64,000 nucleotides of DNA, taken from contig NZ_LT629786.1 of the NCBI RefSeq assembly GCF_900105675.1, positions 5,084,001 to 5,148,000 of the forward strand. The letters are read 5' to 3'. A program made the translations under genes and the position numbers. The notes beneath the pieces are model-generated. The model worked only from the letters and a program-made list of their open reading frames with translations, did not search any database and was not told the DNA's origin. Source of the stretch: Pseudomonas synxantha (lineage in GTDB: Bacteria > Pseudomonadota > Gammaproteobacteria > Pseudomonadales > Pseudomonadaceae). Positions 1 to 64,000 of the stretch are shown in pieces (the first letter of the stretch is position 1; each line of letters starts with the position of its first letter).

Positions 1-1
1 T

Positions 2-268
2 GCCTTTGTGACCCCAATGAACGGTGTCGAGCCCAGCGATGCGTTGAGAAAACACCTGCTGGACCTGGTCAGCAAGGAAATCGGCAGCTTTGCCAAGCCA
101 GAACTGATCCAATGGGCGCCTGCCCTGCCGAAAACCCGCTCCGGCAAGATCATGCGGCGCATCTTGCGCAAGATCGCCTGCAACGAACTGGACAGCTTGG
201 GAGATACCTCGACCCTGGCCGACCCGAGCGTCGTAGACGGTTTGATCGACAAGCGCCTGAACCGATAG
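2..268 (+). CDS. acs: Acetyl-CoA synthetase, C-terminal end (partial)
   Basis: This is the last 88 or so codons of an AMP-forming acetyl-CoA synthetase, which makes acetyl-CoA from acetate, ATP and CoA in the cytoplasm. The window starts inside the gene and the reading frame is open from base 2. The C-terminal subdomain is visible, including the motif [10 protein letters not shown]. Its lysine is the one that families of this type acetylate to switch the enzyme off (established for Acs). The rest of the gene, including the ATP-binding motifs, lies outside the window. The next gene begins 16 bases downstream. Confidence 0.92.
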
Positions 269-284
269 GAACCCCCGAGTCGCC

Positions 285-1154
285 ATGGAATTTATCCGCA
301 GCCGTATCGAAACCCAGTTGATGAGCCTGACGGGTTTGTCACTGGGCCAACTAGACCTGGAGAACCCCAAGGGCGATCCGGGACTGTTCGGGCCCGACTC
401 GGTCAGTTGGCAAGTGCATGGCGACTTCAGCAGCATGCTGATCGGCGGCATCAGTGCCTTGATGCTGCAAGCCTTGCACCCACTGGCCCTGGCCGGCGTA
501 TGGGACCATTCGAACTTCCGCCAGGACATGCTCGGGCGCTTGCGACGAACCTCGCAGTTCATTTCCGGCACCACCTTCGGCTCACGCAAGGATGCAGAGT
601 GGCTGATCGAAAAAGTGCGCACCATTCACCTGCAGGTGGTCGGCCACGCGCCGGATGGGCGACCTTATGCGGCCAGCGATCCCGAGCTGCTGACCTGGGT
701 GCATGTGGCCGAGGTGAGCAACTTTCTGGCCGCTCACCTGCGTTATCGCAACCCACGGCTTTCGGGTCGCGACCAGGATCGCTACTACAGCGAAATTGCC
801 CTGGTCGCTGAACGCCTGGGCGCGCGGCATGTGCCACGTTCACGCCAGGAAATTTCGGATTATCTGGTGCGTATCCGCCCACAACTGCTGTGCGACGAGC
901 GCAGCCGTGAGGTGCTGCGCCTACTGCTCGAGGCGCCTGCCCCGAGCACCTTGGCCAAACCCTTCGGCAGCCTGATGATGCAGGCCGGAATCGACCTGCT
1001 GCCCGACTGGGCAAGCGCGATGCTCGACCAACAGCAGAGCCCGCTGCAACGCCAGATGATCCGCGCCGGGGTCAAGCACAGTGCGCCACTGCTGCGCTGG
1101 GCGATGCGCAACGGTTCGGTGCAGCGCGCCCATCGGCGGATGGGGCTGATGTAG
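285..1154 (+). CDS. DUF2236 / MpaB-type oxygenase-like protein
   Basis: A 289-residue protein of the DUF2236 family (ER-bound oxygenase MpaB / latex-clearing-protein catalytic fold). The family signature is visible near the N-terminus: a stretch ending in FGPDSVSWQVHGD, then a Leu/Ala-rich segment with QALHPLALAGV. A later helix, HVAEVSNFLAAH, is also typical. Some relatives bind haem b, but most bacterial members have no assigned reaction and I cannot give one here. It follows acs by 16 bases, so read-through from acs is possible. It has no signal peptide and no clear membrane span. The function is unknown. Confidence 0.8.
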   Translation: MEFIRSRIETQLMSLTGLSLGQLDLENPKGDPGLFGPDSVSWQVHGDFSSMLIGGISALMLQALHPLALAGVWDHSNFRQDMLGRLRRTSQFISGTTFGSRKDAEWLIEKVRTIHLQVVGHAPDGRPYAASDPELLTWVHVAEVSNFLAAHLRYRNPRLSGRDQDRYYSEIALVAERLGARHVPRSRQEISDYLVRIRPQLLCDERSREVLRLLLEAPAPSTLAKPFGSLMMQAGIDLLPDWASAMLDQQQSPLQRQMIRAGVKHSAPLLRWAMRNGSVQRAHRRMGLM

Positions 1155-1222
1155 GTAGCGGCCCATAGCTGTTAAACTCCGCGCCCACAATGCCCTCATT
1201 TACCGCAAGCAAGGCGCGCTCC

Positions 1223-2239
1223 ATGACTCCCTTGAATCAGGCGCTGCGCGCCGCCCTCGATTATCGCCAAGACCTGATCAACCAACTGCACGCCCAGGGT
1301 ACGGACTGCTATCGGTTGTTCCACGGCAGTCAGGAAGGTGCCGGTGGCCTGACCATCGATCGCTACGGTCCGCAATTGCTGGTGCAGAGCTTCCACCAGT
1401 CCCTGGAAAGCGCAGACCTGCTGGACCTGCACCAGATGATCAACCAGCACATGGGCCTGGAATTGCTGCTGGTATACAACGACCGCGCCCGCGGTAACTC
1501 GCGCATCGACCGCGAAGACACGGTGTACCGCGCAGCGCCCGCGGCACTGGAAGACCTGGTAGGCCACGAATGGGGCCTCAACTACCGTGTGCGTGGGCGT
1601 CATGCCGGACAAGACCCCCTGCTGTTCCTCGACCTGCGCAATACCCGTGGCTGGGTCAAGGACCACAGTGCCGGTAAAAGCGTGCTGAACCTGTTCGCCT
1701 ACACCTGTGGCGTAGGCTTAAGCGCGGCGGCAGGCGGGGCACGCGAGGTATGCAACCTGGACTTTGCCGAAGGCAACCTGGCGGTTGGGCGTGAAAACGG
1801 CCTGCTCAACCCGCAGTTGCCAGCAATGGATTTTGTGCAGTCTGATTACTTCCCGGCGATTCGCCAACTGGCGGGCCTGCCGATCACCCAGCGTCGCGGC
1901 CAGAAATTGCCGAGTTATCCACGCCTGGAACAGCGCCAATATGACCTGGTACTCCTCGACCCTCCCGCCTGGGCCAAGAGCGCCTTCGGCACCGTCGACT
2001 TGCTGCGCGACTATCAGAGCCTGCTCAAGCCCGCACTGCTGGCCACCGCCGACAATGGCGTGCTGATTTGCTGCAACAACCTGGCGAAGGTCAGCATGGA
2101 TGACTGGCGCGAGCAGGTGCTGCGTTGCGCAGAAAAAGCCGGCCGCCCTGTGCGTGACTGGCAAATCATGACACCCGGAGCCGACTTTCCATCCAGAGAT
2201 CAGCAACCGCCATTGAAGACCTTGATCCTGCATTTGTAG
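1223..2239 (+). CDS. Class I SAM-dependent (rRNA-type) methyltransferase
   Basis: A 338-residue methyltransferase of the RlmI/RlmK-like group. The C-terminal half carries a SAM-binding Rossmann fold (LNLFAYTCGVGLSAAAGGA) and the catalytic-loop motif LLDPPAWAKS, which is typical of m5C/m2G rRNA methylases of this type. The N-terminal part, with the phrase GSQEGAGGLTIDRYG, resembles the linker of RlmI relatives. The frame is also open from ATG 1190. I prefer ATG 1223 because relatives begin near this residue and an AAGG lies 8-13 bases upstream. It is probably an RNA methyltransferase, but the substrate cannot be read from sequence. Confidence 0.82.
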   Translation: MTPLNQALRAALDYRQDLINQLHAQGTDCYRLFHGSQEGAGGLTIDRYGPQLLVQSFHQSLESADLLDLHQMINQHMGLELLLVYNDRARGNSRIDREDTVYRAAPAALEDLVGHEWGLNYRVRGRHAGQDPLLFLDLRNTRGWVKDHSAGKSVLNLFAYTCGVGLSAAAGGAREVCNLDFAEGNLAVGRENGLLNPQLPAMDFVQSDYFPAIRQLAGLPITQRRGQKLPSYPRLEQRQYDLVLLDPPAWAKSAFGTVDLLRDYQSLLKPALLATADNGVLICCNNLAKVSMDDWREQVLRCAEKAGRPVRDWQIMTPGADFPSRDQQPPLKTLILHL

Positions 2240-2314
2240 GAAGTTTCCCAGCGCCCACGGTTCTTCGGAACCGAATTCCCGTGCCATACTCCAAGGCACT
2301 CTCGTTTGACATAG

Positions 2315-5260
2315 ATGGCGTCACCCATGCCCAAAGGATTGATTCGCGCCGCAGGCGCCTTGTTGACCGCCCTTGCTTTGTACAGCTTGCTGGGCTTTCT
2401 GATCTTACCGGGCATCGCCCTTCGCATTGCCAACCAACAGTTGGCCAACTACGCCACGGTGCCGGCGCGAATCGAGCGCATCGAGCTCAACCCGTTCAGC
2501 CTCGAACTGACACTGTGGGGCCTGAAGATCGGTGAGCCGGGCAAAGAACAAGTGGGTTTCGAGCGCTTCTACGCCAACCTGCAAGTGGACAGTCTCTGGA
2601 CCCGCGCCCTGCACCTGGCCGATGTGCAACTGGACCAGCCCAAGACCGAACTGCTGTTCGACAAATCCGGCCAACTTAACCTGGCGCAGTTGTTCAAGCT
2701 GCCACCGAGCGAGCCGACCCCGGCCGATCCCGATGCCAAGCCGTTCCCACTGCGTATCGACAACATCAAGCTGGCGGGCGGCAATCTGCACTTCCAGGAC
2801 CTGCGCCCCAGCGAACCCATCGAATTTCTCTACGACAAACTCGACTTCGAGCTGAAAAACCTCAGCACCTTGCCCGAAGACAACGCCGACATGACCCTGG
2901 TCGCCGCGGGCCCTGATGGTGGGCAGATCGACTGGAAAGGTAATTTCAGCCTGGTGCCGATCACATCCGAAGGCACCTTGAAAGTCACCGACGGCAAGAT
3001 GAAAGCTTGGTGGCCCTATGTACGTGACGCCTTGCCCTTGGTGCTGGAAGACGGTGTGCTCAACTTCAGCACCGACTATAAATTCAGCCTGGCCAGAGAA
3101 ACCGAACTGAACCTGACCAACACCGCCGCCAGCATCGCGCCCTTCGCGATCAAAGCGCCGGATGGCCGGCCATTGGCCCGCCTGGAGCGCCTGGACGTCA
3201 GCGAAACCACGGTAGACCTGGCCAAGCAGCAGGTGGTTGTCGGCAAGATTCGCAGCAACAAGCTGGAAACCTGGGCGGCCCGTGAAGCCGATGGGCAGTT
3301 GGATTGGCAGAAACTGTTCGCCAGCCAGCCGAGCAAACCAGCCACGACACCGGAACCAGCCACTGCGCCGGCCACTGCCGATGCCCCTCAGGCACCACCG
3401 GCAGCCGCGAATAAACCCTGGCAAGTGCTGCTCAAGGATGTGCAACTGCGTAACTACCAGGTGCACCTGGCCGACCGCCAGGCCCAGCCTGCGGTCGCGC
3501 TGGAGCTGGGCCCATTGAATGTCGACGTACAGAACTTCGACAGCCTCAACCAGAGCCCTTTCAGCCTGAAAGTCGACACCGGCCTGGGCAAGCAAGGCAA
3601 GATCCAGGCTACTGGTGAGGTTAACCTCAACCCCGTCAGCGCCAAGCTGAAAGTGACCACCCAGGACATCGATCTGCGGGTTGCCCAGTCTTATATCAGC
3701 CCGTTTATTCGCCTGGAACTGCGCAGCGGCATGCTGGGCAGCAACCTGGATGTGAACCTCAAAAGCACCGAGCCCCTGGCCCTCCAAGTCACCGGCCGCG
3801 CCCAGGTTGATCAGTTGCATACCCTGGACACCCTCAAGACCCGCGACTTCCTCAAGTGGCAGCGCCTGGTGCTGGAGGGCGTGAACTACCAGCACGGCCA
3901 AAGCCTGTCGATCGACAAGGTCAACCTGCTGCAACCGTATGCGCGCTTCATGATCAACGACGATCGCACCACCAACATCGATGACTTGCTGGTCCCACAA
4001 CCGGCAGACAGTGGCAATAAGTCGGCCGCCAAACCCGCAGCCAGCAACGAGAAGCCACTGGGCATTCATATCGGCCAGATCGCGATCAACGATGGTTCTG
4101 CCAACTTTGCCGACTTCAGCCTCACCCCCAACTTCGCCACCGCGATCCAACAGCTCAACGGCCAGATTGGCACCATCGACAGCCGCCAGGCCAAGCCGGC
4201 CAGCGTCGACATCAAGGGTAAGGTGGACCGCTACGCGCCGGTGACCATCAAAGGCAGCGTGAACCCGTTTGATCCGATGGCGTCGCTGGATATCGCTACC
4301 AGCTTCAAGCGTGTCGAGTTGACTAACCTGACGCCTTACTCAGGCAAGTTCGCAGGTTTCCGTATCCGCAAGGGCCGTTTGAATCTCGACTTGCACTACG
4401 TGATCATCAAGGGCCAGTTGAAGGCTGAAAACAAAGTGGTGGTCGAGCAACTGCAACTGGGTGAAAAAGTTGACAGCTCCGACGCGGTGGACTTGCCGAT
4501 TCGCCTGGCGGTTGCCCTGCTCAAGGACTCCGATGGCAAGATTTCCATCGAACTGCCGGTGAGTGGCGACCTGAACAACCCGCAATTCAGCGTGATGCCG
4601 ATTGTGTGGCAGACCCTGCGTAACCTCGTAGTACGGGCAGCAACAGCGCCGTTCAAGTTTATCGGTGGGCTGGTGACCGGTGGCGGCTCGGAAGACCTGG
4701 GTAATGTGTCGTTCGCCGCCGGCTCCAGTGAGCTGAACAAAGATGCCGAAGGCGCTTTGAACACCCTGGCCAAGGCGTTGAAAGAGCGCCCTACCCTGCG
4801 CCTGGAAATCGAAGGTACGGCTGCCGCAAGCAGCGACGGGCCGTTCCTGGCCGCACAACGGCTGGAGCGTGAATACCAATACAACTACTACAAGATCCTC
4901 CAGCGCCGTGGCGACAAAGTCCCGGCCCAGGCCTCATTGCTGGAGGTACCAGAGAAGGAAAAGGCACCTTTGCTGGAAGGCATCTACCGCACCCGCTTGA
5001 AACAGCAGCCACCGGCCGAATGGAAAGACCTGGGCAGCGATGAGCGCACGGCGAAGCTCAAGGACGGCGTGATCAAATTCTGGAGCGCCAATGATGTGCT
5101 GTTACGCAAACTGGGCCAGGACCGCGCCAGCACGATCAAGGATTACCTGGTGGACAAGGGACAGCTGGAAGACGACCGGGTGTACTTTATTGATGCGCAG
5201 CTGGGGCAAGCCGAGAAAGATGGTCGTGTCATCACCCCAATGCATCTGGATGCTGAGTAA
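2315..5260 (+). CDS. DUF748 (AsmA-like) envelope protein
   Basis: A 981-residue protein with one N-terminal membrane anchor (about residues 12-38) and a long, beta-rich periplasmic body of DUF748/AsmA-like repeats. A Pro/Ala-rich linker lies near residues 345-370. The C-terminal part (from NVSFAAGSSELNKDAE) looks like an OmpA-type peptidoglycan-binding domain. AsmA-like proteins are implicated in lipid transport between membranes, and DUF748 members are usually annotated only by domain. An alternative start at ATG 2327 (MPKGLIRAAG) is equally plausible because neither start has a good ribosome-binding site. The gene stands alone and ends just before a REPIN hairpin. Confidence 0.85.
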   Translation: MASPMPKGLIRAAGALLTALALYSLLGFLILPGIALRIANQQLANYATVPARIERIELNPFSLELTLWGLKIGEPGKEQVGFERFYANLQVDSLWTRALHLADVQLDQPKTELLFDKSGQLNLAQLFKLPPSEPTPADPDAKPFPLRIDNIKLAGGNLHFQDLRPSEPIEFLYDKLDFELKNLSTLPEDNADMTLVAAGPDGGQIDWKGNFSLVPITSEGTLKVTDGKMKAWWPYVRDALPLVLEDGVLNFSTDYKFSLARETELNLTNTAASIAPFAIKAPDGRPLARLERLDVSETTVDLAKQQVVVGKIRSNKLETWAAREADGQLDWQKLFASQPSKPATTPEPATAPATADAPQAPPAAANKPWQVLLKDVQLRNYQVHLADRQAQPAVALELGPLNVDVQNFDSLNQSPFSLKVDTGLGKQGKIQATGEVNLNPVSAKLKVTTQDIDLRVAQSYISPFIRLELRSGMLGSNLDVNLKSTEPLALQVTGRAQVDQLHTLDTLKTRDFLKWQRLVLEGVNYQHGQSLSIDKVNLLQPYARFMINDDRTTNIDDLLVPQPADSGNKSAAKPAASNEKPLGIHIGQIAINDGSANFADFSLTPNFATAIQQLNGQIGTIDSRQAKPASVDIKGKVDRYAPVTIKGSVNPFDPMASLDIATSFKRVELTNLTPYSGKFAGFRIRKGRLNLDLHYVIIKGQLKAENKVVVEQLQLGEKVDSSDAVDLPIRLAVALLKDSDGKISIELPVSGDLNNPQFSVMPIVWQTLRNLVVRAATAPFKFIGGLVTGGGSEDLGNVSFAAGSSELNKDAEGALNTLAKALKERPTLRLEIEGTAAASSDGPFLAAQRLEREYQYNYYKILQRRGDKVPAQASLLEVPEKEKAPLLEGIYRTRLKQQPPAEWKDLGSDERTAKLKDGVIKFWSANDVLLRKLGQDRASTIKDYLVDKGQLEDDRVYFIDAQLGQAEKDGRVITPMHLDAE

Positions 5261-5284
5261 CGAAAAACTTGGCATAAAACTGAA

Positions 5285-5402
5285 TGTGGGAGGGGCGGTG
5301 CGACGATTCGACTTGCCCCCGATAGCGGTACCTCAGTCAATTACATATTGACTGTCACACCGCTATCGGGAGCAAGTTGAATCGTCGCACCGCCCCTCCC
5401 AC
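5285..5402. repeat. REPIN-type inverted REP pair
   Basis: Two near-perfect inverted arms (about 40 bases each, from TGTGGGAGGGGCGGTGCGAC and its complement) flank a short centre that itself contains an 8-bp inverted repeat (CAGTCAAT / ATTGACTG). The TGTGGGAGGGG...CTTGCCCCCGATAGCGG vocabulary matches the REP sequences of the P. fluorescens group, which are mobilised by RAYT transposases. No RAYT gene is nearby, so this is a dispersed copy. It lies between the DUF748 gene and the convergent BON gene and could also act as a transcript-end hairpin. Confidence 0.85.
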
Positions 5403-5449
5403 GCTTTTATTCCGTGCCTGGCCGCAAGTCATTGCGCCCCAGAAATAGA

Positions 5450-5479
5450 ACAGGCCCCGACACAAGTGCCGGGGCCTGT
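5450..5479 (-). terminator. Probable intrinsic terminator after the BON gene
   Basis: A strong stem of 10 bp (ACAGGCCCCG / CGGGGCCTGT) is followed, when read on the minus strand, by TTCTATTTCT. It sits about 105 bases beyond the stop of the minus-strand BON gene. A second small hairpin (GACCACA-TCCG-TGTGGTC, 5483-5500) lies just before it. Confidence 0.6.
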
Positions 5480-5584
5480 AATGACCACATCCGTGTGGTC
5501 GGTCGCATGAACTCCAGAGGTGCATCGGGTGGATATCTAACTCACCCTAAGCCGCCGCCGTCTAGTTCAGACGAAAAGAGCGCG

Positions 5585-6205
5585 TTACTCTGCTTTCAGG
5601 CCATCGGCCGATACAGCTTTAACGCCTTTGATTTTCTTGGCAATTGCCACTGCGGTTTCTTTCTGCGATGCAGTTACAGCAGTCGCGGACGACAGGGAAA
5701 CCACACCTTTATTGGTCTCTACCTTGATATCAGTACCAGGAATACCTTTCTCGGTCACCAGGTCAGCCTTCACTTTAGTAGTGATCCAAGTGTCGCTGGT
5801 CGCGCCTTTGGCATCAGCAGCAGCACCTTTGGTTTTATCAATACCGTCAGCTTTGGTAGCGCCGCCAGCCAGCAGGCCGTCAGCAGAAACAGCAGTTACG
5901 CCTTTGATTTTCTTGGTAATGGCTACAGCGGTCGCTTTCTGCGAGTCGGAGATAGCTACGTCGGAAGAAAGGGAAACCACGCCTTTGTTGGTTTCTACCT
6001 TGATGTCCGAACCAGGAATGCCTTTTTCAGTCAGCAGATCAGCTTTTACTTTAGTGGTGATCCAGGTATCCGAGGTGGACTCTTTGGCCTTGGTCATTTC
6101 ACCAGCCGCCAGAGTCATAGGGGCTTGGGAAGTCTGAGCAAAGGCCACGCTAGCACCCATGGCCAGGGTCAGAGCGGTAGCAGTAGCGAGAGCGAACTTC
6201 TTCAT
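5585..6205 (-). CDS. Periplasmic protein with two BON domains (OsmY-like)
   Basis: A 206-residue exported protein. A signal peptide (MKKFALATATALTLAMGASVAFA) precedes two tandem BON domains of about 65 residues, each starting SDTWITTKVKADL and containing DIKVETNKGVVSLSS. The two copies are nearly identical, which indicates an internal duplication. BON domains bind phospholipid or membrane surfaces. OsmY-type members are envelope-stress or osmotically induced, so a role in envelope protection is an inference. The gene is monocistronic, with a hairpin terminator downstream and an AT-rich leader upstream. Confidence 0.88.
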   Translation of the reverse strand: MKKFALATATALTLAMGASVAFAQTSQAPMTLAAGEMTKAKESTSDTWITTKVKADLLTEKGIPGSDIKVETNKGVVSLSSDVAISDSQKATAVAITKKIKGVTAVSADGLLAGGATKADGIDKTKGAAADAKGATSDTWITTKVKADLVTEKGIPGTDIKVETNKGVVSLSSATAVTASQKETAVAIAKKIKGVKAVSADGLKAE

Positions 6206-6358
6206 ACGAGTAACTCCTGTTTTATTAAAAGTCTGCAGTGTGTAAACCTTGATGCTGCAGCGTTAACAGGGATAGTGCAGACGGCGTGCCAAGTCAAAAA
6301 CGCGGCATAAACTCTTATAAATCAACGAGTTAAAAAAACACCCAATTTTCGAAATCGT

Positions 6359-6398
6359 GCAACTTGCATGAAACCCGCCACACCTGCATGCAAGTTGC
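6359..6398. repeat. 12-bp perfect inverted repeat in the BON-pnp intergenic region
   Basis: GCAACTTGCATG (6359-6370) and its exact complement (6387-6398) flank a 16-base spacer. It lies about 155 bases upstream of the BON gene and beyond the pnp terminator. It could be an operator, a structured leader or a small RNA stem. No gene is visible here. Confidence 0.5.
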
Positions 6399-6451
6399 GG
6401 TTTTTGGCGGTTGGCTAAATGGCTGATTTTGCTTAATTTTCCAGCACCCAT

Positions 6452-6475
6452 AAAAAAAGGACTCCGAAGAGTCCC
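6452..6475 (-). terminator. Intrinsic terminator of the rpsO-pnp operon
   Basis: On the minus strand the sequence is GGACTC-TTCG-GAGTCC followed by seven T. It starts 25 bases after the pnp stop codon. The UUCG tetraloop and uninterrupted U tract make it a textbook Rho-independent terminator. Confidence 0.9.
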
Positions 6476-6499
6476 TTTTCCAGCCTGAACTACGAGTGA

Positions 6500-8605
6500 T
6501 TAAACGCCCGAAGCCTTGGCTGCTGCTACGTCCTTGATGGACAGCTTGATACGGCCGCGGTTGTCCACGTCCAGTACCAGCACTTCGACTTCCTGGCCTT
6601 CTTTCAGAATGTCGGTCACTTTCTCAACGCGAGCGTCGCTCAACATGGAGATGTGAACCAGACCATCCTTGCCCGGCAGGATGTTGACGAATGCGCCGAA
6701 GTCGACGATGCGCTCAACCTTGCCGACGTAGATCTTGCCGATCTCGGCCTCAGCGGTGATGCCCAGGACGCGCTGGCGTGCAGCTTCAGCCGCTTCCTTG
6801 GTTTCGCCGAAGATCTTGATCGAGCCGTCGTCTTCGATGTCGATCGAAGCCTTGGTCTCTTCACAGATCGCACGAATGGTCGCGCCGCCTTTACCGATAA
6901 CATCACGGATTTTGTCGGTATCGATTTTCATCGCGATCATGGTCGGAGCATTTTCCGACAGTTCGGTACGGGACTGACCAATGATCTGGTTCATCTGGCC
7001 GAGGATGTTCAGGCGCGCTTCCAGGGCTTGGCCCAGGGCGATTTCCATGATCTCTTCGGTGATGCCCTTGATCTTGATGTCCATCTGCAGCGCGGTAACA
7101 CCTTTAGCGGTACCGGCTACTTTGAAGTCCATGTCGCCCAAGTGGTCTTCGTCACCCAGGATGTCGGTCAGGATGGCGAACTTCTCGCCTTCTTTGACCA
7201 GGCCCATGGCGATACCGGCAACCGGTGCCTTCATCGGCACACCCGCGTCCATCAGCGCCAGGGAAGCACCGCAGACCGAAGCCATGGAGCTGGAACCGTT
7301 GGACTCGGTGATTTCCGATACCACACGGATGGTGTACGGGAACACGTCGGCGGCCGGCAGCATGGCCTGGACCGAACGGCGGGCCAGACGGCCGTGACCG
7401 ATTTCGCGACGACCAGCACCACCCATGCGACCACACTCGCCTACCGAGAACGGTGGGAAGTTGTAGTGCAGCATGAACGGGTCTTTTTTCTCGCCTTCCA
7501 GGGTGTCCAGCAGCTGTGCGTCACGGGCAGTACCCAGAGTCGCAACCACCAGGGCCTGGGTTTCGCCACGGGTGAACAGCGCCGAACCGTGAGTCTTCGG
7601 CAGAACGCCGACTTCGATGTTCAGCGGACGCACGGTGCGAGTGTCGCGACCGTCGATACGCGGCTTGCCGTTAACGATGTTTTCGCGAACGGTGCGATAT
7701 TCGATTTCACCGAATGCAGCTTTGACGTCGCTGGCGGAAGGCTGGCCTTCTTCACCGGACAGCTTGGCTACAACCTGATCCTTCAGCTCGCCCAGGCGAG
7801 CGTAACGGTCGGCCTTGACAGTGATGGTGTAGGCGTCGGAGATGGCAGCGCCGAACTCGGAGCGGATCGCGCCCAGCAGCTCGGTGGCTTCCGGGGCAGC
7901 AGCCCAGGTCCAGGTCGGCTTGGCAGCTTCGGCAGCCAGTTCGGTGACAGCCTTGATAACAGCCTGGAATTCGTCGTGGGCAAACAGTACAGCGCCCAGC
8001 ATCTGGTCTTCGGTCAGCTCTTTGGCTTCCGATTCAACCATCAGTACGGCTTCCGAGGTACCGGCAACGACCATGTCCAGGCTCGACGCCTTCAGTTGCT
8101 CGTAAGTCGGGTTCAGCAGGTAGCCGGTGCTTTCGTGGAAAGCAACGCGCGCCGCGCCGATCGGGCCATCGAAAGGAATGCCCGAGATGGCCAGGGCAGC
8201 CGAGGTACCGATCATCGCAGCGATGTCCGGATCGGTTTTCTTGCTGGTGGAAACCACGGTGCAGACGACCTGCACTTCGTTCATGAAGCCTTCTGGGAAC
8301 AGCGGACGGATCGGGCGATCGATCAGTCGGGAAGTCAGGGTTTCTTTCTCGGAAGGACGGCCTTCGCGCTTGAAGAAACCGCCAGGGATCTTACCGGCAG
8401 CGTAAGTCTTTTCCTGGTAGTGAACGGACAGAGGGAAGAAGCCTTTGCTCGGGTCAGCGGTCTTGGCGCCAACAACGGTCACCAGTACGGTAACGTCGTC
8501 GTCAACGGTAACCAGCACTGCGCCGGAGGCTTGACGGGCGATACGGCCTGTCTCGAGGGTAACGGTCGACTGACCGAACTGGAATTTTTTGATAACCGGG
8601 TTCAC
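6500..8605 (-). CDS. pnp: Polyribonucleotide nucleotidyltransferase (PNPase)
   Basis: A 701-residue 3'-to-5' exoribonuclease that degrades RNA phosphorolytically and is a core member of the RNA degradosome. Two RNase PH domains are visible (about residues 12-145 and 310-460), separated by the all-helical linker. A KH domain follows ([15 protein letters not shown] near residue 560), then an S1 domain at the C-terminus ([18 protein letters not shown]). Translation starts at GTG 8605 behind AGGTAGGA. It lies downstream of rpsO, as in most gammaproteobacteria. The 197-base rpsO-pnp gap shows only weak stems, so RNase III autoregulation as in E. coli cannot be confirmed. Confidence 0.97.
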
Positions 8606-8802
8606 GGTGTCCTACCTTCTTTGTGGCTCTTGGGGGAACTTGTCTTCTTGCGAAATTCTTGGGCAATGTCGGGAATCGGCCCAACCCTTGTCCAGGGGGT
8701 AAAACGTGTATCCAGATAAAACTTGAGGCTGGGAGCCTACCATGGGCCAGCGAGAATCCCACTGACACACGGCAGACAACCAACCTCTAGCGCAATCGCT
8801 GA

Positions 8803-9072
8803 TTAGCGACGCAGACCCAGGCGACCGATCAGAGCCTGATAACGACCCAGATCCTTGCCTTTCAGGTAGTCCAGCAGCTTACGGCGCTGGTTTACCATGC
8901 GGATCAGACCACGACGGGAGTGGTGATCTTTACCGTTGGCCTTGAAGTGACCTTGCAGCTTGTTGATGTTGTGGGTCAGCAGTGCAACCTGCACTTCTGG
9001 CGAACCAGTGTCACCAACAGCCTGCTGATAGTCAGCTACGATTTGTGCTTTTTCTTGAACGTCGAGAGCCAT
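8803..9072 (-). CDS. rpsO: 30S ribosomal protein S15
   Basis: An 89-residue S15, full length for the family, with the conserved [20 protein letters not shown] and [22 protein letters not shown] segments that contact 16S rRNA helix 22. It organises the 30S central domain. It sits between truB and pnp in the conserved nusA-infB-rbfA-truB-rpsO-pnp cluster. A 10-bp hairpin lies just upstream of its ribosome-binding site (AAAGGAT) and could be its feedback site. Confidence 0.97.
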
Positions 9073-9091
9073 GAGGCAATCCTTTTTTCAG

Positions 9092-9113
9092 GAAACTACC
9101 CAAGGGTAGTTTC
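9092..9113 (-). promoter_or_regulatory. Hairpin directly upstream of the rpsO ribosome-binding site
   Basis: A perfect 10-bp stem (GAAACTACCC / GGGTAGTTTC) with a 2-base gap lies 19 bases upstream of the rpsO start codon. On the transcript it is followed by CTGAAAAAAGGATTGCCTC, so it is not a U-tailed terminator. S15 represses its own translation through leader structures in other bacteria. A comparable role here is an inference. Confidence 0.5.
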
Positions 9114-9186
9114 AACAGGCCAGGGACAAATCCCTGTATCTAAAAATGAGAAGTGACCATGCCTGTTAACAGCCACCCTCGTTCGG

Positions 9187-10104
9187 TCATTCTGACCGAA
9201 TCAGTCGACGCGGCGCGATACGCCCGTCTTCGCTCACTTCACCGATACCGATGAAGCGACCGTTATGATCCTGTACGCGCACCATGCCGAACTTCGGGGC
9301 ATCCGGGGCGCGTACCGGCTGGCCGTTGAGCCAGTAGAACGCGCTGTGCTCCGAGAAGTGCAGCAATGGCCAATCGAGCAAACCGCTGTCCGATGGCATC
9401 AGGAAGCGATCAACCGCTTCGTTGCCGCCTTCGGCGTGCACGGCTTCCAACTCTTCCAGCGTCACCGTCTGGGCCAGGCTGAAAGGGCCGGCCTGGGTGC
9501 GTCGCAGTTCTGCAACGTACGCGCCGCAACCGAGCTTTTCACCGATATCTTCCACCAGGGTACGGATATAGGTGCCTTTGCTGCAGTCAACGGCCAAACG
9601 GGCAGTGTCGCCTTCACAGGCGAGCAATTCCAAGCGCGCAATAGTAACAGAACGCGGTTCACGCTCCACTACTTCGCCCGCACGCGCCAGCTTGTAAAGT
9701 GGCTGTCCATCCCGCTTGAGGGCCGAGTACATCGGTGGTATCTGACTGATTTCCCCACGAAAAGCGGGTAAAGCAGCTTCGATATCAGCACGACCAACGG
9801 TCACGTCGCGAACCTGCAGAACATCACCTTCGGCGTCGGCCGTGGTGGTGGTCTTGCCCAATTGCATCAGGGTTTCATAGCCCTTGTCGGAATCGAGCAG
9901 GTATTGGGAGAACTTGGTGGCCTCGCCAAAGCACAACGGCAGCACGCCGGTGGCCAGCGGATCAAGGCTACCGGTGTGCCCTGCCTTCTCGGCATTGAGC
10001 AACCAGCGGACCTTCTGCAGCGCGGCATTGGAGGTAAAGCCAATAGGCTTGTCGAGCAGAATGATGCCGCTGACGTTGCGACGGATACGTTTGACCTGAG
10101 CCAC
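9187..10104 (-). CDS. truB: tRNA pseudouridine(55) synthase
   Basis: A 305-residue TruB that makes pseudouridine 55 in the T-loop of tRNAs. The N-terminal [14 protein letters not shown] motif and the catalytic-aspartate region [16 protein letters not shown] are intact. The thumb and the C-terminal PUA-like extension are present. The stop of rbfA is only three bases from the TruB start, so the two genes are co-transcribed. Length and motifs are as in other pseudomonads. Confidence 0.97.
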
Positions 10105-10107
10105 CGC

Positions 10108-10503
10108 TTACTCCTTGGCGTCTTCAGGTGTGGACGGGTGCTGGCTGTCTTCAGCAACGGCGCGCTCGATCAATGCCGACAGGTGCGCCCCACGCACGAC
10201 GCTTTCGTCGTAGTGGAAGTGCAACTGGGGGACGCTACGCAGCTTCATTTCACGGGCCAACTGCATGCGCAGGAAACCTGCGGCCGAGTTGAGCACCTTG
10301 ATGCTTTGTGCGATTTCTTCGCTGTTGTCCTGCCCCATCACGGTGATGAAGATCTTGGCGTGACCTACGTCACGGCTCACTTCAACGGCGGTGATGGTGA
10401 CCAGGCCAACGCGAGGGTCTTTGACTTCGCGACGGATCAGTTGGGCCAGCTCACGCTGCATCTGATCGCCGATACGCTGGGTACGGCTGTATTCTTTTGC
10501 CAT
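10108..10503 (-). CDS. rbfA: Ribosome-binding factor A
   Basis: A 131-residue KH-fold 30S assembly factor that binds near the 16S rRNA 5' helix and is needed for late maturation and cold adaptation. The N-terminal [27 protein letters not shown] stretch and the central KIFITVMG strand are characteristic. The C-terminal tail is short and acidic. It lies between infB and truB. The infB-rbfA gap of 159 bases contains a stable hairpin. Confidence 0.96.
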
Positions 10504-10557
10504 GTCTTGTTACCTGTTACTGCCACACGGTGAAACCCGTGGGGTCTGAAAGCGGCA

Positions 10558-10591
10558 AACGCCCGGCCTGACAAAAGCCAGACCGGGCGTT
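10558..10591. promoter_or_regulatory. Stable hairpin between infB and rbfA
   Basis: AACGCCCGG (10558-10566) pairs with CCGGGCGTT (10583-10591), with an inner CTG/CAG extension. No U tract follows on the minus strand (TTGCCGCTTTCAG), so it is more likely an mRNA-processing or partial-termination structure inside the operon than a full terminator. Confidence 0.45.
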
Positions 10592-10662
10592 GCGTTTAGA
10601 GTCCTGACGCTGCGCGGGGCATTTGCATGCCCACACGCGGCGTGGCTCCTGAAGTGCGCGAG

Positions 10663-13179
10663 TTAGAGGCTGCGAGCAACCTGAACCTTCTCGAAGACTT
10701 CGATCTTGTCGCCAACCTTGACGTCGTTGTAGCTCTTGACGCCGATACCGCATTCCATGCCGGCACGCACTTCGGCAGCGTCATCCTTGAAGCGGCGCAG
10801 GGATTCCAGCTCGCCTTCGAAGATAACGATGTCTTCACGCAGTACACGGATTGGACGGTTACGGTATACGGTGCCTTCGACAACCATGCAGCCGGCAATC
10901 GCGCCGAACTTCGGCGAGCGGAACACGTCACGCACCTCGGCGATACCCAGGATATTCTCCCGGACGTCGCTGCCAAGCATGCCGGTAAGGGCTTTCTTGA
11001 CGTCTTCGATGATGTCGTAGATGACGTTGTAGTAACGCATGTCCAGGCCTTCCTGCTCGACGATCTTGCGAGCGCCAGCATCGGCACGCACGTTGAAGCC
11101 GAACAGTACAGCGTTGGAAGCCAGTGCCAGGTTGGCGTCGGATTCGGTGATACCACCGACACCGCCACCGACAACGCGCACTTGCACTTCGTCGTTACCC
11201 AGGCCATTCAAGGCGCCGTTCAACGCTTCGAGGGAACCACGAACGTCAGACTTGAGGACGATGTTAAGCGTCTTCTTCTCTTCCTGGCCCATGTTCTCGA
11301 AGATATTTTCCAGCTTGCCGGCGTGAGCACGGGCCAGCTTGACTTCGCGGAACTTGCCTTGACGGAACAGAGCCACTTCACGGGCTTTCTTCTCGTCGGC
11401 AACTACACTCATCTCGTCGCCAGCGTCCGGGGTACCGTCCAGGCCGAGGATCTCGACCGGGATAGCTGGACCTGCTTCCTTGATTGGCTTGCCGTTCTCG
11501 TCGAGCATGGCACGTACACGGCCGTAGTTCGAACCGACCAGCACCATATCGCCTTGGCGCAGAGTACCGTCTTGAACCAGCACGGTTGCAACCGGGCCAC
11601 GGCCCTTGTCGAGACGGGATTCAACCACGACACCACGGCCAGGAGCCGATGGAGTAGCAGTCAATTCCAGGACTTCGGCTTGCAACAGAACCGCTTCGAG
11701 CAGTTCGTCAACGCCGGTACCCATCTTCGCCGAGACTGATACGAATGGAGTCTCGCCACCCCACTCCTCGGAAGTCACGCCGTGAACCGACAGCTCGCTA
11801 CGGATGCGATCAAGATCAGCGCCCGGCTTGTCGATTTTGTTCACGGCAACGACCAGAGGAACACCGGCAGCCTTCGCGTGCTGGACCGCTTCAATGGTCT
11901 GCGGCATTACGCCGTCGTCCGCTGCAACGACCAGGATCACGATGTCGGTCGCCTTGGCACCACGGGCACGCATTGCGGTAAACGCGGCGTGACCCGGGGT
12001 GTCGAGGAAGGTGACCATACCGCGTTCGGTTTCAACGTGGTACGCACCGATGTGCTGGGTGATACCACCGGCTTCGCCAGCGGCTACCTTGGCACGACGG
12101 ATGTAGTCGAGCAGGGAAGTCTTACCGTGGTCAACGTGGCCCATTACGGTCACGACTGGTGCACGGGAGACTGCCTCACCTTCAAACTTCAGGGACTCGG
12201 CCAGGGAATCTTCCAGGGCGGTGTCGCTGACCAGGGTCACTTTGTGGCCCAATTCCTCAGCCACAAGCTGGGCAGTTTCCTGGTCCAGTACCTGGTTGAT
12301 GGTGGCCGGAGTGCCCAGCTTGAACATGAACTTGATGATTTCAGCAGCCTTGACCGACATCTGCTGGGCCAGATCGCCCACAGTGATGGTCTCGCCGATC
12401 TTCACTTCACGCACGACAGGGCCGGTTGGGCTCTGGAAACCGTGGGCGTTGCGTTTTTTCAGCTTGGCCTTGCCGCGTCCACCACGACGGAAGCCATCGC
12501 TTTCTTCGTCGGTAGTACGTGGGGCAACGCGTGGAGCAGGCGCCTTCTCTTTGACCGAAGCACGATGCGGAGCGTTTTTGCGCTCGCCATCGCCACCACC
12601 ACCGCGACGACTGTTATCGTCGGCACGGGGTTTGTCTGGACGACGAGGTTCGTCGCGCTTGCGGGCATCTGCTGCAGGAGCAGGTGCAGCGGCAACCGGG
12701 GCGGCCTCACGCACAGCTTCAACAGGGGCGGCGACCGCTTCAGTGGCAGCTGGTTGCGCAGCAGCAGGCTGGCGACGCGCTTCTTCTTCGGCGCGACGCT
12801 TGGCTTCTTCTTCAGCCTTCTGACGAGCAGCATTTTCTACTGCGCGACGTTCTTCCAGTTCGCGTTTGCGCTCGGCTTCGATTTCTTCCGGGCTGCGCTG
12901 TACGAAGACTTTCTTCTTGCGCACTTCAACGCTGATGCTCTTGCTACCCGCAACACGCAGGGTGCTGGTGGTTTTGCGCTGCAATGTAATCTTGCGCGGT
13001 TCTTCCACTTTCGCCTTGTGGCTGCTCTTCAAGTGAGTCAGCAAAGACTGCTTCTCACTATCGCTCACACCTTCATCGGCGGCGGTGTGCGGCAGACCTG
13101 CCTCACGCATCTGCTGCAACAGGCGCTCTACCGGTGTTTTGACCTCATCGGCCAGTTGTTTCACCGTGACTTGCGTCAT
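10663..13179 (-). CDS. infB: Translation initiation factor IF-2
   Basis: An 838-residue IF-2, the GTPase that brings fMet-tRNA to the 30S P site. The order is an N-terminal IF2_N domain (residues 1-52), a long charged Ala/Glu/Arg-rich linker (about 95-245), a second IF2_N region (about 262-312), and the G domain with GHVDHGKT at 347-354, DTPGH and NKID motifs. The C-terminal domains that bind fMet-tRNA follow. It starts at ATG 13179, 27 bases after nusA. Internal start sites giving shorter IF-2 forms, as in E. coli, are possible but not shown. Confidence 0.97.
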
Positions 13180-13206
13180 GCACTTCTCTCCTCAGGCCGC
13201 GCCTAA

Positions 13207-14688
13207 TTACTCGAACCAATGGGCTCGGGCGGCCATGATCAACTTGCCGGCACGATCATCGTCAATGCCGTCGATGTCGAGCAGATCGTCAATAGACTGC
13301 TCGGCCAGGTCTTCGCGGGTAATTACGCCGCGCACCGCCAGTTCCATCGCCAAATCCTTGTCCATACCCTCAAGCGAGAGCAGGTCTTCGGCCGGATGGG
13401 CGTCTGCCAGCTTTTCCTCAGTAGCGATGGCTTTAGTCAACAAACGATCCTTGGCCCGAGCGCGAAGCTCGTTGACGGTGTCTTCGTCAAAGCCGTCGAT
13501 GTTGAGCATTTCTTCCAACGGTACGTAGGCAATCTCTTCCAGGCTGGTGAAGCCTTCATCTACCAGCACCTGCGCCAGGTCTTCATCGACTTCCAGCTCT
13601 TCGATGAAGTTGCGCAGGATGTCACCGGTTTCAGCTTGCTGCTTAGCCTGGATGTCCGATTCGGTCATCACGTTCAGGGTCCAACCGGTCAGTTGGCTGG
13701 CCAGACGCACGTTCTGACCACCACGACCAATGGCCTGAGCCAGATTGTCTGCGCCAACGGCGATGTCCATCGCATGGGCATCCTCGTCAACGATAATTGC
13801 CGCCACTTCAGCCGGCGACATCGCATTGATCACAAATTGCGCAGGGTTATCGTCCCACAGGACGATGTCTACACGCTCACCGCCCAATTCGCCCGACACT
13901 GCCTGGACGCGCGAACCGCGCATACCGATGCAGGCGCCTTGCGGATCAATGCGCTTGTCCTTGGAGCGGACCGCGATCTTGGCACGCGAACCCGGGTCCC
14001 GGGATGCAGCCATGACTTCGATCAGACCTTCGGCGATTTCCGGCACTTCGATACGGAACAGCTCGATCAGCATTTCCGGCGCGGTACGCGACAGGATCAA
14101 CTGAGGGCCGCGGTTCTCGGTGCGGATTTCCTTGAGCAGCGCACGCAGACGCACGCCAACACGGAAGGTTTCGCGAGAGATGATGTCTTCACGGGCCAGC
14201 AACGCTTCCGCATTGTTACCCAGGTCGACGATCACGTTGTCGCGGGTGACTTTTTTCACGGTGCCGGAGATGATTTCCCCCAGGCGCTCACGATAGGCGT
14301 CAACGACTTGAGCGCGCTCGGCTTCGCGAACCTTCTGCACGATGACCTGCTTGGCAGTCTGTGCAGCAATACGGCCGAATTCGATCGATTCGATCTTTTC
14401 TTCGACGACATCACCGACCTGGGCACCAGGGTGCGTCTGCGCAACCTTGCTCGGCCAGGTTTCGATGGCCGGATCATCAAGATCGGCTTCTTCGACGACC
14501 GTCCAGCGACGGAAGGTCTCATAGGCACCGGTGTGGCGGTTGATTTCCACACGCAGATCAACTTCATCTTCAAAACGCTTTTTGGTAGCAGTGGCCAGGG
14601 CCAGCTCCAGCGCTTCAAAAATCACGTTTGCCGGTACGCCCTTTTCATTGGATACCGACTCAACAACCAGCAGTACTTCTTTGCTCAT
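13207..14688 (-). CDS. nusA: Transcription termination/antitermination factor NusA
   Basis: A 493-residue NusA that binds RNA polymerase and controls pausing, termination and rRNA antitermination. The N-terminal RNAP-binding domain (about 1-135), the S1 domain (about 135-200), and KH1/KH2 (with [24 protein letters not shown]) are followed by two C-terminal acidic repeats with helix-hairpin-helix character. I chose ATG 14688 ([12 protein letters not shown]), as in relatives. The frame extends seven codons further upstream without support. It lies between rimP and infB. Confidence 0.97.
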
Positions 14689-14735
14689 CGTACGCCTCGC
14701 CTTTCGCAAGCCATTGGATCCGCGGGATCCGCGTC

Positions 14736-15194
14736 TCAGTCAAAACTGGGAATAATGTTGGCCTTGTCGATCATATCGATCGGCAACAGGAACTCATGGT
14801 CTTCTACCTGCACCACGACATCCTGTTCTTCTACACCGCGCAGAAGGCCCTGAAAGTTGCGTCGCCCTTCGAACGGGGAGCGCAGCTTGATCTTCACTTG
14901 TTCACCGACATATTTAGCAAACTGCTCGATAGTGAACAGTGGGCGTTCCATGCCTGGCGAGGAAACTTCGAGGGTGTATTCAACGGCGATTGGATCTTCA
15001 ACATCCAGCACACCGCTGATCTGACGGCTGACAATGGCACAATCGTCGACCAGCACGCCGCCCTCTTTATCGATATAAACGCGCAACATTGAGTGGCGAC
15101 CTTGAGCCGAAAACTCAATACCCCAGCATTCATAGCCTAGGGCCACGACCACCGGGGCCAGCAAGGCCTGCAACTCTTCTAGCTTGCTCGACAC
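14736..15194 (-). CDS. rimP: Ribosome maturation factor RimP
   Basis: A 152-residue 30S assembly factor. The N-terminal alpha/beta domain ([11 protein letters not shown], then [11 protein letters not shown]) and the C-terminal SH3-like domain are both complete. The start chosen is GTG 15194, which has a strong GAGGGGGTT ribosome-binding site and gives the usual length. The frame continues 21 codons upstream through the preceding terminator, which is not credible coding sequence. It is the first gene of the rimP-nusA-infB operon, downstream of two tRNA genes. Confidence 0.95.
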
Positions 15195-15233
15195 CTGAAC
15201 CCCCTCGTGCATGTATGTGCATGCTGTGCAAAA

Positions 15234-15257
15234 TAAAAAAATGGGCGAAACGCCCAT
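15234..15257 (-). terminator. Intrinsic terminator between the tRNA genes and rimP
   Basis: ATGGGCG-TTT-CGCCCAT on the minus strand is followed by TTTTTTATTTT. Another stem, AACGCCG / CGGCGTT (15264-15285), lies just upstream of it. Together they separate the tRNA transcript from rimP, or they attenuate rimP-nusA-infB expression. Confidence 0.8.
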
Positions 15258-15301
15258 CCTTGAAACGCCGTCGAACAGCGGCGTTGAAAGTGTCCAGCTA
15301 A

Positions 15302-15324
15302 CAAAAAGCCCCTTAAAAGGGGCT
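15302..15324 (-). terminator. Terminator just after tRNA-fMet
   Basis: AGCCCC-TTTTAA-GGGGCT followed by TTTTGT on the minus strand, 11 bases beyond the CCA end of tRNA-fMet. Confidence 0.85.
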
Positions 15325-15334
15325 CCGCTAAAAC

Positions 15335-15411
<77 letters not shown>

Positions 15412-15471
15412 ACAAAGCTGGGGCGGAAGTATACGACCGATCCCTTACAGGGTCAATGTAACCTTCCACCT

Positions 15472-15496
15472 ACAAGAAAGCCCGCAACAGCGGGCT
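15472..15496 (-). terminator. Terminator after tRNA-Leu
   Basis: AGCCCGC-TGTT-GCGGGCT then TTTCTTGT on the minus strand, 12 bases after the tRNA-Leu CCA. Confidence 0.75.
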
Positions 15497-15507
15497 CTCC
15501 TGATAAT

Positions 15508-15593
15508 TGGTACCGAGAAGGGGACTCGAACCCCTACACCCTATGGGCACAACCACCTCAAGGTTGCGTGTCTACCAATTCCACCACCTCGGC
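15508..15593 (-). tRNA. tRNA-Leu (GAG)
   Basis: An 86-nt class II tRNA with the long variable arm typical of leucine, T-loop GGTTCGAGTCC and encoded CCA. The anticodon loop is TTGAGGT, giving GAG. It lies between secG and tRNA-fMet, 21 bases after the secG stop. Confidence 0.95.
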
Positions 15594-15614
15594 AATACAG
15601 CGTTTACAACCTTC

Positions 15615-15998
15615 TTACTTCTGCTCTTGAGCTGGAGGCACGTCAGTCGCTGGAGTAGCCGACTTTTGCTCTTGAAGCACCGGGACATCATCAGAAGCCG
15701 GTTTTGCTTTTGGTACTTCCAACACTGCTGGGTTTGGGAGACCTACTTGAGTCAGCACATGAGCCTTCTCTTTAGCAAAGTAACCTAACCCCAAGCTGGT
15801 TATGAAGAAACCGGCGGCAAGTATAGCAGTAAACTTACTAAGAAAGGTAGAGGAACCTTGGCTTCCGAACACAGTATTTGAAGCACCTGCACCGAAAGAC
15901 GCACCAGCATCCGCACCTTTACCCTGTTGCAACAAAACCAGAGCAACTACGCTCAGGGCAGCCAACAGATGAAAAACGACTACGACTGTTTCCAGCAT
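15615..15998 (-). CDS. secG: Protein-export membrane protein SecG
   Basis: A 127-residue inner-membrane subunit of the SecYEG translocon. Two membrane spans are seen (about residues 2-22 and 50-72), separated by the conserved cytoplasmic loop [24 protein letters not shown]. The C-terminal tail is Pro/Ala/Gln-rich and longer than in E. coli, with a short near-repeat ending in QEQK. I chose ATG 15998 ([15 protein letters not shown]). The frame extends 16 codons upstream into tpiA. It follows tpiA by four bases. Confidence 0.95.
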
Positions 15999-16002
15999 TT
16001 TT

Positions 16003-16758
16003 TCAGTTTCCCGCGGCGCGACAGATCGCACCGAACTCATCTGCATTCAGGGAGGCTCCACCAATGAGCCCCCCATCGATATCCGGCATGCCGAACAGTT
16101 CGACCGCATTGGCCGCCTTCACGCTGCCGCCGTATAGAAGCCGCACACCTTGTGCGACCTCAGAATTCTCTGCCGCCAACTGCGCGCGAATGGCTGCATG
16201 CACATCCTGCGCCTGTTGCGGTGTAGCAGTCAGCCCGGTACCAATGGCCCAGACCGGCTCGTAAGCAATGACTGCCTTTGCAAACGCACCAACACCCAGC
16301 TCCTCAATGATGCTGCCCAGCTGACGCGAGACAACTTCAAGAGTCTTGCCCGACTCGCGCTGCTCCAGGGTCTCCCCTATGCACAACACTGGAATCAAGC
16401 CACAAGCCTGTGCCGCTGCGAACTTGCGGTTGAGTGTCCCATCACGCTCGCCCATCATCTGACGACGCTCGGAGTGCCCGACCAGCACATAGGAACAACC
16501 CGCATCCACCAACTGACTTGGCGAAATCTCGCCAGTCAACGCACCTTGCATGGGCTCCACCGCAGAGTTCTGCGCGCCGACCTGAATCGACTTACCTTTC
16601 AAGCCGTCAACCACTTGGTTGATATGCAAGCAAGGCGGGAACACCGCGACATCAACACCGCTAGGCAAGGCCAAGTGACGAAGGCCGTTGATCAGCTCAG
16701 CGACACTGGCGCGGGTACCGTGCATCTTCCAGTTACCAGCTACCATAGTGCGACGCAT
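16003..16758 (-). CDS. tpiA: Triose-phosphate isomerase
   Basis: A 251-residue TIM barrel that interconverts dihydroxyacetone phosphate and glyceraldehyde 3-phosphate. Active-site residues are present: Lys11 in NWKMHGT, His in VGHSERR (about 94) and Glu in [11 protein letters not shown] (about 166). The phosphate-binding LYGGSVK loop is intact. It is located between glmM and secG, the usual Pseudomonas order. It is full length. Confidence 0.97.
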
Positions 16759-16824
16759 GCTGTACCTCGTCGGTCAAAGTGGGCGCAGATGTTACCCAAC
16801 CACATCATCACTGGCAAGCCGAAT

Positions 16825-18162
16825 TCAGGCGCAAACTTCAGTTACCAGTTTTGCCAGGTCTTCGGCATGGCCGCGAACCTGGGTTTCGTCCTCGCCTTCG
16901 ACCATGACGCGCACCAGAGGCTCTGTGCCGGACTTGCGCAATAACACACGCCCACGCCCAGCCATTGCCTGGGTCACACGCTCGCAAGCCTCTTTGACTG
17001 CCGGGTGCTCGATTGGGTTTTCGCCACCGGCAAAACGCACGTTTAGAAGCACTTGCGGGCATTTGCGCAGGGCTTGGCGTGCCTGGGCCAGGCTCTCTTC
17101 ACGACGACGCAAGGCCAGCAAAACCTGCAACGCGGCGATGATCGCGTCGCCAGTGGTGGTGTGCTGGAAGCAAACAACATGCCCCGAATTCTCCCCACCG
17201 ACCAGCCAATTACGTTCCAGCAACTCGGCGATCACATAACGATCACCAACATTGGCACGAATAAAGGGGATACCCAGTTCTGCCAGCGCCAGTTCGAGCC
17301 CGAGATTACTCATCAAGGTACCAACTACACCACCGTGCAGCTTGTTACGCTCATGCAGGTCACGAGCAATGATGAACAGCAGGTCATCACCATCCACGAT
17401 CATGCCGGTGTGATCCACCATCAGGACCCGGTCGCCATCGCCGTCGAAAGCGATGCCCAGATCTGCGTGCTCGGCCAGGACCGCCGCCTGCAGCTGCTCC
17501 ATGTGGGTGGAGCCACAGTTATCGTTGATGTTCAAGCCATTAGGCTGTGCGGAAAGCACCGTGACCTGCGCGCCCAACTCCTTGAAGACGCTCGGCGCTA
17601 CCTTGTAGGTCGCACCATGGGCGCAATCGACGACGATCTTCAACCCGGCAAAATTGGTACTGCTTGGAACGCTACTTTTGCAGAATTCGATATAACGCCC
17701 GGATGCGTCATTAATACGCGACACCTTGCCTAGCTTACTGGATTCAACCACCGTCATCGGCGCATCCAGCAACTCTTCGATCATCAGTTCGATCTCGTCA
17801 GGCAGCTTGGTGCCCTGCCCGGAAAAGAACTTGATGCCATTGTCATCATGAGGGTTATGAGAGGCACTGATTACAATCCCAGCCTCAGCGTGGAACGTGC
17901 GCGTCAGATATGCGATCGCCGGTGTGGGCATAGGCCCCAGCAGCATCACATCGGCTCCGGCGGCCGACAAGCCGGCCTCCAGCGCTGACTCAAACATGTA
18001 ACCCGAGATACGGGTATCTTTGCCTACCAGGATGCGACAAGCGCCCATGCTGCGGAACGCCATGCCTGCCGCCCAGCCCAGCTTGAGCATGAAATCAGGA
18101 GTAATCGGAAATTCGCCGACCCGACCACGAATACCGTCGGTGCCAAAATATTTTTTAGTCAT
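16825..18162 (-). CDS. glmM: Phosphoglucosamine mutase
   Basis: A 445-residue mutase converting glucosamine-6-phosphate to glucosamine-1-phosphate for UDP-GlcNAc, peptidoglycan and LPS synthesis. The catalytic phosphoserine is Ser101 in [12 protein letters not shown]. The metal-binding loop [12 protein letters not shown] and the C-terminal phosphate-binding [12 protein letters not shown] are intact. It is co-directional with folP (16-base gap) and tpiA (66-base gap). Confidence 0.97.
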
Positions 18163-18178
18163 AAGTGCTCCATCATTC

Positions 18179-19030
18179 TTATTCGGCTGATTCTACAGCA
18201 GCGAGCATGCGCACCACATCGACCGTTTCGGCGACATCATGCACACGCAAAATACGTGCGCCCTTGGTCACGGCAAGCGCCGCAAGCGCCAGGCCGCCAT
18301 ACAAACGCTCACCCACCGGGCGATTCAAGGCGAGCCCGATCATGCTCTTGCGCGAGACGCCGACCAACAGCGGGCGACCAAGGGCATGCAGGGCATCCAT
18401 GTGTTTGAACAGGCTCAAATTGTGCTCCAAGGTCTTGGCGAAGCCAAATCCCGGATCAAGGATGATCTTCTCAGGTGCAATTCCCACAGCCACGCACCGG
18501 GCCATCCTGTCAGCAAGAAACTCACTTACTTCGCCGACCAGGTCGTTGTAGTGCGGATTATCCTGCATATTGCCGGGCTCACCCAGCATATGCATCAGAC
18601 ACACAGGCAGGCCGGTCGCTGCGGCGGCATCAAGGGCACCATCACGTCGCAACGAACGTACGTCGTTGATAAGTCCCGCCCCCAGACGAGCAGTTTCGCG
18701 CATCACCGCCGGAGTGGAAGTGTCCACCGAGATAATCACATCCAGCTCGCGGGCGATGCGCTCGACAACCGGCGCCACTCGCTCCAACTCTTCCAATGGC
18801 GAAACAACACGAGCGCCAGGCCGTGTCGATTCACCACCGACATCAATCAAAGTCGCGCCAGCGGCCACCATCGCCTCGGCGTGGCGCAACGCAGCATCTA
18901 CCTGGCTGAAACGGCCGCCATCGGAAAAGGAATCAGGGGTTACATTGAGAATGCCCATGACATGTGTATGGGCCAAATCAAGAACCCGGTTGCCGCAAGG
19001 CAACCGGGTAGAGGACAACGCAGAAGTCAT
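18179..19030 (-). CDS. folP: Dihydropteroate synthase
   Basis: A 283-residue DHPS, the folate-pathway enzyme that joins p-aminobenzoate to the pterin diphosphate and is the target of sulfonamides. The motifs [26 protein letters not shown] and the C-terminal [10 protein letters not shown] are all present and unaltered as far as I can see, so this looks like the housekeeping, drug-sensitive type. It starts eight bases after ftsH ends, so the two are probably co-transcribed. Confidence 0.96.
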
Positions 19031-19038
19031 TTCAAACC

Positions 19039-20958
<1,920 letters not shown>

Positions 20959-21149
20959 TTAACTACCCTCTGAAGCAAGCTCCGCTACTGGCGCGCGCTT
21001 CGCATGATATTCACCGGCCTAACTTACTACATTACCTACATCTCTGGCAGGCGCCGTCTGTAACCCTTTGTGAAACTTTGACCACACAATATTCGTAAAG
21101 CCTCATGACGAAAGCGATATAAAAAAACCTATCGCCCTCCTCGAAATTC

Positions 21150-21800
21150 TCAAAAACGCTCTTCGCTCGCCGCGCCTTCGACGCCGCGGAAGCCGCGGCA
21201 CAACAGGTATTGCTCCCTGGACCTGTCCCGGGAGGAGTCCGGCTTACGCGTCTGAACCTTGTCGAACAACTTGCGGATGTTCTTGTGGTACTCGTCGAAA
21301 CCTTCACCCTGGAACACTTTCACCAGGAAATCACCACCTGGACGCAATACGCGCCCCGCCAGATCCAATGCCAATTCACACAGGAACATGGCTCGCGGCA
21401 TATCAACAGCCGGTAATCCACTCATATTGGGGGCCATGTCGGAAATCACAAGGTCTACCTGCGAATTTCCTACAGCCTCCAGAATCTCGGCCAGCACCGC
21501 GTCCTGGGTAAAATCACCGTGCACGAAGGTGACATCCGGGATGCTGTCCATCTCAAGGATGTCGGAAGCGATCAGTCGACCTTGCCCACCAATCAGACGA
21601 CTGGTCACTTGGGACCAGCCACCGGGGGCCGCACCAAGGTCGATAACGCTCATGCCTGGACGAATCAACTTGTCCTTGTCCTGGATCTCCAGCAGCTTGT
21701 AGCTGGCCCGGGAGCGATACCCATCCTTCTGCGCCTTTTTGACGTAAGGATCGTTGAAATGTTCTTGCAGCCACTTAAGGCTAGTTTTGGAACGGGCCAC
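21150..21800 (-). CDS. rlmE: 23S rRNA 2'-O-ribose U2552 methyltransferase
   Basis: A 216-residue RlmE/RrmJ/FtsJ, a heat-shock methyltransferase of the 50S A-loop. The SAM-binding motif [11 protein letters not shown] is clear. The K-D-K-E catalytic set is visible: Lys in SRASYKLLE, Asp in [11 protein letters not shown], Lys in [12 protein letters not shown] and Glu in SREQYLL. It is upstream of ftsH, as in E. coli. The 191-base gap to ftsH contains no gene. It is divergent from yhbY. Confidence 0.96.
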
Positions 21801-21906
21801 GGGCCACCTCGAAAAATAAAACGGGTCGTGATTAACTGGGCGGTCCCGGACTCGCTCGGGTAAACTGGCCGCCGCTTTTTACAAGATCAGACGCAGGGGT
21901 CAGATT

Positions 21907-22215
21907 ATGCCGCTCACTCAAGAGCAGAAGAAACAGTACAAATCCATTGGCCACCATCTGAAACCAGTTCTGATTGTGGCAGACAACGGGTTGACTGAAG
22001 GTGTGTTAGCCGAATTTGAACGCGCACTGAACGATCACGAACTGATCAAGATCAAGGTCAATATCCTTGATCGCGAAGCGCGCCTGGCTGCCGTTGCAGA
22101 ACTGTGCAAGGCGGGCAAGGCGGACCTGGTCCAGGTCATCGGCAAGATGGCGCTGCTGTATCGCAAGAACTTCAGCGTCAACAAGCAACTGTCGAACGTA
22201 CACCGCTTCAAGTAA
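21907..22215 (+). CDS. yhbY: YhbY family RNA-binding (CRM-domain) protein
   Basis: A 102-residue single CRM domain, the family associated with pre-50S ribosome assembly. The region LKPVLIVADNGLTEGVLAEFERALNDHELIKIKV contains the GxxG-like loop and is typical. It is transcribed divergently from rlmE, another 50S-maturation gene, as in many proteobacteria. Length is normal for the family. Confidence 0.93.
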   Translation: MPLTQEQKKQYKSIGHHLKPVLIVADNGLTEGVLAEFERALNDHELIKIKVNILDREARLAAVAELCKAGKADLVQVIGKMALLYRKNFSVNKQLSNVHRFK

Positions 22216-22224
22216 CAAAAAGGG

Positions 22225-22629
22225 TCACGGGCGTGCTTCGCGCGCCCTGCCACTCCATCCCGGGACCGGCTGCATCACCAGCACCAGGCCGGAGAACCCT
22301 AGCACAAGATAGCTGAACAGCCGCCAGCGCAACGCTTCCGGCAGCCACACATGCACCACGCAAAACATCGCGCATGCATACAGCGCCATCAACAGCAGTT
22401 GCCCACGAATATCTCGCCACAGACTCCCCAAGCCTTCAGCCTTGATCAGCACTAACGCCTGAAGCATTACGCACGCCGCCGCAAAACCTACCAGCAGCGC
22501 ACTCAATAATCCGTCGACCTCGTCGATCAGCAGCGGTGCCAGGCCAATCAGGCCCAGCGCCGGTAGCACGCCGATATGTAACAGCCACAGGCCGCCAACC
22601 CAAAGCATCTGGGAGAGCTGCCAAAGCAT
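22225..22629 (-). CDS. Small integral membrane protein (DUF4149-like)
   Basis: A protein of about 134 residues with four predicted hydrophobic segments (from QMLWVGGLWLLHIGVL, then LLSALLVGFAAACVMLQAL, LLLMALYACAMFCVVHVW and FSYLVLGFSGLVLVM). It matches the layout of small DUF4149 proteins often found beside greA and yhbY in Pseudomonas. The start chosen, ATG 22629, lies directly after a strong hairpin. The frame also runs 17 codons further, into the end of greA. No function is known, and the gene is convergent with yhbY (9 bases apart). Confidence 0.7.
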   Translation of the reverse strand: MLWQLSQMLWVGGLWLLHIGVLPALGLIGLAPLLIDEVDGLLSALLVGFAAACVMLQALVLIKAEGLGSLWRDIRGQLLLMALYACAMFCVVHVWLPEALRWRLFSYLVLGFSGLVLVMQPVPGWSGRAREARP

Positions 22630-22630
22630 G

Positions 22631-22651
22631 GCGCCCGCACGAAGCGGGCGC
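22631..22651 (+). terminator. Hairpin between greA and the DUF4149 gene, U-run on the plus strand
   Basis: GCGCCCGC (22631-22638) pairs with GCGGGCGC (22644-22651). On the plus strand it is followed by seven T, which is the classic terminator arrangement, while on the minus strand the tail is absent. It may stop plus-strand transcripts coming from yhbY before they run antisense into greA. On the minus strand it would be a plain stem next to the DUF4149 start codon. Confidence 0.6.
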
Positions 22652-22657
22652 TTTTTT

Positions 22658-23136
22658 TCAGATGTGACGAACTTCGACAATCTCGTACTCGATCACGCCA
22701 CTCGGCGTCTTCACAGCAACCACGTCGCCCTCTTCCTTGGCAATCAAGGCACGAGCAATCGGCGAACCGACGGAGATCTTGCCTTTTTTGAAGTCAGCCT
22801 CATCTTCTCCCACGATCTGGTAGGTCACGCTCTCATCGGTCTCGACGTTGGCGATTTCCACCGTGGTGCCAAAGATCACCTTGCCAGTATGCGGGATGGT
22901 CGTGACATCGATAATCACCGCATTCTGCATGCGGCCCTCGATATCACGAATCCGCGCCTCGACCATACCCTGCTGCTCACGGGCAGCGTGGTATTCGGCG
23001 TTTTCCTTCAAGTCACCCAGCTCGCGGGCCGTACCGATGTCCTGGCTCAGCTTTGGACGTACGACCTTGGTCAGATGGGCATGCTCCTCTTCCAGGGCCT
23101 TGGCACCCTGAACGGTCATTGGGTATTTGGTTATGC

Positions 23137-23140
<4 letters not shown>
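22658..23140 (-). CDS. greA: Transcription elongation factor GreA
   Basis: A 160-residue factor that rescues backtracked RNA polymerase by stimulating transcript cleavage. The N-terminal coiled coil carries the acidic tip ([19 protein letters not shown]) and the C-terminal domain has [15 protein letters not shown]. Its ATG overlaps the carB stop by four bases, so it is translationally coupled to carAB. A second start at codon 8 ([12 protein letters not shown]) is also possible. The carA-carB-greA order is conserved in Pseudomonas. Confidence 0.96.
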
Positions 23141-26358
<3,218 letters not shown>

Positions 26359-26463
26359 GGGTTTGTCACTCAAATCCGCAGGTCAGTCGGCAAGCCGTCT
26401 TGAACAATCTTTGAAGAGCCTGCGGGGGCCACCGAAGCTCGGGGCCGCCCACAGGCCAGTCAG

Positions 26464-27600
26464 TCAGCGTCGCTTGGCCATCTCATTGATGAAACGGTCG
26501 AACAGCGGCGCTACGTCGTTCGGGCCCGGGCTGGCTTCAGGGTGGCCCTGGAAGCTGAACGCGCTCTTGTCGGTGCGCTCGATGCCCTGCAGGGAACCGT
26601 CGAACAGCGACTTGTGAATGGCGCGCACGTTGCTCGGCAAGGTGGCTTCATCTACCGCAAAACCGTGGTTCTGGCTGGTGATCATCACAATGCCGGTATC
26701 CAGGTCTTGTACCGGGTGGTTTGCACCATGGTGGCCGTGCCCCATTTTCAGGGTCTTGGCGCCGGAGGCCAGGGCCAGCAACTGGTGGCCCAGGCAGATG
26801 CCGAATACCGGGATCTCGGTTTCCAGCACGTCCTTGATGGCCTGGATGGCGTAGTCGCATGGCTCGGGGTCACCCGGGCCATTGGACAGAAACACACCGT
26901 CCGGTTGCAGGGCGAGCACTTCGCTGGCCGGGGTCTGTGCCGGCACAACGGTCACGCGGCAGCCGCGCTCGACCAGCATGCGCAGGATGTTGTACTTGAC
27001 GCCATAGTCGTAGGCGACCACGTGGTAAGGCAACTCGGCAGCATCGATGGTCGCATGGCTGTCAGTCTTCAAATCCCAGACAGTGGAGCGCCACTCGTAC
27101 TTTTCTTTGACGCTGACGACTTTCGCCAGGTCCATGCCCTTCAGGCCAGGGAAACCTTGTGCTGCGGCAATCGCCGCCTCTTCGGAAATATTGTCACCGA
27201 CCATGATGCAGCCGTTCTGCGAGCCTTTCTCACGCAGGATGCGCGTCAGGCGGCGCGTGTCGATACCGGCGATCGCCACAACGTTGTTGGCTTTCAGGTA
27301 ATCGGACAGCGACATCGTGTTACGCCAGTTGCTCGCAACCAGTGGCAGGTCACGAATTACCAGACCTGCTGACCAGACACGATCAGACTCGACGTCTTCC
27401 GGTGTAGTCCCGGTGTTGCCGATGTGCGGATAGGTCAGGGTAACGATCTGTTGGGCGTAGGAAGGATCGGTAAGGATTTCCTGATAGCCGGTCATGGCAG
27501 TGTTAAACACTACCTCTCCAACGGTTTGACCGTCGGCTCCAATGGCTTCGCCGCGAAAAATGCTGCCATCAGCAAGGGCGAGTATGGCTGGCTTAGTCAA
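26464..27600 (-). CDS. carA: Carbamoyl-phosphate synthase small subunit (glutaminase)
   Basis: A 378-residue subunit that releases ammonia from glutamine and channels it to CarB. The class I amidotransferase domain is in the C-terminal half, with the nucleophile in [13 protein letters not shown] and the His/Glu partner motif [11 protein letters not shown]. The start codon is TTG at 27600, with GGGAGG nine bases upstream. An ATG start is not available near the conserved N-terminus ([14 protein letters not shown]). A terminator-like stem 46 bases upstream suggests attenuation or separation from dapB. Confidence 0.96.
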
Positions 27601-27644
27601 GAAGACCTCCCGTAAATAAAGCCTGAAAGGGCGATCGCAGGTTG

Positions 27645-27683
27645 TAAAAAAGCGGAGTGACGTATGGACACGTCACCCCGCTT
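27645..27683 (-). terminator. Terminator/attenuator-like hairpin in the carA leader
   Basis: On the minus strand AAGCGGGGTGACGTG pairs imperfectly with ACGTCACTCCGCTT and is followed by six T, 45 bases before the carA TTG start. A second small stem (TTTAGTG / CACTAAA, 27706-27724) lies upstream. It may end transcripts arriving from dapB or may be a regulated attenuator for carAB. Sequence alone cannot decide. Confidence 0.65.
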
Positions 27684-27811
27684 CTTCACTGAATTATTCT
27701 GCGCGCTTTTAGTGGACACACTAAAGCTGTAGCTTACAGAAAAAGGCTTTTTTGGTCCACCGCTAATGAGCCTTAAAGGCAGGAGAATGCGACAGGACGT
27801 CGCTTAGCGGT

Positions 27812-27850
27812 TAAAAACGGGGCCTCAGGATAATCCTGGAGCCCCGTTTT
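27812..27850 (-). terminator. Terminator of dapB
   Basis: AACGGGGC / GCCCCGTT forms the base of a stem whose upper part (CCAGGA / TCCTG) also pairs. On the minus strand it ends in CGTTTTT, 10 bases beyond the dapB stop. A T run on the other strand makes it potentially bidirectional. Confidence 0.85.
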
Positions 27851-27859
27851 AGCTACTGA

Positions 27860-28675
<816 letters not shown>

Positions 28676-29800
28676 TTACAGGTCGCCGAAGAAGCGCTTT
28701 ACGCCATCGAAAAAGCCAGTGGTTTTCGGCGAGTGGGAATCGTCACCTTCCAGCGAACTACGGAACTCTTCGAGCAATTCGCGCTGACGACGCCCCAGGT
28801 TAACGGGGGTTTCCACCGCTACGCGGCACATCAGGTCGCCAGCAGCACCACCGCGTACCGGCGCAACGCCTTTACCACGAATGCGGAACTGCTTGCCGGT
28901 TTGAGTACCTTCAGGAATCTTGAGCTTAACCCTACCATCAAGGGTCGGAATTTCCAGCTCGCCACCCAAGGCCGCATCGACAAAGCTGATCGGCACTTCG
29001 CAGAACAAATGCTTGCCATCGCGCTGGAAGATCGAATGCTCGCGCACATTGATCACCACGTACAGATCGCCCGTCGGACCGCCTTGGGTACCCGCCTCGC
29101 CTTCGCCCGACAGGCGAATACGATCACCGGTATCCACACCTGCCGGCACTTTCACCGAGAGGGTCTTGTACTCTTCGACGCGGCCTTCGCCGTGGCAGGA
29201 GTCGCACGGATCAGAAATGATCTTGCCCTGACCATGGCAACGCGGGCAGGTTTGCTGCACCGAGAAGAAGCCCTGCTGCATGCGCACCTGACCGATACCA
29301 CCACAGGTCGGGCAAGTAATCGGCGAGGAACCTTTCTTCGCACCCGAACCGTCGCACGGCTTGCAATTGACCAGCGTCGGTACACGGATATTGACGCTGG
29401 TACCGCGCACGGCCTCTTCCAGGTTCAGTTCCAGGGTGTAGCGCAGGTCACTGCCCCGCTGGGCACCGCCACGCTGACCACCGCGACCACCACCAAAGAA
29501 GTCGCTGAACACGTCGCCAAAAATATCGGAGAAGTTCTGGCCACCAAAACCGGCACCGCCGCCGCCCATGCTCGGGTCGACGCCGGCATGCCCATACTGG
29601 TCGTAAGCCGCACGCTTATTGGGATCACACAGGCATTCGTAGGCCTCGTTGGCCTCCTTGAACATCTCTTCGGATTCTTTGTTATCCGGATTACGGTCCG
29701 GGTGGTGCTTCATCGCCAGGCGGCGGTAGGCCTTTTTCAGGTCCGCCTCGCTGGCCCCGCGCTCCACACCCAATACTTCGTAATAGTCACGCTTTGCCAT
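28676..29800 (-). CDS. dnaJ: Chaperone protein DnaJ
   Basis: A 374-residue type I Hsp40 that delivers substrates to DnaK and stimulates its ATPase. The J domain with its HPD motif (KHHPDRNP), the Gly/Phe-rich linker, and four CxxCxGxG-type zinc repeats ([32 protein letters not shown]) are all present before the C-terminal substrate domain. I chose ATG 29800 ([11 protein letters not shown]). The frame runs 30 codons further upstream without support. A 317-base gap separates it from dnaK. Confidence 0.97.
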
Positions 29801-30117
29801 AAGTCTTTGCACTCTTAAGGACGTCCGGCCTGGCCCTCCTGAACCCTGCCAAACTCGTTGAGCCCCAATACAGGCCCGGACCCAACTCACGTCAATTCAA
29901 CGATCCTGGTCATTACTGCTTTCAGCCAGGGACCCGGCCAAAAACGCGGTGATTGTCATTCGGAAAGCAGGAGCATTCCCGGTCACACCGCCAGCATCCG
30001 AGCGTTGTCGCATGCTGTAAAAATTCGCATACCCCAGACACGCCAACGCGGGAGCTAGCTCCCGCGCGGCGACATCCTACCAGTCACCGCTTGTCAGCGG
30101 TCAACCGGACAACCAAC
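29801..30117. other. dnaK-dnaJ intergenic region, no gene seen
   Basis: This 317-base stretch has no convincing coding sequence. It holds an 18-base perfect palindrome (GCGGGAGCTAGCTCCCGC, 30048-30065) about 50 bases after the dnaK stop. That is likely a transcript-stabilising or partially terminating hairpin, as it has no U tract. A separate dnaJ promoter may lie nearer 29850, but I cannot identify one with confidence. Confidence 0.5.
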
Positions 30118-32034
30118 TTACTTGTTGTCTTTAACTTCTTCGAACTCGGCATCGACAACATCATCGTGCTTGGCTTCAGGCTCTGCTTGTTGCGCAGCAC
30201 CGTCAGCCGGCTGAGCTTGTTCGGCGTACATTTTCTGAGCGACCGGCGCGGAGACTTTCGACAGTTCCTCAACCTTCGCCTCGATGGCAGCCTTGTCGTC
30301 GCCCTTGATGGCGGCTTCCAGGGCAACCACTGCTGCTTCGATTGCAGTTTTCTCTTCGGCAGTCACTTTGTCGCCAGCATCAGCGATCATCTTGCGAGTC
30401 GAGTGAACCAGCGCATCACCCTGGTTGCGAGCACCGGCCAGCTCTTCGAACTTCTTGTCCGCTTCAGCGTTGGTTTCGGCATCACGGATCATCTGTTGAA
30501 TTTCTTCATCAGACAGGCCGGAGTTGGCCTTGATAGTGATCTTCTGCTCTTTGCCGGTAGCCTTGTCCTTCGCACCAACGTGCAGGATGCCGTTGGCGTC
30601 GATGTCGAAGGTCACTTCGATCTGTGGCACGCCACGTGGTGCTGGCGGAATCTCAGCCAGGTCGAACTTGCCCAGGGACTTGTTCTGGGCGGCTTGCTTA
30701 CGCTCACCTTGCAGCACGTGAATGGTCACGGCGCCCTGATTGTCATCAGCAGTCGAGAACACTTGGGATTTCTTGGTAGGAATCGTGGTGTTTTTCTCGA
30801 TCAGCGCAGTCATCACGCCACCCATGGTTTCGATACCCAGGGTCAGCGGGCTTACGTCCAGCAGCAGTACGTCTTTCACGTCACCGGCCAGTACCGCACC
30901 CTGGATCGCAGCACCCATGGCAACGGCTTCGTCAGGGTTGACGTCTTTACGTGCTTCTTTGCCGAAGAACTCGGTTACCAGCTTTTGCACCAAAGGCATA
31001 CGGGTCTGGCCGCCGACCAGGATCACGTCGTTGATCGAGCCAACGTCGATACCGGAGTCTTTCAGCGCGATACGGCAAGGCTCGATAGTGCGCTGAACCA
31101 GGTCTTCAACCAGCGCTTCGAGCTTGGAGCGCGAGATCTTCACGTTCAAGTGCTTAGGACCGGTAGCGTCTGCAGTGATGTACGGCAGGTTGACGTCGGT
31201 CGACTGAGCGGAAGACAGCTCGATCTTGGCTTTCTCAGCGGCTTCTTTCAGGCGCTGCATGGCCAGCGGGTCACCCTTGAGGTTCATGCCGCTTTCTTTC
31301 TTGAATTCATCAACGAGGTAGTCGATCAGACGAATGTCAAAGTCTTCACCACCCAGGAAGGTATCGCCGTTTGTGGCCAACACTTCGAACTGGTGCTCGC
31401 CGTCAACTTCAGCGATCTCGATCACGGAAACGTCGAAGGTACCGCCACCCAGGTCATAAACGATCACGGTGTGATCGCCCTTGGCCTTGTCCATGCCGTA
31501 AGCCAGTGCGGCTGCGGTAGGTTCGTTGATGATGCGTTTTACGTCGAGGCCCGCGATGCGGCCGGCGTCCTTGGTTGCCTGGCGCTGGCTGTCGTTGAAG
31601 TAGGCCGGAACGGTGATCACCGCTTCAGTCACAGCTTCACCGAGGTAGTCTTCGGCAGTCTTCTTCATCTTTTTCAAGATTTCAGCCGAGATTTGCGGCG
31701 GCGACATTTTCTGGCCGTTTACTTCAACCCAGGCGTCACCGTTGTCGGCCTTGGCGATTTTATAAGGCACCATCTTGATGTCTTTCTGTACGACTTCTTC
31801 GTCGAACTTACGACCGATCAGACGCTTTACCGCGTACAGGGTGTTATGCGGGTTGGTTACAGCCTGGCGCTTGGCCGACTGACCGACAAGGATTTCACCG
31901 TCGTTGGCGTAAGCAATGATCGACGGAGTGGTACGTGCGCCTTCGGCGTTTTCGATAACCTTTGCAACGCCGTTTTCCAGCACGGAGACGCAGGAGTTGG
32001 TGGTCCCCAGGTCAATACCGATAATTTTGCCCAT
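30118..32034 (-). CDS. dnaK: Chaperone protein DnaK (Hsp70)
   Basis: A 638-residue Hsp70. The N-terminal ATPase domain starts [15 protein letters not shown] and contains the phosphate loop [12 protein letters not shown] and [10 protein letters not shown]. The substrate-binding domain and helical lid follow, and the C-terminus ends in EFEEVKDNK, the family EEVD-like tail of bacterial DnaK. It lies between grpE and dnaJ. No sigma-32-like site is seen directly upstream, so transcription from the grpE promoter is likely. Confidence 0.98.
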
Positions 32035-32136
32035 GATTTACTCTCCCGAAACTTGAATTTTTTTGCCGCAGCAGTGGTGGCTAACCGCGGTAGCACTTAA
32101 ACGCTTGACTTATAGATGGGGGCCTTGCGGCGGATT

Positions 32137-32706
32137 TCAAGCCTGCTCATCGATAGAAGGTGCAGGAGGTGCATCGGCGGCAGGAGCCTTGCTCACCACC
32201 ACCATTGCCGGGCGCATCAAGCGACCATTGAGTTGGTAGCCCTTCTGGAACACCTTCATAACGCTGTTAGGCTCCAGGTCGTGACTTTCCTGCATGGCCA
32301 TGGCCTGGTGGTGCTCAGCGTTGAAAGGCTCACCGCCTTGCGGATCGATAGCTTCCAGCTGATAACGCTTCAGGGTGTCCTGGAACATTTTCAGGGTCAG
32401 CTCGATGCCTTCGCGCATTGGGCGGATGTTTTCGTCGTCCGGGTTGGACAACTCAAGACCACGCTCCAGGCTGTCGATGATCGGCAACAGATCACCGGCG
32501 AATTTTTCCAGCGCGAATTTGTGAGCCTTCTCTACGTCCTGCTCGGCACGGCGGCGGACGTTCTGCAGATCGGCGGCAACACGCAAAGATTGATCCTGCG
32601 CAGCGGACAATTGCTCTTCGAGCACTTGCACGCGTGTCGCCAGCTCATCACCGGCAGCCGCGTTGGCGTCTGGAGTTTGCGTATCCTGCGTCTGTTCGTC
32701 AGCCAT
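32137..32706 (-). CDS. grpE: Nucleotide exchange factor GrpE
   Basis: A 189-residue co-chaperone that releases ADP from DnaK. The acidic N-terminal tail and long coiled coil ([34 protein letters not shown] is the region, about residues 25-60) precede the C-terminal beta domain with the conserved [30 protein letters not shown] 32706 has AGGAGA just upstream. It is the first gene of the chaperone operon, behind a sigma-32-like promoter. Confidence 0.97.
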
Positions 32707-32759
32707 AGATCTCTCCTTTCAAAATCATGCGCGAACTCAACTCGCGCTTCTGTTCCGGT

Positions 32760-32787
32760 ATATGGGGCCACAATTTCCAGGTTCAAG
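32760..32787 (-). promoter_or_regulatory. Sigma-32 (heat-shock) type promoter of grpE
   Basis: Read on the minus strand: CTTGAA, a 14-base spacer, then CCCCATAT. This is a near-perfect match to the RpoH consensus (CTTGAA and CCCCATnT). It ends 54 bases before the grpE start codon and probably drives grpE-dnaK(-dnaJ). Confidence 0.85.
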
Positions 32788-32899
32788 GGCGCAGGCGTTA
32801 CCAAAAGTCTTTCGCATGCTCTGGATCATTTCCTGCGCCTTCATTCCGCATCGCGCTAAAAAAACGCATTGATCAAGCAAATCGAGCTAAGCCTCAGGA

Positions 32900-32936
32900 T
32901 TGTCAGGCCTGAACAAAACACTGTATAAATAACCAG
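32900..32936 (+). promoter_or_regulatory. recN promoter with overlapping LexA (SOS) box
   Basis: TTGTCA at 32900-32905 and TATAAAT from 32924 are separated by 18 bases. CTGTATAAATAACCAG (32921-32936) fits the LexA pattern CTG-N10-CAG and covers the -10 element. This places recN under SOS control, as is known in other gammaproteobacteria. Confidence 0.8.
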
Positions 32937-32960
32937 ACCTAAAGCCTGGGAGCGGCCGTC

Positions 32961-34634
32961 ATGCTGGTGCACCTGTCTGTACACAACTACGCCATTGTTG
33001 AACACCTGGACCTTGAACTGGATCGCGGGATGAGCGTAATCACAGGCGAGACCGGCGCCGGCAAGTCGATCATGCTCGACGCTCTGGGCCTGACCCTCGG
33101 CGACCGTGCCGACAGTGGCGTGGTACGCCCCGGCTCCGACAAAGCCGATATCCTGGCCACCTTCGACCTTGCGGATATTCCTGAAGCCGAGGCATGGCTG
33201 GCCGAGCGCGACCTCAATAATGAAGGGCCCTGCATTCTGCGTCGGGTGATCACTGCCGAAGGGCGCTCCCGCGGCTATATCAACGGCACCCCTTGTCCCC
33301 TAGGTGACTTGAAAGCGCTGGGGGAGCTGCTTATTGATATCCACAGCCAGCATGAGCACCAATCCCTGCTGAAAACCGATACCCACCGCCGCCTGCTCGA
33401 TGAATACGCCGGCGCCACCGATCTTGCCCGTCAAGTTCAACTCGCGGCCCAACGCTGGCGCCAGACGCGCCAGGAGCTGGAACGCCTCTCCAACTCTGGC
33501 GACGAACAACGTGCCCGCCACCAGTTGCTCAGCTATCAGCTGGAAGAGCTCGAAAGCCTGGGCCTGGGTGAGACCGAGCTGGAGCAGCTTGAACAGGAAC
33601 ACAAGAACCTGACCAATGCCGAGACCCTGCTAGGTATATGCCGCCAGGTGGTCGAGCAATGCAGTGAGAGCGATTCCGGCAATGTACTCAACGCACTGAC
33701 CGCCAGCCTCAATCGCCTGTCCAGTGTGAACAACGCTTCCGGTTCGCTGAGTGAAGCCACCACCCTGCTGACCAGCGCACAGATCCAGGTTGAGGAAGCG
33801 GTCGGCGAACTGAATCGTTTTCTGGACCATTTCGATGCCGATCCAGCGCGCCTGCAGGAAATAGAAGAGCGCCTGGATACTATCTATACCCTGGCACGCA
33901 AGCATCGAATCCAGCCCACTGAAGTCGCCGCCATGCAGCAGAAACTGCTGGATGAAATCGAGACACTGAACGCGAACGACGAATCCATCGAGCGACTGGG
34001 CGAAGAGCTCGCCTCGTTTGCCCGCCACTACCAGGAAAAGGCCCGGGAGCTCAGCGACCTGCGCCAGCAAGCAGCCACCAGCCTGGCCAGCGCCGTTGAG
34101 CAAGAAATCCAGCGCCTGGGCATGCCGGGCGGGCGCTTCACCATCGAACTACGCGCAAACGCCAGTCACGAACTGCAACCCCATGGGCTGGAGCAAGTAG
34201 AACTGCTGGTCAGCGCCAACCCCGGGCAACCACTCAAGGCCCTTGCCAAAGTCGCGTCCGGCGGCGAGCTGTCGCGAATCAGCCTGGCGATCCAAGTGAT
34301 TACCGCCCAAACCTCACGAGTGCCGACGCTGGTATTCGACGAGGTAGACGTTGGCATTGGCGGGCCGACCGCAGAGATTGTCGGCCAGTTGTTGCGCCGC
34401 CTGGGGGATCGCGGCCAGGTGCTTACGGTAACTCACTTGCCGCAAGTGGCCGCCCAGGGTCATCAGCATTTATTTGTGCACAAGGTGCGTGGCAATGACG
34501 CGACGCACACGGCCGTCTCCAAGCTGAACAAATCGGAGCGGGTAGAAGAGGTCGCGCGCATGCTCGGCGGTATCGACTTGACCAAGGAGTCCTTGGCTCA
34601 CGCGAAAAAAATGGTCGTGGCGGCGAAGGCCTGA
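32961..34634 (+). CDS. recN: DNA repair protein RecN
   Basis: A 557-residue SMC-like ATPase for double-strand-break repair. Walker A GETGAGKS is at residues 29-36. A long coiled-coil centre spans about 155-370. The ABC signature ASGGELSRISLA and Walker B VFDEVDVGIGG are in the C-terminal third. A LexA box overlaps its promoter. It is convergent with fur and shares a bidirectional terminator with it. Confidence 0.97.
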   Translation: MLVHLSVHNYAIVEHLDLELDRGMSVITGETGAGKSIMLDALGLTLGDRADSGVVRPGSDKADILATFDLADIPEAEAWLAERDLNNEGPCILRRVITAEGRSRGYINGTPCPLGDLKALGELLIDIHSQHEHQSLLKTDTHRRLLDEYAGATDLARQVQLAAQRWRQTRQELERLSNSGDEQRARHQLLSYQLEELESLGLGETELEQLEQEHKNLTNAETLLGICRQVVEQCSESDSGNVLNALTASLNRLSSVNNASGSLSEATTLLTSAQIQVEEAVGELNRFLDHFDADPARLQEIEERLDTIYTLARKHRIQPTEVAAMQQKLLDEIETLNANDESIERLGEELASFARHYQEKARELSDLRQQAATSLASAVEQEIQRLGMPGGRFTIELRANASHELQPHGLEQVELLVSANPGQPLKALAKVASGGELSRISLAIQVITAQTSRVPTLVFDEVDVGIGGPTAEIVGQLLRRLGDRGQVLTVTHLPQVAAQGHQHLFVHKVRGNDATHTAVSKLNKSERVEEVARMLGGIDLTKESLAHAKKMVVAAKA

Positions 34635-34663
34635 ACTGATATTTCCCTTCTTATAGAAAGCAC

Positions 34664-34687
34664 GAAGGCGACCCTGGGGTCGCCTTC
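34664..34687. terminator. Bidirectional terminator between recN and fur
   Basis: GAAGGCGACC-CTGG-GGTCGCCTTC forms a perfect 10-bp stem between the two convergent genes, 30 bases after the recN stop. The U tract is weak on the recN side (CAATCG), so efficiency is uncertain. Confidence 0.65.
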
Positions 34688-34719
34688 AATCGTTTCACAG
34701 AGCAAATCTGCGTCGATTT

Positions 34720-35124
34720 TTACTTTTTCTTACGGATGTACAAGACCAGATTATGATCGACCAAATCGAATCCATGCTCCTCAGCAATCTTATGCTGCAG
34801 CGCCTCGATTTCAGGACTGGTGAACTCGATAACCTCATTGGTATCCAGGTCAACCATGTGGTCGTGGTGACCACCGTCGGCCAATTCAAACACCGCATGA
34901 CCGCCGTCGAAATTATGACGAACCACCAGCCCTGCGGCTTCAAACTGGGTCAGCACACGGTAAACCGTGGCCAAGCCGACGTCCTCGTTAGACTCCATCA
35001 GCGCCTTGTAGACATCCTCGGCACTCATGTGACGCTGCTCAGCAGAATCGAGCATTTGTAGAATCTTGACTCGTGGCAGAGTCACTTTGAGACCGGCTTT
35101 GCGTAGTTCGCTATTTTCAACCAT
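34720..35124 (-). CDS. fur: Ferric uptake regulator Fur
   Basis: A 134-residue iron-responsive repressor. The winged-helix DNA-binding domain (about 1-84) contains SAEDVYKAL and LATVYRVLTQFE. The metal-binding dimerisation domain has the motif DGGHHDHMVDLDTNEV. The usual C-terminal cysteine pairs of E. coli Fur are absent, as is normal for Pseudomonas. I chose ATG 35124 (MVENSELRKAGLKVT) for the standard length. The frame extends 32 codons upstream through the promoter region. It is divergent from bamE. Confidence 0.97.
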   Translation of the reverse strand: MVENSELRKAGLKVTLPRVKILQMLDSAEQRHMSAEDVYKALMESNEDVGLATVYRVLTQFEAAGLVVRHNFDGGHAVFELADGGHHDHMVDLDTNEVIEFTSPEIEALQHKIAEEHGFDLVDHNLVLYIRKKK

Positions 35125-35148
35125 GGTTAGCTTTCTCGCGGATGCTGC

Positions 35149-35177
35149 TTCGCAGCTTCTCTTAATACGGGTATGAT
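35149..35177 (+). promoter_or_regulatory. Probable sigma-70 promoter of bamE
   Basis: TTCGCA (35149-35154), a 17-base spacer and TATGAT (35172-35177) lie 46 bases upstream of the bamE start. The -10 element is good and the -35 element is weak. Confidence 0.5.
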
Positions 35178-35222
35178 CGGCGTTTACGTTGTCCCAGCCA
35201 AGATAGTGGAAGTCGCCCACCG

Positions 35223-35750
35223 ATGCAAAACACCAAGCTCTTGCTAACCAGTTTCACCTTTGTGGGACTGCTCGCACTCGCCGGTTGTTCATTCCCCGGG
35301 GTTTACAAAATCGACATCCAGCAGGGCAATGTCGTCACGCAGGACATGATAGACCAGTTACGCCCGGGAATGACCCGACGGCAAGTACGGTTTATCATGG
35401 GCAACCCCCTGCTGACCGACACTTTCCATGCCGATCGCTGGGATTATCTCTATAGCCTCCAGCCAGGTGGCGGTGAACGCCAACAGGAGCGCGTCAGTGT
35501 CGTCTTCAATGGCAATGACCAGCTTGTCAGCCTGTCCGGTGACTTCATGCCTGGCGTGAGCCGCGATGAAGCGCTGCTGGGCAAGGACAGCGGCACCAAC
35601 GTGACCGCACCTGTGCAGGAAGCTGAAAAACCGAAATCCGAGGTGCCGGCCAAGCCTGGCTCGCTGCTGGACCAGATCCAGAAAGACGTCGACGGCGTGG
35701 AAACCGTGCCCGTTCCGACGCCACAACCTCTGGACACCGACCCGCAGTAA
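35223..35750 (+). CDS. bamE: Outer-membrane lipoprotein BamE (OmlA)
   Basis: A 175-residue lipoprotein of the beta-barrel assembly machinery. The signal peptide ends in the lipobox LAGC, so the mature protein is lipidated at about Cys22. The SmpA/OmlA domain follows ([22 protein letters not shown], then [14 protein letters not shown]). A Pro/Glu/Lys-rich tail of about 55 residues extends the C-terminus, which is longer than in E. coli. In Pseudomonas it is known as omlA and is divergent from fur, as seen here. Confidence 0.95.
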
Positions 35751-35766
35751 TTTTTCGTTGCTCGAT

Positions 35767-35792
35767 AAAAAGCCCGGCATGCCGGGCTTTTT
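35767..35792 (+). terminator. Terminator of bamE
   Basis: AAAAAGCCCGGC-AT-GCCGGGCTTTTT, a symmetrical stem with A and T runs on both sides, 17 bases after the bamE stop. It probably also serves the convergent rnfH gene. Confidence 0.92.
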
Positions 35793-35813
35793 GTTGCCTG
35801 CCATTTGGCCGGC

Positions 35814-36116
35814 TTAGGAATTTTGCTGTCTGCTCATCGCAGCTTTAGCCGCACGCAGCCTGCGCACTTCCTTGGGGTCCGCAAGCAGCGGCCGGTAGAT
35901 TTCAATTCGATCACCTGGCTGCACAGCACGCACATCAGCATCCGCCACCACCTTACCGAAGATTCCCAACGGGCAGTCGGCCAACACCAGATCCGGAAAT
36001 TGCCGTGCGATTCCCGACGCCAGGACCGCCGCCCTCAGGCTGGTGCCCACGGGCATTGTCACCGCCAACAAAACCTGGCGATCCACCGCGGCATACACCA
36101 CTTCAATCTCAACCAT
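35814..36116 (-). CDS. rnfH: RnfH family (ubiquitin-like fold) protein
   Basis: A 100-residue member of the RnfH/UPF0125 family, beta-grasp proteins typically found next to ratA. Relevant segments are [19 protein letters not shown] and VQPGDRIEIYRPLLADPKEVRRLRAA. ATG 36116 lies inside the end of ratA, an 8-base overlap, so the two are translated as a pair. Its link to an Rnf complex is historical and not supported by the surroundings here. The molecular role is unknown. Confidence 0.88.
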   Translation of the reverse strand: MVEIEVVYAAVDRQVLLAVTMPVGTSLRAAVLASGIARQFPDLVLADCPLGIFGKVVADADVRAVQPGDRIEIYRPLLADPKEVRRLRAAKAAMSRQQNS

Positions 36117-36543
36117 GCAATTGCTTGGCCCGCTGGCAGAACGCATCCACCAGCGTATTAGCGGCCTGATTGAACAAAGGCCCCAGCGTGGCACGCACAA
36201 TAGGCCCGGCATAATCAAATGACAGATCCAGGCTGATCTTGCAGGCCTTATCCGTCAGCGCCTTGAATACCCACACCCCATGCAACTGAGTGAAAGGCCC
36301 CTCCTGCAGATTCATTTCGATGGATTTGCCAGGCACCAGCACATTGCGCGTCACAAAATGCTGGCTAAGACCGCCCTTGGCGACCCCGACACTGGCAACC
36401 ATGTGCTCGTCACTGCTCTCCAAGACCTCGGCAGTCGAGCACCAAGGCAGGAATTCCGGGTAACGCGCCACGTCGTTGACCAGGTCATAGAGCGCCTGCG
36501 CTGGATAGGGCAACAGGGCCGAACGTTGAATATGCGTCGTCAT
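36109..36543 (-). CDS. ratA: RatA-type START/COQ10 domain protein
   Basis: A 144-residue START-fold protein, starting [25 protein letters not shown]. In E. coli RatA has been described as an inhibitor of 70S ribosome association. The eukaryotic relative COQ10 binds ubiquinone, so either kind of role is possible. Hallmarks are YPEFLPWC and the closing helix [22 protein letters not shown]. It is divergent from smpB and overlaps rnfH. The frame runs far upstream of ATG 36543, which I regard as non-coding. Confidence 0.9.
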
Positions 36544-36711
36544 GTGAGCGTTACTTCCACTGCTGAGCGGCAAACATCGCGAAAGTACAGCCCGATCCGC
36601 GAGAGAAAAAAACCTAAGAACTGCCCGTATTGTCCGGGATTCGTCCAACACGCTCAAGCACGCAGGTTGACCGTAGCCGACACGCTCGCAACTCCCTATA
36701 ATGCCGCCCCT

Positions 36712-37194
36712 ATGGCTAAACAAAAGAAACACCCCACAGGGACCATCGCGCAAAATAAAAAGGCGCGACACGATTACTTCATCGAACATCGGTTCGAGGC
36801 TGGTCTGGTCCTGGCCGGCTGGGAAGTAAAGAGTCTGCGTGCCAGCAAACTGCAGCTGGTCGACAGTTATGTGCTGCTCAAGGATGGCGAGGCATGGCTG
36901 CTCGGCAGTCATATCACCCCGCTGACCACCGCGAGCACTCACGTGATTGCCGACCCGGTGCGCACGCGCAAGCTATTGCTTAACGCCCGCGAACTGGAAA
37001 AGCTCGCCGCGGCCGTGCAGCAAAAAGGTTACGCCTGCGTCTGCTTGTCCTGGTATTGGAGCAAGCACCTGGTCAAGTGCGAAATCGCACTGGGCAAGGG
37101 CAAGAAGGAATACGACAAGCGCGATACCGAACGCGAGCGCGATTCCAACCGTGAACTGCATCGCGCCGTGCGCAACAAGGGCAAGGAAGAATAA
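36712..37194 (+). CDS. smpB: SsrA-binding protein SmpB
   Basis: A 160-residue partner of tmRNA in trans-translation. The beta-barrel core ([24 protein letters not shown]) and the Lys/Arg/Glu-rich C-terminal tail ([23 protein letters not shown]) that reads the empty mRNA channel are intact. A perfect -10 box TATAAT (36697-36702) lies 10 bases upstream of ATG 36712, so the leader is very short. Its RNA partner, ssrA, is 6 kb downstream. Confidence 0.97.
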
Positions 37195-37205
37195 CCCTTG
37201 CGACG

Positions 37206-37238
37206 ATGTAGCCTCGGGCACCTTGCCCGGGGCTACAT
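37206..37238. terminator. Hairpin between convergent smpB and lldR
   Basis: ATGTAGCC(TCGGGCA) pairs with (TGCCCGG)GGCTACAT. The stem overlaps the last codons of lldR, and no long U tract is present on either strand. It is a probable shared end of transcription. Confidence 0.55.
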
Positions 37239-38000
37239 GCCCTTGCGTCGTTCCGCCCGCGCTACACGCTGAACCTCCTGACGTACTTCCTCCAGCACTT
37301 CCTGCACATACAACAGGTGACGTGTCGAGACTTCGCGCGCCTGCTCGGCTCGCCCCTCAATGATTGCCAGGTACAAATCCCGATGCTGGCTGATCAGCAT
37401 GTCGCGGGTCTCTGTACGCTGTTGATACATGCCGCCGATGTTGGTCACCACGTTTCGCTTGAGCAGATCGAACAAGCCGCGAATGGTGTGCAGCAACACA
37501 GCGTTATGACTGGCCTCGGCAATCGCCAAGTGAAATCTCGCATCCGCGGCGCCCTCCTCAACTCGGCTCACCTCGTCGGCTCGCGCATAACAATCCTGCA
37601 GCGCCTCAAAAGCCGCTGTCAGCCGTTCACGGTCGACCTCCGTGGCACGCAACGCCGCGTAATAGGCACAAGAAGCCTCCAGGGTCTGGCGAAACTCCAA
37701 AAGGTCCCGCTGTGCCTCGGGATTGTTTTCCAACAAATGCAGCAGCGGATCGCTGAAGGTCGAACCCAGGGAGTCCACCACATAGTTGCCACCGCCCTGG
37801 CGACTGACCAGCAACCCCTTGGCCGCCAGTTTCTGGATCGCCTCACGCAATGACGGGCGCGACACACCAAACTGTTCAGCCAAAGCGCGCTCGGCCGGCA
37901 AGCGCTCGCCTGACTTCAACGTGCCCTCAAGGATCATGCCCTCAAGCTGCTCGACAATGTCATCAGACAAACGGCGCTGACGCACCTGATCAAACCCCAT
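37233..38000 (-). CDS. lldR: FadR-subfamily GntR regulator, probable lactate regulator LldR
   Basis: A 255-residue repressor. An N-terminal winged helix (about residues 8-75, with LKSGERLPAERALAEQFGVSRPSLREAIQKL) is followed by an all-helical FCD ligand-binding domain. The FCD metal-ligand pattern is present (D in EEGAADARFHLAIAEASHN, further histidines downstream). It is divergent from lldP, and an ideal LldR-type palindrome lies between them, so lactate-responsive control is likely. A related glycolate or pyruvate regulator cannot be fully excluded. Confidence 0.88.
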   Translation of the reverse strand: MGFDQVRQRRLSDDIVEQLEGMILEGTLKSGERLPAERALAEQFGVSRPSLREAIQKLAAKGLLVSRQGGGNYVVDSLGSTFSDPLLHLLENNPEAQRDLLEFRQTLEASCAYYAALRATEVDRERLTAAFEALQDCYARADEVSRVEEGAADARFHLAIAEASHNAVLLHTIRGLFDLLKRNVVTNIGGMYQQRTETRDMLISQHRDLYLAIIEGRAEQAREVSTRHLLYVQEVLEEVRQEVQRVARAERRKGM

Positions 38001-38193
38001 AACTCACTCTCCACGATCCCGACCACTCGCCGGGCCTTCTATTCTGGCCTATCGCTGCGCTTGCAGCACCTATCAGAACACCTTTGATTCATCCGATCAG
38101 AGCACCGCCCATCACGGCCTCAGACCAAAGTTTCGCGAGCGGCAAATTGACACACCACTGCAATGCCTTTTAATCTAGCCCACAGCGAATGTA

Positions 38194-38210
38194 AATTGGT
38201 ATTACCAATT
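38194..38210. promoter_or_regulatory. LldR-type operator palindrome
   Basis: AATTGGTATTACCAATT is a perfect palindrome around a 3-base centre and matches the FadR-family core TGGT-N3-ACCA. It sits in the lldR-lldP intergenic region, 43 bases before the lldP start. Confidence 0.85.
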
Positions 38211-38252
38211 ATCCAAGCACACAAACAACAACAAAATCAGGGGCCACCCCAT

Positions 38253-39947
38253 ATGCAAACCTGGCAACAGCTCTACAGCCCTCTCGGCAGCCTCGGCCTG
38301 TCCGCAATGGCCGCCGTCATTCCCATCGTGTTCTTCTTCCTGGCCCTGGCTGTGTTTCGTCTTAAGGGTCATGTGGCTGGCAGCATCACCCTGGCGCTGT
38401 CGATCCTGGTGGCTATCTTCGCCTTCCAGATGCCGGTGGACATGGCCCTGGCTGCAGCCGGTTATGGCTTTGCCTACGGCTTGTGGCCCATCGCCTGGAT
38501 CATCGTGGCAGCGGTATTCCTCTACAAATTGACGGTCAAGAGCGGTCAGTTCGAGATCATCCGCAGCTCCGTCTTGTCGATCACCGACGACCAGCGCCTG
38601 CAGGTCCTGTTGATCGGCTTCTGCTTCGGTGCTTTCCTGGAAGGCGCCGCCGGTTTTGGTGCGCCCGTGGCGATTACCGCCGCGCTGTTGGTCGGCCTGG
38701 GTTTCAACCCGCTGTACGCCGCCGGCCTGTGCCTGATTGCCAACACCGCGCCAGTGGCCTTCGGTGCATTGGGCATTCCGATCATCGTCGCAGGCCAGGT
38801 CACCGGCATTGATGCGTTCAAGATCGGCGCCATGACCGGCCGGCAACTGCCGTTGCTGTCGCTGTTCGTGCCCTTCTGGCTGGTGTTCATGATGGACGGC
38901 CTGCGTGGCGTTCGCGAAACCTGGCCAGCGGCATTGGTGGCTGGCTTGAGCTTTGCCATCACCCAGTACTTCACCTCCAACTTCATTGGCCCGGAACTGC
39001 CAGACATTACCTCGGCACTCGCCAGCCTGATTGCCCTGACGCTGTTCCTGAAAGTCTGGCAGCCCAAGCGCACCGCAGGCGCACAGATTGCCGGCACCAC
39101 CTCCAGCGTAGCGGTCACCTCCAGCGCCGGCGGCTTCGGCTTGCCACGCAGTACAGTGGTTTCGCCCTACAGCCTGGGGCAGATTTTCAAGGCCTGGTCG
39201 CCGTTCCTGATCCTGACCGTGCTGGTAACCATCTGGACCCTCAAGCCCTTCAAGGCCATGTTCGCCGTGGGCGGTTCGATGTACAGCTGGGTCTTCAACT
39301 TTGCGATCCCTCACCTGGATCAACTGGTGATCAAAGTCGCCCCCATCGTGACCAACCCGACCGCCATCCCGGCCGTATTCAAGCTCGACCCGATTTCGGC
39401 CACCGGCACTGCGATTTTCTTCTCCGCACTGATCTCCATGCTGGTGTTGAAAATTGACGTAAAAACTGGTCTTACCACTTTAAAAGAAACCTTCTTTGAG
39501 CTGCGTTGGCCGATCCTGTCCATCGGCATGGTGTTGGCGTTTGCTTTCGTCACCAACTATTCGGGCATGTCCTCGACCATGGCTTTGGTGCTGGCCGGCA
39601 CCGGCGCAGCTTTCCCGTTCTTTTCGCCATTCCTTGGCTGGCTGGGGGTTTTCCTGACAGGCTCCGATACTTCATCCAACGCCCTGTTCAGCTCATTGCA
39701 AGCCACCACCGCCCACCAGATTGGCGTCAACGACACCTTGCTGGTAGCGGCGAACACCAGCGGCGGCGTGACCGGCAAAATGATCTCGCCGCAATCGATC
39801 GCCGTGGCCTGCGCCGCCACTGGCCTGGTAGGCAAGGAATCCGACCTGTTCCGCTTTACCCTCAAGCACAGCCTGTTTTTTGCCACCATCGTCGGGCTGA
39901 TCACCTTGGCGCAGGCCTACTGGTTCACCGGTATGCTGGTGCACTGA
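38253..39947 (+). CDS. lldP: L-lactate permease
   Basis: A 564-residue proton-coupled lactate transporter of the LctP family with about 12-14 membrane spans. The family motif [17 protein letters not shown] is present, as is the C-terminal [15 protein letters not shown] region. ATG 38253 ([15 protein letters not shown]) gives the standard N-terminus. The frame extends 30 codons upstream over the operator, which is not coding. It is divergent from lldR and followed after 70 bases by the D-lactate dehydrogenase. Confidence 0.95.
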
Positions 39948-39973
39948 GACCTGCACGTAATAGGGTAAGAATC

Positions 39974-39998
39974 GACGCCGGATAACGATTCCGGCGTC
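39974..39998 (+). promoter_or_regulatory. Intercistronic hairpin lldP-dehydrogenase
   Basis: GACGCCGGA pairs with TCCGGCGTC with a 7-base loop. No U tract follows, only CTGCTATTTCTGGAGG, which is the ribosome-binding site of the next gene. It may protect the lldP transcript or partly attenuate. Confidence 0.5.
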
Positions 39999-40017
39999 TG
40001 CTATTTCTGGAGGACCG

Positions 40018-42828
40018 ATGAGCCTGCCTGCTGCTTTTATCAGCGACGTCGCACAACTGATCCCGAAAGACCGCCGTTTCGACGACGCACTCTCCACCCT
40101 GGCCTTCGGCACCGACGCCAGCTTTTACCGACTGGTCCCACAGTTGGTGATCCGCGTGGAGTCAGAAGACGAAGTGGTCGCACTGCTGCAGCTGGCCCAG
40201 CGTGATCACGTGCCAGTGACCTTCCGTGCCGCCGGTACCAGCCTGTCCGGGCAGGCCATCAGCGACTCGGTGCTGATCGTGCTGGGAGACAACTGGAACC
40301 ATCGCGAAATCCGCGGGCAAGGCACTCAGATACGCCTGCAACCGGGCGTCATCGGTGCCCAGGCCAACGCCTGGCTCGCGCCATTCGGGCGCAAGATCGG
40401 GCCGGACCCAGCGTCGATCAATGCCTGCAAGATTGGCGGTATCGTCGCCAACAATGCCAGTGGCATGTGCTGCGGCACGGCGCAGAATACCTACCACACC
40501 CTGGCGGGCATCCGCCTGGTACTGGCCGATGGCAGCCGCCTGGACACGGAAGACGCCGCCAGCGTGCAAGCCTTTCGCCAGACACACGGCGCGTTGCTTG
40601 AACGCCTGGCCACATTAGGCCGTGAGACGCGGGAAAATACTGAACTGGCGGCAAAGATCCGCCACAAATACCGTCTGAAAAATACCACCGGCCTTTCACT
40701 CAATGCCCTGGTGGATTTCGATGACCCGCTGGATATTCTCAGCCACCTGCTGGTGGGCTCCGAGGGCACCCTTGGGTTTATCAGTGCCGTCACCTACGAC
40801 ACGGTGGTCGATCACCCGAACAAAGCCTCGGCACTGATCGTATTCCCGGATGTCGAGACGTGCTGCAACGCGGTAACGGTGCTGAAAACCCAGCCCGTCT
40901 CAGCGGTCGAACTGCTGGATCGACGCAGTATGCGCTCGGTGCAGAACAAGCCGGGCATGCCCGCATTCGTACAACACTTATCGGAAAATGCCTGCGCACT
41001 GCTGATCGAATCCCGGGCCGCCTCGCCCTCATTACTGCACGAACAACTGACGCTGATCATGGCTTCCCTGGCGGCGTTTCCCGTAGAGAAACAGGTCGAC
41101 TTCACCGAAGACCCCGTGGAAAACGCTCGCTTGTGGGCAATCCGCAAAGACACCTTTCCCGCCGTAGGCGCCGTGCGCAAGACCGGCACCACCGTGATCA
41201 TCGAAGACGTCACCTTCCCCGTAGAGCAACTGGCGATTGGCGTGAACCGCTTGATCGAACTGTTCGACAAACATCACTACGACGAAGCCATCCTGTTCGG
41301 ACACGCTCTGGAAGGCAATCTGCACTTTGTGTTTACCCAGGGCTTCAACAGCCGCGAAGAAGTCACACGCTATCAAGCGTTCATGGATGAAGTCGCGCAA
41401 CTGGTGGCGGTTGAATTCGGTGGCTCGCTGAAAGCCGAACACGGCACCGGCCGCAACATGGCGCCGTTCGTTGAACTGGAATGGGGCAGCGATGCCTATC
41501 AGCTGATGTGGCAACTCAAGCGCCTGCTCGACCCCAACGGCATTCTAAACCCGGATGTGGTGCTCAGCGACGACCCACAGATTCACCTCAAACACCTCAA
41601 GCCCCTGCCTGCCGCCGATGAGCTTGTGGATAAGTGCATTGAGTGTGGGTTCTGCGAGCCGGTGTGCCCATCCAAGGGCCTGACCCTGAGCCCACGCCAA
41701 CGCATCGTGATCTGGCGCGATATTCAGGCCAAGCAACGCGCGGGGGTCGACACCACCGAGCTAGAAGCGGCCTACCACTACCAAGGCATCGAGACCTGTG
41801 CCGCGACCGGGCTCTGCGCCCAACGCTGCCCTGTCGGTATCAACACCGGTGATCTGGTGAAAAAGCTGCGCAGCCGCGAGGCCGACCGTACGAAGACCGC
41901 CGAATGGCTTGCCAGCCATTTCTCCATGGCGCTGCAAGGCGCACGCTTTACCCTGCACGTCGCCAATGGCGCACGCATGCTGCTGGGCGCACCACGCCTG
42001 GCTAAGTGGTCGGCCACGGTGACCAAATTGTCCAAAGGCCAGGTTCCGCAGTGGACCAACGCCATGCCTCAACCGGAAAAAGCCATTCGCTTCAGCCCGG
42101 CAGTGTCGGACGAGCGCCCGCGGGTGGTGTATCTGGCCGCCTGCGTCTCACGCGCCATGGGCCCGGCAGCCGGGGATAAAGAGCAGATGTCGCTGTATGA
42201 TAAAACCCGCAATCTATTAGAAAAAGCCGGTTACCAAGTCGTATTCCCCGACAACCAAGACAGCCTGTGCTGCGGTCAGCCCTTCGCCTCCAAAGGTTAC
42301 GCCGAGCAGGCTGAACACAAGCGTCAGGAACTGATCGGCGCCCTGCTCCACGCCAGCCGTGGCGGCCTTGACCCGATCTACTGTGACACCAGCCCATGCA
42401 CACTGCGACTGGTGCAAGACCTGGGCGAAACTCGCCTGGACCTCTACGACCCGGTGCGCTTCATCCGCACCCACCTCATGGACCGCCTCGACTTCACCCC
42501 CCAGGAAGCGCCCATCGCCGTACATGTCACCTGCAGCACCCAGCACCTGGGCGAAAGCCAGGCGCTGATCGAGCTGGCCCGGCGTTGCGCAAAAACCGTG
42601 GTAATCCCCGAAGGCATTCATTGCTGCGGCTTTGCCGGCGACAAAGGCTTTACCACGCCGGAACTCAACGCCCACTCCCTGCGGTCGCTCAAGGACGCCG
42701 TGCAACATTGCAGCGAAGGTATCTCCACCAGCCGCACCTGTGAGATAGGGCTGAGCCAGCATGGCGGCATCGATTACCACGGTTTGGTGTACCTGGTGGA
42801 CCGGGTCACCCGCGCACGCGCTCACTAA
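40018..42828 (+). CDS. FAD- and Fe-S-containing D-lactate dehydrogenase (Dld-II type)
   Basis: A 936-residue oxidoreductase that fuses an FAD-linked oxidase (PCMH domain with RAAGTSLSGQA, then KIGGIVANNASGMCCG) to a ferredoxin-like module. Two 4Fe-4S cysteine sets are seen near residue 540 (CIECGFCEPVCP) and 593 (CAATGLCAQRCP), and two CCG motifs in the C-terminal third (DSLCCGQP and GIHCCGFAG). This layout is that of the quinone-linked D-lactate dehydrogenase of Pseudomonas (lldE / dld-II). It follows lldP directly. A glycolate-type or D-2-hydroxyglutarate activity is a less likely alternative. Confidence 0.88.
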   Translation: MSLPAAFISDVAQLIPKDRRFDDALSTLAFGTDASFYRLVPQLVIRVESEDEVVALLQLAQRDHVPVTFRAAGTSLSGQAISDSVLIVLGDNWNHREIRGQGTQIRLQPGVIGAQANAWLAPFGRKIGPDPASINACKIGGIVANNASGMCCGTAQNTYHTLAGIRLVLADGSRLDTEDAASVQAFRQTHGALLERLATLGRETRENTELAAKIRHKYRLKNTTGLSLNALVDFDDPLDILSHLLVGSEGTLGFISAVTYDTVVDHPNKASALIVFPDVETCCNAVTVLKTQPVSAVELLDRRSMRSVQNKPGMPAFVQHLSENACALLIESRAASPSLLHEQLTLIMASLAAFPVEKQVDFTEDPVENARLWAIRKDTFPAVGAVRKTGTTVIIEDVTFPVEQLAIGVNRLIELFDKHHYDEAILFGHALEGNLHFVFTQGFNSREEVTRYQAFMDEVAQLVAVEFGGSLKAEHGTGRNMAPFVELEWGSDAYQLMWQLKRLLDPNGILNPDVVLSDDPQIHLKHLKPLPAADELVDKCIECGFCEPVCPSKGLTLSPRQRIVIWRDIQAKQRAGVDTTELEAAYHYQGIETCAATGLCAQRCPVGINTGDLVKKLRSREADRTKTAEWLASHFSMALQGARFTLHVANGARMLLGAPRLAKWSATVTKLSKGQVPQWTNAMPQPEKAIRFSPAVSDERPRVVYLAACVSRAMGPAAGDKEQMSLYDKTRNLLEKAGYQVVFPDNQDSLCCGQPFASKGYAEQAEHKRQELIGALLHASRGGLDPIYCDTSPCTLRLVQDLGETRLDLYDPVRFIRTHLMDRLDFTPQEAPIAVHVTCSTQHLGESQALIELARRCAKTVVIPEGIHCCGFAGDKGFTTPELNAHSLRSLKDAVQHCSEGISTSRTCEIGLSQHGGIDYHGLVYLVDRVTRARAH

Positions 42829-42963
42829 CCTGCAAAAAAACAGAACCCTGGCGCGCCAGCGCAGTCATCTGCATAGGCCTCGACAAACGAGGCTCATCAG
42901 TGATGTCGCTGGCAGCGGTTGAACGCCAGCAGCGTCGAGCCCTTTTGCGCAAGGAGATACCCT

Positions 42964-43245
42964 ATGAAGCGTTCCGCTCTTGCTGGCTTGTTTATTACCG
43001 CTGCGATGCTGGCCTCCCCTGTGTTTGCGGCCGGCAGTGACAAAGACCTGTGCCAGATCAATCTGGATAAAATCAACAACGGCAAGGCCCTGCTCTCCAC
43101 CGATACCAGTGGTAAAAGCGGCGAAATAGACACCGCCGTTTCCCAGGCCAAGGCCGCCCTCGCGGCAGGTGATGAGAAGAAGTGCATCGAAATCACCTCC
43201 AAGGCCCTGCAGGACCTGCAAAACAGCGACAAAGGCGGTCAGTAA
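42964..43245 (+). CDS. Small exported protein of unknown function
   Basis: A 93-residue protein with a clear signal peptide (MKRSALAGLFITAAMLASPVFA) and a mature, Lys/Asp-rich helical part with two cysteines (CQINLDKINN and KKCIEITSKALQDLQ) that could form a disulfide. ATG 42964 has AAGGAG upstream. The frame opens 15 codons earlier without support. It is monocistronic, just before ssrA, with a hairpin after its stop. I do not recognise a characterised family. Confidence 0.75.
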   Translation: MKRSALAGLFITAAMLASPVFAAGSDKDLCQINLDKINNGKALLSTDTSGKSGEIDTAVSQAKAALAAGDEKKCIEITSKALQDLQNSDKGGQ

Positions 43246-43252
43246 GCGATAG

Positions 43253-43283
43253 GGCCAACCTTCGGGTTGGCCTAGCTGACCTT
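43253..43283 (+). terminator. Probable terminator upstream of ssrA
   Basis: GGCCAACC-TTCG-GGTTGGCC, an 8-bp stem with a stable tetraloop, eight bases after the small exported gene. A short TTTT follows 10 bases later. Confidence 0.6.
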
Positions 43284-43338
43284 TTGGCGTACACTGCACA
43301 GGCTTGTCACTCACTAAGAAACAACGAGTTACAAGCAC

Positions 43339-43736
43339 GGGGCCGTTTAGGATTCGACGCCGGTTGCGAAACTTTAGGTGCATGCCGAGTTGGTAACAGA
43401 ACTCGTAAATCCACTGTTGCAACTTCTTATAGTTGCCAATGACGAAAACTACGGCCAGGAATTCTCTATCGCTGCGTAAGCAGCCTTAGATCCTGAGCTT
43501 CTGGTACCTTCGGGTCCAGCAATCACCAGGGGATGTCTGTAAACCCAAAGTGATTGTCATATAGAACAGAATCGCCGTGCAGTACGTTGTGGACGAAGCG
43601 GCTAAAACTTACACAACTCGCCCAAAGCACCCTGCCCTTCGGGTCGCTGAGGGTTAACTTAATAGAAACGGCTACGCATGTAGTACCGACAGCGGAGTAC
43701 TGGCGGACGGGGGTTCAAATCCCCCCGGCTCCACCA
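43339..43736 (+). ncRNA. ssrA: Transfer-messenger RNA (tmRNA)
   Basis: A 398-nt tmRNA that, with SmpB, frees stalled ribosomes and tags the incomplete protein. The 5' GGGGCCG pairs with CGGCTCC before the encoded CCA. The tRNA-like T-arm GGGGGTTCAAATCCCCC is present. The tag frame reads GCC AAT GAC GAA AAC TAC GGC CAG GAA TTC TCT ATC GCT GCG TAA (tag ANDENYGQEFSIAA). Its 3' end is the integration target of the island that follows. Confidence 0.97.
43712..43736 (+). other. Probable attachment site (attL) at the ssrA 3' end
   Basis: The tmRNA 3' end (GGTTCAAATCCCCCCGGCTCCACCA) is followed within 200 bases by a P4-type integrase reading away from it. The 3' end of ssrA is a well-known attB for such elements. 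A matching direct repeat should mark the island's right end, which lies outside this window. Confidence 0.65.
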
Positions 43737-43747
43737 ATCAAACATCT

Positions 43748-43776
43748 AAAGACGTCCAAGGACGTCTTTTTTTGTG
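43748..43776 (+). terminator. Terminator after ssrA
   Basis: AAAGACGTCC-AA-GGACGTCTTT followed by TTTTGTG, 11 bases beyond the tmRNA CCA end. Confidence 0.88.
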
Positions 43777-43848
43777 CCTTAAACCCAGCAAACATGGGGC
43801 CTTCAGCGCCATCATGATCTATCAGCGTCCATAGACATCCATGCAAAC

Positions 43849-43900
43849 GTGTATTCCAAGTGGTATTCCAAGCTCCCAGCTGGTAATTTTTGGAATACAC
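43849..43900. promoter_or_regulatory. Triple GTATTCCAA motif upstream of the integrase
   Basis: GTGTATTCCAA (43849-43859) and its exact complement TTGGAATACAC (43890-43900) form an 11-bp inverted repeat. A third, direct copy GTATTCCAA occurs at 43863-43871. The set lies directly upstream of the integrase start codon (43921), so it may be an arm-type integrase site or an operator. Confidence 0.55.
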
Positions 43901-43920
43901 AAACAGCATTGGGATACACC

Positions 43921-45177
43921 ATGTGCGCCCAAGCCACGCGCCTTTCAGACATGAAAGTCAAAGCCGCCAAGCCTAAGGAAAAGGACTACACACTCACGGA
44001 TGGCAACGGCCTCCAAATGCGAGTGAGAGTCAATGGCTCAAGGCTATGGAATTTCAACTATATCCATCCCGTGACCAAAAAACGGATCAATATGGGATTA
44101 GGTACCTTTCCCGAGATCAGCCTGGCCCAAGCCCGCAAACGGACAGTTGAGGCTAGGGAGCTTGTCGCCCAGGGACTAGATCCGAAAGAGCAGCGCGATG
44201 CTGATCGCCAAGTGAAAAAAGCCGCGACAGAGCACACGTTTCAAAACGTGGCGACGGCATGGTTTGAACTAAAGAAAGACTCAGTGACAACTGCCTACGC
44301 TGAAGATATTTGGCGCTCGCTCACGCTCCACATCTTCCCGGACATGGGCTCAACCCCAATTTCCGCAATCAGCGCCCCTAAGGTCATCAATTTGCTCAGA
44401 CCTCTTGAGACCAAAGGTAGTTTGGAGACTGTTAAACGGCTGACCCAGCGCCTCAACGAGATAATGACTTATGGGGTGAATTATGGGCTCATCCATGCTA
44501 ACCCCCTTAGCGGGATTCGCTCGGTCTTTAAGAAACCAAAAAAGAAAAATATGGCGGCACTGCCGCCCGATGAGCTAAATGAGCTCATGGTGGCAATTGC
44601 CAACGCCAGCATTAAAAGAACAACTCGCTGCCTAATCGAATGGCAGCTCCATACGATGACCCGACCCGCAGAGGCCGCCACCACTCGCTGGGCTGACATC
44701 GACTTCGAGAAGAAAATCTGGACGATCCCAGCGGAGCGCATGAAGAAACGTCGCATACACATTATCCCTCTCACGGAGCAGTCTCTGGCACTCCTAGAGG
44801 CCATCAAGCCCTACAGTGGAAACAGGGAATACGTTTTTCCTGCAGACCGGAACCCTCGCACTCACTGCAACAGCCAGACCGCTAACATGGCGCTAAAGCG
44901 TATGGGTTTCGAAGGGCGTTTGGTAAGTCATGGCATGCGATCAATGGCGAGCACCATCCTCAACGAGCAGGGCTGTGATCCTGAGTTGATCGAGGTTGCG
45001 CTTGCCCACGTCGATAAAGACGAGGTACGCAGCGCCTATAACCGAGCGGACTACATAGAGCGCAGACGCCCAATGATGAAGTGGTGGAGCGAGCACATCC
45101 AGGAAGCGGCCACCGGCAACCTCTCAGTGTCAGCAATCAAGGAAAACAGGGACAGAAAAGTCGTGTCGATACGTTGA
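43921..45177 (+). CDS. P4-type tyrosine integrase
   Basis: A 418-residue site-specific recombinase that would integrate and excise the island at ssrA. The N-terminal DUF4102 arm-binding domain (MKVKAAKPKEKDYTLTDGNG region), the core-binding domain and the catalytic domain are in order. Catalytic residues are visible: Arg in TMTRPAEAATTRW (about 247), His-x-x-Arg in SHGMRS (about 337) and Tyr in SAYNRADY (about 373). I chose ATG 43921. The frame extends 24 codons upstream through the repeated GTATTCCAA motifs. It appears intact. Confidence 0.93.
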   Translation: MCAQATRLSDMKVKAAKPKEKDYTLTDGNGLQMRVRVNGSRLWNFNYIHPVTKKRINMGLGTFPEISLAQARKRTVEARELVAQGLDPKEQRDADRQVKKAATEHTFQNVATAWFELKKDSVTTAYAEDIWRSLTLHIFPDMGSTPISAISAPKVINLLRPLETKGSLETVKRLTQRLNEIMTYGVNYGLIHANPLSGIRSVFKKPKKKNMAALPPDELNELMVAIANASIKRTTRCLIEWQLHTMTRPAEAATTRWADIDFEKKIWTIPAERMKKRRIHIIPLTEQSLALLEAIKPYSGNREYVFPADRNPRTHCNSQTANMALKRMGFEGRLVSHGMRSMASTILNEQGCDPELIEVALAHVDKDEVRSAYNRADYIERRRPMMKWWSEHIQEAATGNLSVSAIKENRDRKVVSIR

Positions 45178-45227
45178 TCTACGGCCCGGTGTCGGACAAA
45201 ACCCATGGTTCTCGGATAGAGAGAACG

Positions 45228-46958
45228 TCATTGCTCCGACACATCGTCGCTGGACTCCTCGACATCGGATTTCATCGTTGCGTACATCTTCTTGAGCAGT
45301 GGCTCAATGATGCGCTCCGCCTCGTCCCAGTAGTCTTCACGAAGCATCGAGTACTTCACGTCCAAGTGTATCTCTCTATCGAAGGGGAAGTCCGTTGGAG
45401 TCTCCAGTCCAACAATTAGCTGCATGTCCTCCGGCAACTCTTTAGCGATGAACTGAAGCACAGCGGGAAGATTAATATCGTCTTGAGCCTGCTGGTTCGG
45501 CGAGTCAATGACGACTGGTATATCGTACGTACCGGTCACACCTTGGCACGTTCGCCACAATGCGGCGTAGTAGGCCAAAATCGACCGAGGTCCGCCGCTT
45601 CCGGATAGGTCTGGACGGCTGGTGAGCTTCATCTTTGATGCGTCCACAGGGGGGAGCTGCAGCGCAACACGACCGGTCACGTAGTAGGATCTGAAGTCTT
45701 CCAAGATCGCCCGCGTTCTTTTCACGGCGCGCAGCGACTTCATCTTTTCATCTAATGAATCGACCGCACCTAGAGCCTTGTTGATCGCCTCTTGCAGCAG
45801 CTTACGCTCGGCTTCGAACGCCGCGAACGCACTTTCTGCGCCCATGCTACCAACGACGTCCTGGAACTTGAGCTCGCCTTTGCTCGTACCCAACAACGTG
45901 GAGATGCGCTGATAGTTCTCGTTAAGTGTGCTGAGTTCGGCCAACGCGGTTCTGCATCGATGCCGTACTTCGTTTGCGTCATCCCTAAGGCGTCCAGCGA
46001 GTTCACGTAGTACACGCGCGTCCTCAGCGAAATTGAGCAGATCTAGGAATGACTTGGTGTGCTCGGCGTTGCAAGTTGGGCAAACCAGCGGCTCAGAATC
46101 TCCAGTGCGCAGATACTTGGCATCGTGGTCATAAGCCGCGAGAGCATCATCGGCCAGCCGAATCTGTTGCTCCAAACTGGAAAGCAAGTCTTGCTCGCGG
46201 ACAGCAGCACTTCGTAGCATCTCCTGCCGCTGATTCAGCTCATTGACCTCTTGGGTCAGCAGATCGATCTCATCTGCAAAGTTCTCAGGGTTGAGCTTGG
46301 GACCGGATAAGGGCAGCGTACGGCTAAAGCGCTCTATAGTACGTTCAAGGAGTTTGTACTCGCGCCGATGCTCCTCAAGAACCTTGGACTCTTGAACCCT
46401 CTCTGCTCTAGCACGGTAGTACTCAGGCGGACACACACCAGTGAAGTACTCCAGAATGGCGCTCCAGGGGGAGCTGAATCTTTTGAGCCCGCCAAAGGTG
46501 TTCCACTCAGACTGCCAACTGCCGTCCTGATTTACATAGAAAGGCAAGAAGAAGCACGCAGGGTCCGCCGGCCGAATCTCTGACTCCTTCTTGTCAGTGA
46601 ACACTAGGTTGAAATCAGTGACGTCACAGAAGGCCTGAGACCACTCTCCAAATTTCGAGGTGGCGACAATCATCTCTCGATTGATGTTGAACAACGCACG
46701 CCGCCCGTTCTGGTGAAGCGCGAAGAAGTGACGCCCGTCGATAGAGAATTCAAGGAGTGATGCCGTGTTGTCGTCCCATGATTCCAGCTTCCCCTGAGGC
46801 TTGGCACCAAGAGTCTCAAAGAGACTGCGAATCAGACTCGTCTTGCCCGTGTGATTCCTCCCCCTCAACAAATTCTTCTTCGGGTGGAAGTTCACGTGCC
46901 TCGCCTTCCTGTCGCGATGCGAGAGCAGCCAGATGTTTTCGAATCGGAAGCTTTTCAT
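45228..46958 (-). CDS. SMC/Rad50-like ATPase with zinc-hook motif (LmuB-like)
   Basis: A 576-residue ABC-type ATPase. Walker A is GRNHTGKTS at 33-41. Coiled-coil regions (about 185-280 and 310-425) flank a CPTC pair at 293-296, which looks like a zinc hook. The ABC signature LSGSGGPRS is at 451-459 and Walker B PVVIDSPNQQ at 481-490. It lies 33 bases downstream of a DUF4297 nuclease gene on the same strand. This pairing is that of Lamassu (LmuA-LmuB) or ABC-three-component anti-phage systems. Which of them it is cannot be fixed by eye. Confidence 0.78.
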   Translation of the reverse strand: MKSFRFENIWLLSHRDRKARHVNFHPKKNLLRGRNHTGKTSLIRSLFETLGAKPQGKLESWDDNTASLLEFSIDGRHFFALHQNGRRALFNINREMIVATSKFGEWSQAFCDVTDFNLVFTDKKESEIRPADPACFFLPFYVNQDGSWQSEWNTFGGLKRFSSPWSAILEYFTGVCPPEYYRARAERVQESKVLEEHRREYKLLERTIERFSRTLPLSGPKLNPENFADEIDLLTQEVNELNQRQEMLRSAAVREQDLLSSLEQQIRLADDALAAYDHDAKYLRTGDSEPLVCPTCNAEHTKSFLDLLNFAEDARVLRELAGRLRDDANEVRHRCRTALAELSTLNENYQRISTLLGTSKGELKFQDVVGSMGAESAFAAFEAERKLLQEAINKALGAVDSLDEKMKSLRAVKRTRAILEDFRSYYVTGRVALQLPPVDASKMKLTSRPDLSGSGGPRSILAYYAALWRTCQGVTGTYDIPVVIDSPNQQAQDDINLPAVLQFIAKELPEDMQLIVGLETPTDFPFDREIHLDVKYSMLREDYWDEAERIIEPLLKKMYATMKSDVEESSDDVSEQ

Positions 46959-46991
46959 AGTTCTTAGTTCTCAAGCTACGAACGAGGAATC

Positions 46992-48155
46992 TCAGTTCGG
47001 GTCCACGCATTTCTTAATAGCCCTCATCGCAAAGCGCGCTAGAAGTTCGGCATCACGAAAGCTGCTGAAATCCTGTCTCAGCGCAGCTAACCCCGCCTCG
47101 AAATACGGTCGCAGGCCCAACCCGCGCGCATTGGCGTCGAGCCAGACATCACAAAAATCATGAAGAGATTGAACAACAGGCAGCGTCGCGCCTGTGAGTT
47201 GCTCACGCACAACTCGGGCCGCCTCCGCACGCATTGCAGTCACCACCATGAAATCCATTCCTTCGCTCTGCAGTTGCGTGAGCCAGTCATTCAGATATGC
47301 AGAGTGATCTGGAATGGTCTCGAGCGCACCCAGCGCAGAGATAAACTCGTGCCTTGCGAACCCTCGCTGCTTAACGAGATCGCCGAAAGATGAGCAAGTA
47401 TCAGTGTGGCGACCTAGAGGAGAAATCTTAGTAACGAGGGATTCTACGAACGATGCGGCTTGGCCCGCATGAGGAGGGCTCCGCTGCGTCAATAGCTCCA
47501 GAGCGGACTTGATGACGTAACTGCTGGGCTCATCAGGGTGGATGGCGACTCTCTTCAGTTTGAGCTTCGTCAAGTCTGGAACAGGTGAGCCATCAGCACT
47601 AAGCGAATGCAGAGCTTGAGCCAACAATTGCGAATGCTCAGGGGCGAAATCTGCCAGTGAGCAAGGCATTGACGTTGCAGCATTTCCTCCGGCAGCGAGG
47701 GGAATGTCACATCCAGCATTTGAAATGAAGTAGGCCTCGACGGGCAGTTTATTGAAGGCTGCAAGACTGAGCTGAAGCTTTCCTAGTGCACTGTCACTGA
47801 CCTTTGTAAATGTGGGTGTTACTGCCTTTGATGCAGTTGTCGAGCTCTTTTTCTTAGGAGGCGCCGTTGTCCCAGTGAGAACGGACCACGTCCACTCTCC
47901 ACGGTCCTTCTTTTTCACCTGATAAACACGAGCGCGCGTAGGAGTATTTACTGAGTTTAGTTCCGTGACATCTTGCACTGTCTCGAAAAGGAGCAAGAAG
48001 TCCGGTTCGTTCGCCCGCTCCATTTCCACCATTCGGAGCACCGCCCACCAGCGCTGAAAGTCCACGCCCTTAGCACCATGCCCTCCACCTGTCTCAGTGA
48101 GACCTGGTTTGTTCGCGACGAGAAGTAACTCTGCGGCACCAGCCGATATGGACAA
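46992..48155 (-). CDS. DUF4297 / Cap4-type nuclease effector (LmuA-like)
   Basis: A protein of about 387 residues. The N-terminal part has the DUF4297 pattern: KGVDFQRWWAVLRMVE, then LFETVQDVTEL and VYQVKKKDRGEW. The acidic residues and Q-x-K form a PD-(D/E)xK-like site. The C-terminal 200 residues are helical and unassigned, as in LmuA-type effectors whose ends contact the SMC partner. The start chosen is TTG 48155, which has an excellent AGGGAGG five bases upstream. GTG 48212 would add 19 residues but lacks a ribosome-binding site. It probably cleaves DNA once released or activated by the ATPase. Confidence 0.72.
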   Translation of the reverse strand: MSISAGAAELLLVANKPGLTETGGGHGAKGVDFQRWWAVLRMVEMERANEPDFLLLFETVQDVTELNSVNTPTRARVYQVKKKDRGEWTWSVLTGTTAPPKKKSSTTASKAVTPTFTKVSDSALGKLQLSLAAFNKLPVEAYFISNAGCDIPLAAGGNAATSMPCSLADFAPEHSQLLAQALHSLSADGSPVPDLTKLKLKRVAIHPDEPSSYVIKSALELLTQRSPPHAGQAASFVESLVTKISPLGRHTDTCSSFGDLVKQRGFARHEFISALGALETIPDHSAYLNDWLTQLQSEGMDFMVVTAMRAEAARVVREQLTGATLPVVQSLHDFCDVWLDANARGLGLRPYFEAGLAALRQDFSSFRDAELLARFAMRAIKKCVDPN

Positions 48156-48212
48156 GGCATCCTCCCTATGCACTTTCGCCACCAAGGATGGCACGCTGCA
48201 ATCATCAATCAC

Positions 48213-48989
48213 ATTTTGAGGACTGTAAAGGTATTAGGCATTGCCTTACCTCTTCCAAGGATGATGAGGCTGACATAGGCCATTTCGCACGACTGCCTTT
48301 ATTAAGGCGACTCGTACAAAATAATCACTTGCCAATCTTTTGGAAAAATACTCAGTGCTACATCACCGCCATGATAACCACGTCATTGAGCTCCCAATGT
48401 AAATGCAATGCCCTCTCTGTAACGCCAGCAAAATTGCTTCACTCTGAACGACCATAAAAATAGGCGCGACCATTGGTACCGTCGGCGGTGCCGCTCGGGG
48501 CTTCAGCGCAACTCTAGCAAGTGGGCCGGATGGTGAGCTCATCGGCGATGTCGGCGGCTGTGCGCGCAGCGCCCAACTGGGCGAGTCGCTCGAACACCAC
48601 GTTCTGGCTATACGGCTACAGAGGTAAGTAGACATACCTTCTTTAGCCGTTCGTTGAGCTCATGCCGTGCACTGCGCCGAGGTCTGAGCGATAAGCAACA
48701 TGCGCCTGGATTCCAACTCTTCGAAATAAGTGCTCGCCACCACGTTAAAGTTTTTTCTCTGACGGCCGATGTCCAGATGCCAGCATTGTACCAATGACGC
48801 GGGTGATCCACTGAGCTAGCAAGGACGATAAGGTGCTCAACCTGCCCGCACTACGCCTCCTTACTTGCCCTCAGTTTGCCACGCTGATTGGGTGCCCCTG
48901 CCTGAACACAACTTGCGCAGCCCATGAATTTGGATAGCCAACAGATCGCTGCAGAAAATCGAGCCCATTTAGTCAGATAGGAAGACACC
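48213..48989. other. 777-base gap with only gene relics
   Basis: There is no intact gene here. On the minus strand, short stretches look like decayed coding sequence: LDIGRQRKNFNVVASTYF around 48760-48670 and FERLAQLGAARTAADIADEL around 48595-48530, in different frames and both closed by stops. The second has helix-turn-helix flavour. The last 20 bases hold the AGGAAG ribosome-binding site of the dynamin operon. Promoters for both flanking divergent operons must lie here, but none is obvious. Confidence 0.45.
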
Positions 48990-51179
48990 ATGACTGCAGC
49001 TGAAGACCTCTCCGAAGGCCTCTATCTTAAACTTATCGATCACATCAGCACCTTGCTCAAAGCCTTGGCACGGGGTGCCGACGATCCAAGCCTAGCCTCG
49101 GCCCAAGCAGAGGCGCAGAGCAAACTGCAGGAAATCGAACAGGCGCTGACCAAGGCAATTAACGAGTTAAAGGACAACGCTGAACACAAGACCTTCACCG
49201 TTGCGTTCTATGGCGAAACCAACGCTGGCAAGTCTACGCTGATCGAAACCTTGCGCATCTTGCTCAGGGAAAACACCAAACGTGAGCAACGTCAGCGCTT
49301 CCTCGCCTTGCAGCAGCAGTCGGGGCTGAGCGAAGCGGCGTTGCAGGCACTGGAAACCGAAATCGAGTCGCTGGGAAGCCGCTTGGCTCAGGCCGAAAGT
49401 GCAACAGCCGCCACCGATGCTCGCCATGACCAGCGCCAAGTCGAACAGCAGTTGCAAGAAGACGCCCTGCGCACGCGTATCGAAGAGCAGAAACGAAGCG
49501 CTAATCCGATCCAGCGCATTCTCAACCTGCTGCGCAAGCTTCCCGAAGAAATCGCTCTGGTGCAGTTGCAGGCCGGCTCCTCCGTGCTGTCCGTACAGCG
49601 TGAAACCGAAATGACCACGCTACGTCAGCAAAGCGAAGATATTCAGTCCCTGCTAGCCGAAACCTGCCAACGTCATGCAACGGCACTGGATGGTCTACAG
49701 CAACTGGCCGCCTTCGAAGACGGCAGCATCATCGGTGATGGCCGCGCTGACTTCACCCGCCAAACCCAAGCGTATGCCTTTGATTCAGAAGGGCAGCACT
49801 TTCAGTTGCTCGATGTTCCCGGCATCGAGGGTGACGAAAGCAAGGTCAGCGAGCAGATAAGCAACGCGGTCAAGCGTGCCCATGCGGTGTTCTACGTAAC
49901 GTCCAAAGCGGCACCTCCGCAGACCGGTGATGCAGGCTGTCCTGGTACTCTGGAAAAAATCAAGGCGCAATTGGGTGCGCAGACGGAAGTCTGGACGCTC
50001 TACAACAAACGCATCACCAACCCAATGGCCCTGCAAAAACCCGCATTGATCAGCCCTGACGAGCAGGCCAGCCTGGATGATCTTGACCAGATCATGCGCA
50101 AGCAGCTGGGCGAGCATTACCAGCGCAGCATGACCCTCTGCGCCCTGCCCGCGTTCTATGCAGCAGCCGATTGCCTGGTACCACGCTCCACGATAGCGAC
50201 CAGCCGCAAGAAATTCCTCGATGCCATGGCGCCAGACGCGCTGCTGGAAAAATCCGGCGTCAAGCAGTTCTATCGGCACCTGACCCGAGACCTGGTCATA
50301 AACGTACAGACCAAGATACGCCGCTCGAACATGAACAAGGTTCAACTGGCGGTAACCGATGTTTGCTCAGAAGTGAAAGCCATCCAGGTCGCGCAGTTCG
50401 CTCCGTTGGCGAAAAAACTGCACGAGGAAGCCGAGAATGCCTGTCACCAGTTGCAAATTGCGTTTAAGTCCCTCAACAGCCGCCTGAGCAATGCGGGCGA
50501 GCAGGCCATCGGCGAGTTTGAAGACGCCGTGCGCAACCGCGTTTACGACAGCATCGACGACGACATCAGCAATGATGATTTCAAAGAAGCACTGGAGCAG
50601 GCGCTACAGAGTGAGCAGTCGGCACTGCAGGAAAAACTCCCCACAGCACTCGACAAGCAAGTCGAGCAGTTCCAGAAGAATGTCAGCGAAATCGTCCAGC
50701 GTTTCGAGGCTCATGCCAAAGACCTGCTGGCCGGCTACTCACAGATCGGCAAGGCACGCCTGGCCGGAGACTTCAGCCTGAACGTGAACATCGACAACGG
50801 GATCAACGTCGTAGGCTTGCTGGCCAGCCTGGCCGGTGGTGCAGTGTTGTTCTGGAACCCCGCCGGCTGGGTGCTGATGTCCATTGGCGTGGCGACGCTA
50901 CTGGTCGGTCTCGCAAAGGCCGTGTGGAGCTTTTTCGACAGTGACTACAAGAAAGGCCAACAGCGCAAAGCCACCGACAACAACCTCGAAAACGCTTGCG
51001 AGGCGATCCGCGACAGTTTCCGCGAAACCCTCGCGCAGGCGCTGCCGCCACTGGAAGAGAAAATCGAACAAATCCGTACCGTTCTTCGGCAACCCGCCCT
51101 GCAGGCACGGCACATCAACCAAAAACTCGACGCTGCCCACCTCGGCCTGAAAAAGATAGCCAGCGACCTCAAAGCATAA
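48990..51179 (+). CDS. Dynamin-like GTPase 1 (LeoBC/YfjP-like) with membrane hairpin
   Basis: A 729-residue large GTPase. G1 is GETNAGKST at 75-83 and G3 is DVPGIEG at 275-281. A G4-like LYNKRITN follows. Unusually, about 150 residues of charged, Gln/Glu-rich coiled coil (about 95-245) separate G1 from G3. A long helical stalk follows. A hydrophobic hairpin (604-649, two spans) could act as a membrane paddle, and a final coiled coil ends the protein. It starts at ATG 48990 behind AGGAAG and heads a four-gene operon. Bacterial dynamins remodel membranes, so a role in membrane defence or repair is an inference. Confidence 0.75.
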   Translation: MTAAEDLSEGLYLKLIDHISTLLKALARGADDPSLASAQAEAQSKLQEIEQALTKAINELKDNAEHKTFTVAFYGETNAGKSTLIETLRILLRENTKREQRQRFLALQQQSGLSEAALQALETEIESLGSRLAQAESATAATDARHDQRQVEQQLQEDALRTRIEEQKRSANPIQRILNLLRKLPEEIALVQLQAGSSVLSVQRETEMTTLRQQSEDIQSLLAETCQRHATALDGLQQLAAFEDGSIIGDGRADFTRQTQAYAFDSEGQHFQLLDVPGIEGDESKVSEQISNAVKRAHAVFYVTSKAAPPQTGDAGCPGTLEKIKAQLGAQTEVWTLYNKRITNPMALQKPALISPDEQASLDDLDQIMRKQLGEHYQRSMTLCALPAFYAAADCLVPRSTIATSRKKFLDAMAPDALLEKSGVKQFYRHLTRDLVINVQTKIRRSNMNKVQLAVTDVCSEVKAIQVAQFAPLAKKLHEEAENACHQLQIAFKSLNSRLSNAGEQAIGEFEDAVRNRVYDSIDDDISNDDFKEALEQALQSEQSALQEKLPTALDKQVEQFQKNVSEIVQRFEAHAKDLLAGYSQIGKARLAGDFSLNVNIDNGINVVGLLASLAGGAVLFWNPAGWVLMSIGVATLLVGLAKAVWSFFDSDYKKGQQRKATDNNLENACEAIRDSFRETLAQALPPLEEKIEQIRTVLRQPALQARHINQKLDAAHLGLKKIASDLKA

Positions 51180-51190
51180 GGAACTGCACC

Positions 51191-52897
51191 ATGAACTCGA
51201 CCCTTGAGCTCTTTCTGAACCAAAACAACAAGGCTCTGGCACTGCTGGACAAACTGCGAGTGTTCCTCGAAAAAGGCACGGCACTGGGCGTCAACATCGA
51301 CCCGACACTGCTGAGCAAGCTCGAACATGCCAGTCAGAACCTGGCCAACGACAAGCTGAAAATTGCCCTGATCGGTGGTTTCTCTGAAGGCAAGACGTCC
51401 ATCGCTGCGGCCTGGATGGAGCGTCTCGACAAATCCAGCATGAATATCAGCCAGCAGGAGTCATCGAACGAGGTGAAAGTCTACGAAGTAGATGACAACT
51501 TCGTGCTGATCGATACCCCAGGGCTGTTCGGTTTCAAGGAACAGTTCAACGCCGATATCAATGCGATGGAGAAGTACAAGGACATCACGCGCAAATACGT
51601 CAGCGAAGCACACCTGGTGCTGTACGTGATGAACTCGACCAACCCGATCAAGGACAGCCATAAAGATGACCTGAACTGGCTATTCCGCACGCTCGACCTG
51701 CTGCCGCGCACCGTTTTCGTGTTGAGCCGTTTCGACGAAGTGGCCGACGTGGAGGATGAGGCCAGCTATGCGCAGCACCTGCAGGTCAAACGCAGCAATG
51801 TGGAAAGCCGACTTCGCGAGTCCATCGGCGCCAGCGACGCGGAGGTGGCGGCACTGAGCATCGTCGCAGTGGCGGCAAATCCGTTCGACATGGGCACCGA
51901 TTACTGGCTCGAGCGGATCGAGCAGTTCAAGACACTTTCGCACATCAATAACCTGCAACAAGCAACCGCCGGCAAAATCCAGTCCAGCGGCGGCTCTGCG
52001 GTAATCGTCGAGCAAGCGCGAAAGAGCGTGATCCTCGACGTGCTGCACAAAGAGTTGCCAGTGGCGGTGGAAAACGACCAACGCCTGGGCGAAGAAGTAG
52101 AGCGCCTCAGCGGCGTCAGCCGCACGCTCAGTCGTCAGCTCGATAGTGCCAAGGGTCAGATCGGTGAGGTACGCATTGGCCTGCGCGAATTTGTCACCCG
52201 CTATTTTTCCGGGTTGATCATGCGCACTGAAGGGCTGACCCAAGAGACCTTCAAGGAGTTCTTCGAGCGCGAGATTGGGCGCGATGGGGTCATGGTGACC
52301 ACACGCCTGCAAAACGAATTCGATCGTCAACTCAACGGGGTGAGCCAGGAGCTCAGCCGCATGCGGCTGAGCTTCGACTCCGAAATCGATCACTTCAACA
52401 CCAACGTGATCAACCTGGGCAAGCAAGGCGTGAACTATGTGATCAAAGGCAACCTGATCAACAATGGCACCATTCTGGCTGCCCGAGACGGCATCGTCAG
52501 CGTAGCCAAGACCCTCGGCGTAGATTTGGGCAAGGCACTTAAATTCAAGCCTTGGGGCGCGGTTAACCTGGCGAAAAACCTCAACGGCATCCTGTCGGTT
52601 GCAGGCCTGGCACTGGAAGCTTGGGACAGCTATGAGCGCAAGAAACGCGAGGATCAGTTCAGACAGGCCATTGCAGAGATGGTGGACAACTTCAACAACC
52701 AGCGTGAAGAACTGTTGAACATGATTCAGGACGTCTCGTTCGAGGAGCGATTCTTCCCTGACTACGCCTCGCTTGATGCCAATGCTGCTGATGTTCAGGT
52801 CGCCATCGATACGCAGAAAAAGCTACGTGAACAATTCCGGGAATGGCGCCAAACCGGGGAATTGATCGAAGCCGAATTCACCCGGATCGAGGGCTGA
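51191..52897 (+). CDS. Dynamin-like GTPase 2 (LeoA-like)
   Basis: A 568-residue GTPase. An N-terminal helical segment (1-55) leads into G1 GGFSEGKTS at 62-70, G3 LIDTPGLFGF near 107-115 and a G4-like FVLSRFDEV. Helical stalk and tip regions follow, with a weakly hydrophobic region near residues 410-475 (VNYVIKGNLINNGTILAA and NGILSVAGLALEAW). Length and the GGFSEGKTS loop match LeoA of enterotoxigenic E. coli, a dynamin that works with LeoB/LeoC. ATG 51191 sits 11 bases after the stop of GTPase 1, so the two are surely co-expressed and probably form a hetero-assembly. Confidence 0.75.
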   Translation: MNSTLELFLNQNNKALALLDKLRVFLEKGTALGVNIDPTLLSKLEHASQNLANDKLKIALIGGFSEGKTSIAAAWMERLDKSSMNISQQESSNEVKVYEVDDNFVLIDTPGLFGFKEQFNADINAMEKYKDITRKYVSEAHLVLYVMNSTNPIKDSHKDDLNWLFRTLDLLPRTVFVLSRFDEVADVEDEASYAQHLQVKRSNVESRLRESIGASDAEVAALSIVAVAANPFDMGTDYWLERIEQFKTLSHINNLQQATAGKIQSSGGSAVIVEQARKSVILDVLHKELPVAVENDQRLGEEVERLSGVSRTLSRQLDSAKGQIGEVRIGLREFVTRYFSGLIMRTEGLTQETFKEFFEREIGRDGVMVTTRLQNEFDRQLNGVSQELSRMRLSFDSEIDHFNTNVINLGKQGVNYVIKGNLINNGTILAARDGIVSVAKTLGVDLGKALKFKPWGAVNLAKNLNGILSVAGLALEAWDSYERKKREDQFRQAIAEMVDNFNNQREELLNMIQDVSFEERFFPDYASLDANAADVQVAIDTQKKLREQFREWRQTGELIEAEFTRIEG

Positions 52898-52904
52898 GAT
52901 CATA

Positions 52905-53582
52905 ATGAACACGATGTGCGTAAGCCGCTGGTTAATGGTTTCCCCAAAGGGCCCCGAAACTTGCGCAGAGAATGGCGCCCTGGTGCATCTGCGCCAGGGC
53001 GATGCCGACGGCGCTTGTGGCCCATACGCGCTGATGATGGCGTTGCTCACACTCGGCGTGCTAGAGCGTAAAGAGATCACTGATATGAATCTCTGGGATG
53101 GTCGCAGCCGCGAAGGCAAGTTTCGTAGCGCGCTGATCTCCCATGGCGCGCTGATTTCCTCCGGAACCAACGGCGAGGATCTGGCTAGCCTTGCCCAACA
53201 CTTCCGTGGAAGTGGTATTGAAGTCGAGCACGTGACAGGCAGCAAAAAACAGCTAGTCAGCGAACTACGCGATGCGCTGGACAGGAACGGCATTCCATTG
53301 ATAGGCGTAAGCTGGTCGAAGCATAGTGGCCACTGGATGATGGTCGTGGGCCATCAAGGCTATGAACACGAAGGTCAATATCAACTGACCCATTTGCTCT
53401 GTCTTGACCCTAGTACTGAACCCCCCAGGGCCTCCCTCTGGAACGCAGTGATTGAGGTATTCACTGAAGAGGGCCAGTCAGTGTCGCGCGGTATCTACAG
53501 CAGTAATCACTGGGGAATGGACGGCCATACCAGCACCTGCAAGCTTGATGAAGCGGTTGTGCTCGAATGCAATGAGGAGTGA
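52905..53582 (+). CDS. Papain/C39-like cysteine peptidase candidate in the dynamin operon
   Basis: A 225-residue protein. The catalytic layout of a papain-fold peptidase can be read: Gln31 and Cys38 in RQGDADGACGPYAL, His143 in SGHWMMVVGH and Asp168 in LCLDPSTEP. Such folds include C39 bacteriocin peptidases and toxins. There is no signal peptide. It begins eight bases after the second GTPase, inside the same operon. The start could be the second ATG, three codons in. Activity on the GTPases or on host proteins is a guess. Domain similarity to the protein at 59661 is noted separately. Confidence 0.6.
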   Translation: MNTMCVSRWLMVSPKGPETCAENGALVHLRQGDADGACGPYALMMALLTLGVLERKEITDMNLWDGRSREGKFRSALISHGALISSGTNGEDLASLAQHFRGSGIEVEHVTGSKKQLVSELRDALDRNGIPLIGVSWSKHSGHWMMVVGHQGYEHEGQYQLTHLLCLDPSTEPPRASLWNAVIEVFTEEGQSVSRGIYSSNHWGMDGHTSTCKLDEAVVLECNEE

Positions 53583-53589
53583 TAAAAAC

Positions 53590-53928
53590 ATGTCAGACAA
53601 CGCATTTGAAAAGGACTACTCGGACAATTCCTTCTGGGAAAAAATCAAAAGCCATGCAAAATCCGCAGGCGAGGCCGCCCTCGAGCCAGCGCTGAAGATG
53701 TATTACGCCGCAACAGATTCGGATACCCCAACGTGGGCGAAAACTACCATTTATGGAGCGCTGGGATATTTCATCTCGCCGATCGATGTCATCCCGGATA
53801 TCACTCCAATCGTAGGATACACCGACGACATCGGCGTTTTATGCGCGGCTTTGGCCGCAACCGCGACCCACATCAAGGCCGAGCACGTGACTCGGGCGAA
53901 GCAAACACTGAAACAGTGGTTCTCCTGA
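53590..53928 (+). CDS. DUF1232 (YkvA-like) small membrane protein
   Basis: A 112-residue protein. The YkvA/DUF1232 motif is clear in the second half: YGALGYFISPIDVIPDITPIVGYTDDIGVLCAAL. It forms one or two short hydrophobic helices around a conserved S-P-x-D-x-x-P-D motif. ATG 53590 has only a weak upstream site and is seven bases after the peptidase stop, so it is the last gene of the dynamin operon. DUF1232 proteins are of unknown function, often membrane-associated. The upstream part of the frame, inside the peptidase gene, is not coding. Confidence 0.85.
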   Translation: MSDNAFEKDYSDNSFWEKIKSHAKSAGEAALEPALKMYYAATDSDTPTWAKTTIYGALGYFISPIDVIPDITPIVGYTDDIGVLCAALAATATHIKAEHVTRAKQTLKQWFS

Positions 53929-53937
53929 TCGCAACGC

Positions 53938-53972
53938 GATGCCTCACGCAAGACTGTGTTTGAGTGAGCATC
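53938..53972 (+). terminator. Possible terminator of the dynamin operon
   Basis: GATGCCTCACGCAA and TTTGAGTGAGCATC form an imperfect stem (one bulge, one mismatch) 10 bases after the DUF1232 stop. The tail is CGACAAAAC, so there is no U tract and termination is uncertain. Confidence 0.4.
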
Positions 53973-54139
53973 GACAAAACCGGGCCATCACAATCTGACA
54001 CTCCATGCGTCCCAGACTCCTGGATTACCAGCCCAGCCCCTCAAGACGCGTCACCGACTTGAACGCGACAACCATCACATCAACCTTACACGGCGCGGTC
54101 ACCATGCGTCCGGCCATCACACCTTGCGTGACTAGACCG

Positions 54140-54522
54140 TTAGCCAGTATGCGGCAGCAACTGGTCGACTTCACTCACCAGCTGCGTCGGCAGGCGCGTG
54201 GGAACATCCTTCTGATACGCGTACGGATCATGTCCATTCAGTAGAGAAACTGGATCAAAAGCATAAGCGCAGCCGCCCGTTTACCGCTGCGCAACGAACC
54301 TACAAAGAGCCAGTTCTTGCGCCCAAGTGCCAACGGCCGAATTTGGTCCGCCGCCCAATTATTATCAACAAGTACGGCTCCACCGTCGAGGTAGCGCAAC
54401 AGAGCTGCCCTGCGTTTCAGGCTGTAGTCCAGCACTCTGCTGAAAGCCGAACCTTCGGCCACGAGATAGCGCTGGATGATCATCCAGGCATGCAGTGTAC
54501 TCATCACCGGCGCGGACACCAT
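54140..54522 (-). pseudogene. IS66-family transposase, C-terminal remnant with frameshift
   Basis: The minus strand encodes the end of an IS66 TnpC: LHAWM, then DYSLKRRAALLRYLDGGAVLVDNN, then IRPLALGRKNWLFVGS. After LLIQFLY the frame stops. The rest (NGHDPYAYQKDVPTRLPTQ to LLPHTG) continues in another frame, so one frameshift is present. The N-terminal three quarters and the accessory genes are gone. Beyond its stop, GCGTCCGGCCA near 54107-54117 resembles an IS66 terminal inverted repeat. It marks an old insertion between two island modules. Confidence 0.85.
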
Positions 54523-54828
54523 GCCCTTAATGCTGGAGTTCGAAAGGTGTGTTCCCGGTACGCTTTCGATAATTTTAGGTTACGCTTCGCACCATACTGC
54601 ACCAAAGAAAAAACCGAATTAGCCGGCTTGTTTCTGAAGAACAAGGCAGAGCGCTACATGACTCTGTAGGTGACCGCAGGCTGGTGAGACCAACACCACG
54701 AAATGGTGAGATTATGGGGGGATGGCGAACAGTTTAACTAAGCTGCTACCCGCAAAACTGTCACAGCAGTCTCCTGTGCGTACAAAATTCTGCATGCCCT
54801 CGAGATTGTAGGTGGATAAATACAACAA
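54523..54828. other. Intergenic region after the IS66 remnant, no gene seen
   Basis: These 306 bases have many stops in all frames. They may include scrambled ends of the IS remnant. The last 40 bases (TTGTAGGTGGATAAATACAACAA) are AT-rich and carry the likely ribosome-binding site AGGTGGA of the helicase gene. I see no convincing promoter or repeat. Confidence 0.4.
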
Positions 54829-57654
54829 ATGAATTCGAATAATTTTTATCCTCTAAAAGCTCGCTGGCCCCAGCTGTATCAGCATGCATCGTTTGCCGAA
54901 TTCTACGTGTTTTCAGATCCGCACACGGCGGCCATCAAGATGCGCTGCTTCGCTGAAGTCCTGGTTGGCATTCTCTACAGAGAGCTGAGACTTCCGAGCG
55001 AACCGACAGATGGTTTTTTTGAAAAGCTCAAATTGCCGGATTTCCGGGAGGTTGTCGGCGACACCGTCCTCCAAAAGCTCCACGCCCTTCGGATGCTCGG
55101 CAACAAAGCCGCCCACGGCAACTCGATGGGTGCCGATATTTCCCTTCTACTGATTGAGGAGGCATACCTTATCGGTCAGTGGTTTTACAAGACCTACAGC
55201 GGGGAATGTCTCGACGAGTATCCGCCCTACACTGCTCCGACTAAACCCTCTGAGCATCTCGCAGAGGTGAGCAAGGCAGGAGAAAACCTTGCTAAACAGT
55301 TGGCAGCTGCAAAGGATGAGTTGAGCCTATTGGAGGCTGCGGAGAAAGCCGCCCAAGCCGAAATAGCAACCCTAAACCAGACGCTTGACGAGGCTAAACT
55401 CCGAGATTTCAAAAACTCGGCCGCGCGGGTCACCGAAACAATCGATTTCAAATCCGCGCGCACGCGCAGGCTGATAAGCACTAACGACGCCTTCGCCGGG
55501 TATTCACTGACTGACGGACAGGCGGAGCTGATTAACCGGCTGGAACGATTCCTCAACGGCAATGAGGAAAGCGTGTTCCTCCTCAAAGGCTACGCGGGCA
55601 CCGGCAAAACCTTCGTCACCAAGGGCCTGACCGAGTATTTTCGCGCGATAGGCCGAAACTACGTTCTTGCCGCGCCGACCGGCAAGGCGTCAAAAGTAAT
55701 CGCCAGCAAGACAAAGTCACCCGCTTACACGATTCACAAGACCATTTACTCGTTCGACGACATTTCTGAGTACCGCGACGCCGGGATGGACGGAACCGAG
55801 ACGTTCAAGTTCTACGCTCAAGTGGCGGTGAACAGCCTTTCAGCTGATACGGTCTACATAGTGGACGAGGCGTCCATGATTGCGGATATCTACCAAGAGG
55901 CGGAATTTTTTCGTTTCGGGACGGGATACCTGCTTGCCGACTTCCTCAAGTTCGTGAACCTAGACCACAACGATCACAGCAAAAAGGTGATTTTCATCGG
56001 TGACGACGCGCAGTTGCCACCGGTGGGCATGAGCTTCTCGCCTGCTCTGGACGCGGATTACCTATTGCGCAAGCATCACACACGCTCGACCGGGTACGAA
56101 CTGTCGGAGGTGGTTCGGCAAAAATCGGAAAGCGGCGTAATCGCAAACGCAATACCGATTCGAAAGTCTTTGCAAGCCAAGGTTTTCAATCAACTGGTGA
56201 TCGATTTCGACCATCCCGACGTCCAGAAGGTGGAACACCAGGATCTGATGTTGCGCTATCTCGAGTCCTGCGGCGGCAAGATTAACGGGGAATCCATAGT
56301 CATCGCGCACTCAAACTCCGATGTTGGGGACTACAACCGCCAAATCCGAGAGCATTTTTTCCCAGGCTGTCCAGAGGTTATGCCCGGGGACAAGGTCATG
56401 GCCGTCTCGAACAGCGACGCCTGCGGGATATTCATCTCGAACGGTGATTTCGGCTTGATCCGGCAGGTAATTTCCTCCCCGGAGAAACGAACCATTACGC
56501 TTAAAAGGAAAGTCCCTGACTCGGGGAAACTCGAGGAAACACCGGTTCTGCTGACGTTTCGTGATGTAGTGGTAGGCTTCAAAGATCTGGAAGGCGTTGC
56601 TCGTTTTTTCCAGATAAAAATCCTGGAGGATCTGCTCTACAGCAAGGAGCCTGGCCTCTCGTCCGATCAGAACAAGGCACTCTATCTGGATTTCTGCATT
56701 CGCAACGAAGGCATTAAGAGGAACAGCGCCGAGTTCAAGCACAAACTGAAAACCGATCCGTATTTCAACGCGCTGAGGCTCAAGTTCGGCTACGCAATCA
56801 CCTGTCACAAAGCCCAAGGCAGCGAATGGAATCATGTGTTTGTGAAATCCAAGAGCCACCAAAGCCAGCTGACAGCCGACTATTTCCGCTGGTTCTACAC
56901 CGCAATCACGCGCACGGCAAAAAACCTTTATTTGCTCGACCCGCCGAACCTGCAACCGTGGAGCCGCATTGAAATCGTTTCGAATCCTGCTTTGGACTTT
57001 CTTCAATTCCCGAATCCGCTGAAGGATATTCTTGCCATGCCCGCCAGCCCACAGCAGACGTCTGTGGCCCTTGCTCTGCAGAACTCCGACACATTTGGCA
57101 TTCCCCCGACGGCGTCGTTTCTGCTTTCTCTGCTGGCCGAGGTCTGCAAGCTGATCGACGGCCAGGGCATCGCCATTGAGGAGGTGTTTCACAATCAATA
57201 CCAAGAGGTTTACCACTTCAAGCGCGAAGCAGAGTTTGCTCGGATAGACATCGCCTACAACAGCAGGAACAAGGTTACCAGCGTCGCTGCCCCCCGCCTT
57301 ACGGACCTGGGCGCCAAGTTGGCAGCTCTACTCGCTCCGCTCAAAGGCAAGCCACTGTTTGCGGGCACAGACTCCCCGATTATCGAGATGCGCTTCGCCA
57401 AGCCATTCCTGAACGATTTCCACGAGAGGGTTCTCAGCCTTTGCGGTGAGAGCGGCATTGCCGTTCAGAAGGTTGTAGAGCAGCAATGGTCCCAGCGATA
57501 CAGCTTTGCCAAAGATGGCGCGGTCGCCGTTTACGATGTCTGGTACAGCGCGAAAGATCAATTCACGAAGTGCCAGCCACTGATCAGCGCCTGCTCGCCG
57601 GGCTCGTTGGTCGGTGACGTCGGCTTACTTCTTACAAAAGGAATGCAGGGGTGA
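54829..57654 (+). CDS. DUF4145-SF1 (RecD-like) helicase fusion
   Basis: A 941-residue protein. The N-terminal part (about 1-140) resembles DUF4145/HEPN-like helical domains (FAEVLVGILYREL, then KLHALRMLGNKAAHGN). A coiled coil follows (about 145-205). The SF1B helicase has Walker A GYAGTGKT at 254-261, DEAS near 346, GDDAQLPPVG near 391, and the C-terminal HKAQGSEW near 660 with YTAITRTAKNLYLL. About 200 further residues are unassigned. Its stop overlaps the next start by four bases. Its function may be nucleic-acid unwinding in defence. I do not recognise a named system. Confidence 0.75.
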   Translation: MNSNNFYPLKARWPQLYQHASFAEFYVFSDPHTAAIKMRCFAEVLVGILYRELRLPSEPTDGFFEKLKLPDFREVVGDTVLQKLHALRMLGNKAAHGNSMGADISLLLIEEAYLIGQWFYKTYSGECLDEYPPYTAPTKPSEHLAEVSKAGENLAKQLAAAKDELSLLEAAEKAAQAEIATLNQTLDEAKLRDFKNSAARVTETIDFKSARTRRLISTNDAFAGYSLTDGQAELINRLERFLNGNEESVFLLKGYAGTGKTFVTKGLTEYFRAIGRNYVLAAPTGKASKVIASKTKSPAYTIHKTIYSFDDISEYRDAGMDGTETFKFYAQVAVNSLSADTVYIVDEASMIADIYQEAEFFRFGTGYLLADFLKFVNLDHNDHSKKVIFIGDDAQLPPVGMSFSPALDADYLLRKHHTRSTGYELSEVVRQKSESGVIANAIPIRKSLQAKVFNQLVIDFDHPDVQKVEHQDLMLRYLESCGGKINGESIVIAHSNSDVGDYNRQIREHFFPGCPEVMPGDKVMAVSNSDACGIFISNGDFGLIRQVISSPEKRTITLKRKVPDSGKLEETPVLLTFRDVVVGFKDLEGVARFFQIKILEDLLYSKEPGLSSDQNKALYLDFCIRNEGIKRNSAEFKHKLKTDPYFNALRLKFGYAITCHKAQGSEWNHVFVKSKSHQSQLTADYFRWFYTAITRTAKNLYLLDPPNLQPWSRIEIVSNPALDFLQFPNPLKDILAMPASPQQTSVALALQNSDTFGIPPTASFLLSLLAEVCKLIDGQGIAIEEVFHNQYQEVYHFKREAEFARIDIAYNSRNKVTSVAAPRLTDLGAKLAALLAPLKGKPLFAGTDSPIIEMRFAKPFLNDFHERVLSLCGESGIAVQKVVEQQWSQRYSFAKDGAVAVYDVWYSAKDQFTKCQPLISACSPGSLVGDVGLLLTKGMQG

Positions 57655-59546
57655 TTACAAACAAGGAGGTTTTCGCCAAACGCAAGGAAGGTGCGATCGA
57701 TGAGGCATATCGGATGGCACTGGAACTGATGGGGGCACCGCAAGTAGATGACTGGGACCGGAAAGCATTCTGCTGGACCCTGATCGACCTCATCAAGCGG
57801 GACGCCAAAAGCGGGAACCAAGAGAACCTGCCCCACTACCGCAATCAACTGGAAGGCAGCAAAGTCGACCTCTCAGACGACGTGCTCGCCAAGGGGATTC
57901 GTAATGCCCTGGCGCTGTGCAATTCCCACGGGCAGCAGATCAGCCAGGCGAAAGCCCTCAGCAAGGATGGCCAGCATGCGCAAGCAGCTGTCGTTTATCG
58001 CACGGTGTGGGCCGACGGCGCCGCCGACAAGGAAACCCAGACTGGCCTTGGATGGGCGTTGTTCAAGCACTCCAAGGAGTTGATGGCTGCCGACAGCGTT
58101 AACCTCGGAGCCATCAAGCGCAACCTGCACGACTATCTCAAGCTGGATGTTGAAAAGCCTTCGCTGCTGCACGCATGCGTACTTCAACTTGCCGCGAAAC
58201 TCGCAGGGCAGGACAAATTGAGCATGCTTGGTTTTTCGCGCCTGTGGAAACTAGAATATCTGCGCTCGGAGGATTTCGAGCGCTATCGAGCGGAGGACGG
58301 CAAGGAATACCCGTCCTTGGCGGAGAAGGTCATCCAGCAGGCAGGTAAGGAGGCCAGCGCCTCAACCAACGCCGAAGACCAGAATTACATGCTTCCCCAT
58401 ATCAACGCGGCAATCGAGCGATTTCCCGACAACATCTGGCTGAAACTCGATAAAGCGAAGGTGCTCTTGTCCTTGGGCGCGCATGACGAGGCCTTAGCCT
58501 TCGGGCTCCAAGTCGCTAAGGCCAAGGCAAACGACTACTGGGCTTGGGGGTTACTGGGGGACATCGTTTCTCGCACCGACCAGCAAGCGGCGCTCGGCTG
58601 TTACTGCAAGGCACTGTCCTGCCCCGCCGATGAAAAATTCACGGGAAAAATCAGGCTCAAAGTCGCTCAACGAATGTTGGAATGCAATGACTTGTCTGCC
58701 GCCAAGCGCGAAATCGAGACGGTTATCGCCTCCAAGGAGAATGAGGGCCACAAAATTCCCGAAACCGCGGCTCAACTCGCTTCTCAGCCATGGTTTGCCG
58801 AATCGCAGGCCAGCGCTTCAAACCGCGCCTTCTATCAGACTCATGCGGCAGCTGCCGAAACTCTGCTATTCAGCAACTTGCCTTGGCAAGATGCCAACAT
58901 TGGCGAAAAATTTACGGTTCCAGGCAAAGAGGACAAGCCGAAGCGGAGGTTATTCCTGAAAACCTCCTCTATCCCGACAGAGGTGAGCATTTCCGAATCC
59001 AAGGTTGGACGCAAGAAGCTGGCTCCGGGCAATGCGGTCAGGATCAAGGGCGAGTTTGACGACAATCAGAGGTTCAGGATTTTCGTGCTGGAAGACAGGC
59101 CATCCGAAACGCTTTGGGATGTTTTTCCGGAAAAAACAGGTGTGATCGACCACATCAACAAGGACAAGCACGTCCTCCACTTCATCGTCGACCGCGAGAT
59201 AGAGGGTGTAATCCCTCTTTCCGAACTGTCCGGTTCTTTCGTTGAAGGGGACTCGATAGGTCTAAGGCTATCCCGATACACGTCAAAAAAAGGCCAGGGG
59301 TTCCGTGTGCATCAGGCTTGGTCGACCGACAAACAGCCAGATGCACATGTCAAAAAGGCATTCTGTGAGGAGGTCCGCGTATCCAATGGCATGGGCTTCA
59401 CGGAAACCGACATCTTCGTTGCGCCCCCGCTTGTGACAGAGCACGGAGTCGAGGATGGCCGGAAAATATCTGGCACTGCTGTGCTGAGCTACAACAAGAA
59501 GCGGGCTTGCTGGGGGTGGAAAGCCGTTTCGATTGACGCAGAATGA
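57651..59546 (+). CDS. TPR-like protein with C-terminal OB/S1-like domains
   Basis: A 631-residue protein. The first 390 residues are helical repeats of TPR type (QISQAKALSKDGQHAQAAVVYRTVW and later LLGDIVSRTDQQAALGCYCKAL). The C-terminal 180 residues look like two small beta-barrels. One has GVIDHINKDKHVLHFIVDREI near 497-517, similar to S1 or cold-shock folds. The GTG start overlaps the helicase stop, so the two are translationally coupled and likely interact. There is no catalytic motif. It may be a scaffold or nucleic-acid sensor for the helicase, which is an inference. Confidence 0.65.
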   Translation: MITNKEVFAKRKEGAIDEAYRMALELMGAPQVDDWDRKAFCWTLIDLIKRDAKSGNQENLPHYRNQLEGSKVDLSDDVLAKGIRNALALCNSHGQQISQAKALSKDGQHAQAAVVYRTVWADGAADKETQTGLGWALFKHSKELMAADSVNLGAIKRNLHDYLKLDVEKPSLLHACVLQLAAKLAGQDKLSMLGFSRLWKLEYLRSEDFERYRAEDGKEYPSLAEKVIQQAGKEASASTNAEDQNYMLPHINAAIERFPDNIWLKLDKAKVLLSLGAHDEALAFGLQVAKAKANDYWAWGLLGDIVSRTDQQAALGCYCKALSCPADEKFTGKIRLKVAQRMLECNDLSAAKREIETVIASKENEGHKIPETAAQLASQPWFAESQASASNRAFYQTHAAAAETLLFSNLPWQDANIGEKFTVPGKEDKPKRRLFLKTSSIPTEVSISESKVGRKKLAPGNAVRIKGEFDDNQRFRIFVLEDRPSETLWDVFPEKTGVIDHINKDKHVLHFIVDREIEGVIPLSELSGSFVEGDSIGLRLSRYTSKKGQGFRVHQAWSTDKQPDAHVKKAFCEEVRVSNGMGFTETDIFVAPPLVTEHGVEDGRKISGTAVLSYNKKRACWGWKAVSIDAE

Positions 59547-59660
59547 CTAGTGCCGTTGCTGCGGCGCCTCAGGAGGCTGTTGGTCGTGTTGTGGAATGCG
59601 GGGTTGGAGTGAGGCGTCTACCAGCGCCTCAGATTTGGCATAGAGAGAAAGGAAGTAGAT

Positions 59661-60281
59661 TTGAAATCGACTCCGATTCAACGGATCTTGGCTCAGGGTC
59701 ACTTTGATGGGCTGTGTCTGATTTATTCTCTGTTCAATGCGTACAAAGCACTGAGAAGCCCTAGCGAAAAAGCTTCAGATTTTGCGTACAGGAGCTCAAA
59801 TTTTTGGAGGCGGGTGATTAGTAACACGCCATCCCTTCACAATTTCGTACTGGGCGAAGGTAGTGACTTCGGGAAGCTCAGGAACGCGACAGACGCCAAG
59901 GTCAAGCAAGCGTTTATCGCTACCTGCTTCGAGGTGATGACCGATGGATCTGCTGTGTCCTCGGTGGTTACTCCCTCCAACATTGAGTCTCTGGCAACGA
60001 TGAATTTCACTGACTCGGTGGCGATTCTCTGTGTGAAGGAGAAGGCTGAATTCGAAGAGGGTGGGATGGGGGATCATTGGGTAGCGATTGTTGGACGTGA
60101 AGATGACACCGCGGTTTACCTTGTGGCTTGCTCGTACACGAACCATGCCTATGGACTCAATGAGCGAAAGGATGCCAAGACGGGTCGATACTATAATACG
60201 ACCATCGAAGTGGACCGCATCGCCACATCCACTTCTTACCCCGACAACATCAACGTTATCCAGCTCGTTTCAAGCTCATAA
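59661..60281 (+). CDS. Second papain-like cysteine peptidase candidate
   Basis: A 206-residue protein starting at TTG 59661 with GAAAGGAAG upstream. Gln12 and Cys19 (LAQGHFDGLCLIYSLFNA) have the same seven-residue spacing as in the peptidase of the dynamin operon, and His139 lies in GDHWVAIVGRE. The expected Asp after the next strand is not obvious (VACSYTNHAYG), so the triad may be altered or use Asn. There is no signal peptide. It follows the TPR protein by 114 bases and might belong to the helicase module. Overall similarity to known families is not recognised. Confidence 0.55.
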   Translation: MKSTPIQRILAQGHFDGLCLIYSLFNAYKALRSPSEKASDFAYRSSNFWRRVISNTPSLHNFVLGEGSDFGKLRNATDAKVKQAFIATCFEVMTDGSAVSSVVTPSNIESLATMNFTDSVAILCVKEKAEFEEGGMGDHWVAIVGREDDTAVYLVACSYTNHAYGLNERKDAKTGRYYNTTIEVDRIATSTSYPDNINVIQLVSSS

Positions 60282-60364
60282 AAATCCCTCGGTGATACTA
60301 GAGCTGATGCGGTGCAGGCGTGGTTGGCGCGCTTTTGACGATTTTTCAGTTCAAGGAAGTTGAA

Positions 60365-61366
60365 ATGTCTTACCAATTTTACGGCAGAAATATTCCCAAA
60401 AGCATTTCATGCATCAACGTCGAACCATTTTTGGATAAATTATCCGAAATCACCGAAAATTTTACCGCTATACCTGAACAGTTTTTTAAAATTTGGAACG
60501 CGATATGGTGGATTGACGTTACAAGTGGCTTTCCCGAATTTAAAGAGAAACTGGCTGAATATGCATTATTGTGCCAGTTACCGCCTGACCTAGAGCAATA
60601 TCTAGATTACGACGTTTCTGAGCTTACTATTACCCAACGCTTTCATGTGTTAGTGACGTTGCTAGAAAGTGAAAATGTGGCGGAAACCTTTGAGAAATAT
60701 ACTGAGCCTGAAAGCTTTAAGTGGTATATGGCTAGCTTTAATCTCCACAGAAACGGTGATTTATCCGAAGATGTGCTGGAGCGCATGTCAAAAGGTTTTA
60801 GGGATTTTTGTTATGAAATAGGTCACTTCCAGACGGCGCTTCAGTCGATAGTCCCGAAACGGGATTCAATTATTCAGGTCTTTTCTACTCAAAATATCCG
60901 GTACGCAACGGGTGAGCTGAATTTCGATAAAATACTGAAGGTTATGAAATCCCAGTTTGGTGAGCCTCATAAAGGATACATCGCATACAAGGGTGTCATT
61001 ATTGGGCGCTTGCTGAGCCAATCTTCCAAGGTTGTGGTGAAACCAAGCTCGACTGCAGTGGGATTGAGCCTTGAAAAAGCCGTGTTTGAGCTTTATCGGG
61101 TCATCGGTTATGCCGTGTCTGAAACGAGCGCAACGGGTGATTTTGGCATAGACATTCTTGCTCAATCGAATACCGAAAAAATCGGAATCCAATGCAAGAA
61201 CTACGCTGGAACGGTAGGTGTGGAAGCCGTAATGCAGGCGCACTCAGGTGGGCACTACTACGGTTGCACCCGTTTTATCGTCTATAGCGCTAGTGGATTC
61301 ACCCCAGCAGCTCTGGAAATGGCGACCAAACTCAAGGTCGAGCTTCTGATTTACAAAGGTGCTTGA
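60365..61366 (+). CDS. Mrr-like PD-(D/E)xK restriction endonuclease
   Basis: A 333-residue protein. The C-terminal 100 residues carry a Mrr-type nuclease core: GDFGIDIL near 258 and IQCKNY near 275, the D...QxK arrangement, followed by GCTRFIVYSASGFTPAAL. The N-terminal 220 residues are helical and probably recognise DNA or a partner. ATG 60365 has AAGGAAG upstream. The gene is visibly richer in A/T than its neighbours, which suggests separate recent transfer. A type IV (modified-DNA-directed) enzyme is a reasonable guess because no methylase is present. Confidence 0.75.
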   Translation: MSYQFYGRNIPKSISCINVEPFLDKLSEITENFTAIPEQFFKIWNAIWWIDVTSGFPEFKEKLAEYALLCQLPPDLEQYLDYDVSELTITQRFHVLVTLLESENVAETFEKYTEPESFKWYMASFNLHRNGDLSEDVLERMSKGFRDFCYEIGHFQTALQSIVPKRDSIIQVFSTQNIRYATGELNFDKILKVMKSQFGEPHKGYIAYKGVIIGRLLSQSSKVVVKPSSTAVGLSLEKAVFELYRVIGYAVSETSATGDFGIDILAQSNTEKIGIQCKNYAGTVGVEAVMQAHSGGHYYGCTRFIVYSASGFTPAALEMATKLKVELLIYKGA

Positions 61367-61483
61367 TGCGAAAATATATCCGTGCTGGACTGCGCGACAG
61401 TCCAGAATGGGAGATCTTAAAGGCTTGATTTTGCGTTTGGGGTCAGCGTGATGACCTCTCTCGGTCTCATTAGTCAAGTCGAA

Positions 61484-61533
61484 TGCAAACGGGTGGTCTC
61501 TGGCAGTGCAAATGGGTGGTCAAGTCTGTGCAA
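61484..61533 (+). repeat. Short tandem repeat, 22-23 bp period
   Basis: TGCAAACGGGTGGTC (61484-61498) and TGCAAATGGGTGGTC (61507-61521) differ by one base. A third partial unit starts TGCAA at 61529. Spaced repeats like this are typical of IS21-family ends, so it may be an insertion-sequence scar. Confidence 0.5.
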
Positions 61534-61676
61534 TTACGCAGATTCCAGCCCCAAGTCTGTCGGTAGGTCCCGGAATTCCTGAGCGGCCCTTTTTCCCATC
61601 GAACTTATTTCGCGTCCCGTCCTACCGTACACAGTCGGTATGTTGTCCAGCTTACGGAAAAGGCCGTCCAGTGTAG

Positions 61677-61844
61677 GGTCACCGCTCCTTGAGCTGCCTG
61701 CAACGCGCCGAGCAGGCCGAGGTGGTCGACGGGCGATTCGTATTTCTGTGGATCGCCTTCAATGCTGCCTATGCCACCGACATCGATGAGACCCAACGAT
61801 TGGCAGCCGAGTACCGCCATTTACCAACACTAAGTTATCGCTAA
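61677..61844 (+). pseudogene. Fragment of a HEPN-like gene
   Basis: An open stretch without a start codon encodes CLQRAEQAEVVDGRFVFLWIAFNAAYATDI and ends at TAA 61842. The phrase RFVFLWIAFNAAYA is typical of a family of HEPN-like helical proteins. A stop at 61674 and the missing body show that it is a truncated relic. The remaining 61367-61905 bases contain only the tandem repeat at 61484 and no intact gene. Confidence 0.55.
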
Positions 61845-61905
61845 ATGCCGTTGCGCAAATTCGCGCTCTTCGTAATCGGTAATTCAGAAACGCTTCAGAA
61901 CACTC

Positions 61906-64000
61906 CTAGTTCTCCGTTGAGTACAGAGTGGCTGCGATGTTCCCAAAGAGTCCCGAATTACGATGAATATTGAGCATTCTAGCGGCTGGCGAGTTGTTTT
62001 CTATCTTGAATTTTGCCAGTTTCAGCTTGGCTTCCTCGCTTAGGCATAGAGCTGGATTTCCGAGTAAAGCGAGCTTCACATCAGCGTTGGTATCGTTAGC
62101 CAACGTTTCCTGAACCTCGCTGGTAACTTGTAAGTTTTTGGCAAGGTTGATCCGCACCTTGGAGCTGGAGTCAGTAGCTAACTGGACTTGAATTGCTTCG
62201 GCAAGTTTCGGGTGCGCGGCAAGGACAAGCTTTAAGGGATTGTCGGCATTTTTCAGCAACATTTGCTGTTCTGCCGCCGTCAACTCTGGACGTCTGGCAA
62301 ATGCCTGCTTGATCTTGCTTGCGCCCTTCTCAAGGAGTTGAAGTTTTACATTGGCTCCAAGCGATGGATTAGAAACCAGGGCAGCGACAACCGAAATGTT
62401 GTCATCCACCGCCAGCTTAAACTGCAGGGATTCAGGCAGAATCAAGTTGCCGCCCACCGCCCTCCTTACGTCAGCATCGTCATCCAACACAAACTTCTCC
62501 AGAACTTGCTCGGGAAGTGCCCTATTACTTGCCAAGCCCTGACGAACAAGCGCATCGCTATCGGCTGCCAGCTTCTGCTGAAGAGTTGTCCCTTTCGCCT
62601 GGCTTGCCAGCTTGGTGCGCAGTTCTTTGGCAAGAGTACCGTCATTGATCTGGCGAATCAGCAGATCTTCCGGTGCATTGCCGTTCAAGCAGGCCAGCTC
62701 GAGTAGCTCCAGATCGTACTGTGGGCTGCTCAGGGGAATATTGATGCGAATCGACAGCAAGCGCTCGGGACAACGCGGGTTTTCGTAAACGGCCTTGATC
62801 ACTGTGCGCTGCGAATCCATTGCCAACTTCTCTAGCTGATCGTCCGGACAATCCGGGTTACTCGCGACTTCCTCACGTTTCACATGGTTAGGGTCGGCAG
62901 CCATCTTGATCATCTGTGCCACACTGAGCCCCTGATACTCAGATGCCGGGCGCAACTTGAGTTTTTCGAACAACTCTTCGTACTTGCCGACCTGATCGCG
63001 CAGGGTTTCGCGCAGTGGGATGGTGGACTGGATCGCGTCTTCCAGCAATTTCTGAGTCAATGCGCTGCCGTTAATGAAGGCATTAGCCAAGGCTTCATTG
63101 ACCGCATTCTCGATGTCAGCACCGCAGTAATCACGACACAGTTTTACGAGCTTCAACATCTCCAGTTCAGCAAATGTCTGGTTCGACTTGCCCAAATGGA
63201 TCTTCAGGATACTTTCCCGCTCCACGGCATTGGGAAAGCCCACATAAAAGATCTCGTCGAAACGCCCTTTGCGCAGCAGCTCCGGTGGCAAAGCGCTGAT
63301 GTCATTGGCGGTGGCGATAACGAACACCGCCCCGGTCTTTTCCTGCATCCAGGTTAGGAAGTAGCCCAGCAGGCGCGCCGTCACTTCCGAAGCATTACCG
63401 CCGCCCATGCCAACGAAAGCCTTTTCCAACTCATCAACCCAGAGAATGCAGGGGCTAACGGTCTCGGCCATACTCAGCGCACGGCGCATATTGTGCTCGC
63501 TTTCGCCGACATACTTACCAAGCAATGAGCCGATATCCAAACGCAACAGGGGCAACTGGAACAGGCTGGCTGCGACCTTGGCTGTCAGCGACTTACCGCA
63601 ACCTGGCATACCGGCGATCAACACCCCTTTGGGTGCCTTGACTCCCCGTTTAGTGGCCTCGTCCAGCCGACGGATAATGGTGGAGCGCTGCTCCAGCCAA
63701 TGTTTCAGGTTCTCCAGTCCACCGATATCGCCCAACTCCACCACGCTAGGGACCATCTCCAGCACACCGCTCTTGGCGATAATATGTTCCTTCTCGTGGA
63801 GAATCATCTTTAATGCACTCTCATCCAGCGTCGCGGCCTGCCGGGCCATCATCCTTAGCAACTGACCGATTTCGCTGATGGTCAGTCCACTCAGTCCTGA
63901 AACCACCTGATCATTCAGATTTTCCGGCACGGACAATTGCCCGCGGGCTGCTGCCTGCGTCAGCAAGGCCTTGATTTCCTCGCGATCCGGCAGCGGTAGG
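61906..64000 (-). CDS. AAA+ ATPase (Ycf46-like) with LRV-type repeats (partial)
   Basis: At least 697 residues; the frame is open to the window edge ([17 protein letters not shown] precedes the first in-window TTG), so the N-terminus is missing. Walker A GMPGCGKS (about 63589-63612), Walker [12 protein letters not shown] (about 63415-63447) and the sensor/arginine region RKGRFDEIF are those of Ycf46-type AAA ATPases. From about 62930 down to the end come repeats such as [16 protein letters not shown] and [15 protein letters not shown], a leucine-rich-repeat-variant solenoid. Role unknown. It may be the ATPase of another defence module continuing beyond 64000. Confidence 0.75.

Follow-up and report, generated by a model that had tools for sequence, protein, structure and literature searches.

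An Eleos-type dynamin operon with a predicted papain-fold peptidase and a DUF1232 gene in a Pseudomonas tmRNA island

A four-gene operon of Pseudomonas synxantha joins two dynamin-like GTPases, which profile matches assign to the known dynamin-type defence system Eleos, to a predicted papain-fold cysteine peptidase and a DUF1232 protein. The Eleos core is already known; the unusual part is the peptidase and DUF1232 tail. We tentatively read the operon, with somewhat less than even confidence, as an Eleos variant in which the usual hydrolase module is missing, the peptidase and DUF1232 protein are present in the cluster instead, and a peptidase-linked mechanism may operate. Coordinates refer to the window, the whole 64,000-nucleotide stretch analysed (contig NZ_LT629786.1, positions 5,084,001 to 5,148,000), and all features lie on its forward (+) strand.

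The operon and its proteins

The operon runs from LeoBC (48990..51179, 729 aa) through LeoA (51191..52897, 568 aa) and the peptidase gene (52905..53582, 225 aa) to the DUF1232 gene, of the YkvA type (53590..53928, 112 aa). The open reading frames share one strand with gaps of 11, 7 and 7 bases, as stated in a preliminary description of this DNA. We take the genes to be real because dN/dS ratios show purifying selection. Two comparisons each gave 0.13-0.14 for LeoBC and 0.05-0.09 for LeoA (both with the window), and 0.03-0.04 for the DUF1232 gene. For the peptidase, the single comparison that includes the window gave 0.21 with synonymous sites near saturation, and five comparisons among other genomes, without the window, gave 0.04-0.12. 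Promoter-like and terminator-like sites occur near chance (4 against 3.3 in shuffles, and 11 against 8.4, respectively).

Both GTPases match PADLOC models over nearly their whole length, in the same order and on the same strand as in Eleos, and the core is therefore assigned to that system. LeoBC scores 550.2 bits against its model (E 2.2e-165, residues 6-727) and LeoA 577.4 bits; LeoA also matches NCBIfam NF041922 (695.4 bits, cut-off 325) and Pfam DLP_helical (402.2 bits). Our definition of Eleos follows the names of the PADLOC models and a comment in PMC11811056. The preliminary description was right to see a dynamin pair, which we can now type as Eleos; its suggestion that no named system applies is not supported: the PADLOC and NCBIfam matches rule out an unnamed pair. 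A motif scan finds the G1 and G3 motifs that it reported intact in both proteins, with GETNAGKS at residue 75 of LeoBC (49212..49235) and DVPG 200 residues further on, at residue 275 (49812..49823), and with GGFSEGKT at residue 62 and DTPG at residue 108 of LeoA. A hydrophobic stretch of LeoBC (residues 604-649, 50799..50936), in which Kyte-Doolittle means over 19 residues reach 1.93, is a possible membrane-inserting paddle.

By alignment and modelling, the third gene encodes a predicted papain-fold cysteine peptidase with its predicted catalytic residues intact. Across 44 sequences, the oxyanion residue Gln31, Cys38 (codon 53016..53018) and His143 (53331-53333) are invariant, and Asp168 (53406-53408) is at least 90% conserved. 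This conservation upholds the Q-C-H-D layout noted earlier. The structure model has a papain-like fold in which Cys38 opens helix 38-49 and His143 opens strand 143-155. The closest relatives (P0001-P0006) are 64-96% identical. No Pfam family matches the window protein at E up to 0.01, and membership of a curated family was rejected on sub-threshold matches alone (SidE_DUB, E 0.017; DUF3335, E 0.06). Among the 44 relatives, two match C39_2 and one matches C39, every match falling below cut-off. Comparison of the peptidase profile with solved structures returned designed helical repeats and other seemingly spurious matches. A peptidase relative is present on three plasmids and one unverified phage scaffold; a scan of viral contigs gave 17 pattern matches, none of them confirmed as relatives. 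The DUF1232 core of the fourth protein is confirmed by Pfam PF06803 (57.4 bits, cut-off 23), and its structure model is of low confidence (mean pLDDT 67.7). Relatives of this protein are widespread.

Eleos loci in other genomes

Close Eleos loci, defined by a LeoA match at E below 1e-100, are present in nine of 398 sampled Pseudomonas genomes. Seven of the nine carry a DUF726-type alpha/beta-hydrolase, as an N-terminal fusion with LeoBC in six (G134, G389, G078, G194, G229 and G255) and as a separate gene directly upstream of LeoBC in G156. The hydrolase was called by resemblance to the DUF726 part of the G194 LeoBC, and Pfam names DUF726 for G194 only. It was not found in the window or in the 15 kb covered around the G059 pair. 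The window differs from the PADLOC Eleos system in lacking this module and in its two further cluster genes. The peptidase and DUF1232 tail occurs in one of the nine loci, that of the window, and no relative of either gene was found in the 15-19 kb covered around each of the other eight pairs. Cores without either add-on include those of G059 and a Raoultella plasmid (L142).

The closest relative is G156, with LeoBC 78% and LeoA 85% identical to those of the window. DNA homology between the two extends over 48972-52893, taking in both GTPase genes and 18 bases upstream and excluding the tail. A remnant of the G156 hydrolase near the operon was rejected as a candidate, tblastn on 43001-62000 of the window giving only matches of E 3 or weaker.

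Only the window and a P. putida island 99.8% identical to it were found to hold the exact four-gene set. Co-conservation of the four families as a set, a check that the preliminary description proposed, is not supported: the exact set comes from a single lineage, which cannot demonstrate it, and one of nine close Eleos loci has both extras. In a 96%-identical island the peptidase gene is reduced to its start; at locus L050, where only that start remains, both GTPases are under purifying selection.

The tmRNA island and the neighbours of the add-on genes

The operon sits in an island that starts at the end of a tmRNA gene (43339..43736, ARAGORN), an integration site published in PMC12595487. 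A 14-base repeat lies at the tmRNA end (43723-43736, pattern match) and a tyrosine integrase gene follows directly (43849..45177; Pfam PF00589; NCBIfam NF007246, 502 bits). The tmRNA/IntY islands of Pseudomonas described in PMC12595487 have the same integrase position and the same 14-base sequence, and carry predicted phage-defence genes. No second exact copy of the repeat was found on the + strand of the window's genome; the only other exact match in that genome lies on the - strand, 112 kb ahead of the end of the tmRNA gene. Island I55 of the same paper carries dynamins too, which were inactive against the phages tested there. The operon lies in a defence island: in the window, Lamassu LmuA/LmuB genes adjoin it, TOTE-like genes lie downstream and Mrr-type genes share the island.

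Behind the operon lies a remnant of HEPN5, a 216-aa gene without a Pfam match (HEPN5, GTP7, GTP8, Trio, Hyd91 and Hyd726 are labels coined in this analysis). Its first part (54017..54103) has 79% DNA identity to L130 over 54017-54089 and 86% to L125 over 54038-54103. The continuation (61680..61791) is 78-80% identical to L124, L125, L130 and L005, and the 7.6 kb between the two parts look inserted. DUF1232 precedes HEPN5 at two further dynamin loci (L124 and L125), and the DUF1232 block of the window aligns with the DUF1232-HEPN5 block of three-gene dynamin loci.

Each add-on gene recurs beside dynamin-like GTPases in other genomes, which supports the preliminary description. The peptidase gene lies directly behind a dynamin- or septin-like GTPase gene in 5 of 13 genomes (G057, G204, G003, G106 and that of the window), and DUF1232 directly behind a dynamin-like GTPase gene in 3 of 7. 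In G359, G283 and G344 the gene directly behind a three-gene dynamin operon is a DUF1232 relative, 87-93% identical to that of the window. The peptidase has other partners as well. It forms same-strand pairs with members of the hydrolase family seen in the close Eleos loci at four distinct loci (L009, L015, L016 and L083), with 12-27 bases between the longest open reading frames, and it adjoins type I or type IIG restriction genes at L012, L013 and L014, as do its distant relatives at L027 and L048. At L004, L006, L011, L081 and L082, queries for GTPase, hydrolase, restriction and HEPN5 genes were unmatched nearby. The defence branch of the peptidase comprises 24 distinct loci once the remnant L050 and repeated or matching loci (L003, L017, L020, L084, L086, L087, L090, L091 and L092) are set aside. 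Twelve loci form a second branch (L025, L032-L034, L036-L039 and L041-L044); nine of them share one neighbour family, and the branch has the look of a chromosomal fixture. In the tree of the peptidase, the seven rows with a same-strand GTPase need three changes relative to the other labelled groups, and the starred branches force at least two; clustering of the labels is weakly above chance (30 of 500 shuffles were as low).

Both add-ons have a dynamin gene within 10 kb more often than a control of HSDR_N-domain matches (peptidase, 6/13; DUF1232, 4/7; control, 2/77). Of the 77 control matches, 31 sit in frames shorter than 900 residues and possibly do not represent restriction genes. An LmuB control, present in only 4 of 398 genomes, was dropped. 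Without the window's own genome the counts are 5/12 for the peptidase (P = 0.0003) and 3/6 for DUF1232 (P = 0.002) against 2/77. Limiting the control to frames of at least 900 residues (2/46 near) gives P = 0.003 and 0.008, respectively, and merging related islands, with the control at 2/77, gives P = 0.002. Closeness alone partly reflects shared islands, because HEPN5, a gene without an evident role, has a dynamin gene within 10 kb at 8 of its 11 places, the eleventh of which is the window's remnant. The one feature that sets the add-ons apart from HEPN5 is a directly adjacent, co-directional GTPase gene: 5/13 for the peptidase and 3/7 for DUF1232, counts that were read by eye and include several loci related to one another, against 0/11 for HEPN5, checked place by place (P about 0.04 each). 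HEPN5 of G008 has a GTPase gene some 300 bases away on the opposite strand, and in G359 and G283 HEPN5 comes after DUF1232.

Possible functions and related systems

In our tentative reading as a peptidase-linked Eleos variant, disturbance of the inner membrane by infection would lead LeoBC and LeoA to assemble there with GTP, as the protein family and the hydrophobic stretch of LeoBC suggest. Assembly might bring the peptidase into action near the membrane, with help from the DUF1232 protein, and cleavage of host or phage proteins could then stop or delay infection. Both add-ons are mobile, and their recurrence beside other dynamin-like GTPases is a hint of possible exchange of enzyme modules between such systems. 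A broader proposal, which we regard as rather speculative, is that dynamin defence operons form a GTP-driven chassis with exchangeable hydrolytic arms. The DUF726-type alpha/beta-hydrolase, the papain-fold peptidase and DUF1232 would be passed between three or more kinds of dynamin-like operon (the Eleos pair, a three-dynamin operon and a five-GTPase operon), in the way that other bacterial immune scaffolds exchange effector domains; the window would hold a peptidase-armed Eleos. Little is understood of the anti-phage mechanism of bacterial dynamins; should Eleos and related systems carry exchangeable hydrolases and peptidases, the attached enzyme would be part of the answer, beyond membrane remodelling.

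About as doubtful as that broader proposal is the idea that the peptidase and DUF1232 genes landed behind Eleos by recombination and act alone or not at all, with no tie to the GTPases. The restriction of the exact set to one lineage, the occurrence of the peptidase next to unrelated systems of several kinds or away from every gene queried, the richness of such islands in dynamin genes seen with HEPN5, and the alignment of the DUF1232 and DUF1232-HEPN5 blocks, a sign of block exchange, are all consistent with independent cargo. Against this stand the 7-base gap behind the GTPase gene, the direct adjacency of the add-ons to different kinds of GTPase operon, and the relatedness of the peptidase-paired hydrolase to the LeoBC-fused hydrolase of other Eleos loci. 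If the extra genes are passengers, they warn that short gaps inside islands can mislead. The peptidase might otherwise activate or inactivate the dynamin by cleaving LeoBC or LeoA, a form of control known from mitochondrial Mgm1/OPA1. The shared gene cluster fits such regulation or processing, as does the likening in PMC4159319 of the LeoC anchor to the long Mgm1 isoform; we consider it unlikely given the peptidase genes beside restriction genes without a nearby dynamin match (L012, L013, L014, L027 and L048) and the eight of nine close Eleos pairs in the sample with no peptidase nearby. Least probable of all is a role, like that suggested for the LeoABC proteins of E. coli ETEC H10407, in membrane vesicles or secretion instead of phage defence. 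Disruption of leoA or leoB there roughly halves vesicle release (PMC4159319), but the operon shares its island with Lamassu, TOTE-like and Mrr-type genes, and islands of the tmRNA class are described as carrying predicted phage-defence genes (PMC12595487).

The operon has partial parallels among described systems. LeoABC (PMC4159319) likewise encodes two dynamin-like proteins in tandem with LeoA last; it differs in having its first dynamin divided between LeoC and LeoB and in that vesicle secretion was the function examined, and a word search of the text finds neither "protease" nor "hydrolase". DynA of Bacillus subtilis (PMC8844932) is a bacterial dynamin reported to act against phages by delaying lysis, but it is a single dynamin and the abstract names no peptidase partner. 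The NTP-dependent conflict systems of PMC7159879 couple an NTPase element to peptidases, most commonly trypsin- or caspase-like ones, and a word search of that paper finds no dynamin, DUF1232 or YkvA. Our literature search, which covered few subscription journals, returned no description of this gene set and no paper linking DUF1232 or DUF726 with dynamin; for DUF1232 alone it returned three plant RING papers. The operons of the window and of G156, with GTPases that similar and tails that differ, are closely matched natural variants, so that a direct module-swap test is possible.

The Eleos core and its two add-on genes

The preliminary description placed four genes on one strand with gaps of 11, 7 and 7 bases, and the open reading frames bear this out at exact coordinates. 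On the + strand lie genes for a LeoBC GTPase (48990-51179; PADLOC LeoBC, 550.2 bits), a LeoA GTPase (51191-52897; PADLOC LeoA, 577.4 bits), a papain-fold cysteine peptidase (52905-53582) and a DUF1232 protein (53590-53928). The LeoA protein scores 695.4 bits against the NCBIfam LeoA/HP0731 model (cut-off 325). We identify the core as Eleos because the GTPases match the PADLOC LeoBC and LeoA models and this NCBIfam model. A motif scan finds both G1 and G3 in LeoA, and 200 residues between these motifs in LeoBC. LeoBC has a hydrophobic stretch at residues 604-649; none above LeoBC's threshold is found in LeoA. The active site of the peptidase is conserved. Besides a weak match in a 308-residue frame, which we take to be Era, the only Dynamin_N matches in the window's genome are those of the operon.

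Variable tails of Eleos relatives

Scanning one genome per species gave 48 loci with peptidase relatives. Among them, the full set of four genes is present only in L003 (P. putida ASAD; 99.8% identity over 18.7 kb); L050 (P. fluorescens PS918; 96% identity over 4.4 kb) has both GTPase genes together with no more than the beginning of the peptidase gene. Of 398 Pseudomonas genomes (G numbers), 25 give a LeoA match at E 1e-40 or better, and nine of these, the window's included, are close Eleos loci (LeoA E below 1e-100). A DUF726-type alpha/beta-hydrolase, so named by Pfam in G194 only and assigned elsewhere by similarity to G194, is fused before LeoBC in six of the other eight (G134, G389, G078, G194, G229 and G255) and is a separate gene immediately upstream of LeoBC in G156; none was found in the 15 kb examined around the G059 pair. 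No peptidase or DUF1232 relative was found in the 15-19 kb examined around each of these eight pairs, and the window has both add-ons without the hydrolase. The closest Eleos relative of the window is G156 (LeoBC 78%, LeoA 85%), with DNA homology covering the two GTPase genes plus 18 bases upstream and nothing more. The tail is therefore the variable part and the core the constant one.

The leoA gene of G255 is broken by a presumably transposase-like frame, and in G194 a peptidase relative lies 41 kb away from the Eleos pair. By locus (L numbers), fused hydrolase-LeoBC genes occur in L093 (10300-13335), where Pfam names DUF726, and, by similarity to L093, in L018 (383-3622), L132-L135 and L138. 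L018, from outside the 398-genome sample, has its Eleos pair 4.7 kb ahead of a peptidase gene. An Eleos pair on a Raoultella plasmid, 38% identical, is not directly followed by any annotated add-on.

The window's operon is best interpreted as a variant of Eleos with a hydrolytic module unlike that of its close relatives. Its four genes are probably co-transcribed. LeoBC and LeoA would assemble at the membrane, driven by GTP, and their assembly would position an enzyme that can be exchanged, which in most Eleos relatives is a DUF726-type hydrolase and in the window the papain-fold peptidase with DUF1232.

Genomic contexts of the peptidase and DUF1232 genes

The peptidase is present in 13 of the 398 genomes and lies directly behind a same-strand GTPase gene in five (G000, the window's own, G057, G204, G003 and G106), the gap ranging from 7 to about 390 bases. 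It is preceded in G057 and G204 by five GTPase genes, a small ORF lying among the five, and in G003 and G106 by a septin/AIG-like GTPase pair. In G226 and G236, islands sharing one layout, the peptidase lies 12 bases before a DUF726/DUF900 hydrolase, and a three-dynamin operon follows roughly 1 kb further along. Peptidase-hydrolase pairs recur in L009, L015 and L083 (19-27 bases between longest ORFs), and the G156 hydrolase, which matches the L091 protein at E 1.3e-116, is a member of that family. A co-directional GTPase operon, a hydrolase partner or both accompany the peptidase in 10 of the 24 distinct loci of the defence branch. In a peptidase tree (n = 53), the seven same-strand GTPase rows require three changes against the remaining labelled rows (bootstrap 3-3), two of them forced by starred branches, and 30 of 500 shuffles are equally low.

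Close DUF1232 relatives (76% or more) occur in seven of the 398 genomes, the window's included. In G359, G283 and G344 it comes immediately behind the third dynamin of a three-dynamin operon, at about 76-82 bases, and in the window it follows the peptidase; no dynamin was found near it in G329, G116 and G189.

Closeness was compared in 76 genomes (all 13 with the peptidase, all seven with DUF1232 and 57 others of the 398), with Dynamin_N matches minus the roughly 308-residue ones as the dynamin set and HSDR_N-domain matches as comparator. A dynamin lies within 10 kb of the peptidase in 6/13, of DUF1232 in 4/7 and of HSDR_N in 2/77. The window's genome aside, the counts are 5/12 (P = 0.0003) and 3/6 (P = 0.002); against the 46 controls whose frames reach at least 900 residues (2/46 near), P = 0.003 for the peptidase and 0.008 for DUF1232. 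Merging G226 with G236 and G057 with G204 leaves 4/11 for the peptidase (P = 0.002 against 2/77). A second control, HEPN5 (a 216-aa island gene lacking a Pfam match), has a dynamin within 10 kb in 8/11 places, which cautions against over-reading closeness at this range. Direct same-strand GTPase adjacency sets both add-ons apart from HEPN5 (peptidase 5/13, DUF1232 3/7, HEPN5 0/11; P about 0.04 each); this is suggestive, not strong, since the counts include related loci as well as the window.

The linkage of the add-ons is recurrent; a rival reading is that the peptidase and DUF1232 are independent cargo. Weighing against a dedicated link are peptidase loci adjoined by type I restriction genes (L012, plus the distant relatives L027 and L048), type IIG genes (L013, L014) or a ZacA-family gene (L018); five loci (L004, L006, L011, L081, L082) without a nearby match to any of the GTPase, hydrolase, restriction or HEPN5 queries used; and a second branch of 12 loci in Pseudomonas chromosomes (L025, L032-L034, L036-L039, L041-L044), nine of which share one neighbour family. 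DUF1232 breadth weighs the same way: 341 of the 398 genomes have a match to the window's protein at E 1e-4 or better, and among the best 120 of 1211 matches are relatives of about 70% identity from other Proteobacteria, Vibrio and Alcaligenes for instance.

For an Eleos variant with an exchanged enzyme, the peptidase would be the effector, probably recruited to the membrane; alternatively, it may regulate the dynamins. The operon presumably serves defence, a vesicle role being the other candidate. PMC4159319 reports such a role for ETEC LeoABC, and PMC12595487 describes the dynamins of island I55 as not protective against the phages tested there.

Individual loci add detail. L085 and L086 carry five GTPase genes, a septin/AIG-like pair plus three LeoA/LeoBC-like ones, with one small ORF in their midst and the peptidase behind them; LeoA/LeoBC matches are weak or absent among the relatives of these GTPases scanned with PADLOC. 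At L091 (7420-9051), the C-terminal part of a stand-alone hydrolase beside the peptidase matches PADLOC JukA (E 6e-9). The three-dynamin operon is conserved in L124, L125, L126, L139, L140 and L141 (about 570-616, 745 and 700-800 aa); its proteins match PADLOC LeoA/LeoBC weakly in three of five scanned and not in two. Accessories vary: DUF1232, peptidase plus hydrolase, or neither.

The surrounding island

The genome carrying the window is a single 6.84-Mb contig. The island begins where the tmRNA gene (43339-43736, +) ends, and a tyrosine integrase (43849-45177, +) directly follows. A 14-base sequence at the end of the tmRNA gene equals the direct repeat given for tmRNA/IntY islands in PMC12595487; no second exact copy was found on the + strand of the genome. 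A Lamassu-type LmuA/LmuB pair (45228-48212) adjoins the operon on the opposite strand; in L050 this pair is mostly absent at the DNA level and Eleos is retained. TOTE-like genes lie near the operon at 54829-59546, and a nuclease gene of the Mrr type at 60320-61366. Both fall, with a fragment we take to be IS66-like, in the roughly 7.6 kb separating the two parts of a gene remnant (54017-54103 and 61680-61791). This block looks inserted, because GGTCACC flanks both its edges.
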